This document shows, in pieces, positions 1-64,000 of a stretch of DNA of 64,000 nucleotides. The translations under genes and the position numbers were made by a program. Every line of letters starts with the position of its first letter. The first letter of the stretch is position 1. The notes under the pieces were generated by a model. The model saw only the letters and a program-made list of their open reading frames with translations. It searched no databases and was not told the DNA's origin. Origin of the DNA: Acidimicrobiales bacterium (GTDB lineage: Bacteria; Actinomycetota; Acidimicrobiia; Acidimicrobiales; MedAcidi-G1); assembly GCA_029245675.1 (NCBI GenBank), contig JAQWOV010000019.1, forward strand, positions 62,001 through 126,000. The letters are read 5' to 3'.

Positions 1-1244
1 TAGCGCACATGGCGGCTCTTCGTTTTGGGCTCATTGTTGTTCCAGTAAACGGTTTGTATCAGAAAGCGGAGTTAGAACACGTTATAAATGACGCCTCCCC
101 ACGAGCCGCCCTAATTGATCACCCGCACTGGAAAGAATGGGTTGAATCCATAGATCAAAGCATTTATGTTTCAAGCACAACAGCAGATTTTCCTGCAGGG
201 CCCATAACAGAAATTGACCAAGTAGAGCCAAATGACCCTGCTCTCATTGTCTACACCTCTGGAACAACCGGAAAACCCAAAGGCGCTATTTTGTCTCAGA
301 GAAATCTATTAGCTGGAGCACATTCCGTTCGATTGGCATGGCGATGGGAAGAAGGCGACAGGTTGCTGCTGTGCCTACCACTATTTCATATGCATGGAAT
401 GGGGGTTGGATTACATGGAACCTTACTCGTAGGTTCGTCTGCAATTCTTCAAGACGGATTCCAAGTAGAAGAAGTAATTCAAGCGATCAATACTCATCAA
501 ACATCAATGTTTTTTGGGGTGCCAACTATGTATCACCGACTTGCTAGACATCCTCACGTTCAAGAAATGACCAAAATGAGGTTATGTGTTTCGGGTTCGG
601 CCCCCTTAGCCTCATCACTTCATAGAAAATTGAATGAAGTAGCAGGCATTGAAGTTTTAGAACGTTATGGGATGACTGAAACAGTGATGCTTGTCTCTAA
701 CCCATATTTGGGTGAACGAAGATCTGGAACAGTTGGCTTTCCGCTTCCGGGTGTGAAGATGAAAGTGGAAGAACAATCTGGAGAGATTCTGGTTAGTGGG
801 CCCAATGTTTTTGAAGGTTATTGGAACCAGTTAAGCACAAATCAGGAAGCATTCGTAGATGAATCAACTGAACGTTGGTTTCGCACTGGTGACTTAGGAA
901 AGCTAGATGAAGATGGCTTTTTGAAAATCATTGGGCGAAAAAAAGAATTGATTATCAGCGGAGGATATAACGTATACCCGCGAGAAGTAGACGACGTTCT
1001 CATCAATCATCCTGCTATCGAACAGGTAGCAGTGGCCGGGCTATCCTCCGAAGAGTGGGGTGAAGAAGTGACGGCTTGGATAGTTCCCACTTCACAAGAG
1101 AAAATCCCATCCCTTGAAGAGATACGAGAGTTCTGCCGACAATATTTAGCTGCTTATAAACTTCCTCAAAGATTAGTCATAGTAAATAACCTGCCAAGAA
1201 ATGCTTTGGGCAAGGTATTAAGACATGAATTGCGCGAGAATTGA
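1..1244 (+). CDS. matB: Acyl-CoA synthetase, malonyl-CoA-synthetase (MatB)-like, 5' truncated by window edge
   Basis: AMP-forming ligase that would activate a carboxylate (malonate is the best guess) to its CoA thioester through an acyl-adenylate. The frame is open to base 1 and about 90-100 residues seem to be missing compared with a MatB of about 500 residues, so the ATG at 9 is probably internal. Counting from that ATG, the P-loop YTSGTTGKPKG lies at residues 82-92, ERYGMTET at 219-225, and SNPYLGERRSGTVGFPLPGV at 231-250, which is very typical of MatB. Near the C terminus are GRKKELIISGGYNVYPREVD and the catalytic-lysine region LPRNALGKVLRHE. The DsbA-like gene starts 3 nt after the stop, so the two are probably co-transcribed. 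AMP-binding family is certain; malonate specificity is inferred from motif similarity. Confidence 0.8.
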   Translation, partial: AHMAALRFGLIVVPVNGLYQKAELEHVINDASPRAALIDHPHWKEWVESIDQSIYVSSTTADFPAGPITEIDQVEPNDPALIVYTSGTTGKPKGAILSQRNLLAGAHSVRLAWRWEEGDRLLLCLPLFHMHGMGVGLHGTLLVGSSAILQDGFQVEEVIQAINTHQTSMFFGVPTMYHRLARHPHVQEMTKMRLCVSGSAPLASSLHRKLNEVAGIEVLERYGMTETVMLVSNPYLGERRSGTVGFPLPGVKMKVEEQSGEILVSGPNVFEGYWNQLSTNQEAFVDESTERWFRTGDLGKLDEDGFLKIIGRKKELIISGGYNVYPREVDDVLINHPAIEQVAVAGLSSEEWGEEVTAWIVPTSQEKIPSLEEIREFCRQYLAAYKLPQRLVIVNNLPRNALGKVLRHELREN

Positions 1245-1247
1245 GAT

Positions 1248-1931
1248 ATGGATAAAACAAACAGCCCTACAAAAGTTGATTTTCACTTTGATGTAATGTG
1301 CCCTTGGGCATATCAAACTTCTTTATGGATGCGTGAAGTATCTAACAGGCGTGACATTGAAGTGAATTGGAGATTTTTCAGTCTAGAAGAAGTCAATTTA
1401 ACTGAAGGAAAAAAACACCCGTGGGAAAGAGATTGGTCCTACGGGTGGTCAATGATGCGTATAGGAGCACTCTTGAAGCGTCAAGATCCAGAACTTAACA
1501 ATGCGTGGTACCTTAAGGCTGGCACGGCTCTTCATGTAGAAGGCCGTAAAGCTCATGATCCAGATGTTGCAAGACAACTTCTTTCTGAAATCGATTTGGA
1601 TCCATCTTTTGTGGACGAAGCTCTTGAAGATTCAACCACGCACGAAGATGTGCATCAAGATCATAAACGAGTGATTGATTTAGGAGGATGGGGAGTCCCT
1701 ACTCTGGTATTCGAAAATGATCAAAAATTATTTGGCCCCGTACTAATTGATCCTCCAAAAGAAGAAGCGGCAGATCGTCTTTGGGACTTAGTCGTAGGTT
1801 GGCTTGAATTCCCTCACCTCTTTGAATTACAGCGGCCAAAAAGCGATGAAGACATGCAAGACATCGCCTCTGCCTTTCGCCCCTACGTTGAAGCACGCGA
1901 TTGGAACACTGTGGCTAATCCCACACGATAG
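1248..1931 (+). CDS. DsbA-family thioredoxin-fold oxidoreductase (Rv2466c-like)
   Basis: Cytoplasmic thioredoxin-fold protein of 227 residues with no signal peptide. The active-site motif CPWA (Cys18-Ala21) sits after the first beta strand (VDFHFDVM). The second cysteine of the CPWC seen in mycobacterial Rv2466c is replaced by Ala, giving a monothiol type, as in many actinobacterial relatives. A GGWGVPTLVF segment supplies the cis-Pro loop. The family includes mycothiol-dependent reductases and 2-hydroxychromene-2-carboxylate-isomerase-like proteins. The neighbouring maleylpyruvate-isomerase-type gene also belongs to a mycothiol-linked family. The fold is secure; the mycothiol dependence is inferred. 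Confidence 0.78.
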   Translation: MDKTNSPTKVDFHFDVMCPWAYQTSLWMREVSNRRDIEVNWRFFSLEEVNLTEGKKHPWERDWSYGWSMMRIGALLKRQDPELNNAWYLKAGTALHVEGRKAHDPDVARQLLSEIDLDPSFVDEALEDSTTHEDVHQDHKRVIDLGGWGVPTLVFENDQKLFGPVLIDPPKEEAADRLWDLVVGWLEFPHLFELQRPKSDEDMQDIASAFRPYVEARDWNTVANPTR

Positions 1932-1941
1932 GAATAGAAAA

Positions 1942-2751
1942 ATGATTGGGAAACAAGACGTTATTGAAGGGCTTGAGGAAGTATGGACAGCTTGGAAAGA
2001 TTTTGGTTCAAATCTTTCTGAAAAAGAATGGATGACTTCAAGTAGATGTCCGGGCTGGACAGTTAAAGACAATCTTGCCCATATTGTCGGAACAGAAAAT
2101 ATGTTGGCAGGTAATCCAGCACCAGAAAACTCAACTGAGGGTGAACATGTTAAGAACCCAATAGGTGCAGCAAATGAAAAATGGGTTGAATCATTTAGAA
2201 ACCTTCCTGGCGCTGAAGTTCTGAAAGCTTTCTGTGAAATCACTTCGGAACGACTAGAGGTGCTGCGGCAGTTAACAGAAGAAGAGTTTGCCAATGTGGG
2301 TTGGACGCCAGCGGGCGAAGCCCCTTATGGAAGATTTATGCAGATACGCATTTATGACTCCTGGCTTCACCTTCAAGATTGCCGTGAGCCGCTAGATAAA
2401 CCAGGTGACGAAGATGGAAAATCGGCGGAAATATCTGTTCAGGAAGTAACCCAAGCTATCGGTTACATAGTTGGCAAACGGGGAAAAGCTCCTCAAGGAA
2501 GCCGCGTTGAAATTTTACTTACAGGACCGATAGTAAAAACATTGAGAGTGTCAGTTGAAGAAAAAGCTGAACTCGTAGAGCTGTTTGATCAAGAACCTAC
2601 AGTTTCGCTAACACTGACCTCAACAGACTTTCTTGCACTCACTGGAGGGCGTCATGATCCAGTTCAATACATCAAGGACGGAAGACTTAGCCTTGGAGGA
2701 AACCAGGCTTTAGGAAAGCAAATATCAGAAAATTTATCCTTTACGATTTAA
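1942..2751 (+). CDS. Maleylpyruvate-isomerase/DinB-fold mycothiol-dependent-type protein
   Basis: Protein of 269 residues starting MIGKQDVIEGLEEVW. The segment CPGWTVKDNLAHIVGTENML matches the helical DinB-like metal-binding core of the MDMPI_N family, with a conserved His. The C-terminal part (from about residue 190) resembles the MDMPI C-terminal domain (ILLTGPIVKTLRVSVEEKAELV). Family members use mycothiol as cofactor; the substrate here is unknown. I chose ATG 1942, preceded by GGAATAG, because an upstream extension to 1804 would run deep into the DsbA-like gene. Likely fourth or third gene of a short + strand operon ending with msrA. Confidence 0.72.
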   Translation: MIGKQDVIEGLEEVWTAWKDFGSNLSEKEWMTSSRCPGWTVKDNLAHIVGTENMLAGNPAPENSTEGEHVKNPIGAANEKWVESFRNLPGAEVLKAFCEITSERLEVLRQLTEEEFANVGWTPAGEAPYGRFMQIRIYDSWLHLQDCREPLDKPGDEDGKSAEISVQEVTQAIGYIVGKRGKAPQGSRVEILLTGPIVKTLRVSVEEKAELVELFDQEPTVSLTLTSTDFLALTGGRHDPVQYIKDGRLSLGGNQALGKQISENLSFTI

Positions 2752-2761
2752 GTAGATTGAA

Positions 2762-3397
2762 ATGAAACGACAAACACTCCCCGAATCAAACGAGACACTA
2801 CCTGGAAGAGTTATTTCCATACCCGTTGAAGATCCTCATATCGTAAATGGCCGCAACTTAGAAGGCCCGTTTCCAGAAGAAACTGAAACTCTTGTAGTGG
2901 CTATGGGCTGTTTTTGGGGTGCCGAAAGAAAATTTTGGGAAACAGAAGGAGTTTGGGTAACTGCGGTTGGTTATGTAGGTGGAACAACTCCTAACCCCAC
3001 ATATGAAGAGGTTTGTACCGGATTAACTGGACATACAGAAGCGGTTTTGGTTGTGTTTGATCCACTCATCGTGTCTCTTGAAGAGATGCTTATAACTTTT
3101 TGGGAAAACCACGACCCTACGCAAGGGATGCGCCAAGGAAACGACATAGGCACCCAATATCGATCAGGAATTTATTTCAAGAACGCCGAACAACTGCATG
3201 CAGCACAAGCCACTAAGAATTCATTTAGTAAAGCTTTGGACGCTGCAGGTTATGGAACCATCACAACAGAAATTCAAGAATTAGATACGTTTTATTATGC
3301 TGAGAGAGGGCATCAGCAATACCTCGCTCGCAACCCTTTTGGTTACTGCGGTATTGGTGGGACCGGAGTAACTTGTCCCGTGGGAGTGATTAGCTAA
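2762..3397 (+). CDS. msrA: Peptide-methionine (S)-S-oxide reductase MsrA
   Basis: Repairs oxidised methionine in proteins, reducing the S-sulfoxide with thiols. The catalytic motif [12 protein letters not shown] starts at Cys50 and is followed by the typical [26 protein letters not shown] region. C-terminal Cys196 and Cys205 can act as resolving cysteines. At 211 residues it is a standard-length single-domain MsrA with an N-terminal extension of about 40 residues. Its stop codon (3395-3397) overlaps the stop codon of the convergent gene at 3394. Context with DsbA- and mycothiol-type genes suggests a thiol and redox repair group. Confidence 0.95.
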
Positions 3398-4119
3398 GGA
3401 ACAAGAGAAGTCCAAGCGTTAAGAAGACTTTGATCACCGAAGAATTCCACCCCTGCGTCTCCTCGACGCCAAAGCCACAAAGCTAGATCTGAAGCGGCGC
3501 CTCGTGCAGCAACATCAGCTTTAGCATGCTCTTTCGTCACCACTAAATCGCTACCAGAAGAAGTTAATAGCCATTCCCCATCTGCGTCTGTGCAGTGAAC
3601 ATGAAGAGTGCCTTTCGGAAATTCAGCGACTGGTCCACCTATATGGAATTGCATGGCCATTTCAATTACTTCAGCCAGAGTGTCTAAAGAAATATCTGGA
3701 TGAATCTCTGCTTGTTTTCCTATAGCGTTTTCTGCATCCCACCGATGAATAGCAGTTTCGTGGGCCATACGTCTTATCCAAAACCCACAAGTTAAATCTG
3801 GAGACCAGTTCCAAGCAGGCTGAGTAGGGTCACATAGTGCTAGAGCCTCGTAAAGATTGCCGCTCGCAGTATTAGCTAAGGCTCTTAAATCTAAATCATC
3901 CTGTCCTTCAATAATCTCCGGCCGAGTCGGCTTCTCAGGATTAGTCGCTTTAACTTGAGCACAAGCGAAACTCCAGACCATGATTACATGATCCAAGAGA
4001 TCAGCATTATTCCAATCAGGACAAGCCAAAACCTGAGCTTCTGGTTCCTCAAGACAAGCAGCAACTAAAGCGTTCATGTCTTTTTCAAGGACACATGTGT
4101 AATCTTCCCTCGTAAGCAA
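3394..4119 (-). CDS. Maleylpyruvate-isomerase-family protein (second copy)
   Basis: About 241 residues, related to the protein at 1942: an N-terminal DinB-like part ([23 protein letters not shown]) and a C-terminal part with the motif [16 protein letters not shown], which is very typical of the actinobacterial MDMPI family. I place the start at TTG 4119, preceded by TTGGGAGAA, because the longer open frame (to 4308) would overlap the C-terminal coding region of the PAC2 gene. It lies 31 nt downstream of PAC2 on the same strand and is probably co-transcribed. Enzymatic substrate unknown; mycothiol use is inferred from the family. Confidence 0.7.
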
Positions 4120-4150
4120 AAAATTCTCCCAACACTTTCTAAAGAGGTTA

Positions 4151-5023
4151 CTAGTCGCCGTCAGATCGATTGTGATCCCGAAGAAAAGCTTCAAATTCAG
4201 CAGCGAGATCATCGCCCGAGGGCATTGTTTCTTCTGACTGATCTGACTGCATTTCAAGACGACGAACATATGACGTGATTTCAGGGTCGCCGGCAACTGC
4301 TTCATCAACTCTTTTTTCCCAATCAGAAGCTTCTGAATCTAGTCCTGTATAGCCCGTATCAATTCCTGTAACCATTTCAAAACGCCTTAAAAGCGCACGA
4401 GTTGCCTTCGGATTAGGAGCATCAGGGATGTAATGAGGGACAGATACTCTTAAAGATAGAACGGGTATTCCAGCCTTATCCAGAGTGTCATGCAAAGCCC
4501 CAACGAGACCGGTTGGACCCTGATAAGAGGGCCGATTCAAGCCAAGCCGTTCTGCTAAATCATGATTAGTTGAACTGCCGATTATTGTGAGAGGTCGTGT
4601 ATGAGGAGTCATGCCAACCATAGAACCCAAGGTTGTTACTGTTTCAGCCTGAACTTCATGAGCCACTTCGGTTAAAACAGTTGAAAATGTTTTCCACCTA
4701 AGGTGAGGTTCAACCCCGGCAATGACTACTAAGTCTCTCTGACCCTCAGGGGTTTTAATGGCGTTTATTTCATTAGCAGGCCAGCGTAATTCTCGCTCAC
4801 CGTTTTCGCCGAATAAGACGGTGGGCCGTTCTTGCGTAAAGTCAAAAAAAGTTTCTGGATCTATTTCTCCCAGCTTCATAAAAGAGAAGTAACTGCTTAA
4901 CCACTCAAGGGCTGAAGTTGCAGCTCCTGAAGCATCAAAGAGACCTTTAAAAGCCACCGCTAAGACCGGTCTATCAAGACTAATGCTTGATTTAAAGTCT
5001 GAATTCCATCGCAGTTCAGTCAT
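4151..5023 (-). CDS. PAC2 (proteasome assembly chaperone 2) family protein
   Basis: Protein of 290 residues with the PAC2 hallmark N terminus (RPVLAVAFKGLFDASGAATSALEWL) and the family's conserved LGSMVGMTPHTRPLTIIGSS and GPTGLVGALHDTLDKAGIPVLSLRVSVPHYI segments. The C terminus carries PSGDDLAAEFEAFLRD, shared by actinobacterial PAC2 proteins. Eukaryotic PAC2 assists proteasome assembly, and many actinobacteria have a proteasome, but the bacterial role is not established. The ATG at 5023 is chosen because the alignable domain begins there; the longer frame to 5071 needs a TTG start. Confidence 0.8.
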   Translation of the reverse strand: MTELRWNSDFKSSISLDRPVLAVAFKGLFDASGAATSALEWLSSYFSFMKLGEIDPETFFDFTQERPTVLFGENGERELRWPANEINAIKTPEGQRDLVVIAGVEPHLRWKTFSTVLTEVAHEVQAETVTTLGSMVGMTPHTRPLTIIGSSTNHDLAERLGLNRPSYQGPTGLVGALHDTLDKAGIPVLSLRVSVPHYIPDAPNPKATRALLRRFEMVTGIDTGYTGLDSEASDWEKRVDEAVAGDPEITSYVRRLEMQSDQSEETMPSGDDLAAEFEAFLRDHNRSDGD

Positions 5024-5201
5024 ATATAAAGATTCGCATGTTGAACAGTTTGAGGAGGTGTCGGGAAACAAATTTTATGCAAAAAAATTTCATACTCAAT
5101 AACTCCGTAAAGTAGAAGTTCCCAAGATGTTTACAACTTTAAAAACCCTAGGGGTAGTGTTCAAGCATGGAAAATAGAGAACCTAGGTTCATAATAAAAA
5201 A
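5024..5201. promoter_or_regulatory. Divergent PAC2/NUDIX intergenic region with a 12-bp perfect palindrome
   Basis: This 178-base gap contains a perfect palindrome GAACCTAGGTTC at 5179-5190 and, about 35 bases upstream, a second CCTAGG-centred near-palindrome (ACCCTAGGGGT). A CATAAT -10 box at 5190-5195 lies 6 nt before the NUDIX ATG, suggesting a leaderless transcript whose promoter the palindrome overlaps. A repressor or activator site is an inference. Confidence 0.4.
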
Positions 5202-5996
5202 ATGGTGACTCCACGATCTGCATCTACCGTAGTCTTGCTCAGCAATAGACCTGACTTACATGTGCTTACAATACGACGAAGTGAAAAGCTTGCCTTCGCC
5301 CCCGGATACACAGCTTTCCCAGGCGGGGTAGTGGAAGAAAGTGATCGCGATAATCGTTGGGGAAAAATGGTCTCTGGTATCACTTCAGAAGAAGCAGATA
5401 AGAAATTGGAGGTAAGCGAAAATGGTCTTTCTTTTTTCGTTGCAGCGGCACGTGAAACAATTGAAGAAGTAGGAATTCTGGTTGGAACCAAGAATCAAAA
5501 ACTCCTCAAACATCGTCAAGAGCTCGAACGAAATGAGACGCTTTTGATAGACCTCTTATCGGGATCTGAAGGGTTAGATTTCAGTGAGATTCATCCAATA
5601 AGTAGGTGGATTACCCCAGAACCAAGCCCACGCCGATACGACACTTATTTTTTTATAGCCTCTGTGGATCCTGAGACTAATCCAGAGGTTGATGGTTTTG
5701 AGGCAATTGAGTCAAGTTGGGGGAGACCTTCTGAGATATTGGAGAATTGGAGAAATGGACTTCTGACAATGATTTCTCCCACACGTTCTGTGTTGCAGCG
5801 TCTAGAAACATATTCTTCAGTTGAAGATGTCATTACTGCAGCAAAAATGTCCAATATTCGACACAGAGTACGTATTGGAGACGAGTGGTCGGAGCGGGTC
5901 TATTTTCATGGAGAACAAGATTATGACAATCCAGCGTTGGTGGATAGCCTCGGATGGATGTGGTTACCAGCTTCAGGTGAGAGTTTAAAGAAATGA
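5202..5996 (+). CDS. NUDIX hydrolase, NUDT7/NUDT19-like with split Nudix box
   Basis: Protein of 264 residues. The first half of the Nudix box, FPGGVVEESD (about residues 39-48), and the second half, AARETIEEVGI (about 82-92), are separated by some 30 extra residues. Such an insert is known in NUDT19-type CoA/nucleoside-diphosphate hydrolases. The catalytic RExxEE is intact (R84, E85, E88, E89). Substrate is probably a nucleoside-diphosphate derivative such as a CoA ester, but this is inferred. The next gene overlaps by 4 nt (ATGA), so the two are translationally coupled. Confidence 0.78.
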   Translation: MVTPRSASTVVLLSNRPDLHVLTIRRSEKLAFAPGYTAFPGGVVEESDRDNRWGKMVSGITSEEADKKLEVSENGLSFFVAAARETIEEVGILVGTKNQKLLKHRQELERNETLLIDLLSGSEGLDFSEIHPISRWITPEPSPRRYDTYFFIASVDPETNPEVDGFEAIESSWGRPSEILENWRNGLLTMISPTRSVLQRLETYSSVEDVITAAKMSNIRHRVRIGDEWSERVYFHGEQDYDNPALVDSLGWMWLPASGESLKK

Positions 5997-6646
5997 ACGA
6001 CCCGCGTAACAGTATTGGATCAAACTCCAATAGGAATTGGGATTCGATACTGCCAATTCTTCTTTTCATAGTCTTAAATAGGTTTTTTGGACTTGCTTGG
6101 GGAGTAATTGGCGCGACACTTTGGGGGATTAAAGCCGTGGTGGGACGGCACCGAAGAGGCGAAATGATTGGAAGGTATTTACCTGGATTGATCGCATATT
6201 TGGTAGTTCGTGGAGTAATTGGAGTAATTACTGATTCAGAAGCTGTCTATTTTGGTATTGGAATAGGAACCAAAGCACTTATTGGGGTAGCGCTTATCGC
6301 TACCGTTTTTTCGAAACGTTCATTTGTTGAACGTTTTATGCATTACGTCATTCCATTTGATCAAGCAGTTCGTGATCATGAGGTATATCGCCGAGCAACT
6401 TCGCGCTTAACGGTTATTACGGGTGTATGGCAATTCATAACATCGGCTTGGGACATTTGGTTATTTCGTCAGACCTCTGTAGATGGATATTTAATTATTC
6501 GAACTCTCGTTGGGTGGCCAGCAGCCACAGTCGCTATTTTGGGTTCTCTTTTCTATTTGAACAGAGCGATGAGAGACATTCCTGGCTTTACAAGTGTTTT
6601 CGAGACTTTGGAACAGGCAGATAGAAAGCGTCGCGAATCAAGCTAG
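5993..6646 (+). CDS. DUF3159-like polytopic membrane protein
   Basis: Protein of 217 residues with about five hydrophobic segments, for example ILPILLFIVLNRFFGLAWGV and YLPGLIAYLVVRGVIGVI. The segments GVIGVITDSEAVYFGIGIGTKALIGVALI and FSKRSFVERFMHYVIPFD resemble the actinobacterial DUF3159 family, whose function is unknown. Its start overlaps the stop of the NUDIX gene and its end overlaps the convergent HD gene by 9 bases. No catalytic motif is visible. Confidence 0.6.
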   Translation: MNDPRNSIGSNSNRNWDSILPILLFIVLNRFFGLAWGVIGATLWGIKAVVGRHRRGEMIGRYLPGLIAYLVVRGVIGVITDSEAVYFGIGIGTKALIGVALIATVFSKRSFVERFMHYVIPFDQAVRDHEVYRRATSRLTVITGVWQFITSAWDIWLFRQTSVDGYLIIRTLVGWPAATVAILGSLFYLNRAMRDIPGFTSVFETLEQADRKRRESS

Positions 6647-7210
6647 TTCAAATCCACTAAAACGACTTGGTTTGCCAAGTACCTCGTAGACAAGAGGAGC
6701 GAATTCTTCGAGTGGCATCTCTTTATAGTCAGGATCGAAGCAGTTTTGGTCATATTCATGGCAAAAATGAGCACAATCATCAAACCACTCGTGTTCGCGA
6801 AAAATTTCTCTAGCATCACGGTCTCCACCCAAGTGATGAAAGTAGTAGTAGCCCTGAAATAATCCGTGATGTCGCACAATCCAGAAAATTCTTTCATCTA
6901 CGTACGGTTTCAAGATTTCAGATGCAACCGCAGAGTGATTTGCTGGCGCTATAGGGTCCGCAACGTCGTGAAAGAGAGCTGCGATGACCATTTCATCACT
7001 CTCCCCATTTTTCAACGCTCGAGTAGCGCTTTGTAATGAATGTCGGTACCGATCAATTTGATAGCCGAAAGTTGGCCCCTGCATTGAGCGTAAAGTTTCC
7101 ATTAGATAATCAGGAAGATGCTTTGAGGCATGAGCGTTGAATTCAGAGTCTATGAGCGCCCAATCTTCAGCAGTCCCATTTTCCATATGAGTAAAACTGA
7201 CGTATTTCAT
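6638..7210 (-). CDS. HD-domain protein, PhnZ/MIOX-like candidate diiron enzyme
   Basis: Protein of 190 residues. The ligand pattern is His57 (YRHSLQSA), His81-Asp82 (ALFHDVAD), His92 (ANHSAVASEIL) and His114-His115 (WIVRHHGLFQGYYYF), followed by an Asp-rich tail (YDQNCFDPDYKEMPLEEF). The paired HH followed by FQGYYYF resembles the HD mixed-valence diiron oxygenase group (PhnZ, myo-inositol oxygenase) more than classical HD phosphohydrolases. The substrate is not evident. It lies 66 nt downstream of cofC on the same strand. The family is well supported; oxygenase versus phosphohydrolase is open. Confidence 0.62.
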   Translation of the reverse strand: MKYVSFTHMENGTAEDWALIDSEFNAHASKHLPDYLMETLRSMQGPTFGYQIDRYRHSLQSATRALKNGESDEMVIAALFHDVADPIAPANHSAVASEILKPYVDERIFWIVRHHGLFQGYYYFHHLGGDRDAREIFREHEWFDDCAHFCHEYDQNCFDPDYKEMPLEEFAPLVYEVLGKPSRFSGFELA

Positions 7211-7276
7211 AGAAGTATTTCTATCACAAGGATTTCTTTAACATCTTTGCGGAACTAATAAATGTAGCTAATTGGC

Positions 7277-7840
7277 CTAAAAATCAATTCCGTCAAGATC
7301 TTCTGGCTCGTCTACATCATGATTCAGATTGGAATCAATGAGACTCCTCCAAGGAGCACCTGAATGTTCTGCTGCTAAAACATGACGTCCATATGATCCT
7401 GGCCCGTAGGAGAATTCAAACTTCACATTAGTAGGAATTGTCAACACTGGAGTTCCATCTTTGTGCCGATCTGGAACCAAGGTTATTCCATCAAAATCTG
7501 CACAATGAGAGAGTTGGGTAGCTTTTGGTAGGTCACCGTGGGCAATGATGACTTTTTCTACTCCTTTGTCCGCTAAAGCAGAAACCCCAGTTTCAACTGC
7601 AGTGTTTAAGCCAGGGTTATCAGCTCGGATAACTTCAGCTCCTTTTTCGCGAGCCCAAGCAGCGACTTCAGAATCATCACAGACTATTGCCACTGGCAGA
7701 GGCTGAGCAGCATCAAGGACTATTTCAGCCATTTTTTTAGCTAAATCAACTCGACCTTCTTCTGTCATCACTGTGGCAAGGCGAAGCTTGGCCTGGACGA
7801 AAGATTTCAAGGGGATGAGAACAAAAGTAGAATCGGTCAC
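7277..7840 (-). CDS. cofC: CofC/FbiD, phosphoenolpyruvate/2-phospholactate guanylyltransferase (coenzyme F420 biosynthesis)
   Basis: Transfers GMP from GTP to PEP or 2-phospho-lactate, an early step in F420 synthesis. Visible features are the nucleotide-binding start VLIPLKSFVQAKLRLA, the acidic AHGDLPKA segment, LVPDRHKDGTPVL, and FSYGPGSYGRHVLAAEHSG, all typical of CofC. I chose the GTG at 7840 (187 residues): a TACACT box lies exactly 7 nt upstream, matching the leaderless pattern elsewhere here. The alternative ATG 7879 would leave only 1 nt between divergent start codons. The two luciferase-like proteins in this window are plausible F420 users. Confidence 0.85.
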   Translation of the reverse strand: MTDSTFVLIPLKSFVQAKLRLATVMTEEGRVDLAKKMAEIVLDAAQPLPVAIVCDDSEVAAWAREKGAEVIRADNPGLNTAVETGVSALADKGVEKVIIAHGDLPKATQLSHCADFDGITLVPDRHKDGTPVLTIPTNVKFEFSYGPGSYGRHVLAAEHSGAPWRSLIDSNLNHDVDEPEDLDGIDF

Positions 7841-7847
7841 AATCGGC

Positions 7848-7873
7848 AGTGTAGAGGCCTCAGCGAATAGGAT
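7848..7873. promoter_or_regulatory. Divergent leaderless -10 boxes between cofC and the 458-residue gene
   Basis: TACACT on the minus strand (7848-7853) lies 7 nt before the cofC GTG. TAGGAT on the plus strand (7868-7873) lies 7 nt before ATG 7881. Only 40 bp separate the two start codons, so the two promoters overlap heavily and cannot both be occupied at once. The boxes are seen; promoter activity is inferred. Confidence 0.5.
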
Positions 7874-7880
7874 CAGCATT

Positions 7881-9257
7881 ATGGCAATTAAAGTTGAATC
7901 CTCTTATGGCCTCTTAGGCACGGATAGTGGGGTCTCAGCGACAGTCACCGAGTCTGGTTCTATCCTCCCTATGTTTGGGAACTATCAAGTCGAGTGGTGG
8001 ATAGGAGAAGAAGAGCATTGGTATAGGCCTGAATCTGAAACAACTCTTGTGCATAAACGTGTTGGTTCAGCGCCAGTCTTTGAGACAAGTCTCACTATTT
8101 CATCAGGACGAATAGTGGCAAAAACTTGGGCAGCTATTGGTCGTGAGGCACAAAAACCTTCAGTAACAACAGAACTATCAAATGAATCATCTACACCAGT
8201 TGCTGTAGCGATTGTAGTTACTCCATTAGATGGCATAAAAAGGCTAAGAGTAGAAAAAAACTCCTTGATTGTGGATGAGTGCTCACAGGTCACGGTCGAC
8301 CGGCCACCGGGCTATTACTTGTTACAAGAAGGATCTAAAAATCTTGAAAACTTAATTTTTAATGGAAAGGCAGATAAAGAAATTCCACCACCATTAAAAA
8401 GCAGGAAAAAGAGTGCGACAGGCGCATTGATTGTCCCATTGACACATAAAAGCGGGCTTAGGTTCGTGATCGCTCCCACAATAGAAAAAAAGATAGATCC
8501 TGGGAGTCTTCCAGATTTTTCTCGTGTGGAAACTGGATGGGGTCAACGATTAAAAACGAGGGCAACCACGAATTTACCGAACAATGATCTTGGTGGTTTA
8601 GGGCCAAGAGCTCTGGTAGACCTTCTTATTTCAAGCCCGACACCTCAGGGAGCGATCCAACTTGCTGCGTGGGGGCTAGTAGACGATGCATCTGAAAGAA
8701 TCGCTTCTGCAGATCCAACCCCACAGTGGTTGAGTGCAGCGATTGAACTTTGGATTCGGCATCGACGGGTAGAAGATTTCCTGTCATCCGATGCAGTAAA
8801 GATCGAACCACTAGTTCGTTCTTTGAGAAAAAAAGATGCCCTAGGACAAGTCTTAACTGACGGTCTAACTTCGCTTTTGCGTGCGATAGGAGAAGATAGG
8901 GCTGCTAAAGATCTCACCAATTTAGATAGAGGTTTTCCTGATTCTCTTGTAAGTCCTTTTGATGACCTTGTTTCTGAAACCAACGAAGGAGTTCAACTCC
9001 TTTCTAAACCATTGCCTCGATCTTGGTACGGGAAAGATTTTGAATTACATGGAATGGCTACACGCTGGGGAAAACTAGGTTTCGCCGTTCGATGGCATGG
9101 GGAGAATGCAGCACTGTTATGGGAGATGGAGCCACACGAAGACCTAGCGCCGCTGATCACAATCCCCGGCTTACAGAAGGAATTTTCAACTTTTAAAACA
9201 GAAGGTGAAACTTTACTTACTCCTCTTCCGCCGAAAGACAATAATGGGACGTCCTAA
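7881..9257 (+). CDS. Conserved-looking hypothetical protein, 458 residues
   Basis: I do not recognise this protein. The first 200 or so residues look beta-rich (alternating short hydrophobic strands, TTELSNESSTPVAVAIVVTP), with no signal peptide. The middle (about 240-380) is helical with repeated LL and AIELW segments. The C terminus contains WGKLGFAVRWHGENAALLWEM, which I associate with uncharacterised actinobacterial proteins. A beta-sandwich followed by a helical domain is reminiscent of carbohydrate-active enzymes, but no catalytic motif supports that. ATG 7881 has TAGGAT 7 nt upstream. It overlaps rnhB by 14 bases, so both are probably co-transcribed. Confidence 0.6.
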   Translation: MAIKVESSYGLLGTDSGVSATVTESGSILPMFGNYQVEWWIGEEEHWYRPESETTLVHKRVGSAPVFETSLTISSGRIVAKTWAAIGREAQKPSVTTELSNESSTPVAVAIVVTPLDGIKRLRVEKNSLIVDECSQVTVDRPPGYYLLQEGSKNLENLIFNGKADKEIPPPLKSRKKSATGALIVPLTHKSGLRFVIAPTIEKKIDPGSLPDFSRVETGWGQRLKTRATTNLPNNDLGGLGPRALVDLLISSPTPQGAIQLAAWGLVDDASERIASADPTPQWLSAAIELWIRHRRVEDFLSSDAVKIEPLVRSLRKKDALGQVLTDGLTSLLRAIGEDRAAKDLTNLDRGFPDSLVSPFDDLVSETNEGVQLLSKPLPRSWYGKDFELHGMATRWGKLGFAVRWHGENAALLWEMEPHEDLAPLITIPGLQKEFSTFKTEGETLLTPLPPKDNNGTS

Positions 9258-9939
9258 AATGAGAGCTGCTCTTCAAGGGAAAGCGCCTGGACTTTCTGCA
9301 GAAAAAGTTTTATGGAACCAAGGCCATGAAGTAGTCGTTGGTTTAGATGAAGTCGGTAAAGGAGCGTGGGCAGGACCACTTACCATCGGAGCAGTAGTTG
9401 TGAACCAGGAAAAACGAATAACTGGGGTTCGTGATTCAAAGATGTTAACGGAGAAGGAAAGGGAAATACTTTTTGACCGGATCACAAATTGGGCTACCGC
9501 TTGGTCTGTGGGCCATGCTTCTAATGATGAATGTGATGAACTTGGTATGTCTGAGGCTCAGCGCCTAGCGGCGAGACGAGCGTTAGATGAACTCAGATTA
9601 AAGCCGGACAGGGCTTTGCTTGATGGGAACTGGGATTTTGTGGGTGGGGGAATAGCTCAAACCATTGTTAAAGGAGACACAACGAGTCTCTCTATAGCTT
9701 CTGCGTCGGTTATTGCAAAAGTTACACGAGATCGTTTATTGCGCGAAGCCAGCGATGAGTGGCCAGAATATTCTTTTTCTAGCAACAAGGGGTACCCGTG
9801 TCCGCGTCATCGCGAAGCTCTTTCTAATTTTGGAGCCACGAAATTTCATCGGAGATCCTGGAGTTTCATGGAAAATGCATCTAATGCGGGCGAACCAAGA
9901 CGTTTTCGTAGTAGCCCACAAATTAGATTATTTAATTGA
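9244..9939 (+). CDS. rnhB: Ribonuclease HII
   Basis: Removes RNA from RNA-DNA hybrids and single ribonucleotides from DNA. Catalytic motifs are GLDEVGKGAWAGPLTIGAVVV (Asp and Glu of the DEDD set), VRDSKMLTEKERE, ALLDGNWDF, the ASVIAKVTRDRLL helix, and the C-terminal GYPCPRHREAL followed by HRRSW. The catalytic site reads DEVGKGAW where DEVGRG is usual, an actinobacterial variant. The start is ATG 9244 or ATG 9259; the first overlaps the upstream gene by 14 bases, the second falls just after its stop. Length of about 231 residues is normal. Confidence 0.93.
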   Translation: MGRPKMRAALQGKAPGLSAEKVLWNQGHEVVVGLDEVGKGAWAGPLTIGAVVVNQEKRITGVRDSKMLTEKEREILFDRITNWATAWSVGHASNDECDELGMSEAQRLAARRALDELRLKPDRALLDGNWDFVGGGIAQTIVKGDTTSLSIASASVIAKVTRDRLLREASDEWPEYSFSSNKGYPCPRHREALSNFGATKFHRRSWSFMENASNAGEPRRFRSSPQIRLFN

Positions 9940-9970
9940 GGCAATGTTGTTTACACATGTTTCAATTCAC

Positions 9971-9976
9971 TAATCT
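9971..9976 (+). promoter_or_regulatory. -10 box (leaderless) for the small membrane protein gene
   Basis: TAATCT lies 8 nt before ATG 9985, with no ribosome binding site between. It fits the TANNNT-N6-8-start pattern repeated across the window. Confidence 0.45.
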
Positions 9977-9984
9977 TTGTCGTC

Positions 9985-10383
9985 ATGGCGCAAATTATTA
10001 GAAGGTTATGGCTGCTTATAATTTGGACAGTCTTTATCTGGGTTAATCGAATAAGAAACTTGATTAATGATCCAGAAGTTGAATTATCTGAAAAAATTTG
10101 GGTGTTTGTGGTTGCAGGAATTTTTTTATTACTCGTCTTGGTTGCGTTAATTTTTTTAACAGGTTTCTGGAAAAAATATGGCCCAGCCACTGCTCGATTT
10201 GCAGCAATCTTTGGTTTAGGGACGTCGATTTTCTGGCTTATCCGTGGGGCAGGAATACTCTTTGAGGGACAGCATGACTTCGGATTCAAATTCATTCATT
10301 CAGGTCTTGCGCTGATATCAATTTTCCTAGGAACCTTTCTTTACATGGCGGGAGATCGTCCAAAAAGTAAGTTCCTAAATTAG
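9985..10383 (+). CDS. Small membrane protein, unknown function
   Basis: Protein of 132 residues with about four hydrophobic stretches (LLIIWTVFIWV, VFVVAGIFLLLVLVALIFLTGF, a weaker one near FAAIFGLGTSIFWLI, and HSGLALISIFLGTFLYMAG). A short acidic region (NDPEVELSEKI) follows the first. No known family is recognised. A TAATCT box at 9971-9976 lies 8 nt before the ATG and there is no Shine-Dalgarno sequence, so it looks leaderless with its own promoter rather than coupled to rnhB. Confidence 0.6.
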   Translation: MAQIIRRLWLLIIWTVFIWVNRIRNLINDPEVELSEKIWVFVVAGIFLLLVLVALIFLTGFWKKYGPATARFAAIFGLGTSIFWLIRGAGILFEGQHDFGFKFIHSGLALISIFLGTFLYMAGDRPKSKFLN

Positions 10384-10404
10384 GGAGATAGATCCGTCGT
10401 CCGC

Positions 10405-10410
10405 TAGCCT
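10405..10410 (+). promoter_or_regulatory. -10 box (leaderless) for the 109-residue gene
   Basis: TAGCCT lies 6 nt before ATG 10417. The same hexamer occurs 7-8 nt before the starts at 34021 and 45951 on the minus strand. Confidence 0.45.
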
Positions 10411-10416
10411 CGCAGT

Positions 10417-10746
10417 ATGGGTCAACCAATTACAGTCGTGGAAAAAACTTCTTCTCGTGAGGGAATCATTCGATTTGAAATTAATCGGAGTCTTACCGGC
10501 ATGGGGCATGAACGGTACCTTCTAGGTCAAGAGATCACTGGCGATACACCAGCGGATGAGTTAGCACGACGTCTTTTTGAACATAGCAATTTTAATGGTG
10601 TGCATGTCAATGCGAATGTGATCACCATTGACATTGGAGAAGGTAAAACCGATGGAGTAGCAGATGTAATAGCGGATCTTCATCTTTATTACATCGAAGG
10701 TGTGGAAGTCCCCACCGACGAAGAAATAGCTGCAGAGAACTCTTGA
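10417..10746 (+). CDS. Small protein with weak resemblance to the Nfu/NifU N-terminal domain
   Basis: Soluble protein of 109 residues. The order of elements (an IIRFEINRSLTG strand, ADELARRLFEHSNFNGVHVNANVITIDI, then GVADVIADLHLYY) recalls the Nfu N-terminal scaffold fold, in which a gene-specific residue pattern LaerLf..gV..V....itVt is usual. The cysteines of the NifU C-terminal cluster domain are absent, so it could not carry a cluster by itself. The identification is weak; treat as hypothetical. It has a TAGCCT box 6 nt before ATG and is followed after 23 nt by the methyltransferase gene. Confidence 0.5.
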   Translation: MGQPITVVEKTSSREGIIRFEINRSLTGMGHERYLLGQEITGDTPADELARRLFEHSNFNGVHVNANVITIDIGEGKTDGVADVIADLHLYYIEGVEVPTDEEIAAENS

Positions 10747-10769
10747 TTAGTAAATCGTAGGTTACTTAG

Positions 10770-11384
10770 GTGGATGAGGAAAAATCTGATGTGGGTGTAG
10801 GCCCACATCCCGAGCCATGGCCTACTGATCTTCGTTATGATCCGGAACTTTTAGCTAACGGAGATCGCCGCAATGTAATTGATCGGTTCCGGTACTGGCG
10901 CCGCGAAGCGATTGTTGAAGAACTTGATCGAAGCCGCCACGGATTTCATATTGCGATAGAAAATTGGGCTCATGACTTAAATATTGGGACGGTTGTACGT
11001 AACGCTAATGCTTTTTTGGCAGCTGGTGTCCATATTGTGGGGCGTAGAAAATGGAATCGCCGAGGAGCGATGGTGACTGATAGGTACCAGCATGTGAGTC
11101 ACCATCCCACAATTGAAGACTTACTTTCTTGGGCTGATGATCAAGAGCTTCCAATAATTGGAATCGACAATCTTCCAGGGTCTGTCGCTATTGAGAAAAC
11201 AGAACTTCCAGAAAGGTGTGTGCTGTTACTGGGTCAAGAAGGCCCTGGGCTTTCAGACCAAGCACGAGAAGCAGTAATTAAGGTATGTTCAATTTCACAA
11301 TATGGGTCAACACGATCAATTAATGCTGGGGTAGCCTCTGGAATCGCGATGCATACTTGGATAAGACAGCATGCGGAAATATGA
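10770..11384 (+). CDS. SpoU/TrmH-family RNA 2'-O-methyltransferase
   Basis: Methylates the 2'-hydroxyl of a tRNA or rRNA nucleoside using SAM through a trefoil-knot fold. The three SPOUT motifs are visible: NIGTVVRNANAFLAAGVHIV, LLLGQEGPGLSDQA and the knot-forming SISQYGSTRSINAGVASGIAMHTW. At 204 residues it is a TrmH-type enzyme without the L30e-like extension of rRNA-specific members. The start is GTG 10770. The target position cannot be told from sequence. Its stop overlaps the lipoprotein gene start (ATGA). Confidence 0.85.
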   Translation: MDEEKSDVGVGPHPEPWPTDLRYDPELLANGDRRNVIDRFRYWRREAIVEELDRSRHGFHIAIENWAHDLNIGTVVRNANAFLAAGVHIVGRRKWNRRGAMVTDRYQHVSHHPTIEDLLSWADDQELPIIGIDNLPGSVAIEKTELPERCVLLLGQEGPGLSDQAREAVIKVCSISQYGSTRSINAGVASGIAMHTWIRQHAEI

Positions 11385-12151
11385 GGAATCTCATGGTTGA
11401 GGTAATTAAAAAAATATTTTTTGCACTGATAGTGGCTACGTTAATTTCTTGTTCTTCAAGCACTACTGATGATGCTTCACCAACAAGTATGGCTATGGAT
11501 CATAATGACAGCCATGATCATCATCACGACCACGGAAACAGCCTTGATGTTTCTCAATTAACGGATCCGCCAACAGTTTCCATTTCTGGAACAGCAACAG
11601 AAACCGGAGAAGTCAATTTGAACTTCGCGGTTAAGAATCTTGAACTAGTTCCAATAAGTCCACCTTCTGAACATGAATCAGGTCAAGGGCATCTGCACTT
11701 ATATGTAGACGGTGTTTCGGTTGCAATGCTTCATGAAACAAGTTATGTGGTTACTGATCTCACAAAAGGTCTACATAACTTCCGAGTGGCTATATCCACA
11801 AATGATCATCGCGAGTATCACGTTGACGGGAAAGCTATATCTGACTCAATCTCTATAGAAATCGAAGAAGGCGAAGAAACCCCTGAAGTGGATAAAGGAA
11901 TAACTGTAGAAGTAAAAAATGGAACAGTTGTTGATGGCCTCCAAAGGCTAACCGTAGATGTTGGAGAGCAAGTAAGCATTACTTTGTTGTCAGATGAAGA
12001 CGACATGTTTCACCTCCATGTGTACGACCTTGAGGTTTCACTTACCGCCGGCCAGCCCGAAACACTGCAATTTCAAGCAGATGTTCCAGGCGTTTTTGAA
12101 GGAGAACTTCATGAAGCCGGTTATCAAATTCTTGCACTTGAAGTTTCCTAG
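11381..12151 (+). CDS. His-rich extracytoplasmic lipoprotein with C-terminal cupredoxin-like domain
   Basis: Protein of 256 residues with a lipoprotein signal: a hydrophobic segment IFFALIVATLISC in which LISC is a good lipobox. Directly after it is a His/Asp cluster (MDHNDSHDHHHDHG), a likely metal-binding site. Domain 1 (about residues 55-165) has GHLHLYVDG and GLHNFRVAISTNDHREYHVDG. Domain 2 (about 175-256) has VDVGEQVSITLLSDEDDMFHLHVYDLEVSL and PGVFEGELHEAG, similar to cupredoxin-like domains that bind copper or other metals. ATG 11381 overlaps the previous stop; ATG 11393 is possible. The next membrane-protein gene overlaps by 1 nt, so the pair probably acts together at the cell surface. 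Copper specificity is inferred. Confidence 0.65.
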   Translation: MRNLMVEVIKKIFFALIVATLISCSSSTTDDASPTSMAMDHNDSHDHHHDHGNSLDVSQLTDPPTVSISGTATETGEVNLNFAVKNLELVPISPPSEHESGQGHLHLYVDGVSVAMLHETSYVVTDLTKGLHNFRVAISTNDHREYHVDGKAISDSISIEIEEGEETPEVDKGITVEVKNGTVVDGLQRLTVDVGEQVSITLLSDEDDMFHLHVYDLEVSLTAGQPETLQFQADVPGVFEGELHEAGYQILALEVS

Positions 12152-13461
12152 TGGTCCTTATCTTTAATTCGCTATTTGCTCATGGGGTAGGAGGGCGAAG
12201 CGATCTTCCAATTTCAGAATGGATTGCAGCATGGAGCGGGGCAATGGCACTGTTGCTCTCGTTTGCCGCACTTGGCTTGCTTTGGCATCAACCAAGATTT
12301 CCAAAACTATTGAACGGACATCTAATTTCAAAATTAGTGAAGACCAGTCAGGTTGTTGCAGCAACTGCTCGACTGGTAGTGCTAGTGCTTTTCTTCGTCG
12401 TACTTGCCGCTTGTTTTATCGGACCTGATAATACGGTCGCCAATATTGCTCCGACGACTGTGTTCATTATTTTTTGGGTCGGGGTAGCTATCTCTTCTGC
12501 CATTTTTGGCCCTTTTTGGAAAACGGTTAGCCCGTGGGAAACTTTAGGAAAGTTGCTGGATAAAAGTCGCACCGTTGTAACACGCCCTGCACCTAATTGG
12601 CTTACTTCCGGATGGGCTGCACTAATCCCGATCACAATTTTCCATTGGTTAGAACTTGCTTATCATCATGGATCGAGTCCCCGTGTTCTTGGTTGGAGCA
12701 TTTTGATTTACACGGTGTTCTTATTGGCACTGGCTTGGCGATGGGGGTGGGCTGAAGCCAGAAAAGCTGAAGGGTTTGGGGTTTTATTTCAGCTTATTGC
12801 AGCTATTTCCCCAATTTTTAAGGGTGAAGACAATCGGCTAAAAGTAAGACTTCCATTTGTAGGTATCTCGGCTTTAAACATGTCAGGTCCTTCAATAGCA
12901 ATTGTTTTGGCTGCATTGGGAGGCACAGCATTTGATGGTGTGTCACGAACTGGATGGTGGTTAGACCTAGCTGTCGGCAAGTCAGGTGGGGGCTTAACTG
13001 TGGTGAACACCTTGGGTTTGGCTTGGGTTGCGTTAATTATTGGTGTTGCATACCATCAGGCTTCGCGCATTGGGTCTCGATTGACTAGTGACCAAAATTT
13101 TGCACAGATATTTGGAGGTTCGTTGATCCCGATTCTTATCGGATATGACGTAGCACACTATTTCTCTTTGTTGATTCTTGAAGGTCAAGCATTCAAAATC
13201 TTACTTTCCGACCCTTATGGACAAGGATGGAATATATTCGGCACAGCTGATCATGCAATTAACTGGACTGTAGTTTCAACCACCGTCATCGGATGGGTGC
13301 AAATTGGGTCAATTGTTTGTGGGCATCTCCTAGGGGTCTTGTTCGCTCATGATCGTTCTGTGGAACTATGGTCAAAGCGAACTGCACTACGAAGCCAATA
13401 CCCCATGCTTATGGTTATGGTTCTCTACACGGTTATGGGCTTAGTGCTCATGACAGGCTAG
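12151..13461 (+). CDS. Polytopic membrane protein (family often labelled fenitrothion hydrolase)
   Basis: Protein of 436 residues with about ten transmembrane helices and the family N-terminal motif AHGVGGRSDLPISEW. Internal segments include WHQPRFPKL, GPFWKTVSPWETL and GYDVAHYFSLLILEGQAF. The label fenitrothion hydrolase is widely propagated for this family but no hydrolase motif is visible, so I do not assign it. Conserved His residues in or near helices could be metal ligands. GTG 12151 overlaps the last base of the His-rich lipoprotein's stop codon, which argues for a shared job such as metal handling or transport. Confidence 0.6.
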   Translation: MVLIFNSLFAHGVGGRSDLPISEWIAAWSGAMALLLSFAALGLLWHQPRFPKLLNGHLISKLVKTSQVVAATARLVVLVLFFVVLAACFIGPDNTVANIAPTTVFIIFWVGVAISSAIFGPFWKTVSPWETLGKLLDKSRTVVTRPAPNWLTSGWAALIPITIFHWLELAYHHGSSPRVLGWSILIYTVFLLALAWRWGWAEARKAEGFGVLFQLIAAISPIFKGEDNRLKVRLPFVGISALNMSGPSIAIVLAALGGTAFDGVSRTGWWLDLAVGKSGGGLTVVNTLGLAWVALIIGVAYHQASRIGSRLTSDQNFAQIFGGSLIPILIGYDVAHYFSLLILEGQAFKILLSDPYGQGWNIFGTADHAINWTVVSTTVIGWVQIGSIVCGHLLGVLFAHDRSVELWSKRTALRSQYPMLMVMVLYTVMGLVLMTG

Positions 13462-13492
13462 TTTTATAGATCAAGAAGGAAGGAGCAATACC

Positions 13493-13996
13493 GTGGAAGA
13501 ACGCGAAGAAATGGATTGGGTTAAATATGGCGCTGCGGTGAGGCAACTTGCTCAGACTATTGCAGATGATGGTTATAAGCCGGACATGATCTTGGCAATA
13601 GTTAGGGGAGGAATGTTTGTAGCAGGTTCGCTTGGTTACGCTCTCGCGGTAAAGAATCTTTATGTAATTAATGTTGAGTACTACACGGCGGTAGATGAGC
13701 GTTTAGATTTGCCCGTCGTGCTTCCTCCTTATGTTGATTGGGTTAATCTTGACGATGCAAAGATATTGATAGCTGATGATGTAGCCGATACTGGTCATAC
13801 TTTGAAGTTGGTTCACGATACGGCCAAAGAGCAAGTAGCTGAAGTTCGTTCTGCGGTTCTGTATCAGAAGCCTCAATCAGTGGTTGACTGTGATTATGTC
13901 TGGAAACACACGGACCTTTGGATCAATTTTCCATGGTCAACAGAGCCACCAGTGGTAGATCTTGACTCAGCTTCGTATAAAGCGCTTGATGCTTGA
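13493..13996 (+). CDS. Purine-type phosphoribosyltransferase
   Basis: Type I PRTase of 167 residues that would couple a purine base to PRPP for salvage. The PRPP-binding loop is ILIADDVADTGHTL, an early strand is DMILAIVRGGMFVAGSLGYALAVKNLYVINVEYY, and WINFPWSTEPPV near the C terminus resembles Gpt-like xanthine/guanine PRTases. GTG 13493 has a strong Shine-Dalgarno sequence (AAGGAGC, AGGAG at 13481-13485, spacing 7). It sits just upstream of the purine-type catabolic island, so salvage of the same bases is plausible. The exact base is not determined. Confidence 0.8.
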   Translation: MEEREEMDWVKYGAAVRQLAQTIADDGYKPDMILAIVRGGMFVAGSLGYALAVKNLYVINVEYYTAVDERLDLPVVLPPYVDWVNLDDAKILIADDVADTGHTLKLVHDTAKEQVAEVRSAVLYQKPQSVVDCDYVWKHTDLWINFPWSTEPPVVDLDSASYKALDA

Positions 13997-13997
13997 T

Positions 13998-14363
13998 TTA
14001 GTTTTGTTCTGAATGCTCTAAATAGTTGTAGATAGTAAATCGACTTACGCTAAGAGCCTCCGCTACATCTTCAACGGATTTACGAAGAGTAAAGGCACCC
14101 CACTCATTTAGGAGAGCTACGGCTTGCTGCTTCTCTAATCGAGTCATATTTTCACGTGAAGTGCCGATTTCTTGTTCCGCGGTTTGAAGAAGATGGTCTA
14201 AAGCTTGATTCAGATCAGGTCTTCTGAGTCCGCCGACTATCTCATCATTCCAGAATAGAGGAAAGTCAGTTTCTGTTACTTCGTTTGGTAGAAGTAACTT
14301 TGCTCCAATTGCTTCTACGAAAGGGGCTAGGGTTTTCAGAAGCGGATGGTTGTAAGAAGTCAC
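13998..14363 (-). CDS. Compact HTH transcriptional regulator (YheO/DauR-type DNA-binding domain)
   Basis: Protein of 121 residues. The C terminus (ALLNEWGAFTLRKSVEDVAEALSVSRFTIYNYL) is a clear HTH of the YheO-like class, with the recognition helix in VSRFTIYNYL. The N-terminal half (PLLKTLAPFVEAIGAKLL, PLFWNDEIVGGLRRP) may be a reduced ligand-sensing domain; the classical PAS-like YheO domain is not full length. GTG 14363 is chosen because TACTGT (14371-14376) lies exactly 7 nt upstream; the longer frame to 14420 would cover the shared 18-bp element. Divergent from the molybdenum hydroxylase run, it is the obvious candidate to control that run. Confidence 0.72.
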   Translation of the reverse strand: MTSYNHPLLKTLAPFVEAIGAKLLLPNEVTETDFPLFWNDEIVGGLRRPDLNQALDHLLQTAEQEIGTSRENMTRLEKQQAVALLNEWGAFTLRKSVEDVAEALSVSRFTIYNYLEHSEQN

Positions 14364-14391
14364 ATTTTTAACAGTACCGCATTTATGAAAG

Positions 14392-14409
14392 TTGACAAAA
14401 TGTTGAAAT
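14392..14409. promoter_or_regulatory. Shared 18-bp operator candidate, copy 1 (regulator/XDH divergent promoter)
   Basis: TTGACAAAATGTTGAAAT occurs here and, identically, at 34046-34063. It is an imperfect palindrome (TTGACA-AAA-TGTTGAA). On the plus strand its TTGACA (14392-14397) is spaced 17 bp from CAGCAT (14415-14420), which is 8 nt before ATG 14429: a good promoter for the XDH run. On the minus strand TTGTCA-N16-TACTGT would serve the regulator. A factor binding here would therefore meet both promoters. The match is seen; function is inferred. Confidence 0.6.
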
Positions 14410-14428
14410 GCAGGCAGCATTAATACTT

Positions 14429-15280
14429 ATGCCAGTTACTGTCGCGCGCTCGCTTGATCATGCTTTAGCAGCTTTAGAGGAATGTCCAGAAGCCCTAATT
14501 CTGGCTGGCGGGACAGACGTGATGGTTCAAGTAAATAAAGGGTCCCTGTCTGTAGATCAAGTTGTAGCGATCGGCCGTGTGCCAGAACTTCAAGGATGGA
14601 GCAGGGAAGACGATTGGCTCCATCTCGGTGCTGGCGTTACTTATTCAGAGATGATGGGTAAAGAAATTTCTTCAATGGTGCCTGCTTTGGCTCAAGCGTC
14701 AAGAACGGTTGGATCTCCTCAAATAAGAAATGCAGGGACGATAGGTGGAAATTTGGGGACCTCATCACCTGCGGGAGACACTTTGCCAACCCTTTTTGCT
14801 TTGGAAGCGGTATTGACGATTCGGTCATCAGCTGGAATTCGGAAATTGCCGATAAATCAATTTGTTGTCGGAGTTAAACAGAATGCCCTTCAACCGGGGG
14901 AGTTGATTGAAAAAATTAGTGTTCCTGTTCTTGAAGGCTCTCAAGAATTTTGTAAAATTGGACCACGCAATGCAATGGTGATTTCAGTTGCGTCCTTCAC
15001 GCTTCTTACCGATGTGAAAGAAAATCAAGTTCGAAGTTGTTTAGGTACTGTTGGCCCGGTTCCGATTCGCCCCACGGAGGCTGAAAATCTTCTTTCAAAT
15101 GGTGTGGATTGGGGAAAAAATGAAGTTAGTTCTGAGGTTCTAGACGCATTTGCTTCATTATGTGCAGATGCAGCACAACCTATAGATGATCATCGTGGAT
15201 CAGCGGCATACCGTCGTCATGCAATTAAAATTTTATCCCGTCGCGCAGCATGCAGAATTTTCAGTGAGGGCAACTCATGA
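14429..15280 (+). CDS. Molybdenum hydroxylase, FAD-binding subunit (CoxM/XdhB type)
   Basis: Medium subunit of a xanthine-dehydrogenase-family enzyme that passes electrons from the [2Fe-2S] subunit through FAD. FAD motifs are LAGGTDVMVQV (about residues 30-40) and SRTVGSPQIRNAGTIGGNLGTSSPAGDTLP. The C-terminal CO-dehydrogenase flavoprotein domain follows, and ISVASFTL and CLGTVGPVPIRPTEAE are typical. Length of 283 residues is normal. ATG 14429 is favoured by the promoter spacing; ATG 14408 is possible. The next gene overlaps by 4 nt (ATGA). Confidence 0.9.
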   Translation: MPVTVARSLDHALAALEECPEALILAGGTDVMVQVNKGSLSVDQVVAIGRVPELQGWSREDDWLHLGAGVTYSEMMGKEISSMVPALAQASRTVGSPQIRNAGTIGGNLGTSSPAGDTLPTLFALEAVLTIRSSAGIRKLPINQFVVGVKQNALQPGELIEKISVPVLEGSQEFCKIGPRNAMVISVASFTLLTDVKENQVRSCLGTVGPVPIRPTEAENLLSNGVDWGKNEVSSEVLDAFASLCADAAQPIDDHRGSAAYRRHAIKILSRRAACRIFSEGNS

Positions 15281-15765
15281 GTAATGATTTTTACACTCTT
15301 AATGTAAACGGAAAAGATCATCAGGTTGCTGATTCTTGGGTGGGTGAAAGTTTGCTCTGGGTTCTACGGGAACGTTTGGGTTTCCCTGGAGCAAAGAACG
15401 CTTGTGAAGAAGGGGAGTGTGGATCGTGCTCGGTTCGGATAGGGGAAGAAGTCGTATGCAGTTGCCTAGTTTTGGCAGGATCAGCCATAGAACAAGACAT
15501 CACCACTATTGAAGGTCTTTCTGCTGAAGGAGAGTTAAGTGATGTTCAGCAAGCTTTTATAGATGCAGGTGCAGTTCAATGCGGTTTCTGTACCCCGGGT
15601 CTACTGGTCACTATTGATGACCTTTTAGAAAAAAATAAAAACCCTGATGATCTAACCGTGCGAGAAGCGATAAGTGGAAACTTGTGTAGATGTACTGGGT
15701 ATGGACGGATTCTTGAGGCAGTACAAATGGCTGCAGCTTCCCGAAGGGGAGAAAAACGTGAGTGA
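15277..15765 (+). CDS. Molybdenum hydroxylase, [2Fe-2S] subunit (CoxS/XdhC type)
   Basis: Small iron-sulfur subunit of 162 residues. The plant-type ferredoxin cluster is ACEEGECGSCSVRIG with a later Cys (EEVVCSCLV), and the second helical cluster is QCGFCTPGLL followed by GNLCRCTGYGRI. Both clusters have their full Cys sets. It starts at an ATGA overlap with the FAD subunit and its end overlaps the large subunit by 8 bases, so the three subunits are translationally coupled. Confidence 0.93.
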   Translation: MSNDFYTLNVNGKDHQVADSWVGESLLWVLRERLGFPGAKNACEEGECGSCSVRIGEEVVCSCLVLAGSAIEQDITTIEGLSAEGELSDVQQAFIDAGAVQCGFCTPGLLVTIDDLLEKNKNPDDLTVREAISGNLCRCTGYGRILEAVQMAAASRRGEKRE

Positions 15766-18034
15766 CGTAAAAACAGAAACACCTATTTCAAGTTTTCGAA
15801 TAGGAGACTCCGCTCCACGCCCGGACGGTATACCAAAAGTGAAGGGAACTTTCGCTTTTTCTAGTGACCTGTGGCATGAGAAAATGCTTTGGGGCGGGAC
15901 ACTTCGTTCCCCTTACCCGGCTGCTCGCATAAATAAATTAGATATCACTGAAGCGTTGCTTATTGATGGTGTGCATACAGTGCTTACGCATGATGATGTA
16001 CCAGGAGAGGCAGTGTATGGCCTAGAACATGCTGATCAGCCAGTTATGGCGGCGGAAGTGGTTCGGTATGAAGGAGAACCTGTAGCCATAGTTGCTGCGG
16101 ACCACCCTGAGATTGTCCGACGAGCGCTCGCTGCGATCAATGTTGAATATGAGGAAATGGTTCCATTAACCGACCCGGAGATAGCAGAGTCGGTAGGGCA
16201 CATTCATCCAGACGGAAATGTATTTCGCAAAATCAATCTTCGGCATGGAGATCAAGAAATACAAGGCGATATTCAAGTGGAAGGTGTCTATGAAGTTGGC
16301 ATGCAGGACCAAGCCTTTCTTGGTCCCGAATCAGGGCTCGCAGTGCCAGGAGAAGACGGAGGAGTTGATCTATATGTGTCAACTCAATGGTTACATGCAG
16401 ACCGGAGACAGGTTGCCTCCTGCCTAGGGATTAAAGAAGAAGATGTTCGTATTACTTTGGCTGGAGTGGGTGGGGCTTTCGGCGCTCGTGAAGACCTTAG
16501 TCTCCATGTCCATTTATGCATGCTTGCAATGAGAACAAATAGACCAGTCAAAATGATTTACTCTCGAGAAGAGTCCTTTCATGGTCATGTTCACCGCCAT
16601 CCGGCCAAGATGTGGTATCGACATCATGCAGACAGAGAGGGAAATCTTGTAAGAGTTGAGGCTCGAGTCTTACTTGACGGAGGAGCTTATGCATCTTCAA
16701 GTGGAGCAGTAATAGCGAACGCGGCATGTTTCGCTGGAGGCCCATACCGAATTCCTAATGCAAACATTGAAGGAATAGTGGTCAGAACAAACAACCCACC
16801 TTGCGGAGCGATGAGAGGGTTTGGGGCAGTGCAGACATGTATGGGGCATGAAGCACAAATGGACAAACTAGCTGTAGCCCTGAATGCGGATCCAGTAGAA
16901 ATACGTCTAAAGAACGCATTAAAAACAGGAGATCAGTTACTTACAGGTCAGATCATCACTGGTACGGCTCCGGTAGCAGAGGTGATTAGAACTTGCGCAG
17001 AACATGTTCCTTCTTCCCAAGAATCCTCAGATCTTATGTCCCTACCAGGTGGAGCAGGGCGTACTGCAGACCCGGAACATATTTCTCGTGGAGAAGCTAT
17101 AGCAGTCGGGTTCAAGAACTTAATGTTTTCAGAAGGTTTTGATGACTTCAGTTCAGCTGTGTGCCACTTAGAAGATGGAGTGGCAACCATTACGTGTGCT
17201 TGTGCAGAAGTCGGTCAAGGGTTCGTGACATTAGCTCAACAGATTACTCGCGAAATCCTTGGAGTAGAAGAAGTTATTTTGGCTCCTGCTGCAACTGAAA
17301 CAGTAGGTTCAGCTGGATCTACTTCTGCTAGCCGACAGACATGGATGTCAGGTGGAGCCGTGCAAAAAGCCTGCGAAGAGGTGCGCCTAAAGTTACTGCA
17401 AAGAATCACTGAAGAACATGAAATAAGCATTGATGATCTAGTCCTTGTGGAAGGGCAAGTGCTTTCGCTTAATGGGGACTTTTCCATAAGCATTGATGCA
17501 GCCTCGGAAAACCCCCTAGAGGCCAGAGTCGAATATAGACATGCTCCAACCTTCCCACTAGACGAAAATGGGCAAGGAGACGCCCATGTATCGTTTGCGT
17601 TTGCCGCGCATCGGGCAGTGGTTGATGTAGACCCTGAACTTGGTCTAGTGAAAGTAGTGGAATTAGTTACCTCACAAGATGTGGGTCGATTACTTAATCC
17701 TGTTCAAGCAATTGGACAACTTGAGGGAGGAGCTGCACAAGGTGTAGGGCTAGCTGTAATGGAAGAAGTCCTTGTTGCTGAAGGAAATATTCGAAATGCG
17801 TCTTTTACTGACTATCTGATTCCCACAGCTCTAGACATGCCTCCAGTTGAAATCGCAGCGATTATTGAACATCCAGAACCTGGCGCACCATTTGGAGCAA
17901 AAGGTATAGGAGAACCTCCCTCTATATCTTCAACTGCTGCGGTTGTAGCAGCTATACGCGAGGCGACGAACCTTGAACTTCCACGTGTTCCTGTACGACT
18001 TACCGACATAGTTTCGGTTGAGGAGTCGTCATGA
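15758..18034 (+). CDS. Molybdenum hydroxylase, molybdopterin-binding large subunit (xanthine dehydrogenase type)
   Basis: Catalytic subunit of 758 residues. Landmarks are the start RIGDSAPRPDGIPKVKGTFAFS, GVGGAFGAREDL (cofactor loop), CGAMRGFGAVQT (substrate Arg region), CAEVGQGF, VGSAGSTSASRQT and the catalytic Glu motif GAKGIGEPPS near the C terminus. No CO-dehydrogenase-type active-site Cys loop is seen, so xanthine- or other heterocycle-hydroxylase is more likely than CO dehydrogenase. GTG 15758, preceded by GGGGAG, is chosen because the RIGDSAPRPDG start of the domain follows; the open frame begins further upstream. It is followed by an ATGA overlap with the M20 gene. Confidence 0.9.
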   Translation: MSDVKTETPISSFRIGDSAPRPDGIPKVKGTFAFSSDLWHEKMLWGGTLRSPYPAARINKLDITEALLIDGVHTVLTHDDVPGEAVYGLEHADQPVMAAEVVRYEGEPVAIVAADHPEIVRRALAAINVEYEEMVPLTDPEIAESVGHIHPDGNVFRKINLRHGDQEIQGDIQVEGVYEVGMQDQAFLGPESGLAVPGEDGGVDLYVSTQWLHADRRQVASCLGIKEEDVRITLAGVGGAFGAREDLSLHVHLCMLAMRTNRPVKMIYSREESFHGHVHRHPAKMWYRHHADREGNLVRVEARVLLDGGAYASSSGAVIANAACFAGGPYRIPNANIEGIVVRTNNPPCGAMRGFGAVQTCMGHEAQMDKLAVALNADPVEIRLKNALKTGDQLLTGQIITGTAPVAEVIRTCAEHVPSSQESSDLMSLPGGAGRTADPEHISRGEAIAVGFKNLMFSEGFDDFSSAVCHLEDGVATITCACAEVGQGFVTLAQQITREILGVEEVILAPAATETVGSAGSTSASRQTWMSGGAVQKACEEVRLKLLQRITEEHEISIDDLVLVEGQVLSLNGDFSISIDAASENPLEARVEYRHAPTFPLDENGQGDAHVSFAFAAHRAVVDVDPELGLVKVVELVTSQDVGRLLNPVQAIGQLEGGAAQGVGLAVMEEVLVAEGNIRNASFTDYLIPTALDMPPVEIAAIIEHPEPGAPFGAKGIGEPPSISSTAAVVAAIREATNLELPRVPVRLTDIVSVEESS

Positions 18035-19290
18035 CTGATTTTCAATCTCTAAGAATTAATGGAGACCGCTTGATGCAACGCATTGAGGATCTGGCGACTA
18101 TTGGACCACATGAAGGTACTGGGTCCTGCCGTCTAGCGCTTACCGATGAAGATCGAGATGGGCGCGATCTCGTTGTCACTTGGATGAAAGATCTTGGTCT
18201 CGAAATAACAATTGATGGCATTGGAAATGTCATTGCCACCCGACCAGGGATCCTAGATGGACCACCAACTCTCACTGGCAGCCATATAGATACAGTCGCT
18301 ACAGGAGGTCGTTACGATGGAAATTTTGGGGTTCTCGCAGGAATTGAAATGATTGAAACGCTTGTAGAGAATGATATATCTACTCGTTACCCCGTAGGCG
18401 TCGCATTTTTTACTGATGAAGAGGGTGCTCGGTTCCCGCCAGACATGCTTGGCAGTTTGGTGTACGTCGGAGGGCTAGCACTAGAACAAGCTTTAGAGGT
18501 AGAAGGTATTGATGGTGCCATACTCGGAGAAGAACTTGATCGGATTGGATACCGCGGCGCAGCGCCATGCCCGGGGATTCCTCCACGAGCTTTTATTGAG
18601 TTGCATATAGAACAAGGACCGCTATTGGAAGATGAAGGCATCACCATCGGGACCGTCACGGGAGTGCAAGGAATATCATGGACTGAATATTCCATTAAAG
18701 GTCAGTCGAATCATGCCGGAACCACTCCGATGCATTTAAGACACGATGCCGGTTACGTTGCGGCTCGAATAACTACAGAAGCCAGAGACATCACTGAACG
18801 TATGGGTGGCCGACAAGTGGCAACTGTAGGAAGAATGCAATTTCAACCAGACCTAGTCAATGTCGTAGCACGCGAAGCACAATTAACAGTAGATCTGAGA
18901 AATACAGATGAGTCTTTATTAGTCAATGCAGAAAACCAAATGAAATCATGCATTAGTTCGCTAGAGGAGTCTGAGGGCGTCACCATTGATTCACGTTCAC
19001 TCGCTCGTTTTGAGCCAGTTGTATTTGATACGGAAGTGGCGGACATTATTTCTGAAACCTGTTCTCAATTAGGTCATTCTTCAATGACGATGCCTTCAGG
19101 AGCAGGGCACGATGCTCAGATGCTCGCAAGAGTATGTCCAACTGGAATGATATTTGTACCAAGCCAAAACGGTATTAGCCATAATCCGTCAGAACATACA
19201 GACCGTGAAGACTTGATAGCGGGGGCCAATGTCTTATTGCAATCAATATTGACTCTTGATGCCAAAGACCTACCAGGAGTTGAGCAGTGA
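18031..19290 (+). CDS. M20-family N-carbamoyl-L-amino-acid/allantoate amidohydrolase
   Basis: Dinuclear-metal hydrolase of 419 residues that removes a carbamoyl (ureido) group, releasing CO2 and ammonia. Metal ligands are in GSHIDTV (His), GRYDGNFGVLAG (Asp), FTDEEGARF (Glu pair), ELHIEQGP (His) and ISHNPSEHT (His). The lid segment SNHAGTTPM and SGAGHDAQML are very typical of HyuC/AllC proteins. Allantoate amidohydrolase, ureidoglycolate-type and hydantoin-derived N-carbamoyl-L-amino-acid hydrolases cannot be told apart here. It lies directly between a xanthine-dehydrogenase-type enzyme and the D-carbamoylase, overlapping both (ATGA and GTGA). Confidence 0.88.
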   Translation: MTDFQSLRINGDRLMQRIEDLATIGPHEGTGSCRLALTDEDRDGRDLVVTWMKDLGLEITIDGIGNVIATRPGILDGPPTLTGSHIDTVATGGRYDGNFGVLAGIEMIETLVENDISTRYPVGVAFFTDEEGARFPPDMLGSLVYVGGLALEQALEVEGIDGAILGEELDRIGYRGAAPCPGIPPRAFIELHIEQGPLLEDEGITIGTVTGVQGISWTEYSIKGQSNHAGTTPMHLRHDAGYVAARITTEARDITERMGGRQVATVGRMQFQPDLVNVVAREAQLTVDLRNTDESLLVNAENQMKSCISSLEESEGVTIDSRSLARFEPVVFDTEVADIISETCSQLGHSSMTMPSGAGHDAQMLARVCPTGMIFVPSQNGISHNPSEHTDREDLIAGANVLLQSILTLDAKDLPGVEQ

Positions 19291-20225
19291 GTCGAATAGT
19301 AACCGTTGGGGCGGCACAAACTGGGCCAATACAAGAAACAGATTCTCGCAACGAAGTAGTTGAGAGGCTTATTAATTTACTACGCGAGGGAAGTCGAGCC
19401 GGTTGTGATCTCGTGGTTTTCCCAGAGTTAGCTCTCACAACATTTTTCCCACGATGGTATGTGGACGACAAGAAAGAATTTGACCATTATTTTGAAAAAG
19501 AAATGCCTAGTCCAGAGACGAAACCTCTTTTTGATGAAGCAAAAAGACTAGGAGTTGGATTTCATCTCGGTTATGCAGAACTCACCCCTAAAGGCGAGCA
19601 CTTCAACACCTCTGTACTCGTTGATAAAGCGGGGGATATCATCGCCCACTATCGGAAGGTGCATTTGCCCGGACATGAAGAGCATGAACCATGGAGAGCA
19701 TTTCAACACCTTGAGCGGTATTACTTTGACCCGGGCCCAGGCTTTGAAGTACACGCTGCATTCGGGGGGATAATGGGTATGGCGATTTGTAATGATCGAC
19801 GATGGCCAGAAACTTATCGGGTTCTGAGTTTACAAGGCTGCGAAATGGTACTTATTGGTTACAACACACCCGTACATTATGCGCCAGATCCGAATCAAGA
19901 TCGTCTACAAGGATTCCACAACCATTTAGTTTTACAGGCAGGCGCCTATCAGAATGGCATGTGGGTGGTAGGCGTAGCTAAAGCAGGAGAAGAAGAAGGA
20001 TGTGACCTGTTGGGAGAAAGCGCAATCATTGGACCCTCTGGTGAAATAAAGGCTCTTTGTTCTACGGTTGGAGATGAGTTAGTTGTCGCTGACTGTGATC
20101 TCGACCTATGTGCTGACTACAAAGAAACCCTTTTCAACTTTTCTCGGTATCGCCGTCCAGAGGTTTATACCCGCATCACTAGCCAAATTGGGGTCGAAAT
20201 CCCTGAGACACTTAAGGAAAGTTAG
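19287..20225 (+). CDS. N-carbamoyl-D-amino-acid hydrolase-like carbon-nitrogen hydrolase
   Basis: Nitrilase-superfamily enzyme of 312 residues. The catalytic triad is Glu in FPELALTTF, Lys in HYRKVHLPG and Cys in AICNDRRWPETYRV. The stretch after the Cys (GYNTPVHYAPDPNQD, LQAGAYQNGMWVVGVAKAG, and FNFSRYRRP near the end) follows the Agrobacterium D-carbamoylase closely, more so than beta-ureidopropionase or nitrilase. It would open N-carbamoyl-D-amino acids to D-amino acid, CO2 and ammonia. GTG 19287 overlaps the M20 stop by 4 nt, so the L- and D-type carbamoylases are coupled. No hydantoinase is next to them. Confidence 0.85.
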   Translation: MSRIVTVGAAQTGPIQETDSRNEVVERLINLLREGSRAGCDLVVFPELALTTFFPRWYVDDKKEFDHYFEKEMPSPETKPLFDEAKRLGVGFHLGYAELTPKGEHFNTSVLVDKAGDIIAHYRKVHLPGHEEHEPWRAFQHLERYYFDPGPGFEVHAAFGGIMGMAICNDRRWPETYRVLSLQGCEMVLIGYNTPVHYAPDPNQDRLQGFHNHLVLQAGAYQNGMWVVGVAKAGEEEGCDLLGESAIIGPSGEIKALCSTVGDELVVADCDLDLCADYKETLFNFSRYRRPEVYTRITSQIGVEIPETLKES

Positions 20226-20231
20226 TTTCAC

Positions 20232-22814
20232 ATGACCACATTCAATTTAAATGGAGATTCAGTCACAGTTGAAGGGGAACATCCGCACCTTTTATCTGCG
20301 TTAAGAGAAGAATTAAACATTCTTTCTCCTAAAGATGGATGTTCTCCCTCAGGGCAATGTGGATGCTGCACAGTTCTTATTGACGGTAAAGCCAGAGTTG
20401 CTTGTCAAATGTCAATGGAACGTATTGAGAATACCTCTGTATTGACATTAGAAGGTATAGAAGAAGAAGAACGAGAACGATATGCGTCGGCATTCGCTGC
20501 TCATGGGGCGCTTCAATGCGGATTCTGTATCCCAGGTATTGTGGTGCGCGCAAAGGCTTTAGTTGACAAAAAAGCTGAGACCATTACCCGGAATGATTTG
20601 GAACGTCACCTTGGTGCTCACTTATGTCGATGCACCGGGTATACAAAAATTTTGGAGGCAGTTGAATCTATTGCAGCGAAAGAGATACCGAAAGAGACTC
20701 CAGTAGGTGGTATTGGGAGTTGCAATCGGAAATATGAAGCTGAAGAACTCGCATTAGGAGATCGCCCTTATATCGATGATTTAAAACCTGAGGGTTTGTT
20801 ACACGGAGCAGTGCATCTTGCAAGTCATGCAAGGGCTGAAGTTGTGAAAATCGATACAACCGAAGCAGAAAAAATAGACGGGGTTTATCAAGTTTTTACA
20901 GCAGCAGACGTACCTGGGGAACTTCGGGTAGGCATCATCCATACCGATTGGCCGGTCTTCATACCTGAAGGCGGGCGAACCTCGTACTTAGGGGATGTCA
21001 TTGCTCTTGTTGTGGCGACGGATCGAGAAACAGCACGTCATGCCGCAACTTTAGTAAAAGTTGAGTACACCCCATTAAGAGTATTTAATGACCCGGTTAT
21101 AGCTGCAAAATCTGACGAAGACGCTGTTTGGGGGCTTGATGGAAATATATTGTCAGTCTCTACATATACAAGAGGTGATGTTGAAGAAGCACTCGCAGCA
21201 TCAGAACATGTAGTTGAGGAAGTATTCCAGACGCAACGCATTGAGCATGCGTTCTTAGAACCAGAGTCAACTTTGGCAGCTCCAGATGGAGAAGGAAAGC
21301 TCTATGTTTGGTCTGGCGGTCAAGGGATTTGGGATGACCGTAATCAAATTGCTTCAGTGTTAGATATTGAAACTACGGATATCACTGTTGAACTTGTCTC
21401 AAATGGAGGAGCATTTGGCGGTAAAGAGGATATGTCAAATCAGGCGCAAACAGCCTTGGCGGCGTGGATTTTGAAAGCTCCTGTCAGATGCACTCTTTCT
21501 CGTGAAGAATCTTTCCTCATGCACGCCAAACGTCACCCCATAAGAATGGCCTACAAAGCAGGATGCGATAGTCAAGGGCAACTACAAGCGCTTTGGGTGA
21601 GGATGATTGGTGACTCAGGACCGTATGCATCGGTTGGGATGAAGGTATTGGAGCGAGCAGCAGGACATGCAAGTGGCCCCTACGTAGTTCCAAATATAGA
21701 TGTTGAAGCCACCGCAGTCCGCACAAACAATCCGGTCTGTGGAGCCTTTCGCGGTTTCGGAGCTAATCAAGCGCAATTTGCTATGGAAGGTGTTATTGAT
21801 CGATTAGCGGAAAAAGTAGGAATAAGTGGTTGGGAGATGCGCAACCGGAATGTGATCAGTCCAGGAGCAGTTTGGGGCCCCGGACAAATAATGGATGACG
21901 GGTGTCTTGGTGCCCAAGCTTGCTTAGACGAAGTTAAAGAATCCTATGAACAGGCAATAGCGAAAGGCAAGGCAGTAGGAATTGGATTAGGTCTCAAAAA
22001 CTCTGGACTTGGAAATGGATTTAAAGAAATCGCACAAGCGGTCGTTCATTTTCGAGACGACGGGCAAGTTGAAGTTCGACATTGCTGGACAGAGATGGGT
22101 CAAGGCATTCACACTGTGGCGCAACAAGTCGCAGTAGAAGAACTCAAGATAGACCCTTCGCTCATTGAGGTGATTGTGGACACCACAAGAGAAATGGGAG
22201 CTGGTCAGACCACTGGAAGCCGAGGAACGCTAATGGGGGCCGGAGCAGTAGCAGATGCTTGTCAGATAGCTCTTGAAGATGGGTGCAGAATTGGTGTTGA
22301 TTATCTTGGCGAATATCGGGTTGATTGGACCAACTCTCTTAATGATGGTGTAGAAAATCCTATTATTCATTCAACATTTGGATATGCCGCACAAGTCGTT
22401 GTTATTGATCCTGACACGGGAGATGTTGAGGAAGTCATCGCAGCACATGATGTTGGAAGAGCAGTTAATCCCGTGTTATGTGAGGGTCAAATCCAAGGAG
22501 CAGTCCATATGGGTCTGGGCTATGCCTTAACTGAAGGATTTCCAGTTGACGAGAACTCGTACCCAGTGAACAACACTCTTCGCAAATTGGGAATTATTAG
22601 ACCCAGCGGTATGCCAAAAGTGGATGTTCGACTTGTTGAGTCCCCTCAACCAAACGCTCCATATGGCATTAAAGGTGTTGGAGAAATCGGTTTGGTACCA
22701 ACTGCTGGCGCCGTGGCTGCAGCATTAAAAAAACATGATGGGGAATGGCGCAGTATTCTCCCATTAACAGAACTCAAACAACAAGAACAATGGTCGGACT
22801 GGGATGGAAGCTAG
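20232..22814 (+). CDS. Fused xanthine-dehydrogenase-type molybdenum hydroxylase (XdhD / selenium-dependent-type)
   Basis: Fusion protein of 860 residues: N-terminal [2Fe-2S] part (GCSPSGQCGCCTVLIDGKARVAC, then LQCGFCIPGIV and HLCRCTGYTKI, residues 1-150), a short linker, and a molybdopterin part from about 175 to the end. Catalytic landmarks are GGAFGGKEDM, CGAFRGFGANQAQF, TEMGQGIHT and GIKGVGEIGLVP (catalytic Glu). The order matches the XdhD-like / selenium-dependent-hydroxylase class of about 850-950 residues that commonly pairs with SsnA, encoded directly after it here with no intergenic base. It has no FAD domain; the FAD subunit at 14429 may serve it, or another partner may. No internal UGA suggests selenocysteine; a labile Se ligand would not show in the gene. 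Confidence 0.85.
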   Translation: MTTFNLNGDSVTVEGEHPHLLSALREELNILSPKDGCSPSGQCGCCTVLIDGKARVACQMSMERIENTSVLTLEGIEEEERERYASAFAAHGALQCGFCIPGIVVRAKALVDKKAETITRNDLERHLGAHLCRCTGYTKILEAVESIAAKEIPKETPVGGIGSCNRKYEAEELALGDRPYIDDLKPEGLLHGAVHLASHARAEVVKIDTTEAEKIDGVYQVFTAADVPGELRVGIIHTDWPVFIPEGGRTSYLGDVIALVVATDRETARHAATLVKVEYTPLRVFNDPVIAAKSDEDAVWGLDGNILSVSTYTRGDVEEALAASEHVVEEVFQTQRIEHAFLEPESTLAAPDGEGKLYVWSGGQGIWDDRNQIASVLDIETTDITVELVSNGGAFGGKEDMSNQAQTALAAWILKAPVRCTLSREESFLMHAKRHPIRMAYKAGCDSQGQLQALWVRMIGDSGPYASVGMKVLERAAGHASGPYVVPNIDVEATAVRTNNPVCGAFRGFGANQAQFAMEGVIDRLAEKVGISGWEMRNRNVISPGAVWGPGQIMDDGCLGAQACLDEVKESYEQAIAKGKAVGIGLGLKNSGLGNGFKEIAQAVVHFRDDGQVEVRHCWTEMGQGIHTVAQQVAVEELKIDPSLIEVIVDTTREMGAGQTTGSRGTLMGAGAVADACQIALEDGCRIGVDYLGEYRVDWTNSLNDGVENPIIHSTFGYAAQVVVIDPDTGDVEEVIAAHDVGRAVNPVLCEGQIQGAVHMGLGYALTEGFPVDENSYPVNNTLRKLGIIRPSGMPKVDVRLVESPQPNAPYGIKGVGEIGLVPTAGAVAAALKKHDGEWRSILPLTELKQQEQWSDWDGS

Positions 22815-23834
22815 ATGAACACCTCTCCAGGGCTTGTGTGTTCTCATCATCATCTTTATTCATCGCTAGCTCGTGGAATGCCCCCTCCTCCCTACACAGC
22901 TAAAGGATTTACAGAAATTTTGGAGACAGTTTGGTGGCGACTTGACCAAGCTTTGGATTTAGAAATACTTCACTGGTCAGCAAAGCTTGGTGCTTTAGAA
23001 GCACTAGAGCAAGGAACGACTGCCATCATTGACCACCACGAATCGCCGACAGCGATAGAAGGTTCACTTTCTGTAATTGCTGAAGCTTGCGCCGAAGTAG
23101 GAGTCCGAGTGAACTGCGCATATGGCGTGACAGATCGACACGGACCTGAAGGAGCAAAACGTGGTTTAGCCGAGAACGAAAGATATCTAAAGAATGGCGG
23201 GCATGGCATGGTAGGAGTTCATGCTGCTTTTACCTGCAGCGAAGAAACTCTTGAGTCTGCTGCTCAACTTGCTTCTGAACTTGATGTAGGTGTCCATATT
23301 CATGTAGCCGAAGGGAAAGTAGATGCTGGAGCAGCAGAACGATTAAAGAACCTCACAGAGGAAAACTGGCTCATTATTCATGGCGTTCATTTAGAAGATG
23401 ATCATGAGTTAAGTGGAACTATTGTTCACAATCCAAGATCAAATATGAATAATGGCGTTGGCTACGCCAACCCAACTAGATTCAAGAATAAAATTACATT
23501 AGGAACAGACGGTATTGGTGCAAACATGCTGGAAGAATTCCGTCTCGCGTACGCTCGTCATCGAGAAAATGATGTTACAGCCACACCAGAAATTTCTTGG
23601 GAATGGTTGTCTGCTGGATGGGATTTATTCCCAGAAGCAATAGATGACAAAGTGACATGGAACTACGACCACATAGATCCATGGCATCTTGCCTACACAA
23701 CTGGAACAAGACCAGTCGAGATAGAAATAGGCGATGAAGTAGTCTGGAAAGACGGAAAATCTACTCGAGTGGACGAAAGTGAAGTAAGAGCCAAATCTGC
23801 AGAAGCGGCCAGGAAACTTCACCAAAGATTATAA
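22815..23834 (+). CDS. ssnA: SsnA-like amidohydrolase lacking the usual N-terminal strand region
   Basis: Metal-dependent deaminase-type TIM-barrel protein of 339 residues. It begins almost at the HxH motif ([17 protein letters not shown]), so the approximately 50-60 residues that normally precede it in SsnA are missing. The rest tracks E. coli SsnA well: [50 protein letters not shown] and [13 protein letters not shown]. All expected metal ligands (HxH, two later His, Asp) are present, so it is probably active. SsnA's substrate is uncertain in the family. ATG 22815 directly follows the stop of the fused hydroxylase. Confidence 0.82.
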
Positions 23835-23865
23835 AAATTTTAGAATAAACAAAGAAAGAGTATTT

Positions 23866-24867
23866 ATGACGCGGTTAGCTATCTACTTACAAGACGCTCA
23901 TCCAATAACGGAAGCAATTGAATATGTGCAATACGCAGAAGAAAAAGGATTTGAAGCTGTGTGGCAAGCAGATTCAAGACTGGTTCGCGATGCAGTGGTA
24001 CCGATGGCAGCCTTCGGAGCTTGCACCGAAACTATAAAAATTGGATCTGGAGTAGTTGACTGCTGGACACGTAATCCAGCACGACTTGCTTCAACGTTTT
24101 CAACACTGGATGATCTTGCGCCCGGCCGCATGATCTTAGGTATAGGAGCTTGGTGGGATCCGCTTGCCAGCAAAGTGGGTATTGAAAGAAACAAACCACT
24201 AGGAGTTATGAGAGAAATCATAACTGCAGTAAGGGCTCTCTTAGCAGACGAAACTGTCACGTTCAAAGGTGATTTTGTGAACTTAGATGGAGTCGAACTT
24301 GATTACGTCTATCAAGAGCGCCGACCAAAAGATGTTCCTATTTACATCGGCGCAACTGGGCCCAAGATGCTTGAACTGTCTGGAGAAATTGCAGACGGAG
24401 TTGTGCTTAATTATTTAGTCTCTCCTGAATACAACAAGAAAGCTATGCAGTCTCTAGAAGATGGAGCGGCACGAGCTGGAAGAAGCCTTGATGACGTAGA
24501 CCGCCCTCAGTTAGTAGTGTGCTCGGTGGCAGACACCCGCGAAGAAGCGCTGGATGGCGCTCGATTGATGGTTACGCAATATTTAGGTCAACAGCCACAC
24601 ATCATGAAAGCATCCGGGGTGCCCGAATCCCTTCTTGAAGAAATCGGAAAAGTTTTAACATGGCCAGCGACTCACGAGCAAGTAGAAGCAGCCTCCAAGC
24701 TTGTCCCAGACGACATCGTTCAAATGATCTGTGCAGCTGGAACGCCTGACGAGGTTCGAGAAAAAGTTGCCCAATATATGGCTGATGGGTGCACGTGCCC
24801 CATTCTGTATCCGTTGGGTCCAGATGTAAAGAAAATGGTAGATGTGTTTGCCGACTGGACCCCCTGA
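23866..24867 (+). CDS. LLM-class F420-dependent-type oxidoreductase
   Basis: Luciferase-like TIM-barrel flavin/F420 enzyme of 333 residues. It starts [78 protein letters not shown] and [33 protein letters not shown] are hallmarks of the methylene-tetrahydromethanopterin-reductase-like F420 group. It sits between two amidohydrolases in the island, so it may act on the same heterocycle, perhaps in ring reduction or opening (inference). The Shine-Dalgarno is AAAGAAAGAG. FMN use instead of F420 remains possible. Confidence 0.8.
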
Positions 24868-24872
24868 TCACT

Positions 24873-26171
24873 ATGTCACGACTCATTTTACGCGGTGCCA
24901 GATTTCCCGGAGATATAGCGATTGAAAACGGAAAGATCACAGCTCTAGGAACAATCGAGGTTCTAAGCGGAGACTCTGTACTTGACTGTGAAGGGGACAT
25001 AGTCACTGCAGGTTTAGTCAACACCCATCACCATCTTTACCAGTGGATGACACGTGGCGAAGCGACTGGTTGCAATCTCTTTGACTGGTTAGTCCATCTG
25101 TACCCTGTTTGGAACGAATTAACAGTAGAAGATGTTTATATAGCTGCCTTAGTGGGACTTGGAGAATTAGCGGCCACAGGGTGCACAACTGCCTCAGATC
25201 ATCATTACCTAGTGCCCGGAGGTGATGACAGGGTATTTGACGCAATCGTTGAAGCTTCTAAACAAGTGGGGATCCGCTTGTTCCTGTCCCGTGGTTCAAT
25301 GGATTTAGGGGAGAGTAAAGGCGGCCTACCACCAGATCGGGTAGTAGAAGATAGAGACTCAATACTTTCTTCAACAAAATCCATTGCAGAACGTCACCAC
25401 GACGGAGACATGGTTCATGTAGTAGTAGCTCCTTGTAGTCCTTTTTCAGTTACAACAGAATTGATGGTTGAATCAGCAGAACTAGCTCGTGAATTGGGAC
25501 TACGGTTACACACTCATCTCTGTGAAACACCTGAAGAACAGCAACACTGCTTAGAACGATTTGGTCGTCGGCCAGTTGAGATGCTTGACGAGTGGGGTTG
25601 GGTCGGTAGCGATGTTTGGTTAGCTCATGGGATACACATAGATGATGCAGAGATGAAAGTCCTTGGTTCAGCTGGAACAGGCGTAGCTCACTGTCCCTCT
25701 TCAAATGCTCGTATCGCTGCAGGAATGTGCAGAGTTACTGACTTGATAAAAGCAGGAATTCCAGTCGGGCTAGGAGTAGACGGAGTTGCTTCGAATGAAG
25801 TTGGAGGATTATTTCCAGAAATGCGTCAAGCTCTTTACACAGCACGCCTACGAGAGATGCGACCAGATGCCCTTATGCCAGAAGAAGTGTTAGCAATAGC
25901 GACACAAGGCGGATCTCGGTGTTTAGGAATGCAAAACTCTGGGACGTTAGAGATCGGGCAAAATGCCGATATTGCAGTATGGCCAGGTAGCGACATAGCA
26001 GATATTCGTAACCCTATAGACGGACTCGTTTTAGGGCCTGATCGTCGCGCAAAGCATGTTTTGGTAAACGGGAACCTAGTAGTGGAAGATGGACAAGTGC
26101 TTGGAACTGACTTACCTAAAGCTCATGAAGACTTAGCTAAACATGCGCGACGGATTTGGAAATACAACTAA
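24873..26171 (+). CDS. 8-oxoguanine-deaminase-like amidohydrolase
   Basis: Protein of 432 residues. Metal and active-site motifs are NTHHHLYQWMTRG, LHTHLCETPEEQ, WLAHGIHIDD and LGVDGVASNEVG. The segments NLFDWLVHLYPVWNEL, GCTTASDHHYLVPGG, RGSMDLGESKGGLPPD and APCSPFSVTTELM are a near-textbook signature of 8-oxoguanine deaminase and hydroxy-atrazine hydrolase relatives. The N- and C-terminal beta strands (LILRGARFP, LVNGNLVVEDGQ) make a full-length amidohydrolase, unlike the SsnA-like neighbour. It would convert 8-oxoguanine to urate plus ammonia. I use ATG 24873, 5 nt after the previous stop. Confidence 0.85.
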   Translation: MSRLILRGARFPGDIAIENGKITALGTIEVLSGDSVLDCEGDIVTAGLVNTHHHLYQWMTRGEATGCNLFDWLVHLYPVWNELTVEDVYIAALVGLGELAATGCTTASDHHYLVPGGDDRVFDAIVEASKQVGIRLFLSRGSMDLGESKGGLPPDRVVEDRDSILSSTKSIAERHHDGDMVHVVVAPCSPFSVTTELMVESAELARELGLRLHTHLCETPEEQQHCLERFGRRPVEMLDEWGWVGSDVWLAHGIHIDDAEMKVLGSAGTGVAHCPSSNARIAAGMCRVTDLIKAGIPVGLGVDGVASNEVGGLFPEMRQALYTARLREMRPDALMPEEVLAIATQGGSRCLGMQNSGTLEIGQNADIAVWPGSDIADIRNPIDGLVLGPDRRAKHVLVNGNLVVEDGQVLGTDLPKAHEDLAKHARRIWKYN

Positions 26172-26209
26172 TCACCTCTTGACTCAAGAAAATAAGCCAT
26201 TATATAGAG

Positions 26210-26440
26210 GTGGTCACTGCCGAATTTACCGTAGAGCCTTTTGTGGAGGGGTTACCAGGACCCCATGTCCAAGCTGCTATTCAGATAGCAGAAGATGAAG
26301 GGTTAAAAGTAGAAATTGGACCGTTTGGTAATTCAATTACTGGAGATCCAAATGTTATTTTGCCTTTAATTGGCTCAATGTTAAGTGCTGCTATAGATAA
26401 CGGTGCAACAAGAATTTCATTACAGGTAACACAGGTTTGA
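26210..26440 (+). CDS. Small thiamine-binding-like (MTH1187/YkoF-type) protein
   Basis: Protein of 76 residues whose FTVEPFVEGLPGPHVQAAI, LKVEIGPFGNSITGD and ATRISLQV segments match the small thiamine-binding-domain family that forms ferredoxin-like oligomers. These proteins may bind thiamine or a related pyrimidine. GTG 26210 is chosen; CATTAT at 26198-26203 (6 nt upstream) could be a -10 box. It lies at the 3' end of the catabolic run, 38 nt after the 8-oxoguanine deaminase gene. Its role in the island is unclear. Confidence 0.68.
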   Translation: MVTAEFTVEPFVEGLPGPHVQAAIQIAEDEGLKVEIGPFGNSITGDPNVILPLIGSMLSAAIDNGATRISLQVTQV

Positions 26441-26497
26441 AATCTTTTTGCCTGAAAGATGCATAATTACTGAGAATATGCCAAGATAGCCATGCAT

Positions 26498-26540
26498 CAA
26501 CGCGGGTTGTCGGAGGGTTGTAGGGTCTCCACCCGTATTG
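26498..26540 (+). promoter_or_regulatory. Structured 5' leader candidate upstream of the BMP binding protein
   Basis: A nested stem-loop: CAA (26498-26500) pairs with TTG (26538-26540); CGGGT (26503-26507) pairs with ACCCG (26531-26535); GGAG (26512-26515) pairs with CTCC (26527-26530), enclosing the 11-nt loop 26516-26526, with a TGTC bulge on the 5' side. It ends 4 nt before the Shine-Dalgarno sequence AGAGGGAG (26544-26551). GGGTTGT occurs twice in the 5' arm and loop. A possible promoter is TTGAAA (26437) with CATAAT (26462). I could not match it to a known riboswitch class. Confidence 0.45.
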
Positions 26541-26557
26541 AGCAGAGGGAGAAAATA

Positions 26558-27643
26558 ATGAGACGTCGTCTACTGATGCTATTAGCCGTCGTCCTTACCT
26601 TTGGAGCTGTGGCTTCAGCTTGTGGTTCGGATGATGATGGTAGCAGTGATGTAAAGGCCGCATTTGTTTACATTGGTACACCTGGAGATGCTGGGTGGAC
26701 CTATGCACACGATCAAGGCCGACTAGCGGCTGAAGAAGCAACAGGAGCAACTACACAAGTTGTTGAGAATGTTCCTGAAGGAACAGAAGATTTCGCTAAC
26801 TATGCTCGCGAATTCATCGATGATGGGTATTCAGTAATCATTGGTACGTCATTTGGATATATGGAGTCAATGGCAGCATTGGCTGACGAGTACCCAGACG
26901 TCGTATTTGACCATATTTCTGGTTACATGAGCAATGAAACCAACTTTGGTAATACTTTTGGGCGGATGTATGAGCCGCGTTATCTATCAGGAATGGTTGC
27001 CGGTGCTATGACCGAAAGTAATCACCTCGGTTACGTTGCAGCGTTCCCAATTCCTGAAGTTATTCGTGGAATCAATGCTTTCACTCTTGGTGTACGGTCA
27101 ATGAACCCAGATGCCGAGGTTGAAGTGATTTGGACCAGCACTTGGTTTGACCCAGCAGTTGAAGGCGACTCTGCGCAAGCCCTAATTGAAAAGGGTGCAG
27201 ACGTTATAGCCATGCATCAAGACAGTACCGCAGCAGGCGAAAGAGCTGAGGCGGCAGGCGTTCGATGGGTTGCCTACAACTCTGACATGAGTGCTTTTGC
27301 ACCAAATGCTCACCTGACTGCTCCGGTTTGGGATTGGTCCAACCGTTATGCTCAGATTATTGAGCAAGCCGCAGATGGAACTTATTCCGGCGGATCATGG
27401 TGGGGATCAATGGCTGACGGAGTTGTAGCTTTAGCTCCGATCGCTGATGATGTTCCTGGTGATGTACAAGCAGCAGTAGCAGACTCGCAACAAGCCATCA
27501 TTGATGGAGAACTCCATGTATTTGCTGGACCTATTAATGCTCAAGACGGCAGTGTTCTAGTTGCTGCTGGAGAGACAATGAGTGACGGCGACATGCTCGG
27601 CATGATGAGCTTCGTTGAAGGCGTAATTGGATCAACAGGCTGA
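26558..27643 (+). CDS. BMP-family (nucleoside-type) ABC transporter substrate-binding lipoprotein
   Basis: Lipoprotein of 361 residues: signal segment MLLAVVLTFGAVASAC with lipobox ASAC followed by an acid-rich spacer. The body resembles BmpA/PnrA/Med proteins: FVYIGTPGDAGWTYAHDQG, EFIDDGYSVIIGTSFGYMES, GNTFGRMYEPRYLSGMVAGAM and GADVIAMHQDSTAAGERAEAAG. The start ATG 26558 has the Shine-Dalgarno AGAGGGAG. It is the first gene of the importer operon and lies next to the purine-type catabolic genes, so a purine nucleoside or base is the likely ligand (inference). A strong hairpin follows it. Confidence 0.9.
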   Translation: MRRRLLMLLAVVLTFGAVASACGSDDDGSSDVKAAFVYIGTPGDAGWTYAHDQGRLAAEEATGATTQVVENVPEGTEDFANYAREFIDDGYSVIIGTSFGYMESMAALADEYPDVVFDHISGYMSNETNFGNTFGRMYEPRYLSGMVAGAMTESNHLGYVAAFPIPEVIRGINAFTLGVRSMNPDAEVEVIWTSTWFDPAVEGDSAQALIEKGADVIAMHQDSTAAGERAEAAGVRWVAYNSDMSAFAPNAHLTAPVWDWSNRYAQIIEQAADGTYSGGSWWGSMADGVVALAPIADDVPGDVQAAVADSQQAIIDGELHVFAGPINAQDGSVLVAAGETMSDGDMLGMMSFVEGVIGSTG

Positions 27644-27664
27644 CGCCAGTATTTGATTTGATTG

Positions 27665-27696
27665 ACGGCGTCAGTGGGTTAGCCCGCTGACGCCGT
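27665..27696 (+). terminator. Strong intercistronic hairpin downstream of the BMP protein gene
   Basis: ACGGCGTCAGTGGG (27665-27678) and CCCGCTGACGCCGT (27683-27696) form a 14-bp stem with one G-T pair and a TTAG loop. No T-tract follows, so it is not a classical terminator but could partially terminate, process or protect the upstream mRNA and so raise the binding-protein dosage. A second copy of CTGACGCC at 27640-27647, overlapping the stop of the BMP gene, could pair with the 5' arm instead and allow alternative folds. Confidence 0.55.
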
Positions 27697-27727
27697 TAGC
27701 GCGTCTACACGGTAAATTAATTTGATT

Positions 27728-29242
27728 ATGACTTCTGATTCCCCACTAGCTATCGAGTTAGTTGACATTTGGAAACGTTTCCCCGGTGTGGTTGCTAATG
27801 CGGGGGCCACTTTGAGGGTCAAAAAAGGAACGATACACGCTGTACTTGGTGAAAATGGAGCGGGAAAATCAACCTTAATGAATATTCTTTCTGGGGTTTA
27901 CAGACCAGACGAAGGTCAAGTACGCATCAATGGAGAGCAACACTGGTTTCATTCTCCTTCAGATGCCTTAGCTTCTGGTATTGGCATGGTTCATCAAGAA
28001 TTCCGACTGGTTCCTTCATTCACAGTCGCCGAAAATATCGTTCTTGGCGCCTCAGAGAAAATTATTAGACGGAGTTTCATTGAGAAAGAAGTAGAGCAAA
28101 TAGCCCAACAATTTGGACTTGCTATAGATCCAACACGACCTGTATGGCAGCTCTCAATGGGAGAACGACAGCGCGTAGAGATTCTCAAAACATTATGGCG
28201 GAAAGCACAGATATTAATTCTGGATGAACCAACAGCAGTATTAACTCCAGCAGAGGCAGACGAACTTGGAAAAGTCTTGCGAAAAATAGCTGAAGATGGT
28301 CGAACAGTTGTATTTATAAGCCATAAATTACATGAAGTTACCGCTTTCTGCGATGAAGCAACAGTGCTCCGCGGAGGTAAAACAGTTGCTTCCTCTTTGA
28401 AAGTAGAAGAAGTAAATGAAAGTGATTTAGCCGGCCTCATGGTCGGTTCATCGCCCATGATTAGCGAGAGGCCTCCTTATCAAGAACCAGGTGAGGCGAT
28501 GTTAACTATAGAAGGACTTGGAACGCTAGACGATAGATTCCTTCCCGCCGTAAAAAATCTGAATTTGACGATAAAAAGTGGCGAAATAGTAGGTATCGCC
28601 GGAGTTTCTGGCAATGGTCAACGAGAAATGGCCCAAGCTATAGCTGGCTTAAGGCCAATTACATCAGGAAAAGTGACTATCTCCGGTAAAGATCTTACAA
28701 ATGCTCCACCCTCAGAACGCTTCACTGCAGGGCTTGGTTATGTTCCTGAAGACCGGCTAGGAGTAGGACTGGCTCCTCGCTTAACCGTCACTGAAAATGC
28801 AATTTTACGATGCTACAAAAATTTAAGGAAAAGCATTTTTCTTGTTTCTGAACAGGCAGTGAACTATTGCAAAGAAATAATTGAACGATTTGGAGTAAGA
28901 ACCGGACCGATAGATGAACCAATAGCTGGTCTATCAGGCGGGAACCTTCAAAGACTTTTAGTTGGTAGAGAGTTAAGCGGGAACCCAAAAGTAGTCCTAG
29001 CGGCACAACCTACTCGGGGATTAGACGTACAAGGTGTGAAAGCAATTCAAGACTTGCTTATAGATGAACGCACCGAAGGAGTAGCAGTACTTTTGATTTC
29101 TGAAGATCTCGATGAATTGCTTACACTTTCTGACCGATTACTAGTCATGCACGAGGGAGAAATAGTAAAAGAATTTGATCCTACGACCGCCCATCGGCAC
29201 GATATCGGAGCAGCGATGGCAGGCAAAAGAGACGAATCATGA
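27728..29242 (+). CDS. Nucleoside-type ABC transporter ATPase (two fused nucleotide-binding domains)
   Basis: Protein of 504 residues with two NBDs. NBD1 has Walker A GENGAGKSTL, signature LSMGERQRVEILK and Walker B ILILDEPTAVL. NBD2 has a degenerate Walker A (GVSGNGQREMAQA) with signature LSGGNLQRLLVGREL and a Walker-B-like KVVLAAQPTRGLD in which the normally conserved acidic pair is replaced by Ala-Gln. This asymmetry is usual in RbsA/MglA- and NupO-type importers. ATG 27728 is used; an in-frame TTG lies 6 nt upstream. Operon with the binding protein and the two permeases. Confidence 0.92.
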   Translation: MTSDSPLAIELVDIWKRFPGVVANAGATLRVKKGTIHAVLGENGAGKSTLMNILSGVYRPDEGQVRINGEQHWFHSPSDALASGIGMVHQEFRLVPSFTVAENIVLGASEKIIRRSFIEKEVEQIAQQFGLAIDPTRPVWQLSMGERQRVEILKTLWRKAQILILDEPTAVLTPAEADELGKVLRKIAEDGRTVVFISHKLHEVTAFCDEATVLRGGKTVASSLKVEEVNESDLAGLMVGSSPMISERPPYQEPGEAMLTIEGLGTLDDRFLPAVKNLNLTIKSGEIVGIAGVSGNGQREMAQAIAGLRPITSGKVTISGKDLTNAPPSERFTAGLGYVPEDRLGVGLAPRLTVTENAILRCYKNLRKSIFLVSEQAVNYCKEIIERFGVRTGPIDEPIAGLSGGNLQRLLVGRELSGNPKVVLAAQPTRGLDVQGVKAIQDLLIDERTEGVAVLLISEDLDELLTLSDRLLVMHEGEIVKEFDPTTAHRHDIGAAMAGKRDES

Positions 29243-30315
29243 AACGTCTAGTACTGGTTCGCCGGGAACAACCACTCCGAGGAGGGCAACCTCTTTCATT
29301 CTTAATCGGCCTAGTAGTTGCCTTACTGGCAGGAATACTGCTACTGGTTGCTTCCGGTCACAATCCAATTGAAATCTATGAACGACTATTTAACTCTTCC
29401 GTAGGCAGTTCCAATGCATGGGCTAAAACACTCAATCGTGCAGTTCCTCTAGGACTGGCAGGGCTCGCCGTTGCAGTCGCTGGAAGCATGGGGCTATGGA
29501 ATATTGGTGCTGAAGGTCAAATTCTTGCTGGAGCAATGATGGCAGCTTGGATAGCGCAAATAGGTGAAGGATGGGCTAGCCCGTTACTGATTCCATTGAT
29601 GCTCATCGCTTCCATTCTTGGGGGGGCGTTACTTGCATCTGGACCTGGTATCGCCCGAGCTCAGATCGGTGTAAATGAAATCATTACAACACTTATGCTC
29701 AATGAAGTCGCATTAAGGCTTTTACAGTGGCTCATACACGGACCTTGGAAAGATCCTGAATCTCGAGGGTTTCCATTAGCCCCATTACTTGCAGATGAAG
29801 CACGGCTACCTAAACTCTTCGGAAGAGCTCATTGGGGCGTAATTATTGCTTTTTTAGTCATAGCATTCTTTGGATTTATAGTTAGTCGCACAGCCTGGGG
29901 ATACGAGCTAAAAGTTGCAGGCTCCTCAGGAGCAACCGCCCGCTATGCCGGTATTTCTTTAAATAAAAAAATCATCACAGTTATGGTGCTAAGCGGAGGC
30001 ATAGCAGGCTTAGCAGGCGGAATTGAATTATCAGGAACTTCAGACAGGATTGTTGAAGGAGTATCAGGAGGCTACGGATTCGCTGGGATCATTGTTGCAG
30101 CACTTGCGTTAATGCGGCCCTCAGGAGTCGCTGCAGTTGCCCTTATCTTTGGTGCAGTGCAAGTCGGAGGTTTAAGCATCCAAACTCTAGGAGTCTCATC
30201 TTCTGTATCCACTATCCTTCAGGCTCTTATTCTCTTTGGAGCAATCGGAGCTGGAGTTTTCAATCGGTATAGCTTGAAAAGCGTAAAACGTGAGAAGAAA
30301 GGCGGCTCGACATGA
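29239..30315 (+). CDS. Nucleoside-type ABC transporter permease 1 (NupP/YufP-like)
   Basis: Protein of 358 residues with about 9-10 transmembrane segments. AVPLGLAGLAVAVAGSMGLWNIGAEGQILAGAM is the standard signature of BMP-system permeases and RARAQIGVNEIITTLMLNEVAL is typical of the NupP branch. It starts at an ATGA overlap with the ATPase gene, and the next permease overlaps its end in the same way. Confidence 0.92.
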   Translation: MKRLVLVRREQPLRGGQPLSFLIGLVVALLAGILLLVASGHNPIEIYERLFNSSVGSSNAWAKTLNRAVPLGLAGLAVAVAGSMGLWNIGAEGQILAGAMMAAWIAQIGEGWASPLLIPLMLIASILGGALLASGPGIARAQIGVNEIITTLMLNEVALRLLQWLIHGPWKDPESRGFPLAPLLADEARLPKLFGRAHWGVIIAFLVIAFFGFIVSRTAWGYELKVAGSSGATARYAGISLNKKIITVMVLSGGIAGLAGGIELSGTSDRIVEGVSGGYGFAGIIVAALALMRPSGVAAVALIFGAVQVGGLSIQTLGVSSSVSTILQALILFGAIGAGVFNRYSLKSVKREKKGGST

Positions 30316-31244
30316 ATGAAGCATCAATGATTGGAATGCTTAGCACCACGGTCTCATTCGGCGCCCTTTTATACCTTGCATGCATAGGAGAACTTATCTC
30401 TGAAAAAGCCGGAGTCTTAAATCTAGGAGTAGAAGGAATGATGGCGCTAGGCGCGGTAACAGGATTTCTAGTTGCTCTCAATACCGAAAACCCTTGGTTG
30501 GCCTTACTCGTCGCAATGATCGTCACTGCCGCATTCGCTTCAATCCACGGAATATTTACCGTCGTGCTAGGGGCAGAACAGGTTGTCTCAGGCTTATCAC
30601 TTACCTTCTTAGGTTTAGGACTCTCCGCATTTTTTGGCAAGAGCGCTGTTGGTAACCCACCAGGAGCAATACTTTCAAATGTCGATTGGGGGCCACTCTC
30701 GGACATACCTTGGGTTGGACCGATTCTTTTCCAGCAGTCACCAATGGTTTATTTCGCAATTTTTGTTGGGCTTCTAACTTCATTCTTACTAACTCGCACC
30801 AGCATCGGCCTCGCTCTTCGTGGAGCAGGAGAATCTGCTTCGACTGTAGATACAGCAGGCTACTCAGTAGTTAAAATACGACTCGCAGCAGTCGCCACTG
30901 GCGGAGCTTTAGCAGGCGCAGCAGGCGCGTATTTGACCTTAAGTATTACTACCTCATGGCAAGACGGTGCTACTGCGGGACGAGGCTGGATTGCTGTAGC
31001 ACTGGTCATCTTTGGAGCTTGGAAACCAGGGCGGGCCGCAATAGGGGCTCTCTTATTTGGCGGATTACTAGCACTTAAGACACGCTTACAAACATTCGGA
31101 GTTAATTTCTCACCAATCCTGCTCTCAATGATTCCCTATCTGCTCACCATTGGAGTGCTCCTAATCATCTCCATTAGAGCACGACACCGCCCATCAGCTT
31201 CACCCTCTGAAATCGGAAAGGTTTATCGGCGGGAAGAAAGGTAA
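30312..31244 (+). CDS. Nucleoside-type ABC transporter permease 2 (NupQ/YufQ-like)
   Basis: Protein of 310 residues with about eight transmembrane segments. LISEKAGVLNLGVEGMMALGAVTGF, HGIFTVVLGAEQVVSGLSLTFLGLGLSAF and GRGWIAVALVIFGAWKPGRAAIGALLFGGLLA are the NupQ-class hallmarks. It completes the importer: binding lipoprotein, double ATPase and two different permeases. The operon ends only 6 bases before the stop of the convergent PLP-enzyme gene; I see no obvious terminator between. Confidence 0.92.
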   Translation: MNEASMIGMLSTTVSFGALLYLACIGELISEKAGVLNLGVEGMMALGAVTGFLVALNTENPWLALLVAMIVTAAFASIHGIFTVVLGAEQVVSGLSLTFLGLGLSAFFGKSAVGNPPGAILSNVDWGPLSDIPWVGPILFQQSPMVYFAIFVGLLTSFLLTRTSIGLALRGAGESASTVDTAGYSVVKIRLAAVATGGALAGAAGAYLTLSITTSWQDGATAGRGWIAVALVIFGAWKPGRAAIGALLFGGLLALKTRLQTFGVNFSPILLSMIPYLLTIGVLLIISIRARHRPSASPSEIGKVYRREER

Positions 31245-31250
31245 AGGGCT

Positions 31251-32459
31251 TTATCGCTCAACTCCAGTTACAAGAGCAGCAACAGCAGAATCGGGACTCA
31301 AAGTACCTTCTTCATGGGAAGCAAGTATGCCGGCGAATCCTGAAGTACCAGTAATACACGGAGAAATACTGGTATGACCATGAACGAGTTCATGCGCTTT
31401 AAGTAAAGTTTCTTCGTTCACACTCATAGGCCTACTCCCCATCTCCAATAGTGCCCATACGATCGGTTTCCAGTCATATACAACATCATCAAGAATTCCG
31501 GTAGCGACTGAAGTCGGATTTTCCCAAGCCCACATTGGTTCATCACCATCCAAGCTTTCAAATGGGTTCACAGAAGAAGACACAATGTCAAAAGCTCTAC
31601 TTAAAGGAGAACACCCCTCAGATTGCACGCTATGCAGTACAGGTAGTTGTTCCAGAACACCTAGGTTCAAAGAGGTGTACAAGGCTTGGATCACACTGGA
31701 AGCAAGGGCTCCACCACCAACTTGAATGAAAAGATGTTCAGGAATTTTTTGAGTACCTATCCAAGCATCAACTAGCTCAAAACCTAAAGTACGTCCACCA
31801 TCAATTGTGAAAATATTTTCTGTTCCTTGACACCCAAAAGAAATAGCGCCTTCCGCTACTGCTTCTTGTGACCTAAGAACGCAAGGGTCTCCTTCTTCAT
31901 TTTCTTTCCGCTCACAAATACGTATATCTGCATCTAGGTCGGAAAGGTGATCAAGAATTGAAGTGTCCGCCCAGACCGGAACATGAACGATTAAAGGTCG
32001 GTTGACCGCTCGAGCCACTACAGCAGCTCCAAGGGCAGCATTGCCACATGACGCTATTGATAGAGGGGTAGTTAATGGAACTTCATCTACCTCAAGGTGA
32101 AGAGCCAACCCAAACAAGTGCCGTGCTTTATGACTCCCTGAAACATTCTCAGTTTCATTCTTAATCCAAAGATCGCCTGTTCTGCCAATAGCGGAACTTA
32201 AATCAGAACAATTTTCAAAAGGCGTTTGACTAAACCCTGTTCCATCAACTTCACCAATTGAATTGTCTAACCGGTTAACCAACTGGATGAAATCTCTGTC
32301 GGTGAAATCTTTTTCAACAGCATTTTTGTACGACCATAAAAAACTTCGAAATCTTATGAAGGGATTCTGTTGCTCAGATGATGTTTCTGGTTCCGCAGTA
32401 GGCCATAGAACACCGGCAGGAGAACCCAGCCACCCATGGTTTTGAGATAACGGAGTCAT
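31251..32459 (-). CDS. PLP-dependent fold-type II enzyme (threonine synthase/TrpB-like), 402 residues
   Basis: Fold-type II PLP enzyme. The cofactor lysine is in KNETENVSGSHKARH, the Asn loop in SIASCGNAALGAAVVA, and the phosphate-binding glycine loop in IQVGGGALASS. The His-Lys pair SGSHK recalls TrpB (GAHK) more than threonine synthase (SFK). It could catalyse beta- or alpha,beta-elimination on an amino acid. It is the second gene of a two-gene operon; the ATGA overlap with the upstream PLP gene couples their translation. The particular reaction is not assigned. Confidence 0.78.
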   Translation of the reverse strand: MTPLSQNHGWLGSPAGVLWPTAEPETSSEQQNPFIRFRSFLWSYKNAVEKDFTDRDFIQLVNRLDNSIGEVDGTGFSQTPFENCSDLSSAIGRTGDLWIKNETENVSGSHKARHLFGLALHLEVDEVPLTTPLSIASCGNAALGAAVVARAVNRPLIVHVPVWADTSILDHLSDLDADIRICERKENEEGDPCVLRSQEAVAEGAISFGCQGTENIFTIDGGRTLGFELVDAWIGTQKIPEHLFIQVGGGALASSVIQALYTSLNLGVLEQLPVLHSVQSEGCSPLSRAFDIVSSSVNPFESLDGDEPMWAWENPTSVATGILDDVVYDWKPIVWALLEMGSRPMSVNEETLLKAHELVHGHTSISPCITGTSGFAGILASHEEGTLSPDSAVAALVTGVER

Positions 32460-34021
32460 CTACCAGCTAGCACTCCTGTTTGGTTATTGAATTCATGAAT
32501 CAATTCATCCCATGCTGGAGCCAAGGTCTGTAAATGTTCCCAAACGTTTTGTTCCCGCCGTATCTCGAAATCAGAAAATTCAATCCCTTGTTGCTCAACC
32601 CATGTGTAGTAGCCAAGATTGAATATACGGTTCTTCCCAATCTCGTCAAGGACTTCGACGTCATTGGTGTCTACTCCCTGCAGATGTTCTTCAACAGCGG
32701 CTGAAGCATCCTCTGAACTAAAACCATTCACATAACGGCTAGCCGCCATTGCTTCGCGTTCACTGGCATACAATTCTGCACCATCTGTAGCAACAGTGAC
32801 GATCGCATCGTCGGCACCAAAGCCCAATGTTTTAGCTGTTTTGATAGCTGCCAAAACATTGCAGATGCCAGACAACCCAAAGTGGCCAAGTTGACTAATA
32901 ATTGAAGGATTTATTCCTAAATCACTTAGATAGGCGAGTCCTTCAGGCGAATTAAAAACAACCCCAAGTTCGTCACAAGCCCGATCGCTTATTCCAACGA
33001 CAACATCAGTGTTTGTTACATTATGAATCAATGGAATGTGCTTATCTCCAATGCCTTGAATGTTGTGCTCCCCAAAACCGTTGTAGAGCATGGTCGGGCA
33101 CTCTAAAGCCTCAACAGCTACTATTCGAGCACCATATTCTGACTTAAGGCGCTCACCGGCAGCTAAAGTCCCTGCCGATCCAGAAGCAGCAACGAATGCT
33201 GACAAATTTAAACCAGGATGACTTTCTGCCAGATTCAGATACAAATGTTCAAGAGCGCGACTCGTAACTTCATGATGCCCGATGTGGTTAGAGAACTCAG
33301 AGAATTGATTAAGAATAAAGTTGCCAGGATCTTTTTCAAGTTCGTTACATGCATCATAAATTTCTTTTACGTTGCTTTCCGAACCTGTGGTTTTTATCAC
33401 GTCTTCAGGATTAGCGATCCATTTATCAAGCCATTCAAATCGCTCCCTGCTCATGTTTTCTGGAAGAACAGCTACACCCCGGCAACCCATTAATCGTGAG
33501 ATAGCTACGCCTCCACGAGCATAATTTCCAGTTGAGGGCCATATAGCTCTATGAGTGGTTGGATCATATTGTCCAGTTACCACTCTTGGGACTAAACAGG
33601 AATAAGCGGCTAAGACTTTATGAGCTCCAATCATTGGGAAACGATTACCAAAAGCAACAATGATGGGGGAGTCAATACCTGTTATTTCACTGGTCAGAAC
33701 AACATGGTCTGGAATATCAACAAATTTTCCATGGAAATCGTTATACCAATGAACGCGATAGAGATTCAAAGGATCAGCAGCATTTCGATCCACTTCCTTG
33801 AGATCTGACCGGATCGAATCAGGAATTTCACTTGGGTTCGCTAACTGAGAGAAAGTAGGTAAAGCTATTCCGCGTTCCCTAAACCTTTCAACGCTACGTT
33901 GATATCGCTGATCGTCAATAATTTCGGTATGTAGACCGAAACGAGATAAATCAAAGGAATCTGAATTAAAGGTGGGAACTTCAAAAGAGCCCACACCAAC
34001 ACTTGTGCTACCACTACTCAT
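32456..34021 (-). CDS. PLP-dependent cysteine-synthase-fold enzyme, 521 residues
   Basis: Long fold-type II PLP enzyme with a 110-residue N-terminal extension. The likely cofactor lysine is in FPMIGAHKVLAAYSCL, the Asn loop in WPSTGNYARGGVAISRLMG and the phosphate loop in AFVAASGSAGTLAAGERL. About 90 C-terminal residues beyond the catalytic fold are unassigned. It pairs with the downstream 402-residue enzyme, which also has a His before its Lys, so the two may form a complex or act in series. The start ATG 34021 has TAGCCT 7 nt upstream. The promoter carries the same 18-bp element as the XDH promoter, so it is likely part of that regulon. Confidence 0.75.
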   Translation of the reverse strand: MSSGSTSVGVGSFEVPTFNSDSFDLSRFGLHTEIIDDQRYQRSVERFRERGIALPTFSQLANPSEIPDSIRSDLKEVDRNAADPLNLYRVHWYNDFHGKFVDIPDHVVLTSEITGIDSPIIVAFGNRFPMIGAHKVLAAYSCLVPRVVTGQYDPTTHRAIWPSTGNYARGGVAISRLMGCRGVAVLPENMSRERFEWLDKWIANPEDVIKTTGSESNVKEIYDACNELEKDPGNFILNQFSEFSNHIGHHEVTSRALEHLYLNLAESHPGLNLSAFVAASGSAGTLAAGERLKSEYGARIVAVEALECPTMLYNGFGEHNIQGIGDKHIPLIHNVTNTDVVVGISDRACDELGVVFNSPEGLAYLSDLGINPSIISQLGHFGLSGICNVLAAIKTAKTLGFGADDAIVTVATDGAELYASEREAMAASRYVNGFSSEDASAAVEEHLQGVDTNDVEVLDEIGKNRIFNLGYYTWVEQQGIEFSDFEIRREQNVWEHLQTLAPAWDELIHEFNNQTGVLAGR

Positions 34022-34028
34022 AACTCGC

Positions 34029-34063
34029 AGGCTAGCGCCTGCTTCTTGACAAAATGTTGAAAT
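34029..34063 (-). promoter_or_regulatory. PLP operon promoter with shared 18-bp operator, copy 2, and small inverted repeat
   Basis: On the minus strand TAGCCT (34029-34034) lies 7 nt before ATG 34021. The 18-bp element at 34046-34063, identical to 14392-14409, overlaps the -35 region. Between them GCAGGC-TAGC-GCCTGC (34027-34042) is a perfect 6-bp-arm inverted repeat that covers the -10 box. Seen directly; role inferred. Confidence 0.6.
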
Positions 34064-34155
34064 CCCGAGTTGAATGACTTGAATTCCTCACAAATATTGA
34101 TGAAAAGCAAGGGGGGTGACACAAAAAAAGGTCTAAGTAATGAGAGACTAGAAAA

Positions 34156-34794
34156 ATGGCTAGATGGATTGCACAAGTGATAACAAGCCTTCTATTGGCG
34201 GCGGTTATTGGCTTACTCATCTCAGGAACAGCCGGAGATTCAGATAACCCAACAATCACACAACTAGCGATACCAGCGACCACAACTACGATTCCTGTCG
34301 AAACAACTACTACAGCCGTAACCCCCGACACCACAACAACGACCAGTACAACAAGTACTACGACGACTACTACAACAGTTGTTCCAGCTTCTACAACTAC
34401 AACTGCACCACCTATTGATGAGGAAGCGGTTTTATTGGCGTCATATCCTTGGGGTCCTAGCGACGAAGCAGTGATTCTTCAGACCGTCCTAGGAATAGAT
34501 GCTGATGGATGGTATGGAGGAGGAACCCGTAACGCTCATTTAGCTGAACTTGAAGCACGAGGTCTCAACACAGCGAATGTTCCTCCTGTGCCAACTACGA
34601 CGACAGCGCCGCCGACAGCGCCAACAACGCCTCCTGATTCAGGGCTTCCTGACCTTTCTTATCTCCCTAGCTCAACTTTGCAAGCAGCAGCCATTGCATT
34701 TGGGGCTCCTTGCCTATCTGATGGAATTTTGACAGATTGTTCAGCGAGTGTTTTAGCAAATATTGATGCTATTTTGGCCCTACTAGGAGTATGA
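34156..34794 (+). CDS. Membrane-anchored Thr-rich protein with peptidoglycan-binding-like segment
   Basis: Protein of 212 residues: a single N-terminal transmembrane or signal-anchor segment (VITSLLLAAVIGLLIS), a long Thr-rich low-complexity stretch (about residues 35-90), then ILQTVLGIDADGWYGGGTRNAH, which resembles the peptidoglycan_binding_1 core, then another Thr/Pro linker and a C-terminal helical segment with two Cys (APCLSDGILTDCS). Probably secreted or surface tethered and spanning the wall. The Thr codon repeats in 34270-34420 are a local low-complexity repeat. No enzymatic motif is visible. Confidence 0.6.
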   Translation: MARWIAQVITSLLLAAVIGLLISGTAGDSDNPTITQLAIPATTTTIPVETTTTAVTPDTTTTTSTTSTTTTTTTVVPASTTTTAPPIDEEAVLLASYPWGPSDEAVILQTVLGIDADGWYGGGTRNAHLAELEARGLNTANVPPVPTTTTAPPTAPTTPPDSGLPDLSYLPSSTLQAAAIAFGAPCLSDGILTDCSASVLANIDAILALLGV

Positions 34795-34808
34795 GCAAGT
34801 AAGACAAT

Positions 34809-35225
34809 ATGAGCGAAGAGCCGATAGCTAAAAACACTGAACTAAGTTCCGAATATCCCATAGGAGATTTCTTCTCTCTAGAAAATATCATTGAGGACGG
34901 TCAAAACGGATGCCGAATAGTCATCAATGGCAACCACCTCAACCCACATGGTGCTTTACATGGCGGCGTCATGTTCACTCTGATTGATCAAGCAATGGGC
35001 ATAGCAACAATGCGAGCAATTCAAGCAGATCAAATTTGCACAACCCTAGAAATTCAAGTTCGGTATTTGAAACCTGTATTTGAAGGAGAAGTTGAAGTAC
35101 AAGCTTCCATACTCAAATCAGGCAAAAGATTCGTTCAGCTTGAAGCACGAGCTACTTCAGGGTCTGAACTGGTGGCTTACGGTACAGGTTCGTTCGCGAT
35201 CCTAGACAGACCTAAACACTTATAA
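34809..35225 (+). CDS. PaaI-family hotdog thioesterase
   Basis: Single hotdog-fold protein of 138 residues. The catalytic HGGVMFTLIDQAMGIA motif follows LNPHGALHGG, and the strand ATTLEIQVRYLKPVFEGEVEVQA-like region is standard for PaaI thioesterases that hydrolyse aryl- or acyl-CoA. Substrate is not determined. It lies 14 nt downstream of the Thr-rich protein gene. Confidence 0.85.
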   Translation: MSEEPIAKNTELSSEYPIGDFFSLENIIEDGQNGCRIVINGNHLNPHGALHGGVMFTLIDQAMGIATMRAIQADQICTTLEIQVRYLKPVFEGEVEVQASILKSGKRFVQLEARATSGSELVAYGTGSFAILDRPKHL

Positions 35226-35263
35226 AGATTAACGGCACTCAGTTCAGCACTCTTAAAAAAAGA

Positions 35264-36538
35264 ATGCGCCAGTTGAACGCTGGTATCCACCAAACTAGAC
35301 AAATGGCAGCAGGGACTAATTCACGGAAAGGCATCAGCCTCAAACAATCCCTGATTCCCTCAATTGATACTCAACAACGGTTTTTCGCTCTTGTTTTAGG
35401 AGTCGTGGCTGCTTCATTAGGGGGGCTCTTCTTAGCAAGGGCAGAAGTAAAACTGGAAGAACTTCCTGGACTGTTGATGCTTATTCCTGGAGCCATCGCT
35501 TTACGCGGAAACATATTTGGGGCCATGGGTAGTCGTCTTGGAACAGCGGTACATGCCGGAACGTTTCGCCTTAGCCTTCGAAAAGATGGAGTTGTAGGTC
35601 AAAACTTGCTAGCCGCTGCGATTCTGACTTTGTTACTCAGTGTGATACTTGCCGTAATAGGAAGAGGAGCAGTAAGCCTTTTTGGAATTGCCTCCACGAT
35701 GAGCCTTGGAGATTTCATCGTAATTTCAACACTTGGAGGAGTTTTAGCATCTGCAGCAGTGGTCCTAATCACTTTGATGCTAGTTGCTGGCTCAGTTCGT
35801 TACAGATGGGATCTAGACAACGTAACGTCTCCTTTGGTCACAGCATTCGGAGATTTAGTTACGGTACCTGCGTTACTTCTGGCAGCAAACCTCATATCCA
35901 ACTCATCTTCAGTCAATCTTTTAGCCACTCTTATAGTGATAATAGTTTTGATAGGAACTCTTCTGATGTGGAGATTAGGGGAAAGTGATCTCCATCAAAT
36001 AATTAGACAATCAATCCCAGTTCTATTTTTTGCAATACTGATAGATGTTGCAGCAGGAGTAATTGTTGAGAAAAGAATCACCGATTTACTAACATCAAAA
36101 TCAGTTCTTATCATGTTGCCAGCATTTCTAGCGACAGCAGGAGCCCTTGGAGGAATTCTTTCAAGCCGCCTTTCGACACAATTTCATCTAGGACTTGATA
36201 ACGCAACACCGATACCGAGTCGAACCAGCGCAAGAAATATTCAATCTCTTGTAGCAGTAGCAGTACCAGTGTTTATTGCTGCAGCGAGCGCTGCTCATAT
36301 CCTCGGAGTAATAACCAATCAAAACGCTCCCGGATTCTGGCAGCTAGTTTTAATTGCATTATTGGGCGGCTCCCTAGCGATAATTATGGTCACTATCATC
36401 GCCTATTACTCCACAATGGCTGCTTTCCGATTCGGACTAGATCCCGACACTTACGGAATACCGATGGTTACGTCCTCTCTAGATTTAGTAGGAGCGTTCA
36501 CTCTTGTCATAGCGATGGTCGCAGTGGGGGTCGCATGA
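35264..36538 (+). CDS. Duplicated MgtE/SLC41-type divalent cation transporter
   Basis: Integral membrane protein of 424 residues, about ten helices, with an internal repeat: LLMLIPGAIALRGNIFGAMGSRLG in the first half and VLIMLPAFLATAGALGGILSSRLS in the second. The motif P-x3-G-x-x-GN/GG-x3-SRL is characteristic of MgtE-type Mg2+ channels. The N- and CBS-type cytoplasmic domains of bacterial MgtE are absent, as in SLC41-type proteins. The start is not certain (ATG 35264 or 35303). The duplicated PhoU-TrkA_C gene follows after 90 nt on the same strand and may regulate it. Confidence 0.78.
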   Translation: MRQLNAGIHQTRQMAAGTNSRKGISLKQSLIPSIDTQQRFFALVLGVVAASLGGLFLARAEVKLEELPGLLMLIPGAIALRGNIFGAMGSRLGTAVHAGTFRLSLRKDGVVGQNLLAAAILTLLLSVILAVIGRGAVSLFGIASTMSLGDFIVISTLGGVLASAAVVLITLMLVAGSVRYRWDLDNVTSPLVTAFGDLVTVPALLLAANLISNSSSVNLLATLIVIIVLIGTLLMWRLGESDLHQIIRQSIPVLFFAILIDVAAGVIVEKRITDLLTSKSVLIMLPAFLATAGALGGILSSRLSTQFHLGLDNATPIPSRTSARNIQSLVAVAVPVFIAAASAAHILGVITNQNAPGFWQLVLIALLGGSLAIIMVTIIAYYSTMAAFRFGLDPDTYGIPMVTSSLDLVGAFTLVIAMVAVGVA

Positions 36539-36628
36539 AAAATCTAAATTTGGCTCCAAACATAAAGTTTTTTTACACTCAACACGTTGTTGGGTTTAGC
36601 ATTAATCGACAACCTCAAGTGAGGAAAT

Positions 36629-37846
36629 ATGGAAGATAAACCACGAACCTTAAGAGCCATGTTGGCAGAAGCAAAGGACACATCAGAACTGATGGTGGAC
36701 CTAGCTTATGCAGCATTGTACTTTGATGACCCAGATATGGCGGAAGAAGTCGATGAACTTGAAGCCCAGATGAATGAACTCGTGCATGATATGCGAGCGG
36801 TATGTGTCCTCGCAGCTCGAAGCCCACGTGAAGCCGAAGGAATGTCTTCCGTGTTACAAGTCGTATCTTCAATAGAAAGAATGGCCAATGACGCCGTTGA
36901 TATCGCACGAATTGTTTCAAAGCGACTAGGAATCCCACATCAACTGGTAGCTGACCTTTCTGATGCAGAAGAAGTCTCCCATCGAGTCCTTGTAAGCGAG
37001 GGTTCACATATGGCGCATCGACCATTATCGGCTCTTGAACTAACAGTCCAAGCCGGGATGAGCGTGATGGCAATACGTAGAGGCCGACAGTGGATTACCG
37101 ACGTGAATGGTGAAACAGTCGTAGTTCCAGATGATGTGCTGTTTCTTAGAGGATCACCGGACGGCATCACCCGACTACGTGAGTTAGCTGCTGCACCGGT
37201 CTGGGAACCACCTAGAGCAGAAGATCAGCAAGCAGTTACAGACCTAGACAGAGCAGTTGATGTGCTCGTAGAGATGAAAAATCTTTCAGAAACTGCTGTA
37301 GGGCTGGCTTACAGCGCACTCGTGTTAGCAGATCGTGGACTAGCCGCAGAAGTCTGTCATTTAGAAGATCGTCTAGACGAGATGAAAGAGAATCTTGAAC
37401 TTTGGGTTCTTCGGTCAGCAGGGGATGACATAGATCCGGGAGCGTTAAGGGGACTTCTTCACTTAGCGGAAGCAGCGGAAGATTTAGGAGATCAAGCCCA
37501 GTCAATGGTGTGGCTTATCGAAAAAGAAGAAGAACTTCATCCAATTCTCGGAATAGCTCTTGGAGAAACCGATGAAGTTGTTGTTCGCTATCCGATTGCA
37601 GCAGGGTCAACAGCGGACGAAGCATCACTTTCAGAATTACGTTGGAATATTGAACCAGGTTTTACTGTCTTGGCGATTCGGCGTGGTGGGAGATATGTTT
37701 ACCGTCCTAGAGGTAAAAACACTCTCCTAGTAGGAGACGAAATTATTGCTAGCGGCCCAGATGAAGGATGCACAATGTTGGCACGGATGTGCGGTTGGGT
37801 ACTAAAAAATGACGAAGAAGGAGAAGATCAACTAGAGCCAATTTAA
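36629..37846 (+). CDS. Duplicated PhoU-TrkA_C (RCK_C) regulatory protein
   Basis: Protein of 405 residues with two copies of a module: PhoU-like helical domain (about residues 1-100 and 205-310) followed by an RCK_C/TrkA_C ligand-binding domain (MSVMAIRRGRQWITDVNGETVVVPDDVLFLRGSPDG, then FTVLAIRRGGRYVYRPRGKNTLLVGDEIIASGPDEG). Such proteins act as cytosolic regulators of cation transporters and bind nucleotides or ions. A GAGG ribosome binding site lies 5 nt before the ATG and TAGCAT at 36597-36602 could be its promoter -10. Gene order with the MgtE-like protein supports a functional pair. Confidence 0.8.
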   Translation: MEDKPRTLRAMLAEAKDTSELMVDLAYAALYFDDPDMAEEVDELEAQMNELVHDMRAVCVLAARSPREAEGMSSVLQVVSSIERMANDAVDIARIVSKRLGIPHQLVADLSDAEEVSHRVLVSEGSHMAHRPLSALELTVQAGMSVMAIRRGRQWITDVNGETVVVPDDVLFLRGSPDGITRLRELAAAPVWEPPRAEDQQAVTDLDRAVDVLVEMKNLSETAVGLAYSALVLADRGLAAEVCHLEDRLDEMKENLELWVLRSAGDDIDPGALRGLLHLAEAAEDLGDQAQSMVWLIEKEEELHPILGIALGETDEVVVRYPIAAGSTADEASLSELRWNIEPGFTVLAIRRGGRYVYRPRGKNTLLVGDEIIASGPDEGCTMLARMCGWVLKNDEEGEDQLEPI

Positions 37847-37853
37847 CTTTGGC

Positions 37854-38807
37854 TTATTTCTTCTTAGGTTCTTCTCCGGTGAATAGCTCAGCGATCGCTC
37901 CAAGCGACCCCATTGTTGAGCTCATTTCCGCCGGAAGGAAAATCTTTGTAGCTTGACCATCAGCTATAGTTCCTAACGCCTCAAGGTATTTGATAGCAAT
38001 CAGATCTGGTGTCGGGTTACCATCATGTATGGCTTGATAAACGCTTCGTATAGCCTCAGCTTCACCTTGAGCAACCGTGTCTTGTCGGTAACGCTCAGCA
38101 TCAGCAACAGCTTGAATAGCTTCGGCCTCACCTTGAGCTTTCAGAATTGATTCTTGCTTGACTCCTTCTGCATCAAGGATTGCAGCCTGCTTTTCTCCCT
38201 CGGCTCTAGTGATCTCAGCTTGTTTAACACCATCGGCTTCAGTCACTACCGCTCGACGAGTTCTTTCAGCTTTCATTTGCTCGTGCATGGCATCCATGAC
38301 GTCTGCTGGTGGGTCAATACGTTGAATCTCAACACGTACAACTCGTACACCCCATTTATCAGTGGCATCATCAAGCACTTCACGTAAAGAAACATTTACT
38401 GTGTCACGTGAAGTTAAAGCTGCATCAAGAGACATGTCACCGATCACGTTACGCAAATTTGTTTGCGCCAATTTAGTTATTGCCAAAACGAAATTAGCGA
38501 CGTTATAAATCAGCCTTTGAGGGTCAGTCGGTTCATAGTAAATAACCGCGTCCACAGTGACGGTCACATTATCTTTTGTTATTACTTCTTGGGGAGGAAC
38601 ATCAACAACTCGTTCCCTCATATCTACTTTGGTAACAGATTGAATAATTGGAATAACGAATTTCAGCCCTGGATCGTAAGTTGACTTGTACCGGCCTAAT
38701 TGTTCAACAACACCTTTTTGGTAAGGGCGAATAATTTTGATTCCTACTGCCATCCAGATAAACAAGAGAGCGGCGAGAACAGCTAATACGATTATTCCTG
38801 AATCCAT
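37854..38807 (-). CDS. SPFH/Band 7 membrane protein (QmcA/stomatin-like)
   Basis: Protein of 317 residues: one N-terminal membrane segment ([19 protein letters not shown]), then [28 protein letters not shown] and the Band 7 core [28 protein letters not shown]. The distal third is a long, repetitive helical coiled-coil ([37 protein letters not shown]). It forms membrane-microdomain scaffolds and often associates with NfeD, which is encoded just upstream. Ribosome binding site AAGGAG lies 9 nt before the ATG. No protease partner is present here. Confidence 0.92.
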
Positions 38808-38834
38808 TATGAATTTCTCCTTAGATATTTATTT

Positions 38835-39287
38835 TTAATTTTCGATTGGTGAGACAACTGCTCGAGTTCCTTGTATTTCTATAACTTTGATTGTTGTGCC
38901 TATTTGCAGTGTTTGTCCATCTGGGGTTTCTGCAGTCCAACTTTCGCGACCAATTCGTACTGTTCCGAGGGTTTCTGCACCTGGTTCAATGAGACTTGTT
39001 ACCGTTCCTGTTTCCCCAATTAAACGCGCAGCTCCTACACCGATTGGATTTTCTCCTTGGTTTAGTTTCCTGACTACGGGCCTGAGAGCAATGAATAAAG
39101 CAGCAGAAACACCAATGAAAGCAATCCATTGAGGGGCATCACCTAAGCCGGCAAAAGCCAGTATGGAAGCAACGACAGCGCCACCTGCAAAAGGGAGCAT
39201 AAAGACTCCGCCAGCGATAATTACTTCGCCTAACAAAAATACGCCGGCTGCGCCTAGCCATATCCAACGCCAAATCTCAGGTTCCAT
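38835..39287 (-). CDS. NfeD-family membrane protein (short form)
   Basis: Protein of 150 residues: three to four helices in the first half, including FLLGEVIIAGGVFMLPFAGGAVVASILAF, then a C-terminal OB-fold domain (GETGTVTSLIEPGAETLGTVRIGRESWTAETPDGQTLQIG). It lacks the ClpP-like protease domain of long NfeD proteins. It lies 27 nt upstream of the SPFH gene, its usual partner. TAAGAT (39294-39299) 6 nt before ATG 39287 gives a leaderless-type start. Confidence 0.9.
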   Translation of the reverse strand: MEPEIWRWIWLGAAGVFLLGEVIIAGGVFMLPFAGGAVVASILAFAGLGDAPQWIAFIGVSAALFIALRPVVRKLNQGENPIGVGAARLIGETGTVTSLIEPGAETLGTVRIGRESWTAETPDGQTLQIGTTIKVIEIQGTRAVVSPIEN

Positions 39288-39293
39288 ACCTCT

Positions 39294-39360
39294 ATCTTAC
39301 TGCTGTTTTTAAGATTCTTTCGCTCAGGTCATCTGTTTTAGTGATCTGGGGCGCTACTGT
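39294..39360. promoter_or_regulatory. Divergent -10 boxes for nfeD and mca
   Basis: Minus strand: TAAGAT at 39294-39299, 6 nt before nfeD ATG 39287. Plus strand: TACTGT at 39355-39360, 8 nt before mca ATG 39369. Both fit the leaderless-type pattern. Confidence 0.45.
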
Positions 39361-39368
39361 TTCAAGCC

Positions 39369-40238
39369 ATGTTTGAAAAATCATTACGTCTTCTAACTGT
39401 TCATGCTCATCCGGATGATGAAGCCTCTAAAGGAGCGTCGACAATTGCTCGCTATAGCGCAGAGAATGCTCACTCAGTTTTAGTTTGTTGCACCGGGGGA
39501 GAAGCTGGCGATATTTTGAACCCTGCATTGCAAAACTCAGAAACTGAAGAGAATTTGCCTAAAGTCAGAGCAGAAGAATTAGCACTCTCGGCGAAAATAA
39601 TTGGATATAACCAAGTGGTTATGTTGGGCTATCGGGATTCAGGAATGCCGGAAAGCGAACATAACGATAACCCAGAAGCATTTATGAACGCCCCGTTTGA
39701 TGATGCGGTGGGAAAACTTGTGGCAATCATTCGAGAAGAAAAACCTCAAGTTATTGTTACCTATCCGGACGAACGAAAAGGATATAACCACCCTGACCAC
39801 CTGATGGTTCATGACATCTCACTTCCAGCTTTTGAAGCTGCTGGAGACCCGGAGAAGTATCCGGATTCTGGAGAACCATGGCAACCATCAAAACTTTACG
39901 AGACAGTATGGTCGCGTGCGAGAATTGAAGGGCTGCATAAGAAGTTTCTAGAATTGGGCCTTGAATCCCCATACGATGAATCTTGGTTTAAGAGAAGATC
40001 TCAAGATCATCGGATTACTACTCGAATAGACATCTCGGATTGGTGGGAAATTCGCGGACAAGCCTTGCGGGCTCATGCCACTCAGGTGGATCCAGATTCA
40101 CCTTTCTGGTTTGGGTTACCAGATGAGCATGCTCGTACAGTACATCCGTTTGACGACTATGTCTTAGTACGGTCTCTCGTAGGAGATATCCAAGACGGAG
40201 TATTTGAAGACGACCTTTTCCAAGACATCAGAGAGTGA
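39369..40238 (+). CDS. mca: Mycothiol S-conjugate amidase
   Basis: Zinc-dependent PIG-L/LmbE enzyme of 289 residues that cleaves mycothiol conjugates to release mercapturic acids. The motif VHAHPDDEASKGAST starts the protein (Zn ligands His, Asp and Asp), with LGYRDSGMPES, TYPDERKGYNHPDHLMVHD (third Zn ligand His) and HATQVDPDSPFWFGL. The last motif, together with the length, separates Mca from MshB. The start ATG 39369 has TACTGT 8 nt upstream. It is strong evidence for mycothiol in this organism; a shorter LmbE-type protein lies at 60020. Confidence 0.92.
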   Translation: MFEKSLRLLTVHAHPDDEASKGASTIARYSAENAHSVLVCCTGGEAGDILNPALQNSETEENLPKVRAEELALSAKIIGYNQVVMLGYRDSGMPESEHNDNPEAFMNAPFDDAVGKLVAIIREEKPQVIVTYPDERKGYNHPDHLMVHDISLPAFEAAGDPEKYPDSGEPWQPSKLYETVWSRARIEGLHKKFLELGLESPYDESWFKRRSQDHRITTRIDISDWWEIRGQALRAHATQVDPDSPFWFGLPDEHARTVHPFDDYVLVRSLVGDIQDGVFEDDLFQDIRE

Positions 40239-40255
40239 CTTAGGGAGATCAAACA

Positions 40256-40648
40256 ATGGCAATATTTCTTTCAGAAGAGTGGCTAAAAGAACTTGCAGAA
40301 ACGAATTCCAATTTGCCCGAACAGAAGAAGGTTGATGGAGGGGTCAAGTTTGTTATTACTTCTACTCCGCTTGGAAAAATTCAGTTTTGTTTAAAGATCG
40401 TTAGCGGAAAAGTGCAAGAGTTGGTCCCTGGAGCCAGTGAAGAAAGCGACGTGACAGCTACTTTCCGGTACCCCGATGCAGTCGCTTGGTTTAAAGGAGA
40501 ACTGGACACTGACCTTGCTTATATGAATGGTCAGTGTAAATTTGAAGGCGATTACACCCAGTTTATGTATGACCTTAGATCAGTATTCTCAGGCGAAGCG
40601 TGGGCAACTAACTTAGAAAATTTGGCATCGAACACTCAATTTGAATAG
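40256..40648 (+). CDS. SCP2 (sterol-carrier-protein)-domain protein
   Basis: Protein of 130 residues, all SCP2-like: FLSEEWLKELAETN, ATFRYPDAVAWFKGELDTDLAYMNGQCKFEGD and VFSGEAWA. Such proteins bind lipids or acyl-CoAs. Ribosome binding site AGGGAG lies about 8 nt upstream of the ATG. Follows mca closely, perhaps in one transcript. Ligand unknown. Confidence 0.8.
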   Translation: MAIFLSEEWLKELAETNSNLPEQKKVDGGVKFVITSTPLGKIQFCLKIVSGKVQELVPGASEESDVTATFRYPDAVAWFKGELDTDLAYMNGQCKFEGDYTQFMYDLRSVFSGEAWATNLENLASNTQFE

Positions 40649-40674
40649 TTCAAGAAACTTATCTAGGTAATCTT

Positions 40675-41892
40675 TTATTTCATGGACTGATATACACTCG
40701 TGGTTAGTTCACGTCGAATGGGGTAGTAACTAGAAGGCATGAATTGAGTCATAAAGATACAACTGACCTTCTCAACTGGGTCAACCCAGAATCTGGTACT
40801 CGCAGCACCACCCCAAGCAAACTCGCCGATGGTTCCAAGGCCAGCATTCGCCGCAGGATCCATTAAAACCGAGAAACCTAGACCAAATCCCATGCCTGCT
40901 AACGCCGTTTCTGAGAAAGTTGATTGCCCTACCTCATTAAGCAGCTTTCCTTGAGGAAGATGATTCATAGTCATCAGTTCTAGTGTCCGTCGTCCAATTA
41001 TTTGTTCTTCTCCAAAAGCCCCTGCATTTAAAAGCATGGTAACGAATTTTTGATAATCGTCTGTCGTAGAGATAAGGCCGCCTCCACCTGAAAGGAAAAG
41101 ACGTTCCTTTAGGTAGGGGCTATTTTCTGCAGGATCAATTCTTTCAAGAGATCTATCGCTTCCTAAAATATAATTAGAAGTAAAGCGATCAACCTTGTCT
41201 TCAGCCACGAAGAACCCCGTATCTTCCATGCCTAAGGGTTTAAAAATATTCTCTTCTAGGTATTCATCAAGGCTGCAACCTCCAATCACTTCGATAAGTC
41301 GACCGCAGACATCTGTAGACATGGAGTAGTTCCAAGCTGTTCCTGGATCAAAAAGGAGAGGAAGGCCACCAAGGCGATCTATTCCCTCTTCTAGAGAAAC
41401 ATTTGCTCTTCCCTGTTTCTCAGTTAAAGGACCTCCAAGTTTTTGATCGCGGTACATTTGGTCAAGATTATTTTGGAAATGAAATCCATAAGTTAAACCT
41501 GAGGTATGGGTAAGAAGATCGCGGATTGTCATGACGGTTTGCGCAGGCCTTGTTTCCGGCTTGAGCAGCGATCCTCCTAAAAGAACAACAGGATCTTTAA
41601 ATGAAGGTAAAAATTTCTCAACGGGATCTTCAAGAAGGAATTTTCCTTGTTCATACAATTGCATGAGAGCGATTGAAGTAATCGGTTTAGTCATCGAATA
41701 AATTCGAAAAATTGAGTCATCGCCAAGAGGTTTACTTGACTCGATATCTGCCATTCCTGTGGTATGGCGTAAAACCACGTCCCCTTCTTGGACTATTTGG
41801 ACTTGGGCACAGGGCAGCTTTCCTTCGTTCACGTAACGTTCGCAAAGATCAACCACCCGGTTCAATCTTTTTGGGTTGAATCCAGAATTCAC
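40675..41892 (-). CDS. Beta-lactamase-fold serine hydrolase (EstB-like)
   Basis: Protein of 405 residues of the class C beta-lactamase/esterase superfamily. Catalytic Ser-x-x-Lys is in RIYSMTKPITSIALMQL, the Tyr motif in WNYSMSTDVCGRLIE, and the third element is GWGGAAST-like (WGGA instead of KTG or HxG). No signal peptide is visible, so it is likely cytoplasmic and an esterase rather than a true beta-lactamase. The ribosome binding site AAGGAG precedes ATG 41892. Intergenic sequence of 124 bases to the next gene holds no other clear element. Confidence 0.83.
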   Translation of the reverse strand: MNSGFNPKRLNRVVDLCERYVNEGKLPCAQVQIVQEGDVVLRHTTGMADIESSKPLGDDSIFRIYSMTKPITSIALMQLYEQGKFLLEDPVEKFLPSFKDPVVLLGGSLLKPETRPAQTVMTIRDLLTHTSGLTYGFHFQNNLDQMYRDQKLGGPLTEKQGRANVSLEEGIDRLGGLPLLFDPGTAWNYSMSTDVCGRLIEVIGGCSLDEYLEENIFKPLGMEDTGFFVAEDKVDRFTSNYILGSDRSLERIDPAENSPYLKERLFLSGGGGLISTTDDYQKFVTMLLNAGAFGEEQIIGRRTLELMTMNHLPQGKLLNEVGQSTFSETALAGMGFGLGFSVLMDPAANAGLGTIGEFAWGGAASTRFWVDPVEKVSCIFMTQFMPSSYYPIRRELTTSVYQSMK

Positions 41893-42016
41893 AAAGACTC
41901 CTTATCTCAAGAACTATCAGTTCAGGTAACCCTATCTCTGCCGAGCGCTGGAAGTTAAATGGGGCATTAGTAGGTTTGTGGGTGCTATTTCATGCTGAAC
42001 AAGGCATCCTCAAGCA

Positions 42017-42814
42017 ATGGCCGGAAAGCAATATTTAACTGAAACTCTTCGCAAGGGAACTGCTGAATTTCAGTGGATACTTCCCCTTACTCAAGATGAG
42101 TGCTCTAGTACTGGAAATTTATTTGGAGGGACTGGTTTAGCCGCTGCAATTCGAGTACTTGAATTTGAGGCACATCGACCCCTCGTTTGGATAACCGGAC
42201 AGTTTGTTTCTCACGCGAAAGCAGGTGAAGAACTTACTTTCCAGGTCGAATTAACAGCAGTTGGTCATAATTCAACTCAAGCTCGTGTAACCGGAAGAGT
42301 TGATGACCGTGAGGTCATATCCGCATTCGCGACACTTGGCAAAAGAGATGTTGATAAATCAGGTGTTTGGGCTGTACCTATTGAAGCTCCACCACCACTT
42401 GATTGCTCAATATTTCCGAGTCGTGACGGAGTGCGTTCAGTTTCTAACAATCTTGAGCGGCGTTTAGTCAAAGGGCGATCAAAATCTGATGACCCGCCTG
42501 TCGAAGACGGACGAGTAGCTATGTGGGTGCGAGTGCCAGAAGGCATCCATGTGGATCCGGCTTTTCTTGCTGTTTTGGGAGATTATGTTCCTTGGGGAGG
42601 AAGAGATGCTGTTGGTGGAGGTGTAGGAGGTGGACGCAGTCTGGATAACACTCTTCGTGTCGTAAATCCAGTCTCAACTGATTGGATTCTTGTTGATGTG
42701 CGAATCGGAAGTCTTACGCATGGATATGCACACGGCACTGTTCACCTTTGGTCCGAACAGCGTGACTTGTTGGCTACAGCGAGCCAAACCTGTCAGTACC
42801 GGCCGCTTGATTAA
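42017..42814 (+). CDS. Acyl-CoA thioesterase II-like (TesB-type double hotdog)
   Basis: Protein of 265 residues with two tandem hotdog domains: first ILPLTQDECSSTGNLFGGTGLAAAIRVLEFEAHRPLVWITGQFVSHAKAGEELTFQVEL, second around GVRSVSNNLERRLV and TDWILVDVRIGSLTHGYAHGTVHLWSEQRDLLATASQ. The last segment is the typical TesB C-terminal catalytic strand. Hydrolyses acyl-CoAs. A long stretch GGRDAVGGGVGGGRS (about residues 200-215) is a Gly-rich linker. CATCCT 6 nt before the ATG could be the -10 box. Substrate range unknown. Confidence 0.78.
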   Translation: MAGKQYLTETLRKGTAEFQWILPLTQDECSSTGNLFGGTGLAAAIRVLEFEAHRPLVWITGQFVSHAKAGEELTFQVELTAVGHNSTQARVTGRVDDREVISAFATLGKRDVDKSGVWAVPIEAPPPLDCSIFPSRDGVRSVSNNLERRLVKGRSKSDDPPVEDGRVAMWVRVPEGIHVDPAFLAVLGDYVPWGGRDAVGGGVGGGRSLDNTLRVVNPVSTDWILVDVRIGSLTHGYAHGTVHLWSEQRDLLATASQTCQYRPLD

Positions 42815-42878
42815 ACGATTAAGTATTTTTCATGCGAAGATGGAGGAAACATAATCCAAATCAACAGGACGTAATAAA

Positions 42879-43841
42879 ATGTCGCCATACGGTTTAACAA
42901 TTCCTCTTCCAGGCCCTTTGCATAGCCAACAAGATTTCTACCGTGAATTAGTGGAACTTGGTTATACCGATGTCTGGTCTGCAGAGTCAAATGGTGCTGA
43001 AGGCCTGATCCCTTTAGCACTTGCTGCGGCTTGGGCTCCAGAGTTACGTTTAGGAACAGCGATCCTTCCTGCATACACACGTAGCCCTGCATTGATGGCT
43101 CAAAGCGCCGCAACAATTGCTGATGCAGCTCCTGGAAGAGTGGCATTTGGTATAGGTTCATCTTCAAACGTCATTGTTGAAAATTGGAATGGGGTGCCAT
43201 TTGAAGAGCCCTATAAGAGAGTGCGAGATACCGTACGATTTCTCAAAGATGCCCTTTCTGGAGAGAAAGTCACTGAAGATTATGACTCATTTAGTATCAA
43301 GGGCTTTCGTCTTGGGATTATCCCAGAACAACCTCCCAAACTGCTGGTAGCCGCATTACGTGAAGGCATGCTTCGGCTAGCTGGCCGAGAAGCAGATGGT
43401 GCCATAGTTAATTGGCTATCGCCAGATGATGTAACTACGGTCGCAGGGATAGTTAATGAACAAGGCCCAGATAGAGAAGTTGTTGCACGGATTTTTGTTT
43501 GTCCCAGCGAAGACCGAGAAGCAGTAATTGCTGGTGGGCGTTATACCTTGGCGGCTTATCTCAATGTCCCTGTGTATAAAGCTTTTCATCAATGGCTTGG
43601 AAGAGGGGATTTATTAGGTGCACATTGGGAAAGGTGGGACGCAGGTGATCGACAAGGTGCCCTTGGCGAGATTCCAGAATCTGTCGTAGACGATTTGATA
43701 GTTCATGGAAGCCCAGATCAGTGTCGGGCTCGAATATCTCAGTACATGAAAAATGGGATCACAACTCCAGCTCTCGCAGTTATGCCTTTTGGAGGAATAG
43801 ACCCGATAGAGGCAATTCGCTCTTTGGCCCCTGGTAAATAA
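42879..43841 (+). CDS. LLM-class F420-dependent-type oxidoreductase, second copy
   Basis: Protein of 320 residues. GLTIPLPGPLHSQQDFYRELVELGYTDVWSAESNGAEGLIP is the typical N terminus of the Rv3093c-type F420 family, and LGTAILPAYTRSPALMAQSAATIADAAPGRVAFGIGSSSNVIVENWNG and LAGREADGAIVNWL follow. It probably uses F420 (FMN possible). It is not close to the catabolic island and its substrate is unknown. The ribosome binding site AGGA is about 11 nt upstream. Confidence 0.8.
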   Translation: MSPYGLTIPLPGPLHSQQDFYRELVELGYTDVWSAESNGAEGLIPLALAAAWAPELRLGTAILPAYTRSPALMAQSAATIADAAPGRVAFGIGSSSNVIVENWNGVPFEEPYKRVRDTVRFLKDALSGEKVTEDYDSFSIKGFRLGIIPEQPPKLLVAALREGMLRLAGREADGAIVNWLSPDDVTTVAGIVNEQGPDREVVARIFVCPSEDREAVIAGGRYTLAAYLNVPVYKAFHQWLGRGDLLGAHWERWDAGDRQGALGEIPESVVDDLIVHGSPDQCRARISQYMKNGITTPALAVMPFGGIDPIEAIRSLAPGK

Positions 43842-43934
43842 TTTTCTAAAAAAACCTAAACCCGTAACGCGTAACGCGGTTACCTGGTCTATGGTGAGAG
43901 TATTGATAGATAAAACCCAAGGTAAGGAGTGGAC
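43842..43934 (+). promoter_or_regulatory. Intergenic region with GTAACGC repeats and hairpin
   Basis: Two adjacent GTAACGC units followed by GGTTAC (about 43864-43882) can fold into GTAAC-GCG/CGCG-GTTAC with a short loop. No T-run follows on the plus strand; on the minus strand an A/T-rich stretch follows, so a reverse terminator for the PAP2 gene is conceivable. Evidence is weak. Confidence 0.3.
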
Positions 43935-44114
43935 GTGACTGAAACATTGGACTCAATAAAGATAGACGAGTTGAAAGCTGTCATTGACCGAGGCCTAGGT
44001 TCTACGAAAGAGCGACAACTGATGGCCGCTTCTGAAGTAGCAGATCTGTTGTTAGATATACGACTCTTGCTCGCAGCGGATGAAGTAGAGCTAGAAGCTT
44101 CTCCGTTGAACTAA
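43935..44114 (+). CDS. Small hypothetical protein, 59 residues
   Basis: Mostly helical, charged protein (KIDELKAVIDRGLGSTKERQLMAASEVADLLLDIRLLLAADEVE). No family recognised. GTG 43935 is chosen because AAGGAG (43924-43929) lies 5 nt upstream; a second GTG at 43929 would overlap that site. It ends 3 bases before the stop of the convergent PAP2 gene. It is plausibly real because of the good ribosome binding site and clean amphipathic composition. Confidence 0.5.
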   Translation: MTETLDSIKIDELKAVIDRGLGSTKERQLMAASEVADLLLDIRLLLAADEVELEASPLN

Positions 44115-44117
44115 TTC

Positions 44118-44750
44118 TTATTTAAATCGAATCAATTTTCGTATTACTTTTCCAAGTGTCAATCCGATGCCCGCGCCGACTATCACGTCACTAGCGTGAT
44201 GAATTTTGACGTGGATACGAGATACAGCAACTACAACTGCTGCTCCAAACCAAAGAGGTTTCACTTTGGAACGTTCGCTAAGAAGGCTTGCAGCCATAAA
44301 TGCTGCTGAAGCGTGTCCAGAGGGAAAACTGCTTGTTAAAGGTTGCCGTAGATTATGAGGTCTTTCTTCGTCCTGAGTAGGGCGTTCTCGACTATAAACG
44401 GATTTGATTATTCCATTGACTAAAGCTGATTCCACTCCAAGGGCTAAAGCAAGTCGAACAGCATCCTTTTCACCTTTACGTCTTGTTAGGCCCTGAGTGA
44501 GTCCTAAAATATGCCAGATGAGGCTAAAGTCTCCCAGTTCGCTCGCAGTATAAAACAGTCGATTTAATACAGGGTTCTCGCGCAATGGCTCCCAAGCACG
44601 TTCAACAGTTTCATCAATTTTTTCTCCGAAAGAACCTAGGGGGTGACCGTTAGAGAAGTCATTACTGTCTTCAAAGAGCCCGCCATCTTCTGCAGGAAAA
44701 ATTTGGTGTACTTCCGCCATCCCATAAGGGTACGTGAAATTAGTGTTCAA
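44118..44750 (-). CDS. PAP2-family phosphatase
   Basis: Membrane protein of 210 residues. The acid phosphatase motifs are KSVYSRERP (C1), SFPSGHASAAF (C2) and SRIHVKIHHASDVIVG (C3), with His and Arg intact. Members remove phosphate from undecaprenyl pyrophosphate, phosphatidate or other lipid phosphates. It overlaps the upstream geranylgeranyl-reductase-like gene by 11 bases, so an isoprenoid or glycolipid phosphate is a reasonable guess (inference). Confidence 0.85.
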   Translation of the reverse strand: MNTNFTYPYGMAEVHQIFPAEDGGLFEDSNDFSNGHPLGSFGEKIDETVERAWEPLRENPVLNRLFYTASELGDFSLIWHILGLTQGLTRRKGEKDAVRLALALGVESALVNGIIKSVYSRERPTQDEERPHNLRQPLTSSFPSGHASAAFMAASLLSERSKVKPLWFGAAVVVAVSRIHVKIHHASDVIVGAGIGLTLGKVIRKLIRFK

Positions 44751-45951
44751 CCCGGTCTGTGTATGCCCCTAGTCGTCGAAACCCCCCCCTTTTCCAGCGT
44801 TTTGGGGTAAATAAAAGCGCTCTAGGGTAATCCTCAAACATCCATCGAACGAAGTTGTTGCGCGTCCATTTTGTAGAAGTGGCAACACTGAGAGCGCAAC
44901 GAGTTGCTTTCGGGTGGCTAAGAATTTTTTGAAGAACGAGGGACATTTGATGATCGGAAAATAATTCCTGAGCAACTGACCTCTCGTATCTTTTAGCGAT
45001 TTTGGCTACTTGATTTTCTTCCAAGAGTGCCTCTCCAGCAAGAATTCCTGTCAGTAAAGCTTGTCCGATCCCTTCGCCAGTAAGCGTGTCTGCCGCTGCC
45101 GCTGCATCCCCAGTAAATAAAACAGGGCCATGTGATAGAGGTATAGCGTTCACACGAGCCGGTATCGGCCATGCCGTATGACGACCTTCGGGCTCGAACT
45201 CGTCGCCAAGCACCTCTCTTATGTTCGGCCTGCTAAGCAGATCTTTCCAGATTTGTCCCGTTTCACTTATTGAGATCTGGCCGCCTCTTAAGACCCCAAA
45301 ACCTATGTTTGCTCTTCTTCCGCTAAGAGGAAAACTCCATACATAGCCAGGGAGAAGATCGGGTTCGAACCAAACATGCAACTTGTTCGCTTTAGGGCCA
45401 ACATTTTTGAAATATTGACGGAAAGCATGCCATTCTCCTCGGTAACTATCTATTGAGAGGCCCAAAAGACGTCGGGTAGGGGACCACATGCCGTCAGCAG
45501 CTATTACTGAATTTGCACTTACCGTTCCTAAACCGTCAATAGCCATAATGGCTTTCTCTGATTCAATAGATATTGATTCCAGTCCATGCCCTTGATATAC
45601 AGAGGCGCCATTAGCCAGTGCAATGTCTAAAAGGGCCTGATCGTAATCAAGGCGAGGAACCACAGCGGCATAGGATCCTGAACCGCTAGGAAGAGCGCAA
45701 GGTACAGAACGGTTATCGTCCCAATGAAGAATCGCTTCTTGGACGTCTTTCCAATTACTTATTTTCGAAGGAATAAGCCCAAGCGATTCACCTAATCTCA
45801 GAGCAAGAGTAGTGAGTCCGTCTCCGCAACACTTATCTCGAGGAAATTTCGCTTTATCAAAAATTGCAACAGATCGTCCGGATTTAGCAAGAGTTATGGC
45901 TGCAGCAGAACCAGCAGGACCTCCACCAATAATCGCAATATCAACTTGCAT
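44740..45951 (-). CDS. Geranylgeranyl-reductase-family FAD protein
   Basis: FAD-dependent reductase of 403 residues: N-terminal dinucleotide-binding IIGGGPAGSAAAITLAKSG, then FPRDKCCGDGLTTLAL (family-typical C-x-G motif), and VLFTGDAAAAADTLTGEGIGQAL for the second FAD contact. It reduces isoprenoid double bonds, such as in geranylgeranyl lipids or menaquinone side chains; MenJ-like activity is a possibility. TAGCCT (45960-45965) lies 8 nt before ATG 45951. Coupled to the PAP2 gene by an 11-base overlap. Confidence 0.82.
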   Translation of the reverse strand: MQVDIAIIGGGPAGSAAAITLAKSGRSVAIFDKAKFPRDKCCGDGLTTLALRLGESLGLIPSKISNWKDVQEAILHWDDNRSVPCALPSGSGSYAAVVPRLDYDQALLDIALANGASVYQGHGLESISIESEKAIMAIDGLGTVSANSVIAADGMWSPTRRLLGLSIDSYRGEWHAFRQYFKNVGPKANKLHVWFEPDLLPGYVWSFPLSGRRANIGFGVLRGGQISISETGQIWKDLLSRPNIREVLGDEFEPEGRHTAWPIPARVNAIPLSHGPVLFTGDAAAAADTLTGEGIGQALLTGILAGEALLEENQVAKIAKRYERSVAQELFSDHQMSLVLQKILSHPKATRCALSVATSTKWTRNNFVRWMFEDYPRALLFTPKRWKRGGFRRLGAYTDRVEH

Positions 45952-45959
45952 GAGAGCAA

Positions 45960-45965
45960 AGGCTA
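45960..45965 (-). promoter_or_regulatory. -10 box for the geranylgeranyl-reductase-like gene
   Basis: TAGCCT on the minus strand 8 nt before ATG 45951; same hexamer as at 10405 and 34029. It lies inside the 28-base gap to the VanW gene's stop, so this operon likely has its own leaderless promoter. Confidence 0.42.
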
Positions 45966-45979
45966 GTGCTCATTTTCCT

Positions 45980-47335
45980 TTAATTTGCTTCTGTTGGTGT
46001 TGTAGCTGGAGGTGTTGTAGTTGGAGGGACGTAGTTCGGGCATCTTGGATCCAACTCAATAGGCTCTTCTGACTCTTCATCCACTAAACAGGCGGAAGGA
46101 TCAGAAAGAGTTCCATCGCAGTTAAGCCCTTCAGGGCGGTACTGTGCTTGGAAATAATCAATCGTTGTTTCTCCAGTATCAAGCCATGTCCGGCTACGTT
46201 CGGTAGAGACTGCAGTGCATTCTTCCCCTACCTGCCGAGTCGTTTGACCTGTTTGTTCACCGATTACCCAGGGTTGAGAGTAAAACTGCACTGTAACCGA
46301 ATCTGGAGTAACGGAAGTCCAAATAACTACGGGATACGGAGTAACATTCGTGAATTCTAAATCTGGCCAACCCCAGGAGATAGTTGCCTCACGGCCATAG
46401 GGGTATCTTTGAAAATAAATGGAATGACTTTTGTATTCTTCAAAATCTAAACCTGCGAAGAAAGCAGCGTTGAACAGGGTTGTCGCAAACTGAGAAATAC
46501 CTCCACCTACAGCCTGCACAAGCACTCCGTGAACGATTGCTCCATCAGCTACGAAGCCGTTTTCTAATGTGCGTTCGCCCACGTGTTCGTTGAGGGAGAG
46601 CACTTGATCCGGTTCTAAGACAACGCCTCGAGTGAGTTCAGCAATACGGTGAATATTGGTTACTCGCGGTCTTCCAGAAGGATAGTAGGTTGTGAATTCT
46701 CCAATTAGATGAGTAGCGCCAGTGGAATCTATCCATTCTTTATCACGGTCTCGATTGATGGGAGATAGCCCAATTGTTACGTGGCTTTTTCCTTCGCTTA
46801 AGGCACCAGTTATGAGATTTATATCGTCTTGGCTGCAACAAATGCGGTCAGGTTGGCCCTCTACGACTTCGAGTAGGCCTTCCTCGCTTGCATCAAGCCA
46901 GACGTCAGTCCCTTCAACATAAATGTCTCCATACGCTCGATCTAACGATGATTTGATTACTTCTTCATTAAATCTTGGGGTTATGCCGTCTAAACGCAAC
47001 CAGGTTCTTGTTTCATCAGGAAAAAAAACAATTGGTCCAGCTGCACTTAATGTAAGAAAACCTTGTGAAGAAAGATTGTTCAGGTCTATTACTGCTTGTA
47101 ACCGATCAGCCTGAGAGAGAGTAGTTGTTGTGGGAACTGAGTCTTCAGCTATATGAAAAGTTTCATGGGTAGTGGAAGGTAGCGGAAGTAAAGAAATATG
47201 TGGCTTCTCATTAGACCCAGTAGAGATCACAACTAAACTAAAAGCAGCAACAGCCAAGGAGGTAAAAGCAATTAGTAAGCGACGCCACCGGATCTTTGGC
47301 GAAGAAGACCATCTCTGACCTTGGCGTTTAGACAC
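45980..47335 (-). CDS. VanW-family surface protein with peptidoglycan-binding-4-like region
   Basis: Protein of about 451 residues: an N-terminal membrane anchor (LLIAFTSLAVAAFSLVVIST), a PG_binding_4-like region (RLDGITPRFNEEVIKSSLDRAYGDI) and a VanW domain (TYYPSGRPRVTNIHRIAELTRGVVLEPDQVLSLNEHVGERTLENGFVADGAIV, VGGGISQFATTLFNAAFFAGL). The tail is Pro/Thr-rich. VanW proteins are cell-wall associated but their role is unknown. GTG 47335 is preferred over GTG 47344 because TACGGT (47343-47348) is 7 nt upstream. It starts on the same strand as nucS, 37 bases downstream of it. Confidence 0.8.
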   Translation of the reverse strand: MSKRQGQRWSSSPKIRWRRLLIAFTSLAVAAFSLVVISTGSNEKPHISLLPLPSTTHETFHIAEDSVPTTTTLSQADRLQAVIDLNNLSSQGFLTLSAAGPIVFFPDETRTWLRLDGITPRFNEEVIKSSLDRAYGDIYVEGTDVWLDASEEGLLEVVEGQPDRICCSQDDINLITGALSEGKSHVTIGLSPINRDRDKEWIDSTGATHLIGEFTTYYPSGRPRVTNIHRIAELTRGVVLEPDQVLSLNEHVGERTLENGFVADGAIVHGVLVQAVGGGISQFATTLFNAAFFAGLDFEEYKSHSIYFQRYPYGREATISWGWPDLEFTNVTPYPVVIWTSVTPDSVTVQFYSQPWVIGEQTGQTTRQVGEECTAVSTERSRTWLDTGETTIDYFQAQYRPEGLNCDGTLSDPSACLVDEESEEPIELDPRCPNYVPPTTTPPATTPTEAN

Positions 47336-47372
47336 AAGACCCACCGTAGCGCTTGAACCGGATCAGAAAGAG

Positions 47373-48032
47373 TCAGAACAGTTTCAAAACGTTAGATTCA
47401 ATCCCTCTTAATTCGTCGTAGTTAACCACAAGGCATTCAATTCCTCGATCTTCAGCCAACACTCTGGCCTGAGGCTTTATCTCTTGAGCTACATATAGGC
47501 CTCTTACAGGGCTCAACTCAGAATCTCTATTAAGAAAGTCAAGATATCTAGTAAGTTGCTCAACTCCATCTATCTCTCCTCGTCGTTTTACTTCAACAGC
47601 CACAGTGCGGTCTTCTGCATCTTTACAAAGAAGATCAACAGGGCCGATCTCTGTAAAAAATTCTCGACGGATGAGACGAAAACCTTCTCCCAGCACAGAA
47701 GGCTCTACAGCAAGCAATTCTTGAATATGGGCTTCAACTCCATCTTTTTGAAGACCAGGGTCGCTACCCATCTCAAAGGAACTGTCACTTATCACTTCCA
47801 ATAAAGAGATTGTAAGCAACTCTCCTTTAGGGTTTGAGACTCTCCATTCATTTTCCTCCTCAACGAGACGATTGGGGGCATTCATCCAGTTCAGAGGTTT
47901 ATAGGCGCCGCCATCAGCATGAATCGCAACACATCCATCCGCTTTTACCATTATTAAACGAATAGCTTCCGGCAGATGTGCGGAAAGACGACCCTCGTAA
48001 TCAACGGTGCATCGAGCTATTACCAAACGCAT
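47373..48032 (-). CDS. nucS: NucS/EndoMS mismatch-specific endonuclease
   Basis: Cuts both strands at mismatches; it replaces MutSL in many actinobacteria and archaea. Protein of 219 residues: N-terminal beta domain ([20 protein letters not shown]), C-terminal nuclease with [38 protein letters not shown], in which D, E-x-K and Q form the RecB-like active site. No Cys motif. It overlaps the stop of cysQ by 1 nt (TAATG), so the two genes are co-transcribed. A strong phylogenetic marker of Actinobacteria. Confidence 0.93.
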
Positions 48033-48805
48033 TAGGCACCCTTATCGTTACGTAAGACACTCAGAACTGATTCAGACAAAACTGGATGACAAATTAAGAG
48101 ATCAGGTAACCACGGATCCAGATTGTTGTATGACAACAGAGATCCATCAAGTCGTGAAACATGAAGCCCAGCGGACAAAGCAACCGCAGCGGGAGCACAG
48201 TTGTCCCACTCATACTGACCTCCAGAATGAAGATAAATATCGGCTTCTCCTCGAACTACAGCCATAGCTTTAGCACCGGCAGAACCCATTTCAATCATTT
48301 CTCCACCCAATGCTTCGCAAACTAGCTCAGACTCACTTGGTGGCCGAGAACGGCTGATAACAATTCTTGGAGATTCTGGAACAAGGTCAAGAGATCTACT
48401 TGTCAAATTTTCTGCAGTGGACAAAGTTAGATCTAAAGACGGAAGAGCTACCGCTCCAACAACTGGTTCTCCATTTATTGCCAAAGCGACGTGAACCGCC
48501 CAATCGGTACGCGGCGGATCACTGTATTCCCTCGTCCCATCAACTGGATCAATAATCCATACGCGTTGAGTGTCTGAACGGTCCGGATGCACCGGATGGG
48601 CAGTGCCTTCCTCAGAAAGAACCGCATCGTCCGGCCGGAATCTAGACAAAGCGTCCATTAAAAAATCATGAGACCGTTGATCTCCTATATCGCCCAGTGT
48701 TGAAAAATCGTTGCCAGGAGGCGACTTGCGTTGATCAAGCAGCAGTTGACCAGCACGAGTAGCTAGATCCACAGCAAATAAATGGTCGTTACGTTCTATC
48801 TTCAA
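48032..48805 (-). CDS. cysQ: CysQ-like 3'(2'),5'-bisphosphate nucleotidase
   Basis: Inositol-monophosphatase-fold Mg2+ phosphatase of 257 residues; removes the 3'-phosphate from PAP, the by-product of PAPS use. Visible motifs are the EE pair in [23 protein letters not shown] (D-P-x-D-G-T) and [17 protein letters not shown] (WD motif). The start is TTG 48805: TAAGAT (48814-48819) lies 8 nt upstream, and longer frames would run into the cysD gene. It is divergent from cysD, so sulfate activation and PAP clearance are linked. CysQ rather than a true inositol phosphatase is inferred from that context. Confidence 0.82.
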
Positions 48806-48871
48806 GAGTGACCATCTTAGATGGACAGGGTTAGCATGATGTATAGAAATACAAGACTTTGGAAAGAAATC

Positions 48872-49786
48872 ATGAGTATCACAACATATGAACTCAATCA
48901 TTTAGATCATTTAGAAGCCGAAGCAATCCACATCTTTCGAGAGGTTGCTGCAGAATTCGAACATCCATGTTTGATGTTTTCTGGTGGAAAAGACTCCATC
49001 GTGATGCTTCACCTTGCTGCAAAAGCTTTTTGGCCTGCTCGACTACCATTCCCAGTCATGCACGTTGACACCGGTCATAATTTTCCGGAAGTGTTAGCGT
49101 TTCGGGATCAACGAGTTCAAGAATTAGAAGCACGACTTGTAATTGCCTCCGTGCAAAAATCAATAGATGAAGGAAGAGTTGTAGAAGAAACAGGGCCTCG
49201 AGCAAGTCGAAATCGTTTACAAACAACAACTCTGTTAGATGCCATTGAAGAGCATCGCTTTGACGCACTATTTGGAGGCGCTCGTCGCGACGAAGAAAAA
49301 GCACGAGCAAAGGAAAGGGTTTACTCATTTCGTGATGATTTTGGGCAATGGGATCCAAAAAATCAACGACCCGAATTATGGAGTCTGTATAACGGACGAA
49401 TACGACAAGGTGAGCATATTCGAGTGTTTCCAATATCGAATTGGACAGAATTAGATATTTGGCAGTACATAGCTAGAGAAAATGTTGAAATACCGCATGT
49501 CTATTTTGCGCACGAACGCCCGGTGTTTTCTCGCGATGGCATGTGGCTAGCTGATTCAGAATTTGTGACTCGAACTGAAGAAGAAGTAGTAGTCACTCGA
49601 AAAGTTCGTTATAGAACTGTTGGCGACATGAGTTGCACGGGAGCGGTGGAATCTGAAGCAGAAACTCTCGAACAAATCATTGAAGAAGTATCAGCCACTC
49701 GGATCACAGAACGTGGAGCTACGCGTGCTGATGACAGAGTTTCAGAAGCAGCGATGGAAGATCGCAAGAAAGAAGGGTACTTCTAA
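48872..49786 (+). CDS. cysD: Sulfate adenylyltransferase subunit 2 (ATP sulfurylase)
   Basis: Makes APS from ATP and sulfate with CysN. 304 residues; PP-loop FSGGKDSIVMLHLAAKAF, substrate loop MHVDTGHNFPE, and FDALFGGARRDEEKARAKERVYSFRDDFGQWDPKNQRPELW, the long family signature. The frame extends further upstream, but ATG 48872, preceded by GGAAAG, is the proper start. The start of cysN overlaps its stop by 1 nt (TAATG). Confidence 0.95.
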   Translation: MSITTYELNHLDHLEAEAIHIFREVAAEFEHPCLMFSGGKDSIVMLHLAAKAFWPARLPFPVMHVDTGHNFPEVLAFRDQRVQELEARLVIASVQKSIDEGRVVEETGPRASRNRLQTTTLLDAIEEHRFDALFGGARRDEEKARAKERVYSFRDDFGQWDPKNQRPELWSLYNGRIRQGEHIRVFPISNWTELDIWQYIARENVEIPHVYFAHERPVFSRDGMWLADSEFVTRTEEEVVVTRKVRYRTVGDMSCTGAVESEAETLEQIIEEVSATRITERGATRADDRVSEAAMEDRKKEGYF

Positions 49787-51042
49787 TGGAATTTCTTCGT
49801 TTCGCTACTGCTGGAAGTGTTGATGATGGCAAATCAACACTGATCGGGAGATTACTTTATGACACAAAGTCAATTTTTCAAGATCAGATGGAATCTATTG
49901 AAGCGACTTCGGTTCAAATGGGAAATGATTACACTAATCTTGCGCTGCTGACGGATGGTCTCCGAGCTGAACGCGAGCAAGGAATCACAATCGACGTTGC
50001 TTATCGATATTTTGCTACTCCGAAGAGAAAGTTCATTATTGCTGACACGCCTGGACACACTCAATACACGCGCAACATGGTTACCGGAGCATCAACAGCT
50101 GATGTAGCGCTTGTTCTCGTCGACGCTAGGCATGGAGTGGTAGAACAATCAAGACGACATGCTTTTTTAGCCTCATTACTTCGAATCCCACATTTAGTGG
50201 TGTGCGTCAACAAAATGGACCTTATTGATTATGACGAAAAAGCATTTACAGCAGTAAAAGAAGAATTTCGTAGTTTCGCAATGAAGTTAGATGTTCCAGA
50301 TTTAACTTTTATCCCGGTCTCAGCATTACATGGAGACAATGTGGTTGAAAGATCTATCAATATGCCTTGGTATGAAGGGTCGTCCTTGCTTCATCACCTA
50401 GAAGAAGTGCATATAGCTAGTGACCGGAATCATATAGATGCACGGTTCCCAGTCCAGTATGTCATTCGCCCACAAAGTGATGAGCATCATGATTATCGTG
50501 GATATGCGGGCACCGTAGCCGGAGGAGTTTTTAAACCCGGAGATGAAGTGATGGTGCTTCCTAGTGGATTTACTTCAACAGTTTCTTCAATCGATTCATT
50601 CGACGGTCCAGTATCTGAGGCTTTCGGACCTATGGCTGTCACAATGAGACTTGCTGATGACATCGACGTCTCCCGAGGAGACATGATCTGCCGGCCAAAC
50701 AACCAGCCCACTTCAAGCCAAGATTTACAAGCCATGGTGTGCTGGATGTCAGAAACTTTCTCTCTTGCACCTCGAATGAAACTAGCTTTAAAGCACACGA
50801 CTAGGTCAAGCAGAGTGATGGTTGCAGACCTTCAATACAGAATTGATGTAAACACACTCCACCGAGAAGAAAACCCAGAATCTCTTACGCTCAACGAGAT
50901 AGGTCGAGTTTCATTGAGAAGCACACAGCCCTTGTTCTTTGATGAATACCGCAGGAACCGAAACACCGGAGCGTTTATTCTTGTTGACGAAACAACTAAT
51001 GCAACTGTCGCAGCAGGCATCATTGTTGGCTCCGGAACCTGA
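49786..51042 (+). CDS. cysN: Sulfate adenylyltransferase subunit 1 (GTPase)
   Basis: GTP-driven regulatory subunit, 418 residues. G1 GSVDDGKSTLIGRLL, the GITIDVAYRYFATPKRKFIIADTPGHTQYTRNM G2-G3 stretch, and NKMD (G4). Beyond residue 220 are the elongation-factor-like beta domains. It is not fused to an APS kinase domain, which is carried separately by cysC, immediately downstream. Confidence 0.95.
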   Translation: MEFLRFATAGSVDDGKSTLIGRLLYDTKSIFQDQMESIEATSVQMGNDYTNLALLTDGLRAEREQGITIDVAYRYFATPKRKFIIADTPGHTQYTRNMVTGASTADVALVLVDARHGVVEQSRRHAFLASLLRIPHLVVCVNKMDLIDYDEKAFTAVKEEFRSFAMKLDVPDLTFIPVSALHGDNVVERSINMPWYEGSSLLHHLEEVHIASDRNHIDARFPVQYVIRPQSDEHHDYRGYAGTVAGGVFKPGDEVMVLPSGFTSTVSSIDSFDGPVSEAFGPMAVTMRLADDIDVSRGDMICRPNNQPTSSQDLQAMVCWMSETFSLAPRMKLALKHTTRSSRVMVADLQYRIDVNTLHREENPESLTLNEIGRVSLRSTQPLFFDEYRRNRNTGAFILVDETTNATVAAGIIVGSGT

Positions 51043-51043
51043 T

Positions 51044-51640
51044 ATGGCTGAACATAATCCGGATATTGTCTGGCATCCAGAAGGAGTCAACCAAGAAGAA
51101 AGGGTTGGTTCAACCGGGCTTCAAGGTGCCACAATATGGTTCACCGGTCTTTCTGGGTCAGGTAAATCCACTGTCGCTGCTGCTTGTGAGCGCATCTTAA
51201 TAGCATCAGGCCGGCCCGCGTATCTATTAGATGGAGACAACTTACGGTATGGACTCAACAAGGATCTTGGTTTCTCAGCAGAAGATAGACATGAAAATGT
51301 ACGACGTGTATCAGAAGTAGCCCGGTTGCTCTCTGATGCTGGACTTATCTCACTAGTGCCACTTATAAGCCCTTATAACAGAGACCGGGAGATGGCCCGA
51401 GAGATGCACGAAGCATCCGAAATACCATTCTTTGAAGTGTTTCTTGATGCGTCAATTCAAGTGTGTGAAGAACGAGACCCAAAAGGGCTTTATGCAAAAG
51501 CACGAGCTGGAGAATTAAAAGGTTTCACCGGAATAGACGACCCTTATGAAACACCAGAATCACCAGATCTAATAATTCGTCCAGAAGACGGAGCCCCTTT
51601 TGCTACGGCAACGAAAGTGCTTGAATTGCTCGCTTACTGA
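51044..51640 (+). CDS. cysC: Adenylyl-sulfate kinase
   Basis: Phosphorylates APS to PAPS. 198 residues: P-loop FTGLSGSGKSTVAAA, LDGDNLRYGLNKDLGFSAEDRHENVRRVSEVA and FLDASIQVCEERDPKGLYAKARAGELKGFTGIDDPYETP. ATG 51044, one base after the cysN stop, fits the domain start; the longer open frame would overlap cysN. Together with cysD and cysN it forms a complete PAPS-making set. No sulfite or PAPS reductase is in the window. Confidence 0.94.
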   Translation: MAEHNPDIVWHPEGVNQEERVGSTGLQGATIWFTGLSGSGKSTVAAACERILIASGRPAYLLDGDNLRYGLNKDLGFSAEDRHENVRRVSEVARLLSDAGLISLVPLISPYNRDREMAREMHEASEIPFFEVFLDASIQVCEERDPKGLYAKARAGELKGFTGIDDPYETPESPDLIIRPEDGAPFATATKVLELLAY

Positions 51641-51655
51641 GAGTCAAAGACGCAC

Positions 51656-53356
51656 TTAGGATCTGGTAAGTGGTTTATATTTAACACGTGTTGGCGCTGC
51701 ATCTGCGCCTAGTTCTTTCTTGCGCATACTTTCGTACTCATTAAAATTCCCTTCAAACCAACGAACCTGAGATTCTCCCTCAAAAGCCAGCACATGTGTA
51801 GCTACACGATCAAGAAACCAGCGATCGTGACTGATGATCACAGCACAACCCGGGTAGGCCTCTAACCCTCCTTCAAGAGCACGGAGGGTATCAACGTCTA
51901 AATCATTTGTTGGCTCGTCCAGAAGTAGTAAATTAGAACCGCTTTTAAGAACTTTCGCTAGGTGAACACGGTTTCTTTCTCCTCCAGATAACTCTCCAAC
52001 TTTTTTCTGTTGATCTGAACCTTTGAAATTAAAAGAAGCCACATAAGCTCTTCCGTTTACTTCCCGAGTTCCGACTTGAACAAAATCTTGGTTGTCAGTT
52101 ATCTCTTCATAAACTGAACGTTCTGGATTAAGAGAGTCGCGCGATTGGTCGACATAACCCAGTTCCACTGTTGAGCCAATTCGTATCACACCAGAATCAG
52201 GGATGTACGAGGAATCTGGATTTTGTTCAGCCGCAGCAACCAGCATTCGAAATAAAGTAGTTTTTCCGGCACCGTTGCCACCAATCACTCCGACAATTCC
52301 CGCGGGCGGCAAAATGAAAGATAGATCTTCAATTAACAAATTTTGATCAAATCCCTTTGAGAGGTTCTCAACTTCAATCACCTGATCACCGAGTCTTTGA
52401 TTAGCTGGAATAATGATCTGTAACTCGTTGTCTCTTTGGGCGACTTCAGCAGCTTCGGCTACAAGCTTGTCGTAGGCGGCTAAGCGGGCTTTTCCTTTAG
52501 CTTGCCGAGCCTTAGGAGCCATCCGTACCCACTCAAGTTCACGGTCAAGGGTTCGTTGTCTAGCCGAGTCTGTTTTATCCTCACCCTTAAGCCGGTTGCG
52601 TTTCTGTTCAAGCCACCCTGAATAATTACCCTCGTAGGGAATGCCTTTGCCTCGATCTAACTCAAGAATCCAACCCGCAACGTTGTCGAGAAAGTAACGA
52701 TCATGTGTGATCGCTATCACTGTTCCTGAATAATCACGCAGAGTACGTTCTAGCCAAGCCACAGATTCTGCATCCAGATGATTAGTTGGCTCATCAAGAA
52801 GCAATAGATCAGGGCGAGAAAGAAGCAATTTACATAGAGCAACACGACGTCGTTCGCCGCCAGAAAGATGCGAAACATCACTATCTCCTGGAGGAAGACG
52901 TAATGCATCCATTGCTATTTCAATTGTCCGCTGAAGGTCCCAAGCCCCGGCAGCTTCAATCTCTCGTTCTAAGTTTGCCTGTTCCTCGCCCAACTTGTCG
53001 TAATCTGCTTCAGGGTCCGCCCAAGCAGCTAGGACATCGTCATATCTGGCGAGTAAACCTGAAACTTCCCCAAGACCCTCCATTACATTTCCTAGAACAT
53101 CTTTTTCAATATTAAGTTGTGGTTCCTGTTCTAGTAAACCAACTGAAAAGCCCTCGGTAAGACGAGCGTCACCTGAAAATTCTTCATCTATACCCGCCAT
53201 AATTTTTAACAAAGACGATTTACCGGCACCGTTAGAACCGAGTACGCCAATTTTTGCTCCTGGGTAGAAAGCCAAAGTGATGTCTTTTAGGACCTCACGA
53301 TCTGGAGGATAAAAGCGGCCAACTTTTTGCATTGTGTAAATGAATTGTGCGTTCAC
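51656..53356 (-). CDS. ettA: EttA-type ABC-F translational throttle ATPase
   Basis: Cytosolic ribosome-associated ABC-F protein of 566 residues with two NBDs. NBD1: GSNGAGKSS, LSGGERRRVALCK, LLLLDEPTNHLDAESV. NBD2: GGNGAGKTT, LSGGERNRVHLAKVL, LLLLDEPTNDLD. The linker between is the long Arm/linker region typical of EttA (RNRLKGEDKTDSARQRTLDRELEWVRMAPKARQAK). It begins MNAQFIYTMQKVGRFYPPDREVL, the usual EttA N terminus. GTG 53356 has TAACCT 7 nt upstream. Confidence 0.94.
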   Translation of the reverse strand: MNAQFIYTMQKVGRFYPPDREVLKDITLAFYPGAKIGVLGSNGAGKSSLLKIMAGIDEEFSGDARLTEGFSVGLLEQEPQLNIEKDVLGNVMEGLGEVSGLLARYDDVLAAWADPEADYDKLGEEQANLEREIEAAGAWDLQRTIEIAMDALRLPPGDSDVSHLSGGERRRVALCKLLLSRPDLLLLDEPTNHLDAESVAWLERTLRDYSGTVIAITHDRYFLDNVAGWILELDRGKGIPYEGNYSGWLEQKRNRLKGEDKTDSARQRTLDRELEWVRMAPKARQAKGKARLAAYDKLVAEAAEVAQRDNELQIIIPANQRLGDQVIEVENLSKGFDQNLLIEDLSFILPPAGIVGVIGGNGAGKTTLFRMLVAAAEQNPDSSYIPDSGVIRIGSTVELGYVDQSRDSLNPERSVYEEITDNQDFVQVGTREVNGRAYVASFNFKGSDQQKKVGELSGGERNRVHLAKVLKSGSNLLLLDEPTNDLDVDTLRALEGGLEAYPGCAVIISHDRWFLDRVATHVLAFEGESQVRWFEGNFNEYESMRKKELGADAAPTRVKYKPLTRS

Positions 53357-53363
53357 AGAAGCG

Positions 53364-53412
53364 AGGTTACTTCCTGTTCACCTAGGCTCCGTTGTTGGGA
53401 ATGACATAACAT
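53364..53412. promoter_or_regulatory. Divergent -10 boxes for ettA and the HAD gene
   Basis: Minus strand: TAACCT at 53364-53369, 7 nt before ettA GTG 53356. Plus strand: TAACAT at 53407-53412, 8 nt before ATG 53421. Confidence 0.42.
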
Positions 53413-53420
53413 AGGTTCTT

Positions 53421-54044
53421 ATGATTGAAGCGGTTCTTTTTGACTTTGGGGGAGTGATCCTTACTAGCCCGTTTGAAACATTCGCAGATTATGAAATTGA
53501 AACTGGCCTACCGCAAGACACAATACGGACATTGAACTCTACAAATCCAGACACTAACGCTTGGGCAAAATTTGAACGTCGAGAAATCAATCCTGAAGAA
53601 TTTATTGAACTTTTTCAGATCGAAGCAGCTGAACAGGGTTTCGTTGTCGACGCTAGAAAACTAATTGAAAACTTACATGGAGCGTTAAGACCCAACATGG
53701 TGGAGGCACTTCGTCGTTGCTCTAACAACCTTAAGACGGCCATGCTGACTAACAACATAACTCCAATCGGGTCGCAGCCTCTTTCAGCTGATGTTCAAGA
53801 AGTAGTTGAAATGTTTGATGTGATTGTTGAGTCAAGTGTTGAGGGATGCCGAAAACCAGATCAAAAGTTTTATGACGTTACTTGTGAAAGATTAAGTATT
53901 GAGCCAGAAAATTGTGTGTTTTTGGATGACCTTGGAGTAAATCTCAAACCTGCACGGGCTATGGGGATGACAACAATCAAAGTAGTTGACCCCGATCAGG
54001 CAATAGCCGAATTATCTGCAGTTGTCGGCTTCTCCTTAAATTGA
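53421..54044 (+). CDS. HAD-superfamily hydrolase (epoxide-hydrolase N-terminal/ACAD10-like)
   Basis: Protein of 207 residues. Motif I LFDFGGVILTSPFE has FGG in place of the usual DGT, as in epoxide-hydrolase-N and ACAD10-like HADs; motif II is MLTNNI, motif III is SVEGCRKPDQKFYDV, and motif IV CVFLDDLGVNLKPARAMGM. The nucleophile Asp is present at residue 8. Substrate unknown. The ExoIII gene follows in operon; the TTG of its longest frame overlaps this stop. Confidence 0.85.
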   Translation: MIEAVLFDFGGVILTSPFETFADYEIETGLPQDTIRTLNSTNPDTNAWAKFERREINPEEFIELFQIEAAEQGFVVDARKLIENLHGALRPNMVEALRRCSNNLKTAMLTNNITPIGSQPLSADVQEVVEMFDVIVESSVEGCRKPDQKFYDVTCERLSIEPENCVFLDDLGVNLKPARAMGMTTIKVVDPDQAIAELSAVVGFSLN

Positions 54045-54061
54045 GCGCTAACGTCACTTCC

Positions 54062-54844
54062 ATGCGGATTGTCACCTGGAATGTGAATTCATTGAAAGCT
54101 CGACTTGGTCGTGTTGAATCATGGATACAAGCGGTTAAACCTGATGTGCTTTGTATCCAAGAAACAAAAATGACCGAAGAAGCTTTCCCGCACGAAGCAT
54201 TTTCTTCCCTTGGGTATGAGTCAGCTCACCATGGGGAAGGCCGCTGGAATGGAGTGGCAATAATTTCAAAAGTAGGGTTGGAAGACGTAAGACATGGGTT
54301 TGCTGATGGCCGAGAAACTCCGGATCCTGATGCCAGAATCATTTGGGCTACTTGTGGAGACGTACGAGTTGCTTCGTGCTATGTGCCTAACGGGCGAGAA
54401 GTCGGTCACGATCATTACCATTACAAGCTTGACTGGCTTAATCGTTTACGTGAAGACCTAGTGGCCAATATTGATTTTTCACAGGACAAAGTGGCCGTTG
54501 TCGGTGACTTCAACGTGGCGCCTGATGACCGAGATGTATGGGACCCTAAAGCTTTTGCCGGTATGACACATGTGACAACAGAGGAGAGAAAAGCGATATC
54601 TGAATTGGTGGATATAGGACTAGTAGACGTGTTTCGAGAAAAATTTGATCAGTCAGGACTATTTTCCTGGTGGGACTATCGCGGGGGCTCTTTTTACAAA
54701 AAGCAAGGAATGCGCATTGACCTAGTTTTAGCCTCTTCCGTCTTAGCAGAAAGTTTAGAATTTACAGTTGTAGATAGAAATGAACGAAAGGGAGAGAAGC
54801 CTTCCGATCATGCCCCGGTTATTGCAGATTTTGAGATGATCTAA
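54062..54844 (+). CDS. xthA: Exodeoxyribonuclease III (AP endonuclease)
   Basis: Repairs abasic sites and removes 3' blocking groups. 260 residues; MRIVTWNVNSLKARLGRVESWI start, CIQETKM (catalytic Glu), SCYVPNGREVGHDHYHYKLDWL (Tyr), VGDFNVAPDDRDVWDP (Asn/Asp) and SDHAPVIADF (His) are all intact. ATG 54062 is the usual family start. Confidence 0.94.
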   Translation: MRIVTWNVNSLKARLGRVESWIQAVKPDVLCIQETKMTEEAFPHEAFSSLGYESAHHGEGRWNGVAIISKVGLEDVRHGFADGRETPDPDARIIWATCGDVRVASCYVPNGREVGHDHYHYKLDWLNRLREDLVANIDFSQDKVAVVGDFNVAPDDRDVWDPKAFAGMTHVTTEERKAISELVDIGLVDVFREKFDQSGLFSWWDYRGGSFYKKQGMRIDLVLASSVLAESLEFTVVDRNERKGEKPSDHAPVIADFEMI

Positions 54845-54849
54845 TTGCG

Positions 54850-55245
54850 ATGACTTCTCGCCCTAACACTGAATCTCAGGGAGCCCCTTTTTTGTTGAAG
54901 ATACGACGGATTTGTTTGAACTTTCCGGAAACAGAGGAGCGGCTAAACCATGGAATGCCAGCATTCGCTGTGAAAAATAGATCAGCATTTGTTTTTGTTC
55001 AAGAGTCAAAACAAAGAAATAGCGCTTCCATTTGGTTCAAAGCTTTGCGAGAAGTTCAAGGAGAGCTAATAGAACAAGACCCCGATCGTTTTTTCGCACC
55101 CCCATATTTAGGACCGGCCGGTTGGGTGGGTTTACGTTTAGACATTGATTTGGACTGGTCAGAAGTCGCTCAAGCGGTGGAAGAGGCGTGGAGGCTGGTA
55201 GCGCCAAGGCGAGCGATAAAAGAGTTAGATGGCACTACTCTTTAA
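54850..55245 (+). CDS. MmcQ/YjbR-like protein
   Basis: Protein of 131 residues with the double-wing DNA-binding-like YjbR fold: NFPETEERLNHGMPAFAVKNRSAFVFVQESKQRNSASIWFKAL, then DRFFAPPYLGPAGWVGLRLDIDLDWSEVAQAVEEAWRLVAP. Function not established. Its stop overlaps the convergent helicase gene by 11 bases. Confidence 0.8.
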   Translation: MTSRPNTESQGAPFLLKIRRICLNFPETEERLNHGMPAFAVKNRSAFVFVQESKQRNSASIWFKALREVQGELIEQDPDRFFAPPYLGPAGWVGLRLDIDLDWSEVAQAVEEAWRLVAPRRAIKELDGTTL

Positions 55246-57487
55246 AAAATTCCAATAGGTCTTGACCGAATTTTTTGACTTTTGCTGGTCCAATTCCATG
55301 AACAGCAAGGAGTTCGTCAATGTTCTTTGGACGTTTTTTAGTGAGGTCTGCCAACGTTTTGTCGTTAAAAATCGTAAACGCAGGTTTACCAGCGGCCATT
55401 TCTGCTCTCCAACTTCTAAGGTCTTCAGGTAACCTTTGATCTCCATTTTTTGGTACTGCCTTATTTTCTATTGCTTTTAGAGTTGGGGTCTTTGGTTTAA
55501 GTTCACTGAATTGGTCCAAAATACTTAACAGTTCTTCTCCATAACGTTCGGCTTTGAAAGGTCCGATTCCATGAACTCCGAGCAGTTCTTTGAGAGTGGA
55601 AGGCCATATTTGGATAAGTGAATCTAAAGTAGCATTTGTCAAAATTTCGTATGCTTGCCGGTCAGAAAATTTAGCGCGATCATTACGCCAAGAACGCAAA
55701 GATGTCATCACTGGAGACCTAAAGGACACTGTTGAAGCCATTTTTTTTCTAGCCTTAGCGATCTGGTCAATTTGCCCTGTTTGGTTTAAAGGCTGATCAA
55801 GGGCTTGAATGGCTTCATCGATCGGTTCAAGCCAATCTGAAGGTTCTCGCTTTATTGGGTTGTTATCACCAAAGCTTCGCTCTCTTGCCCAAGAAAGAAA
55901 GAGATTCTCTTTTGCTCTAGTAAGGGCCACATATAGAAGGCGTTTTTCTTCGGCAAGTGAACGAGCGTTTCTTGCATGAGAGATTGGGACAAGTCCTTGT
56001 TCAAGTCCAACGATGTGAACTGTTGGCCATTCAAGCCCTTTTGAGGAGTGAAAAGTAGCAACTTCTACAGCATCAATAGAAATATCGCTTGAGGTGCGTA
56101 CATGGGTTCTTATCCAAGAAAAGAACCCACCACCAGTACCGGATGGATCCAAAGCCAAGTATTCATTTGCTAGAAGTCGGATTTCAGAAAATGCTGTGAC
56201 TCTTTCTTCAAGTTGAATATTTGGATCCGTTTCTGTGGTTTCATCAGACTCGGCATGTAGATCTCCTAAGAGGTCACTTAAAGGCTGGTTGTTTTGCTTG
56301 AAGGCGTTTAAAGTCCGTTTAACATCAGAGCGATCAAAAAGACTACTACCAGCGAGAGTACGGACAGGTATTCCAGCATCACGCAAGGCGCGTGAAAGCG
56401 TTTCAACTTGAGTATTCGTTCTAGCGAGAATTGCTTGATCAGCCCATTTTCCATGCGGGCCACGGCTATCACGAACTTTTTGAGTTACCCCAGTAATTTC
56501 CGTTTTGTCAGAAGAGTAGTGAGAAATAATCGGAGCGGGTCCACTCGGTTTATTTGCTTTAAAGTCTTCAACGTCAATAACAGAAGCGGCCGTACGCAAA
56601 ATCTGTGGGGTGCTCCTGTAATTTTGTTTCAACCCAACGATCACTCCACCAGTAAAGTGAGTATCAAATCTTATTAAATGATCAGCATCTGCACCGTTCC
56701 ATCCATAAATTGCCTGATTAGGATCTCCTACGACACACAAGTTTTCATTTCCCTGCAACCATGCATTAAGAAGTTCAATTTGAAGTGAATTCACATCCTG
56801 GAATTCATCAACATATAAATGCCGAAATCTCCACCGTTGAGCATTGCCAAAAGATCGGTCTGAACGAATTGCCTTGGCACAGGTCACAAGCAAATCATCA
56901 AAGTCAATTTTGTTTTGTTTATTTTTTAAGTCTTCGTACTCGTGATATATCTGACCAACCAGCTCGGAAGCTATACCGATATCTCTCCCTTCATCCTCAG
57001 CCATACCAGCGTAAGCTTGAGGGTGAATTCTTCGAGCCTTAGCCCATTCAATTTCTCCAACCACATCTAAAACTTTTGTGGAACGATAATCACGAGGCAA
57101 TAAGGCTGTGATAAATGCAGACTTTCTTGTGAGGAGCTCAGGTTCGGGAAGAGATTTCTCTCTCCAGAAATTTCGTAGTTGCGCATAAGCCACGGCATGA
57201 AAGGTTCCAGTAGCGACTTGATCCCGGAGTCCTAAGTTTCGCAACCTATGATTCAACTCGGCAGCAGCTTTTCTTGTGAATGTTAGAGCCAAAATTCTAC
57301 GAGAATCATCAAGTCCCGTAGCAGACCGCCAAGCGATACGGTGAGTTAAAACACGAGTTTTACCAGATCCCGCTCCCGCGTGAATGGCAAGAGGTGTTGA
57401 TTCAACAGTTACAGCATGATGCTGCTCTTCATTCAAATTAAGCAAAAGGCCATCTGCACCGGACGGAAGGGAAATATTTTCAGACAC
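55235..57487 (-). CDS. UvrD/Rep-family helicase with two C-terminal HRDC domains (UvrD2-like)
   Basis: SF1A DNA helicase, 750 residues. Motifs: LAIHAGAGSGKTRVLTHRI (Walker A), LALTFTRKAAAEL (Ia), HLYVDEFQDVNSLQ (II), VGDPNQAIYGWNGAD (III), LKQNYRSTPQIL (IV), ATFHSSKGLEWPTVHIVGLEQGLVP (V) and EEKRLLYVALTRAKENLFLSWA (VI). The C terminus has two HRDC modules with matching ends (TLKELLGVHGIGPFKAERYGEELLSIL and NIDELLAVHGIGPAKVKKFGQDLLEFF). Mycobacterial UvrD2 has one HRDC with a tetracysteine zinc motif; no such cysteines are visible here. GTG 57487 has TAGGGT 6 nt upstream. Confidence 0.9.
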   Translation of the reverse strand: MSENISLPSGADGLLLNLNEEQHHAVTVESTPLAIHAGAGSGKTRVLTHRIAWRSATGLDDSRRILALTFTRKAAAELNHRLRNLGLRDQVATGTFHAVAYAQLRNFWREKSLPEPELLTRKSAFITALLPRDYRSTKVLDVVGEIEWAKARRIHPQAYAGMAEDEGRDIGIASELVGQIYHEYEDLKNKQNKIDFDDLLVTCAKAIRSDRSFGNAQRWRFRHLYVDEFQDVNSLQIELLNAWLQGNENLCVVGDPNQAIYGWNGADADHLIRFDTHFTGGVIVGLKQNYRSTPQILRTAASVIDVEDFKANKPSGPAPIISHYSSDKTEITGVTQKVRDSRGPHGKWADQAILARTNTQVETLSRALRDAGIPVRTLAGSSLFDRSDVKRTLNAFKQNNQPLSDLLGDLHAESDETTETDPNIQLEERVTAFSEIRLLANEYLALDPSGTGGGFFSWIRTHVRTSSDISIDAVEVATFHSSKGLEWPTVHIVGLEQGLVPISHARNARSLAEEKRLLYVALTRAKENLFLSWARERSFGDNNPIKREPSDWLEPIDEAIQALDQPLNQTGQIDQIAKARKKMASTVSFRSPVMTSLRSWRNDRAKFSDRQAYEILTNATLDSLIQIWPSTLKELLGVHGIGPFKAERYGEELLSILDQFSELKPKTPTLKAIENKAVPKNGDQRLPEDLRSWRAEMAAGKPAFTIFNDKTLADLTKKRPKNIDELLAVHGIGPAKVKKFGQDLLEFFKE

Positions 57488-57493
57488 GAGTGA

Positions 57494-57499
57494 ACCCTA
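57494..57499 (-). promoter_or_regulatory. -10 box for the UvrD-like helicase gene
   Basis: TAGGGT on the minus strand, 6 nt before GTG 57487, leaderless-type. Confidence 0.4.
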
Positions 57500-57526
57500 C
57501 CCAAGAGAAGAGACAGGCTCTAGTGC

Positions 57527-57958
57527 TCAGCGAACAAAAATCATAGGAACGTGAGGAATGCCGTCGCCATCGTCAAATTCTTCTCCGGTTACCACATACC
57601 CCAAACTCGTGTACCAGTCCGCAAGATGCGCTTGGGCATGCAATGTGAGTTTTCCTTTAGTTGAGTCAACAACGTAACGAAGAAGTTCAGTAGCTAAGCC
57701 TTGTCCCCGAGATTCTTTTCTTGTTGCTACTCGCCCAATGCGAATCCCCTCTGGTTCGCTTAGAACGCGAAGGTAAGCAATCGGGCCATTTGAACCATTT
57801 ATCCAGATATGGCGAGTCAGAGGATTCGTATCGCACCCATCTAGGTCAAGATATAAAGAAGACTGTTCCACGACAAAAATCTCTGACCTTAAACGCAGCA
57901 AATCATAAAGAATTTCTGGTTCAATCTCAGAAAAATTATGGTCAAAAATGGTGGTCAT
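57527..57958 (-). CDS. ElaA-family GNAT N-acetyltransferase
   Basis: Protein of 143 residues starting TTIFDHNFSEIEPEILYDLLRLRSEIFVVEQ, in which LRSEIFVVEQ is the ElaA hallmark. The acetyl-CoA loop is RVATRKESRGQGLATELLRYV. Substrate unknown. TAACGT (57966-57971) lies 7 nt before ATG 57958, leaderless-type. Divergent to the alpha/beta hydrolase gene. Confidence 0.85.
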   Translation of the reverse strand: MTTIFDHNFSEIEPEILYDLLRLRSEIFVVEQSSLYLDLDGCDTNPLTRHIWINGSNGPIAYLRVLSEPEGIRIGRVATRKESRGQGLATELLRYVVDSTKGKLTLHAQAHLADWYTSLGYVVTGEEFDDGDGIPHVPMIFVR

Positions 57959-58015
57959 TAAAGCGACGTTATCGCCCGGTTTGCAGCAACCATCTTCAAA
58001 TTGAAAGATGGGTAT

Positions 58016-58852
58016 ATGCCATTAGCTTCTTTACCCTCTGGAATAGACATATTTTACGAACAATTCGGTGACCTTACCGACCCTGCCATCTTCTTAATGC
58101 ATGGGTTAGGGAGCCAAATGCTCTTATGGGACGAAAAGTTCTGCAAGGGATTAACAGAAGAAGGATTTAGCGTCATACGTTTTGACTCTCGAGATTCTGG
58201 TCTTTCCAGCAGACCACCTGACGGCACCAGGTACACGTTGTCTGACATGGCCCAAGACGTTTCAGGGCTCATGGACTATCTAAAGGTTAAACAAGCCCAT
58301 ATTGGAGGCCTGTCTATGGGAGGGATGATCGCCCAAACTTTTGCTGCAAATCATCCTGAAAGATGTTTAAGTCTCATCTCAATGGCTTCCAATACCGGAA
58401 ATCCAAATTTTGGTCGCCCTAGTAATGAAACCTTTGAAGCAATGATGGCACCTGCTCCAAAAGACCCTAAGGAAAGAATCGAGAAAGAACTAGCCGATCG
58501 CCGTCTCTGGGCGAGCACTGAATGGCATGATGAAGAACATGCACGAGCGCTATTTCAGGAGTATGACAAACGTTCACCGATACCGCGTGCTGCTTTTGAA
58601 CGCCAAGCCCGAGCAGCTCTTACTGAAGGCAACAGAGAAGATAAATTGAAACAAATTTCTATTCCGACTCTCGTTATTCATGGAACGGCTGACACTTTGA
58701 TCGGTCAAAGCGGTGGAGAGCGAACAGCGGAAGTAATACCTGACGCAAAACTCGAGCTTATAGACGGATGGGGGCATGACCTTCCCCCTGGATGCTGGCC
58801 CCATCTCATTAAGAGCATCGTTGAACACACAAACAATTTAGAAAAAGAATAG
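58016..58852 (+). CDS. Alpha/beta hydrolase
   Basis: Protein of 278 residues. The oxyanion motif FLMHGLGSQMLLW, nucleophile elbow GGLSMGGMIAQTFAANHPER (Ser), catalytic Asp around HGTADTLIG and His in GWGHDLPPG are intact. Resembles 3-oxoadipate enol-lactonase/esterase-type enzymes. ATG 58016 is chosen; a TTG at 58001 would add five residues. The CoA transferase gene follows after 29 nt. Substrate unknown. Confidence 0.83.
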   Translation: MPLASLPSGIDIFYEQFGDLTDPAIFLMHGLGSQMLLWDEKFCKGLTEEGFSVIRFDSRDSGLSSRPPDGTRYTLSDMAQDVSGLMDYLKVKQAHIGGLSMGGMIAQTFAANHPERCLSLISMASNTGNPNFGRPSNETFEAMMAPAPKDPKERIEKELADRRLWASTEWHDEEHARALFQEYDKRSPIPRAAFERQARAALTEGNREDKLKQISIPTLVIHGTADTLIGQSGGERTAEVIPDAKLELIDGWGHDLPPGCWPHLIKSIVEHTNNLEKE

Positions 58853-58881
58853 AAAAGACAGAGATTTAAAAGGAGAAGAAT

Positions 58882-60015
58882 ATGGGTGCACTTGAAGGTA
58901 TTCAAGTTGTTGAATTGGCTGGTATAGGACCCGGCCCTTTTTGCGGAATGATGTTGGCGGATATGGGTGCAGACGTAATTCGTATAGACAGAGCAGCCTC
59001 AGTCAAAGCAGAACAGCCCGATGATCCGCCTCTTTCGGTTATTGACAGAGGAAGACGCAGCATAGGAATCGATTTAAAGTCTCCGGAAGGAGTAGACGTA
59101 GCTTTAAATTTAATACAGAAAGCAGACATGGTTTTTGAAGGATTTCGACCAGGAGTAGCTGAAAGACTAGGAGTAGGACCAGAAGTCTGTTTGGAAAGAA
59201 ATCCATCTTTGGTGTATGGCCGAATGACTGGCTGGGGACAAAGCGGGCCATATGCTCACGCAGCAGGACACGATATTAATTACATCGCTCTAGCTGGAGC
59301 GTTAGCGCATTTCGGAAGATCTGACTCTGGACCCGTTCCTCCACTCAATCTCGTAGGAGATTTTGGCGGGGGAGGAATGTACCTAGCATTCGGAATGGTT
59401 TGTGCCCTACTTAACGCTCGCAATACAGGTAAAGGACAGGTTGTTGATGCAGCGATGGTTGATGGAGTGGCTAGCTTGATGGGATTTATCCACGGAATGA
59501 TGGCAACAGGGTTTCAGGTACCTGAACGCGGAAGCAATCTTCTTGATACCGGTGCGCATTTTTATGACGTTTATGAATGCAGCGATGGAAAATATATCTC
59601 AATTGGGTCAATTGAACCACAGTTCTATAGCGAGTTGATTCAAAAACTTGAATTAGATTCGGAGAAATTTGCTCATCAAATGGATCGAACAAAATGGCCA
59701 GAATTGAAAGATGAGATAGCAAAAGTAGTAAGAGGAAAAAGTCGTGATGAATGGGATGAGATTTTGGCAGGGACCGATGTGTGTTACGCCCCAGTCCTCA
59801 CTGTTGAAGAAGCCACTCAACACCCTCATAACGTTGAGCGGAATACATTTACAGAAGTTGCTGGCCTAACTCAACCGATGCCCGCGCCACGACTCAGCGC
59901 TACGCCTGGAAAAATTCAAAGACCGCCTGCACACCCAGGGCAACATACCGATGAGATACTTGCAGAAGCGGGGATGAATATAGAGTCTCTTCGAACTTCA
60001 GGTGTGGTGGCTTGA
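58882..60015 (+). CDS. CaiB/BaiF-type CoA transferase (alpha-methylacyl-CoA racemase-like)
   Basis: Family III CoA-transferase, 377 residues: LEGIQVVELAGIGPGPFCGMMLADMGADVIRIDR start, VFEGFRPGVAERLGVGPEVCLERNPSLVYGRMTGWGQSGPYAHAAGHDINYIALAGALAHFG and GDFGGGGMYLAFGMVCALL. The Asp/Glu pattern and the GRMTGWGQSGPYAHAAGHDINY stretch are those of alpha-methylacyl-CoA racemase. A racemase or transfer role cannot be told apart here. Strong ribosome binding site AAAAGGAG is 6-7 nt upstream. Confidence 0.88.
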   Translation: MGALEGIQVVELAGIGPGPFCGMMLADMGADVIRIDRAASVKAEQPDDPPLSVIDRGRRSIGIDLKSPEGVDVALNLIQKADMVFEGFRPGVAERLGVGPEVCLERNPSLVYGRMTGWGQSGPYAHAAGHDINYIALAGALAHFGRSDSGPVPPLNLVGDFGGGGMYLAFGMVCALLNARNTGKGQVVDAAMVDGVASLMGFIHGMMATGFQVPERGSNLLDTGAHFYDVYECSDGKYISIGSIEPQFYSELIQKLELDSEKFAHQMDRTKWPELKDEIAKVVRGKSRDEWDEILAGTDVCYAPVLTVEEATQHPHNVERNTFTEVAGLTQPMPAPRLSATPGKIQRPPAHPGQHTDEILAEAGMNIESLRTSGVVA

Positions 60016-60019
60016 CAAC

Positions 60020-60838
60020 ATGGCAACAGTAGTTTTCTTTCACGCCCACCCTGATGACGAAGCCCTTGCTACAGGAGGGACCATGGCTTTGATGGCGGAA
60101 GCGGGCCATAGAGTCATTCTTGTAGTTGCCACTAGAGGAGAAGAGGGAGAACCAGTTGAAGGAGTTTTGGAAACAGGTGAGAAATTGGAAGATCGCCGAT
60201 CTTCAGAAGTAGAAAAATCTGCAGAAATTCTCGGCGCCGCCAGAATTGAATTTCTTGGCTATAGAGACAGCGGCATGGCGGAGTCAGACACCACAAGTCA
60301 TCCGAACTGCTTTTGGCAAGCGACTAAAGAAGAGGCAGTAAGTAGGCTCTCAAACTTACTTAGAAGTGAAGAGGTTGACCTCATTGTTGTCTATGACCCA
60401 AATGGCGGCTACGGACACCCAGATCATATTCAGGTACATCAAGTAGGAACACAATGGGCACAAGAGAATAACGTTCGATTACGTTGGGTCACGCTTAATC
60501 GTGATGCCATCCGGAAAGTGGTTGAGCAAGCGATAAATGAAGCAACAGGGGCGGGTGAGGAACTAGATGAAGATCTCGCAAAAAGAGAAGAGAGATCGTC
60601 AGAAGAATCATTCGGTATGGCAGAGAAAGATATAACTCACGCAATTGATGTGAAAACAGCACTGGTTCGCAAAAGAGCAGCTGTCGCCGTCCACGCCAGC
60701 CAAATTGCTCCGGACTCATTTTTTGTCACCTTGGGAGAAGATCAATACGAGAAAGCTTTTGGAAGAGAATGGTTTGTGGATCCAGATGCACCACGAACAA
60801 CAGAAGAGCCTTTAAGAAGTGATCTTCTGTTGAACTAA
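60020..60838 (+). CDS. PIG-L/LmbE-family deacetylase (MshB-like)
   Basis: Zinc-dependent N-acetylglucosaminyl-type deacetylase, 272 residues. The Zn motif FFHAHPDDEALATGGTMA opens the protein, FLGYRDSGMAES and VVYDPNGGYGHPDHIQVHQVG (third ligand) follow. It resembles MshB and Mca and may act on mycothiol precursors; the Mca-type gene at 39369 is the clearer homologue. ATG 60020 lies 4 nt after the previous stop; a GTG at 60002 is possible. Substrate inferred only. Confidence 0.78.
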   Translation: MATVVFFHAHPDDEALATGGTMALMAEAGHRVILVVATRGEEGEPVEGVLETGEKLEDRRSSEVEKSAEILGAARIEFLGYRDSGMAESDTTSHPNCFWQATKEEAVSRLSNLLRSEEVDLIVVYDPNGGYGHPDHIQVHQVGTQWAQENNVRLRWVTLNRDAIRKVVEQAINEATGAGEELDEDLAKREERSSEESFGMAEKDITHAIDVKTALVRKRAAVAVHASQIAPDSFFVTLGEDQYEKAFGREWFVDPDAPRTTEEPLRSDLLLN

Positions 60839-60889
60839 AGAGATGGTAAAACGAACTGTCATGAAATTTTTATTACTTTTGGAATCGCA

Positions 60890-61258
60890 TTGAATTCAAT
60901 ACGCGGCGTACATGAACTTTTATCTTGGGTCATAATTATCGGTAACGGTGTAGCGGGACTCTGGGCGCTACTTGCGCATCAACTACCAAAAATCAGACAC
61001 CAGTTTCTTTGGTGGATTACAGCAATCGCTCAACTAGCAATCGCTGTTCAAGTATCTATCGGAGTGGGTTTGATGGTAAAAGAAAATATTGATACCCCAC
61101 AATTCCATTTATTTTATGGCTTCGTGGCTTTCATAACAGTTGGAATCGCTTACAGTTATCGCCAGCCCCTGCGTCAGTACCAGTACCTTCTATATGGAGG
61201 TTCAGGACTCTTCCTCATGGGTTTAGGCATCCGAGCGATGTTCCTAGGGGGAGCTTAG
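60890..61258 (+). CDS. Small four-helix membrane protein, unknown function
   Basis: Protein of 122 residues with about four hydrophobic helices ([62 protein letters not shown] and [19 protein letters not shown]). Polar loops carry few charged residues. It resembles uncharacterised actinobacterial membrane proteins but I cannot assign a family. The start is a TTG at 60890, with TTTTGGAA just before; no ATG is close. Its end overlaps the PEPCK gene by 4 bases. Confidence 0.55.
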
Positions 61259-63051
61259 TTGTTTAGCCTGGTCTTTAATTCTTCTAGTTCAGCAGTTAAA
61301 GAATCTGGTAGTCGCTCGCCGATAAATGAGAAGTGGTCTTCAATAAGGGGTATTTCTTCAAACCATTCAGAATTATCTACCGAAAGCAATTCATTTAATT
61401 GATCCTCTGAGATATCAATACCCTTTAGGTCCAGTCCATGAATGCTAGGGACATTCCCTATAGCGGTTTCTGTGATTTCACCTTGTCCGGCTACACGCTC
61501 GAGAACCCATTTGAGGACTCTGCAGTTTTCTCCAAACCCAGGCCAAAGAAATTTTCCGTCTTCATCTTTTCTGAACCAATTGACCCAGAACATGCGAGGT
61601 AATTTGTCTGGATCAGCATTAGCTCCAATTTCTAGCCAATGATTGATGTAGTCGCCAACGTTGTATCCCATAAATGGAAGCATGGCAAAGGGGTCAAATC
61701 GTACCTGCCCAATTTTCCCTGCGGCGGCGGCAGTCTTTTCGGAACTCATAATAGATCCAAGGAAAACTCCATGATCCCAGTCTCTTGCTTCAGTTATGAG
61801 GGGAACGTTAGAAGCCCGACGTCCTCCAAATAGAATTGCGGAGATAGGAACTCCTTCAGGATCCTCCCATTCAGGAGCAATAGATGGGCATTGAGCCGCT
61901 GGGGCTGTAAATCTTGCATTTGGATGGGCCGCATGGGTAGCAGATTCAGGCGTCCAAGGCTGTCCTTGCCAATCGGTTAGATTTTGAGGAGGCTCTTCTG
62001 TCATGTCCTTCCACCACACATCCCCATCAGGAGTGAGAGCTACGTTCGTGAAGATGGAGTTACTGCTGACTGAAGCCATAGCGTTGGCATTTGTTTTTTC
62101 TGATGTGCCGGGAGCTACACCAAAAAATCCGGCTTCTGGATTAATGGCATAGAGGCGTCCATCTTCTCCAAATTTCATCCAAGCTATGTCATCTCCAATA
62201 GTCTCTACTTTCCACCCGGGCAAAGTTGGGACAAGCATTGCCATATTGGTTTTGCCACAAGCAGAAGGAAATGCAGCAGCAACGTACTTTTTCTCACCTT
62301 CCGGCGAAGTGATAGAAAGAATAAGCATATGCTCGGCGAGCCAACCATTATCGCGAGCCATAGTTGAAGCTATACGTAGAGCAAAACATTTCTTACCAAG
62401 CAGAGCGTTTCCTCCGTAACCCGAACCATAAGACCAGATTTCCCTAGTTTCTGGAAAATGAGAAATATATTTATTATCTGCATCACAAGGCCAAGGAACG
62501 TCTATTTCTCCATCTTCCAAAGGGGCTCCGACTGAGTGCACACAGGGAACAAAATCACCTTCACCTAATACGTCAAGCACACTCTGACCCATCCGAGTCA
62601 TGATTCGCATGCTTACAGCGACATAAGGGGAATCAGTGAGCTGCACACCAATATGCGCAATAGGAGACCCAAGAGGGCCCATAGAGAAAGGAACCACATA
62701 CAGAGTCCGTCCAGTCATCGAGCCCTTATAAAGAGCAAGCATCTCTTCTTTTAATTCAGAAGGTTCACGCCAATTATTTGTAGGACCAGCATCTATTTCG
62801 TTTAATGAAGCGATATAGGTTCGATCTTCAACACGCGCCACATCTTCGGGATCAGATAAAGCTAAGTAACTATTCGGCCTTAAAGACTCGTTTAATTTTT
62901 GAAAAGTTCCAGTTTGTTGGAGAAGCCATGAAAGGGTTTCAACTTCTTCTTCGGACCCGTCGCACCAGTAAATTTCTTTCGGGTTTAAGATTTCCGCCCA
63001 ACTATTAACCCATTCAATGAGATTTTTATTTTTGGTGGGAGAAGCCATCAT
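61255..63051 (-). CDS. pckG: Phosphoenolpyruvate carboxykinase (GTP)
   Basis: Converts oxaloacetate and GTP to PEP, CO2 and GDP: the first gluconeogenic step. Protein of 598 residues; kinase-1a loop [19 protein letters not shown], kinase-2 GDDIAWMKF, the Mn/PEP-site [40 protein letters not shown] and FPSACGKTN all match the GTP-type class. Start is ATG 63051 or 63048. The family is typical of Actinobacteria. Confidence 0.96.
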
Positions 63052-63118
63052 TAATTCTTAGCCGCATTATGCGCGGAATGCATAAATCTATGGTGTGGCG
63101 TATGTCTCACGAGTGGAA

Positions 63119-63343
63119 CTACTCAATTCCTGGTGTCCCCATGTCTACTTCTGAACCGAAAGAGAGAGAAGTGGCGCAGTTATTGGCGTCTAATTCAAAA
63201 ATCACACGTTGGCCCGGGCGAAGCATCCGGAGGATAGAACCTTCAAGCGCATTTGGGGCAAGATCGTACTCATGGAACTCGGTTTGCTCTATAACGATTC
63301 CATCACCTGTTCCAGGATCAAAGGACTTTATGACACCTTGCAT
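63119..63343 (-). CDS. Cold-shock-domain-like small protein
   Basis: Protein of 74 residues with an OB-fold order that resembles CspA (QGVIKSFDPGTGDGIVI, YDLAPNALEGSILRMLRPGQRVIFELDANN), although the RNP1 aromatic motif is weak. Actinobacterial genomes carry such divergent cold-shock-like genes with a DMGTP C terminus. It probably binds single-stranded nucleic acid. It is transcribed with rpmB, 6 nt downstream of it. Confidence 0.72.
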   Translation of the reverse strand: MQGVIKSFDPGTGDGIVIEQTEFHEYDLAPNALEGSILRMLRPGQRVIFELDANNCATSLSFGSEVDMGTPGIE

Positions 63344-63349
63344 ATTGGA

Positions 63350-63544
63350 TTACCTCGATGCTTTTTGAACCTTGCCAGCCTTCAAGCAGCCTGTACAAAC
63401 ATTCATACGTTTTGTTGATTTTCCTACAACTGCGCGAACACGTTGAATATTAGGGTTCCACCGTCGGTTAGTACGACGATGAGAGTGACTCACTTGTTTA
63501 CCAAACCAAGGTTTTTTACCACAAATTTCACATACTGATGCCAT
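63350..63544 (-). CDS. rpmB: 50S ribosomal protein L28
   Basis: Ribosomal large-subunit protein of 64 residues: [35 protein letters not shown]. It keeps the paired Cys (C5/C8 region and TGCLK near the C terminus) of the zinc-binding L28 form. GAGGTAAAAAA before the ATG is a good ribosome binding site. The pair of rpmB and a DAK2 gene in divergent order is common in Actinobacteria. Confidence 0.95.
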
Positions 63545-63689
63545 TTTTTTACCTCAATATCCCCATCCGAATATAGTTAAACACTATAAGGGGAACTCAG
63601 TAAGGCTAGAGGGTTTTAGACCCTTACTCCAACTCTTTCATTACATAGATGGATGGTCAGAGCGAACTGGGTGAGTACGCTAAACATTT
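63545..63689. promoter_or_regulatory. Divergent region between rpmB and the DAK2 gene with hairpin and -10 box
   Basis: The minus-strand rpmB promoter lies near TATATT (about 63570). The plus-strand box TACGCT (63676-63681) is 8 nt before GTG 63690, leaderless-type. Between them AGTAA...GGGT...ACCC...TTACT around 63598-63628 can fold into a bulged hairpin of unknown role. Confidence 0.4.
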
Positions 63690-64000
63690 GTGACTATTAC
63701 TTCTCACCTCGAGGCGAAGGAACTTCGCCATTTCATGAGTCAATTTTTTGCTGCTTTAGTGGCTCACCGCGAGGCGCTGAACATGCTTAACGTTTATCCC
63801 GTTCCTGATGGGGACACGGGTACAAACATGTCGATGACAGCAGAGTCGGTAGTCAACGCTCTGAAAGAAATTCCAGAAGAGGCTGAAATCACAGAAATCA
63901 CCTCTTCAATAGCTCATGGATCGCTAATGGGAGCAAGAGGAAATTCTGGCGTAATACTTTCTCAAGTTCTTCGAGCCTTTTCAGCAGAGGTTGGAAGTTC
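63690..64000 (+). CDS. DAK2/DhaL-domain protein (YloV/FakA-like), 3' truncated by window edge
   Basis: Start of a fatty-acid-kinase/dihydroxyacetone-kinase-like gene. GTG 63690 opens TITSHLEAKELRHFMSQFFAALVAHREALNMLNVYPVPDGDTGTNMSMTAESVVNAL, with the DhaL ATP-site signature NVYPVPDGDTGTNM. GSLMGARGNSGVILSQVLRAF follows. Only the first 103 residues or so lie in the window. YloV-like proteins phosphorylate fatty acids with a lipid-binding partner. It is divergent from rpmB. Confidence 0.85.
   Translation, partial: MTITSHLEAKELRHFMSQFFAALVAHREALNMLNVYPVPDGDTGTNMSMTAESVVNALKEIPEEAEITEITSSIAHGSLMGARGNSGVILSQVLRAFSAEVGS

Follow-up and report, generated by a model that had tools for sequence, protein, structure and literature searches.

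The window, which is the whole 64,000-nucleotide stretch of contig JAQWOV010000019.1 from an Acidimicrobiales bacterium that was analysed, contains a short SsnA-like amidohydrolase gene in a run of genes on the forward strand. The features of this region are listed below, with profile scores and model cut-offs in bits where available.

14408..18034, + strand, three-gene xanthine dehydrogenase (XDH) with FAD, Fe-S and molybdenum subunits (molybdenum subunit, pucD 819.9, cut-off 783.65)
18031..19290, + strand, hydantoinase/carbamoylase family amidase, candidate ureido-group hydrolase (TIGR01879 396.8, cut-off 204)
19287..20225, + strand, carbon-nitrogen hydrolase, candidate ureido-group hydrolase (PF00795)
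20232..22814, + strand, fused Fe-S/molybdopterin XDH-like enzyme, candidate urate-to-yanthine reductase (TIGR03311 809.9, cut-off 830.45)
22812..22814, + strand, TAG with which the XDH-like gene ends, immediately before the ATG of short SsnA (sequence; relatives)
22815..23834, + strand, short SsnA-like amidohydrolase of 339 amino acids without the N-terminal strand segment (open reading frame, profile, fold model, relatives)
23866..24867, + strand, luciferase-type, F420-dependent-like oxidoreductase (LLM), candidate yanthine reductase (PF00296; nearest NCBIfam model PRK02271 207.4, cut-off 276)
24876..26171, + strand, 8-oxoguanine deaminase-type amidohydrolase, its own N-terminal segment present (PRK08203 539.6, cut-off 532)
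26492..31244, + strand, PnrA-like ABC transporter (binding protein, ATPase, two permeases), candidate for purine/nucleoside uptake
31251-32459 and 32459-34021, - strand, two adjacent PLP fold type II enzymes (PF00291; far under all NCBIfam cut-offs)

The three-gene XDH at 14408-18034 is the second XDH in the gene run of the fused one. The presence of two suggests that one serves xanthine oxidation and the other urate reduction.

The ATG at 22815 lies directly 3′ of the TAG at 22812-22814, so that the frame is closed at once. The first-pass annotation had described this gapless junction correctly. It had also set the frame start two residues before the PGLVCSHHH region; the start position stands, while the number of residues is four (MNTS). 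The TAG/TAA-ATG junction was likewise found in all five same-genus relatives with the gene. A sequencing error at 22810-22820 as the cause of the short frame is excluded by the relatives. No frame extends the gene, as had been stated, and upstream or alternative starts were rejected in the window and in its relatives.

The protein matched PF01979 (Amidohydro_1) with 91.7 bits against a gathering cut-off of 25. It also carries the metal site of the amidohydrolase superfamily, with HxH, two later histidines and an aspartate. Its two best NCBIfam models were those of SsnA (TIGR03314/PRK07203), both below their curated cut-offs (243.6 against 455.5 bits and 264.3 against 444 bits). These scores are little above half of the cut-offs because the match covers only model positions 58-59 to 339-340 of 441-444. 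The absence of the N-terminal strand segment, proposed from the sequence of the window, thus agrees with the profiles, which match only from position 58-59. By curated cut-offs and domain content the protein is outside standard SsnA, and it was filed as a short variant.

A search of named genomes gave at least 572 relatives, of which the best 80 were kept; these were hence chosen for their likeness to the window gene. Most were titled Acidimicrobiia or kin, with a few Nitriliruptoraceae or Thermoanaerobaculia. Counted from G6 in the GLVC motif up to the stop, all of the 80 best loci have 333-345 residues. An in-frame stop occurred at most 49 codons before G6 in 42 of the 80, and of the 59 loci with an XDH-like gene upstream, 53 had its stop no more than 92 nt before G6; one or the other, an upstream stop or a near XDH-like end, was present in 69 of the 80. 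From 17 full-length SsnA, a profile was made of the N-terminal segment and run against the in-frame codons, at most 80, that precede G6. Leave-one-out controls recovered 17 of 17 full-length SsnA at E 6e-6 or better. Upstream of the 80 short loci the segment was not found, the best value being E 0.29 (4.0 bits), and no upstream start was detected in these relatives. Alignment and scan thus bear out the expectation that close relatives share the short form: the N-terminal composite-domain strands were missing from the window gene and from each of the 80 best of at least 572 relatives. One aligned short locus out of 32 (L027, 7366-8442) has a 21-residue insertion after the TDRH motif.

A truncation artefact, a pseudogene or a sequencing error is hardly credible given this constant length in 80 of 80 best loci from many assemblies, together with the invariant active site and the conserved gene run described below. 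The missing segment is confirmed as a genuine feature of the gene.

Of 61 genomes of relatives, 41 carried the gene with an identity of at least 62%. In a phylum sample of 296 genomes, 31 matched at 1e-40. Read by eye, with the full-length match in G093 left unread, these comprised 13 short forms (at least 62% identity) and 18 full-length forms (40-53%). The latter align with the short protein only up to residue 248-319; full-length forms carry the N-terminal strand segment. In a tree of 34 short and 32 long rows, the short forms made up one clade with support of 96/99. Fourteen of the 32 long rows, in tree and alignment alike, are duplicates of genes already present under another locus id, leaving 18 distinct. 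The short clade sits beside long SsnA in this tree, which has one distant outgroup and an uncertain rooting, and the branch leading to it is long (0.93). Closest family and tree position both point to SsnA. Full-length actinobacterial SsnA were found in XDH-SsnA-LLM clusters (for example, L145 and L155) with a similar gene run. Where they match the short protein, identity is 40-53%, but these proteins of about 440 amino acids have the N-terminal strands and fall outside the short clade.

H11, H13, H161, H163, E166, H189, D232 and D73-H75, which we take to be the metal ligands and catalytic residues, did not vary in any of the 81 short or 32 long rows (18 of the long ones distinct). The first-pass annotation had thus been right that all metal ligands remain. 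Compared with E. coli SsnA (b2879; TIGR03314/PRK07203), the metal and catalytic residues and the DHH motif are identical and the HNxRSN motif nearly so. Missing from the short form are the first 56 or so residues of the E. coli protein and its residues 190-193, 237-245, 252-253, 273-277, 353-364 and 383-389.

The AlphaFold2 model of the short protein (pLDDT 82.4, pTM 0.86) consists of a TIM barrel and three C-terminal strands at 279-282, 300-305 and 308-312. Its best solved matches were deaminase/chlorohydrolase-type amidohydrolases. Superposed over the whole length, it gave Z 36.1 over 335 residues with both 8is4 and 7ww2. Barrel and C-terminal strands superpose on the triazine hydrolase, isocytosine deaminase and adenosine deaminase-like structures 7ww2, 3ls9, 4f0s and 1p1m with Z 35.6-36.1 and 22-25% identity. 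Residue 1 of the model falls between their residue 45 (1p1m) and 83 (7ww2), and the N-terminal segment of these structures has no counterpart in the short protein. Adenosine deaminase and class II dihydroorotase are described as amidohydrolase barrels without a composite domain. These enzymes belong to other lineages, whereas short SsnA retains the C-terminal half of the domain.

The absent E. coli stretches 353-364 and 383-389 lie on either side of the first retained C-terminal strand (279-284), so the composite domain has been shortened in both halves. Stretches within the barrel are shorter as well, after residues 172, 178 and 197. The retained strands differ in polarity. In long forms these strands carry hydrophobic residues at successive positions; in short forms, Leu at 279 has become mostly Arg, Val at 281 mostly Thr, and position 304, mostly Met in long forms, is often Glu. 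Positions 280, 282, 303 and 305 are hydrophobic in short forms too. Hydrophobic-to-polar columns numbered 5 of 17 at 278-312 and 6 of 66 elsewhere (Fisher p 0.04), a modest excess in columns that are not independent; three of the five (279, 281 and 304) are in strands and two outside. This comparison was redone without the 14 repeated long rows, and a stronger value of p 0.002 obtained with them was dropped. We read the polar shift as exposure of the face that formerly met the N-terminal strands, a face assigned from residue alternation.

The missing strands might be supplied by a protein partner, namely the XDH-like protein, the LLM or YgfK-like reductase or a second short SsnA, giving an active hetero- or swapped oligomer. 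We regard this as improbable. The gene order is tight: of the 79 loci with enough sequence, 56 have an XDH-like gene at most 250 nt upstream, and 44 of 80 have an LLM gene at most 200 nt downstream, both among the best 80 of at least 572. The fused XDH was linked to short SsnA in 60 of these 80 loci. Seventeen genomes from the 20 loci without a linked fused XDH were tested, and 14 had it elsewhere (12 at 64% identity or more, two at 52%), which favours a partner. It was not found in the other three, which counts against one, though these are draft assemblies of unstated completeness. A common pathway explains the co-occurrence of XDH and short SsnA as well as contact does. A precedent is offered by Aquifex dihydroorotase, described in PMC3880350 as inactive alone and active when joined to ATC, though its composite domain is present.

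The first-pass annotation had suggested the 20232 product as strand donor. To model the pair, the single stop was read as a residue, giving one chain of 1200 amino acids. This read-through model (pTM 0.65, about that expected, by estimate, of the XDH part alone) showed the same three C-terminal strands at lower confidence. No new strand appeared in the SsnA part, in a model that came without a contact map and from a shallow paired alignment in which only 5 of 33 rows pair both proteins. None of the 59 loci with an upstream XDH-like gene is an in-frame fusion. A 1249-residue open frame in G038 looked like a natural XDH-SsnA fusion but is merely stop-free, with short-form starts near the motif, and the apparently fused loci L049 and L085 are reading-frame artefacts. 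The strand residues turned polar also speak against the 20232 product, as against any lent strand set. A reductase is an unlikely donor of specific strands because the LLM or YgfK-like partner is exchangeable, as described below. The alternating polar and hydrophobic residues and the shrunken loops would suit an exposed single sheet better than strands lent by a partner. We infer that the remaining sheet is self-sufficient, that it is exposed on the face that formerly met the N-terminal strands, and that the enzyme does the job of SsnA.

The gene context was compared over the 80 best of at least 572 loci. Of these loci, 53 have an LLM gene and 17 a YgfK-like one; none has both, and 10 have neither. 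In a subset of 45 of these loci with wide flanks, the corresponding numbers were 32, 9, 0 and 4. According to a quick tree, the reductase partner changed most simply five times, and at least three times by well-supported branches. A carbon-nitrogen hydrolase was linked in 46 of the best 80 loci, a hydantoinase/carbamoylase amidase in 43, HyuA in only four and YgeY in none. The 17 YgfK-like genes differ in extent: seven align with almost the whole of E. coli YgfK, one is cut off by the contig end, and nine (L063, L067, L081, L087, L090, L092, L095, L112 and L114) cover just the first 40% of YgfK plus a short piece around residues 898-983. Further reduced YgfK-like genes (first 40%) lie near short SsnA at L159 (425.5 bits) and L161 (418.5 bits); the cut-off of the YgfK model is 835.3. 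One locus, L158, unites short SsnA, XDH, HyuA, LLM, YgeX and YgeW. Among 14 full-length SsnA loci, some of them cut short, XDH-like genes occurred in 11, LLM in nine and 8-oxoguanine deaminase in five; HyuA, YgeW, YgeX or YgeY stood beside some of them.

According to PMC12507026, E. coli XdhD converts urate to yanthine, and YgfK and SsnA together convert yanthine to ureidomethyl-hydantoin; neither single enzyme had detectable activity on yanthine. The same source describes Chloroflexota clusters in which a putative F420 enzyme of the luciferase family replaces YgfK or UacX. The gene 3′ of short SsnA in the window belongs to that luciferase family. The neighbours of short SsnA, XDH-like together with YgfK-like or LLM genes, resemble those of SsnA and include the XDH-type and yanthine-reductase candidates. 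On present evidence, the short protein appears to behave like SsnA.

Short SsnA is most probably the ring-opening hydrolase in a proposed reductive urate pathway of Acidimicrobiia. In the proposed route, the XDH-like protein would convert urate to yanthine (2,8-dioxopurine). The F420/luciferase-type neighbour, or the YgfK-like flavoprotein in other loci, would reduce the pyrimidine ring of yanthine. Short SsnA would then hydrolyse the reduced ring to ureidomethyl-hydantoin and so pull the unfavourable reduction forward, and the hydantoinase and ureido hydrolases would complete the breakdown. A search limited to uricase found none in 31 genomes; 2 of 14 control genomes had one. We put at roughly two in three the probability that the protein is a naturally minimal SsnA, with a full TIM barrel and a composite beta-sandwich cut to one C-terminal strand layer, and with the role of SsnA in reductive urate breakdown. 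Against this reading stand the scores below the SsnA cut-offs (264.3 and 243.6 bits), the modest polar excess at 278-312 and the gaps in the gene set: of the best 80 loci, only four have a linked HyuA, none a linked YgeY and 10 neither reductase, and YgeX had no match in the genome of the window. The single strong HyuA match in this genome is a dihydropyrimidinase on another contig, in an apparent pyrimidine cluster. By their translations, the genes of L166 (G000 contig 24, 6687-12804) encode a carbon-nitrogen hydrolase, an aminotransferase, a dihydropyrimidinase, an aldehyde dehydrogenase and a luciferase-type oxidoreductase, of which only the dihydropyrimidinase was profile-scanned; we read them as a probable reductive pyrimidine-breakdown set. 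Since no YgeX was found, the PLP enzymes at 31251-32459 and 32459-34021 are possible candidates for a diaminopropionate step. The former has matches in 16 of 26 genomes, its own included, three of them weak or partial.

The protein might instead be of SsnA ancestry but act on another substrate, for example in deamination of a purine product, with the domain loss as part of the shift. The branch of 0.93, the shortened stretches after residues 172, 178 and 197, tryptophans specific to short forms at 262, 282 and 290 and the scarcity of linked HyuA (4 of the best 80 loci) are in its favour. Aligned short rows also have Glu at 76 where long rows have Ala, yet this position is Ser or Ala in L021, L158 and L159. 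This alternative has to contend with full-length SsnA elsewhere in like company (of 14 loci, some cut short, 11 have an XDH-like gene and nine an LLM gene) and with the exchange of LLM for YgfK-like genes beside short SsnA, and we think it rather unlikely.

A minimal SsnA for urate breakdown remains the preferred reading. The protein is best read as a new, short version of the known enzyme SsnA; no paper that we recognised as treating a short SsnA was found among those listed from the incomplete literature collection searched. More speculatively, short SsnA may have given up the domain since it is docked in a urate-reducing assembly of uricase-free Acidimicrobiia, in which the XDH-like protein, the F420/flavin reductase and SsnA hand on labile reduced yanthine and the exposed C-terminal sheet is the docking face; this is a long shot.

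The short form suggests that half of the composite domain is dispensable in SsnA-type amidohydrolases, and it offers a compact enzyme for testing. In the loci compared, F420/luciferase-type and YgfK-like reductases replace each other next to one and the same SsnA and never overlap, so that the proposed F420-dependent yanthine reductase can be tested directly. Their exchange also suggests that many Acidimicrobiia, including marine ones, have a reductive urate pathway.
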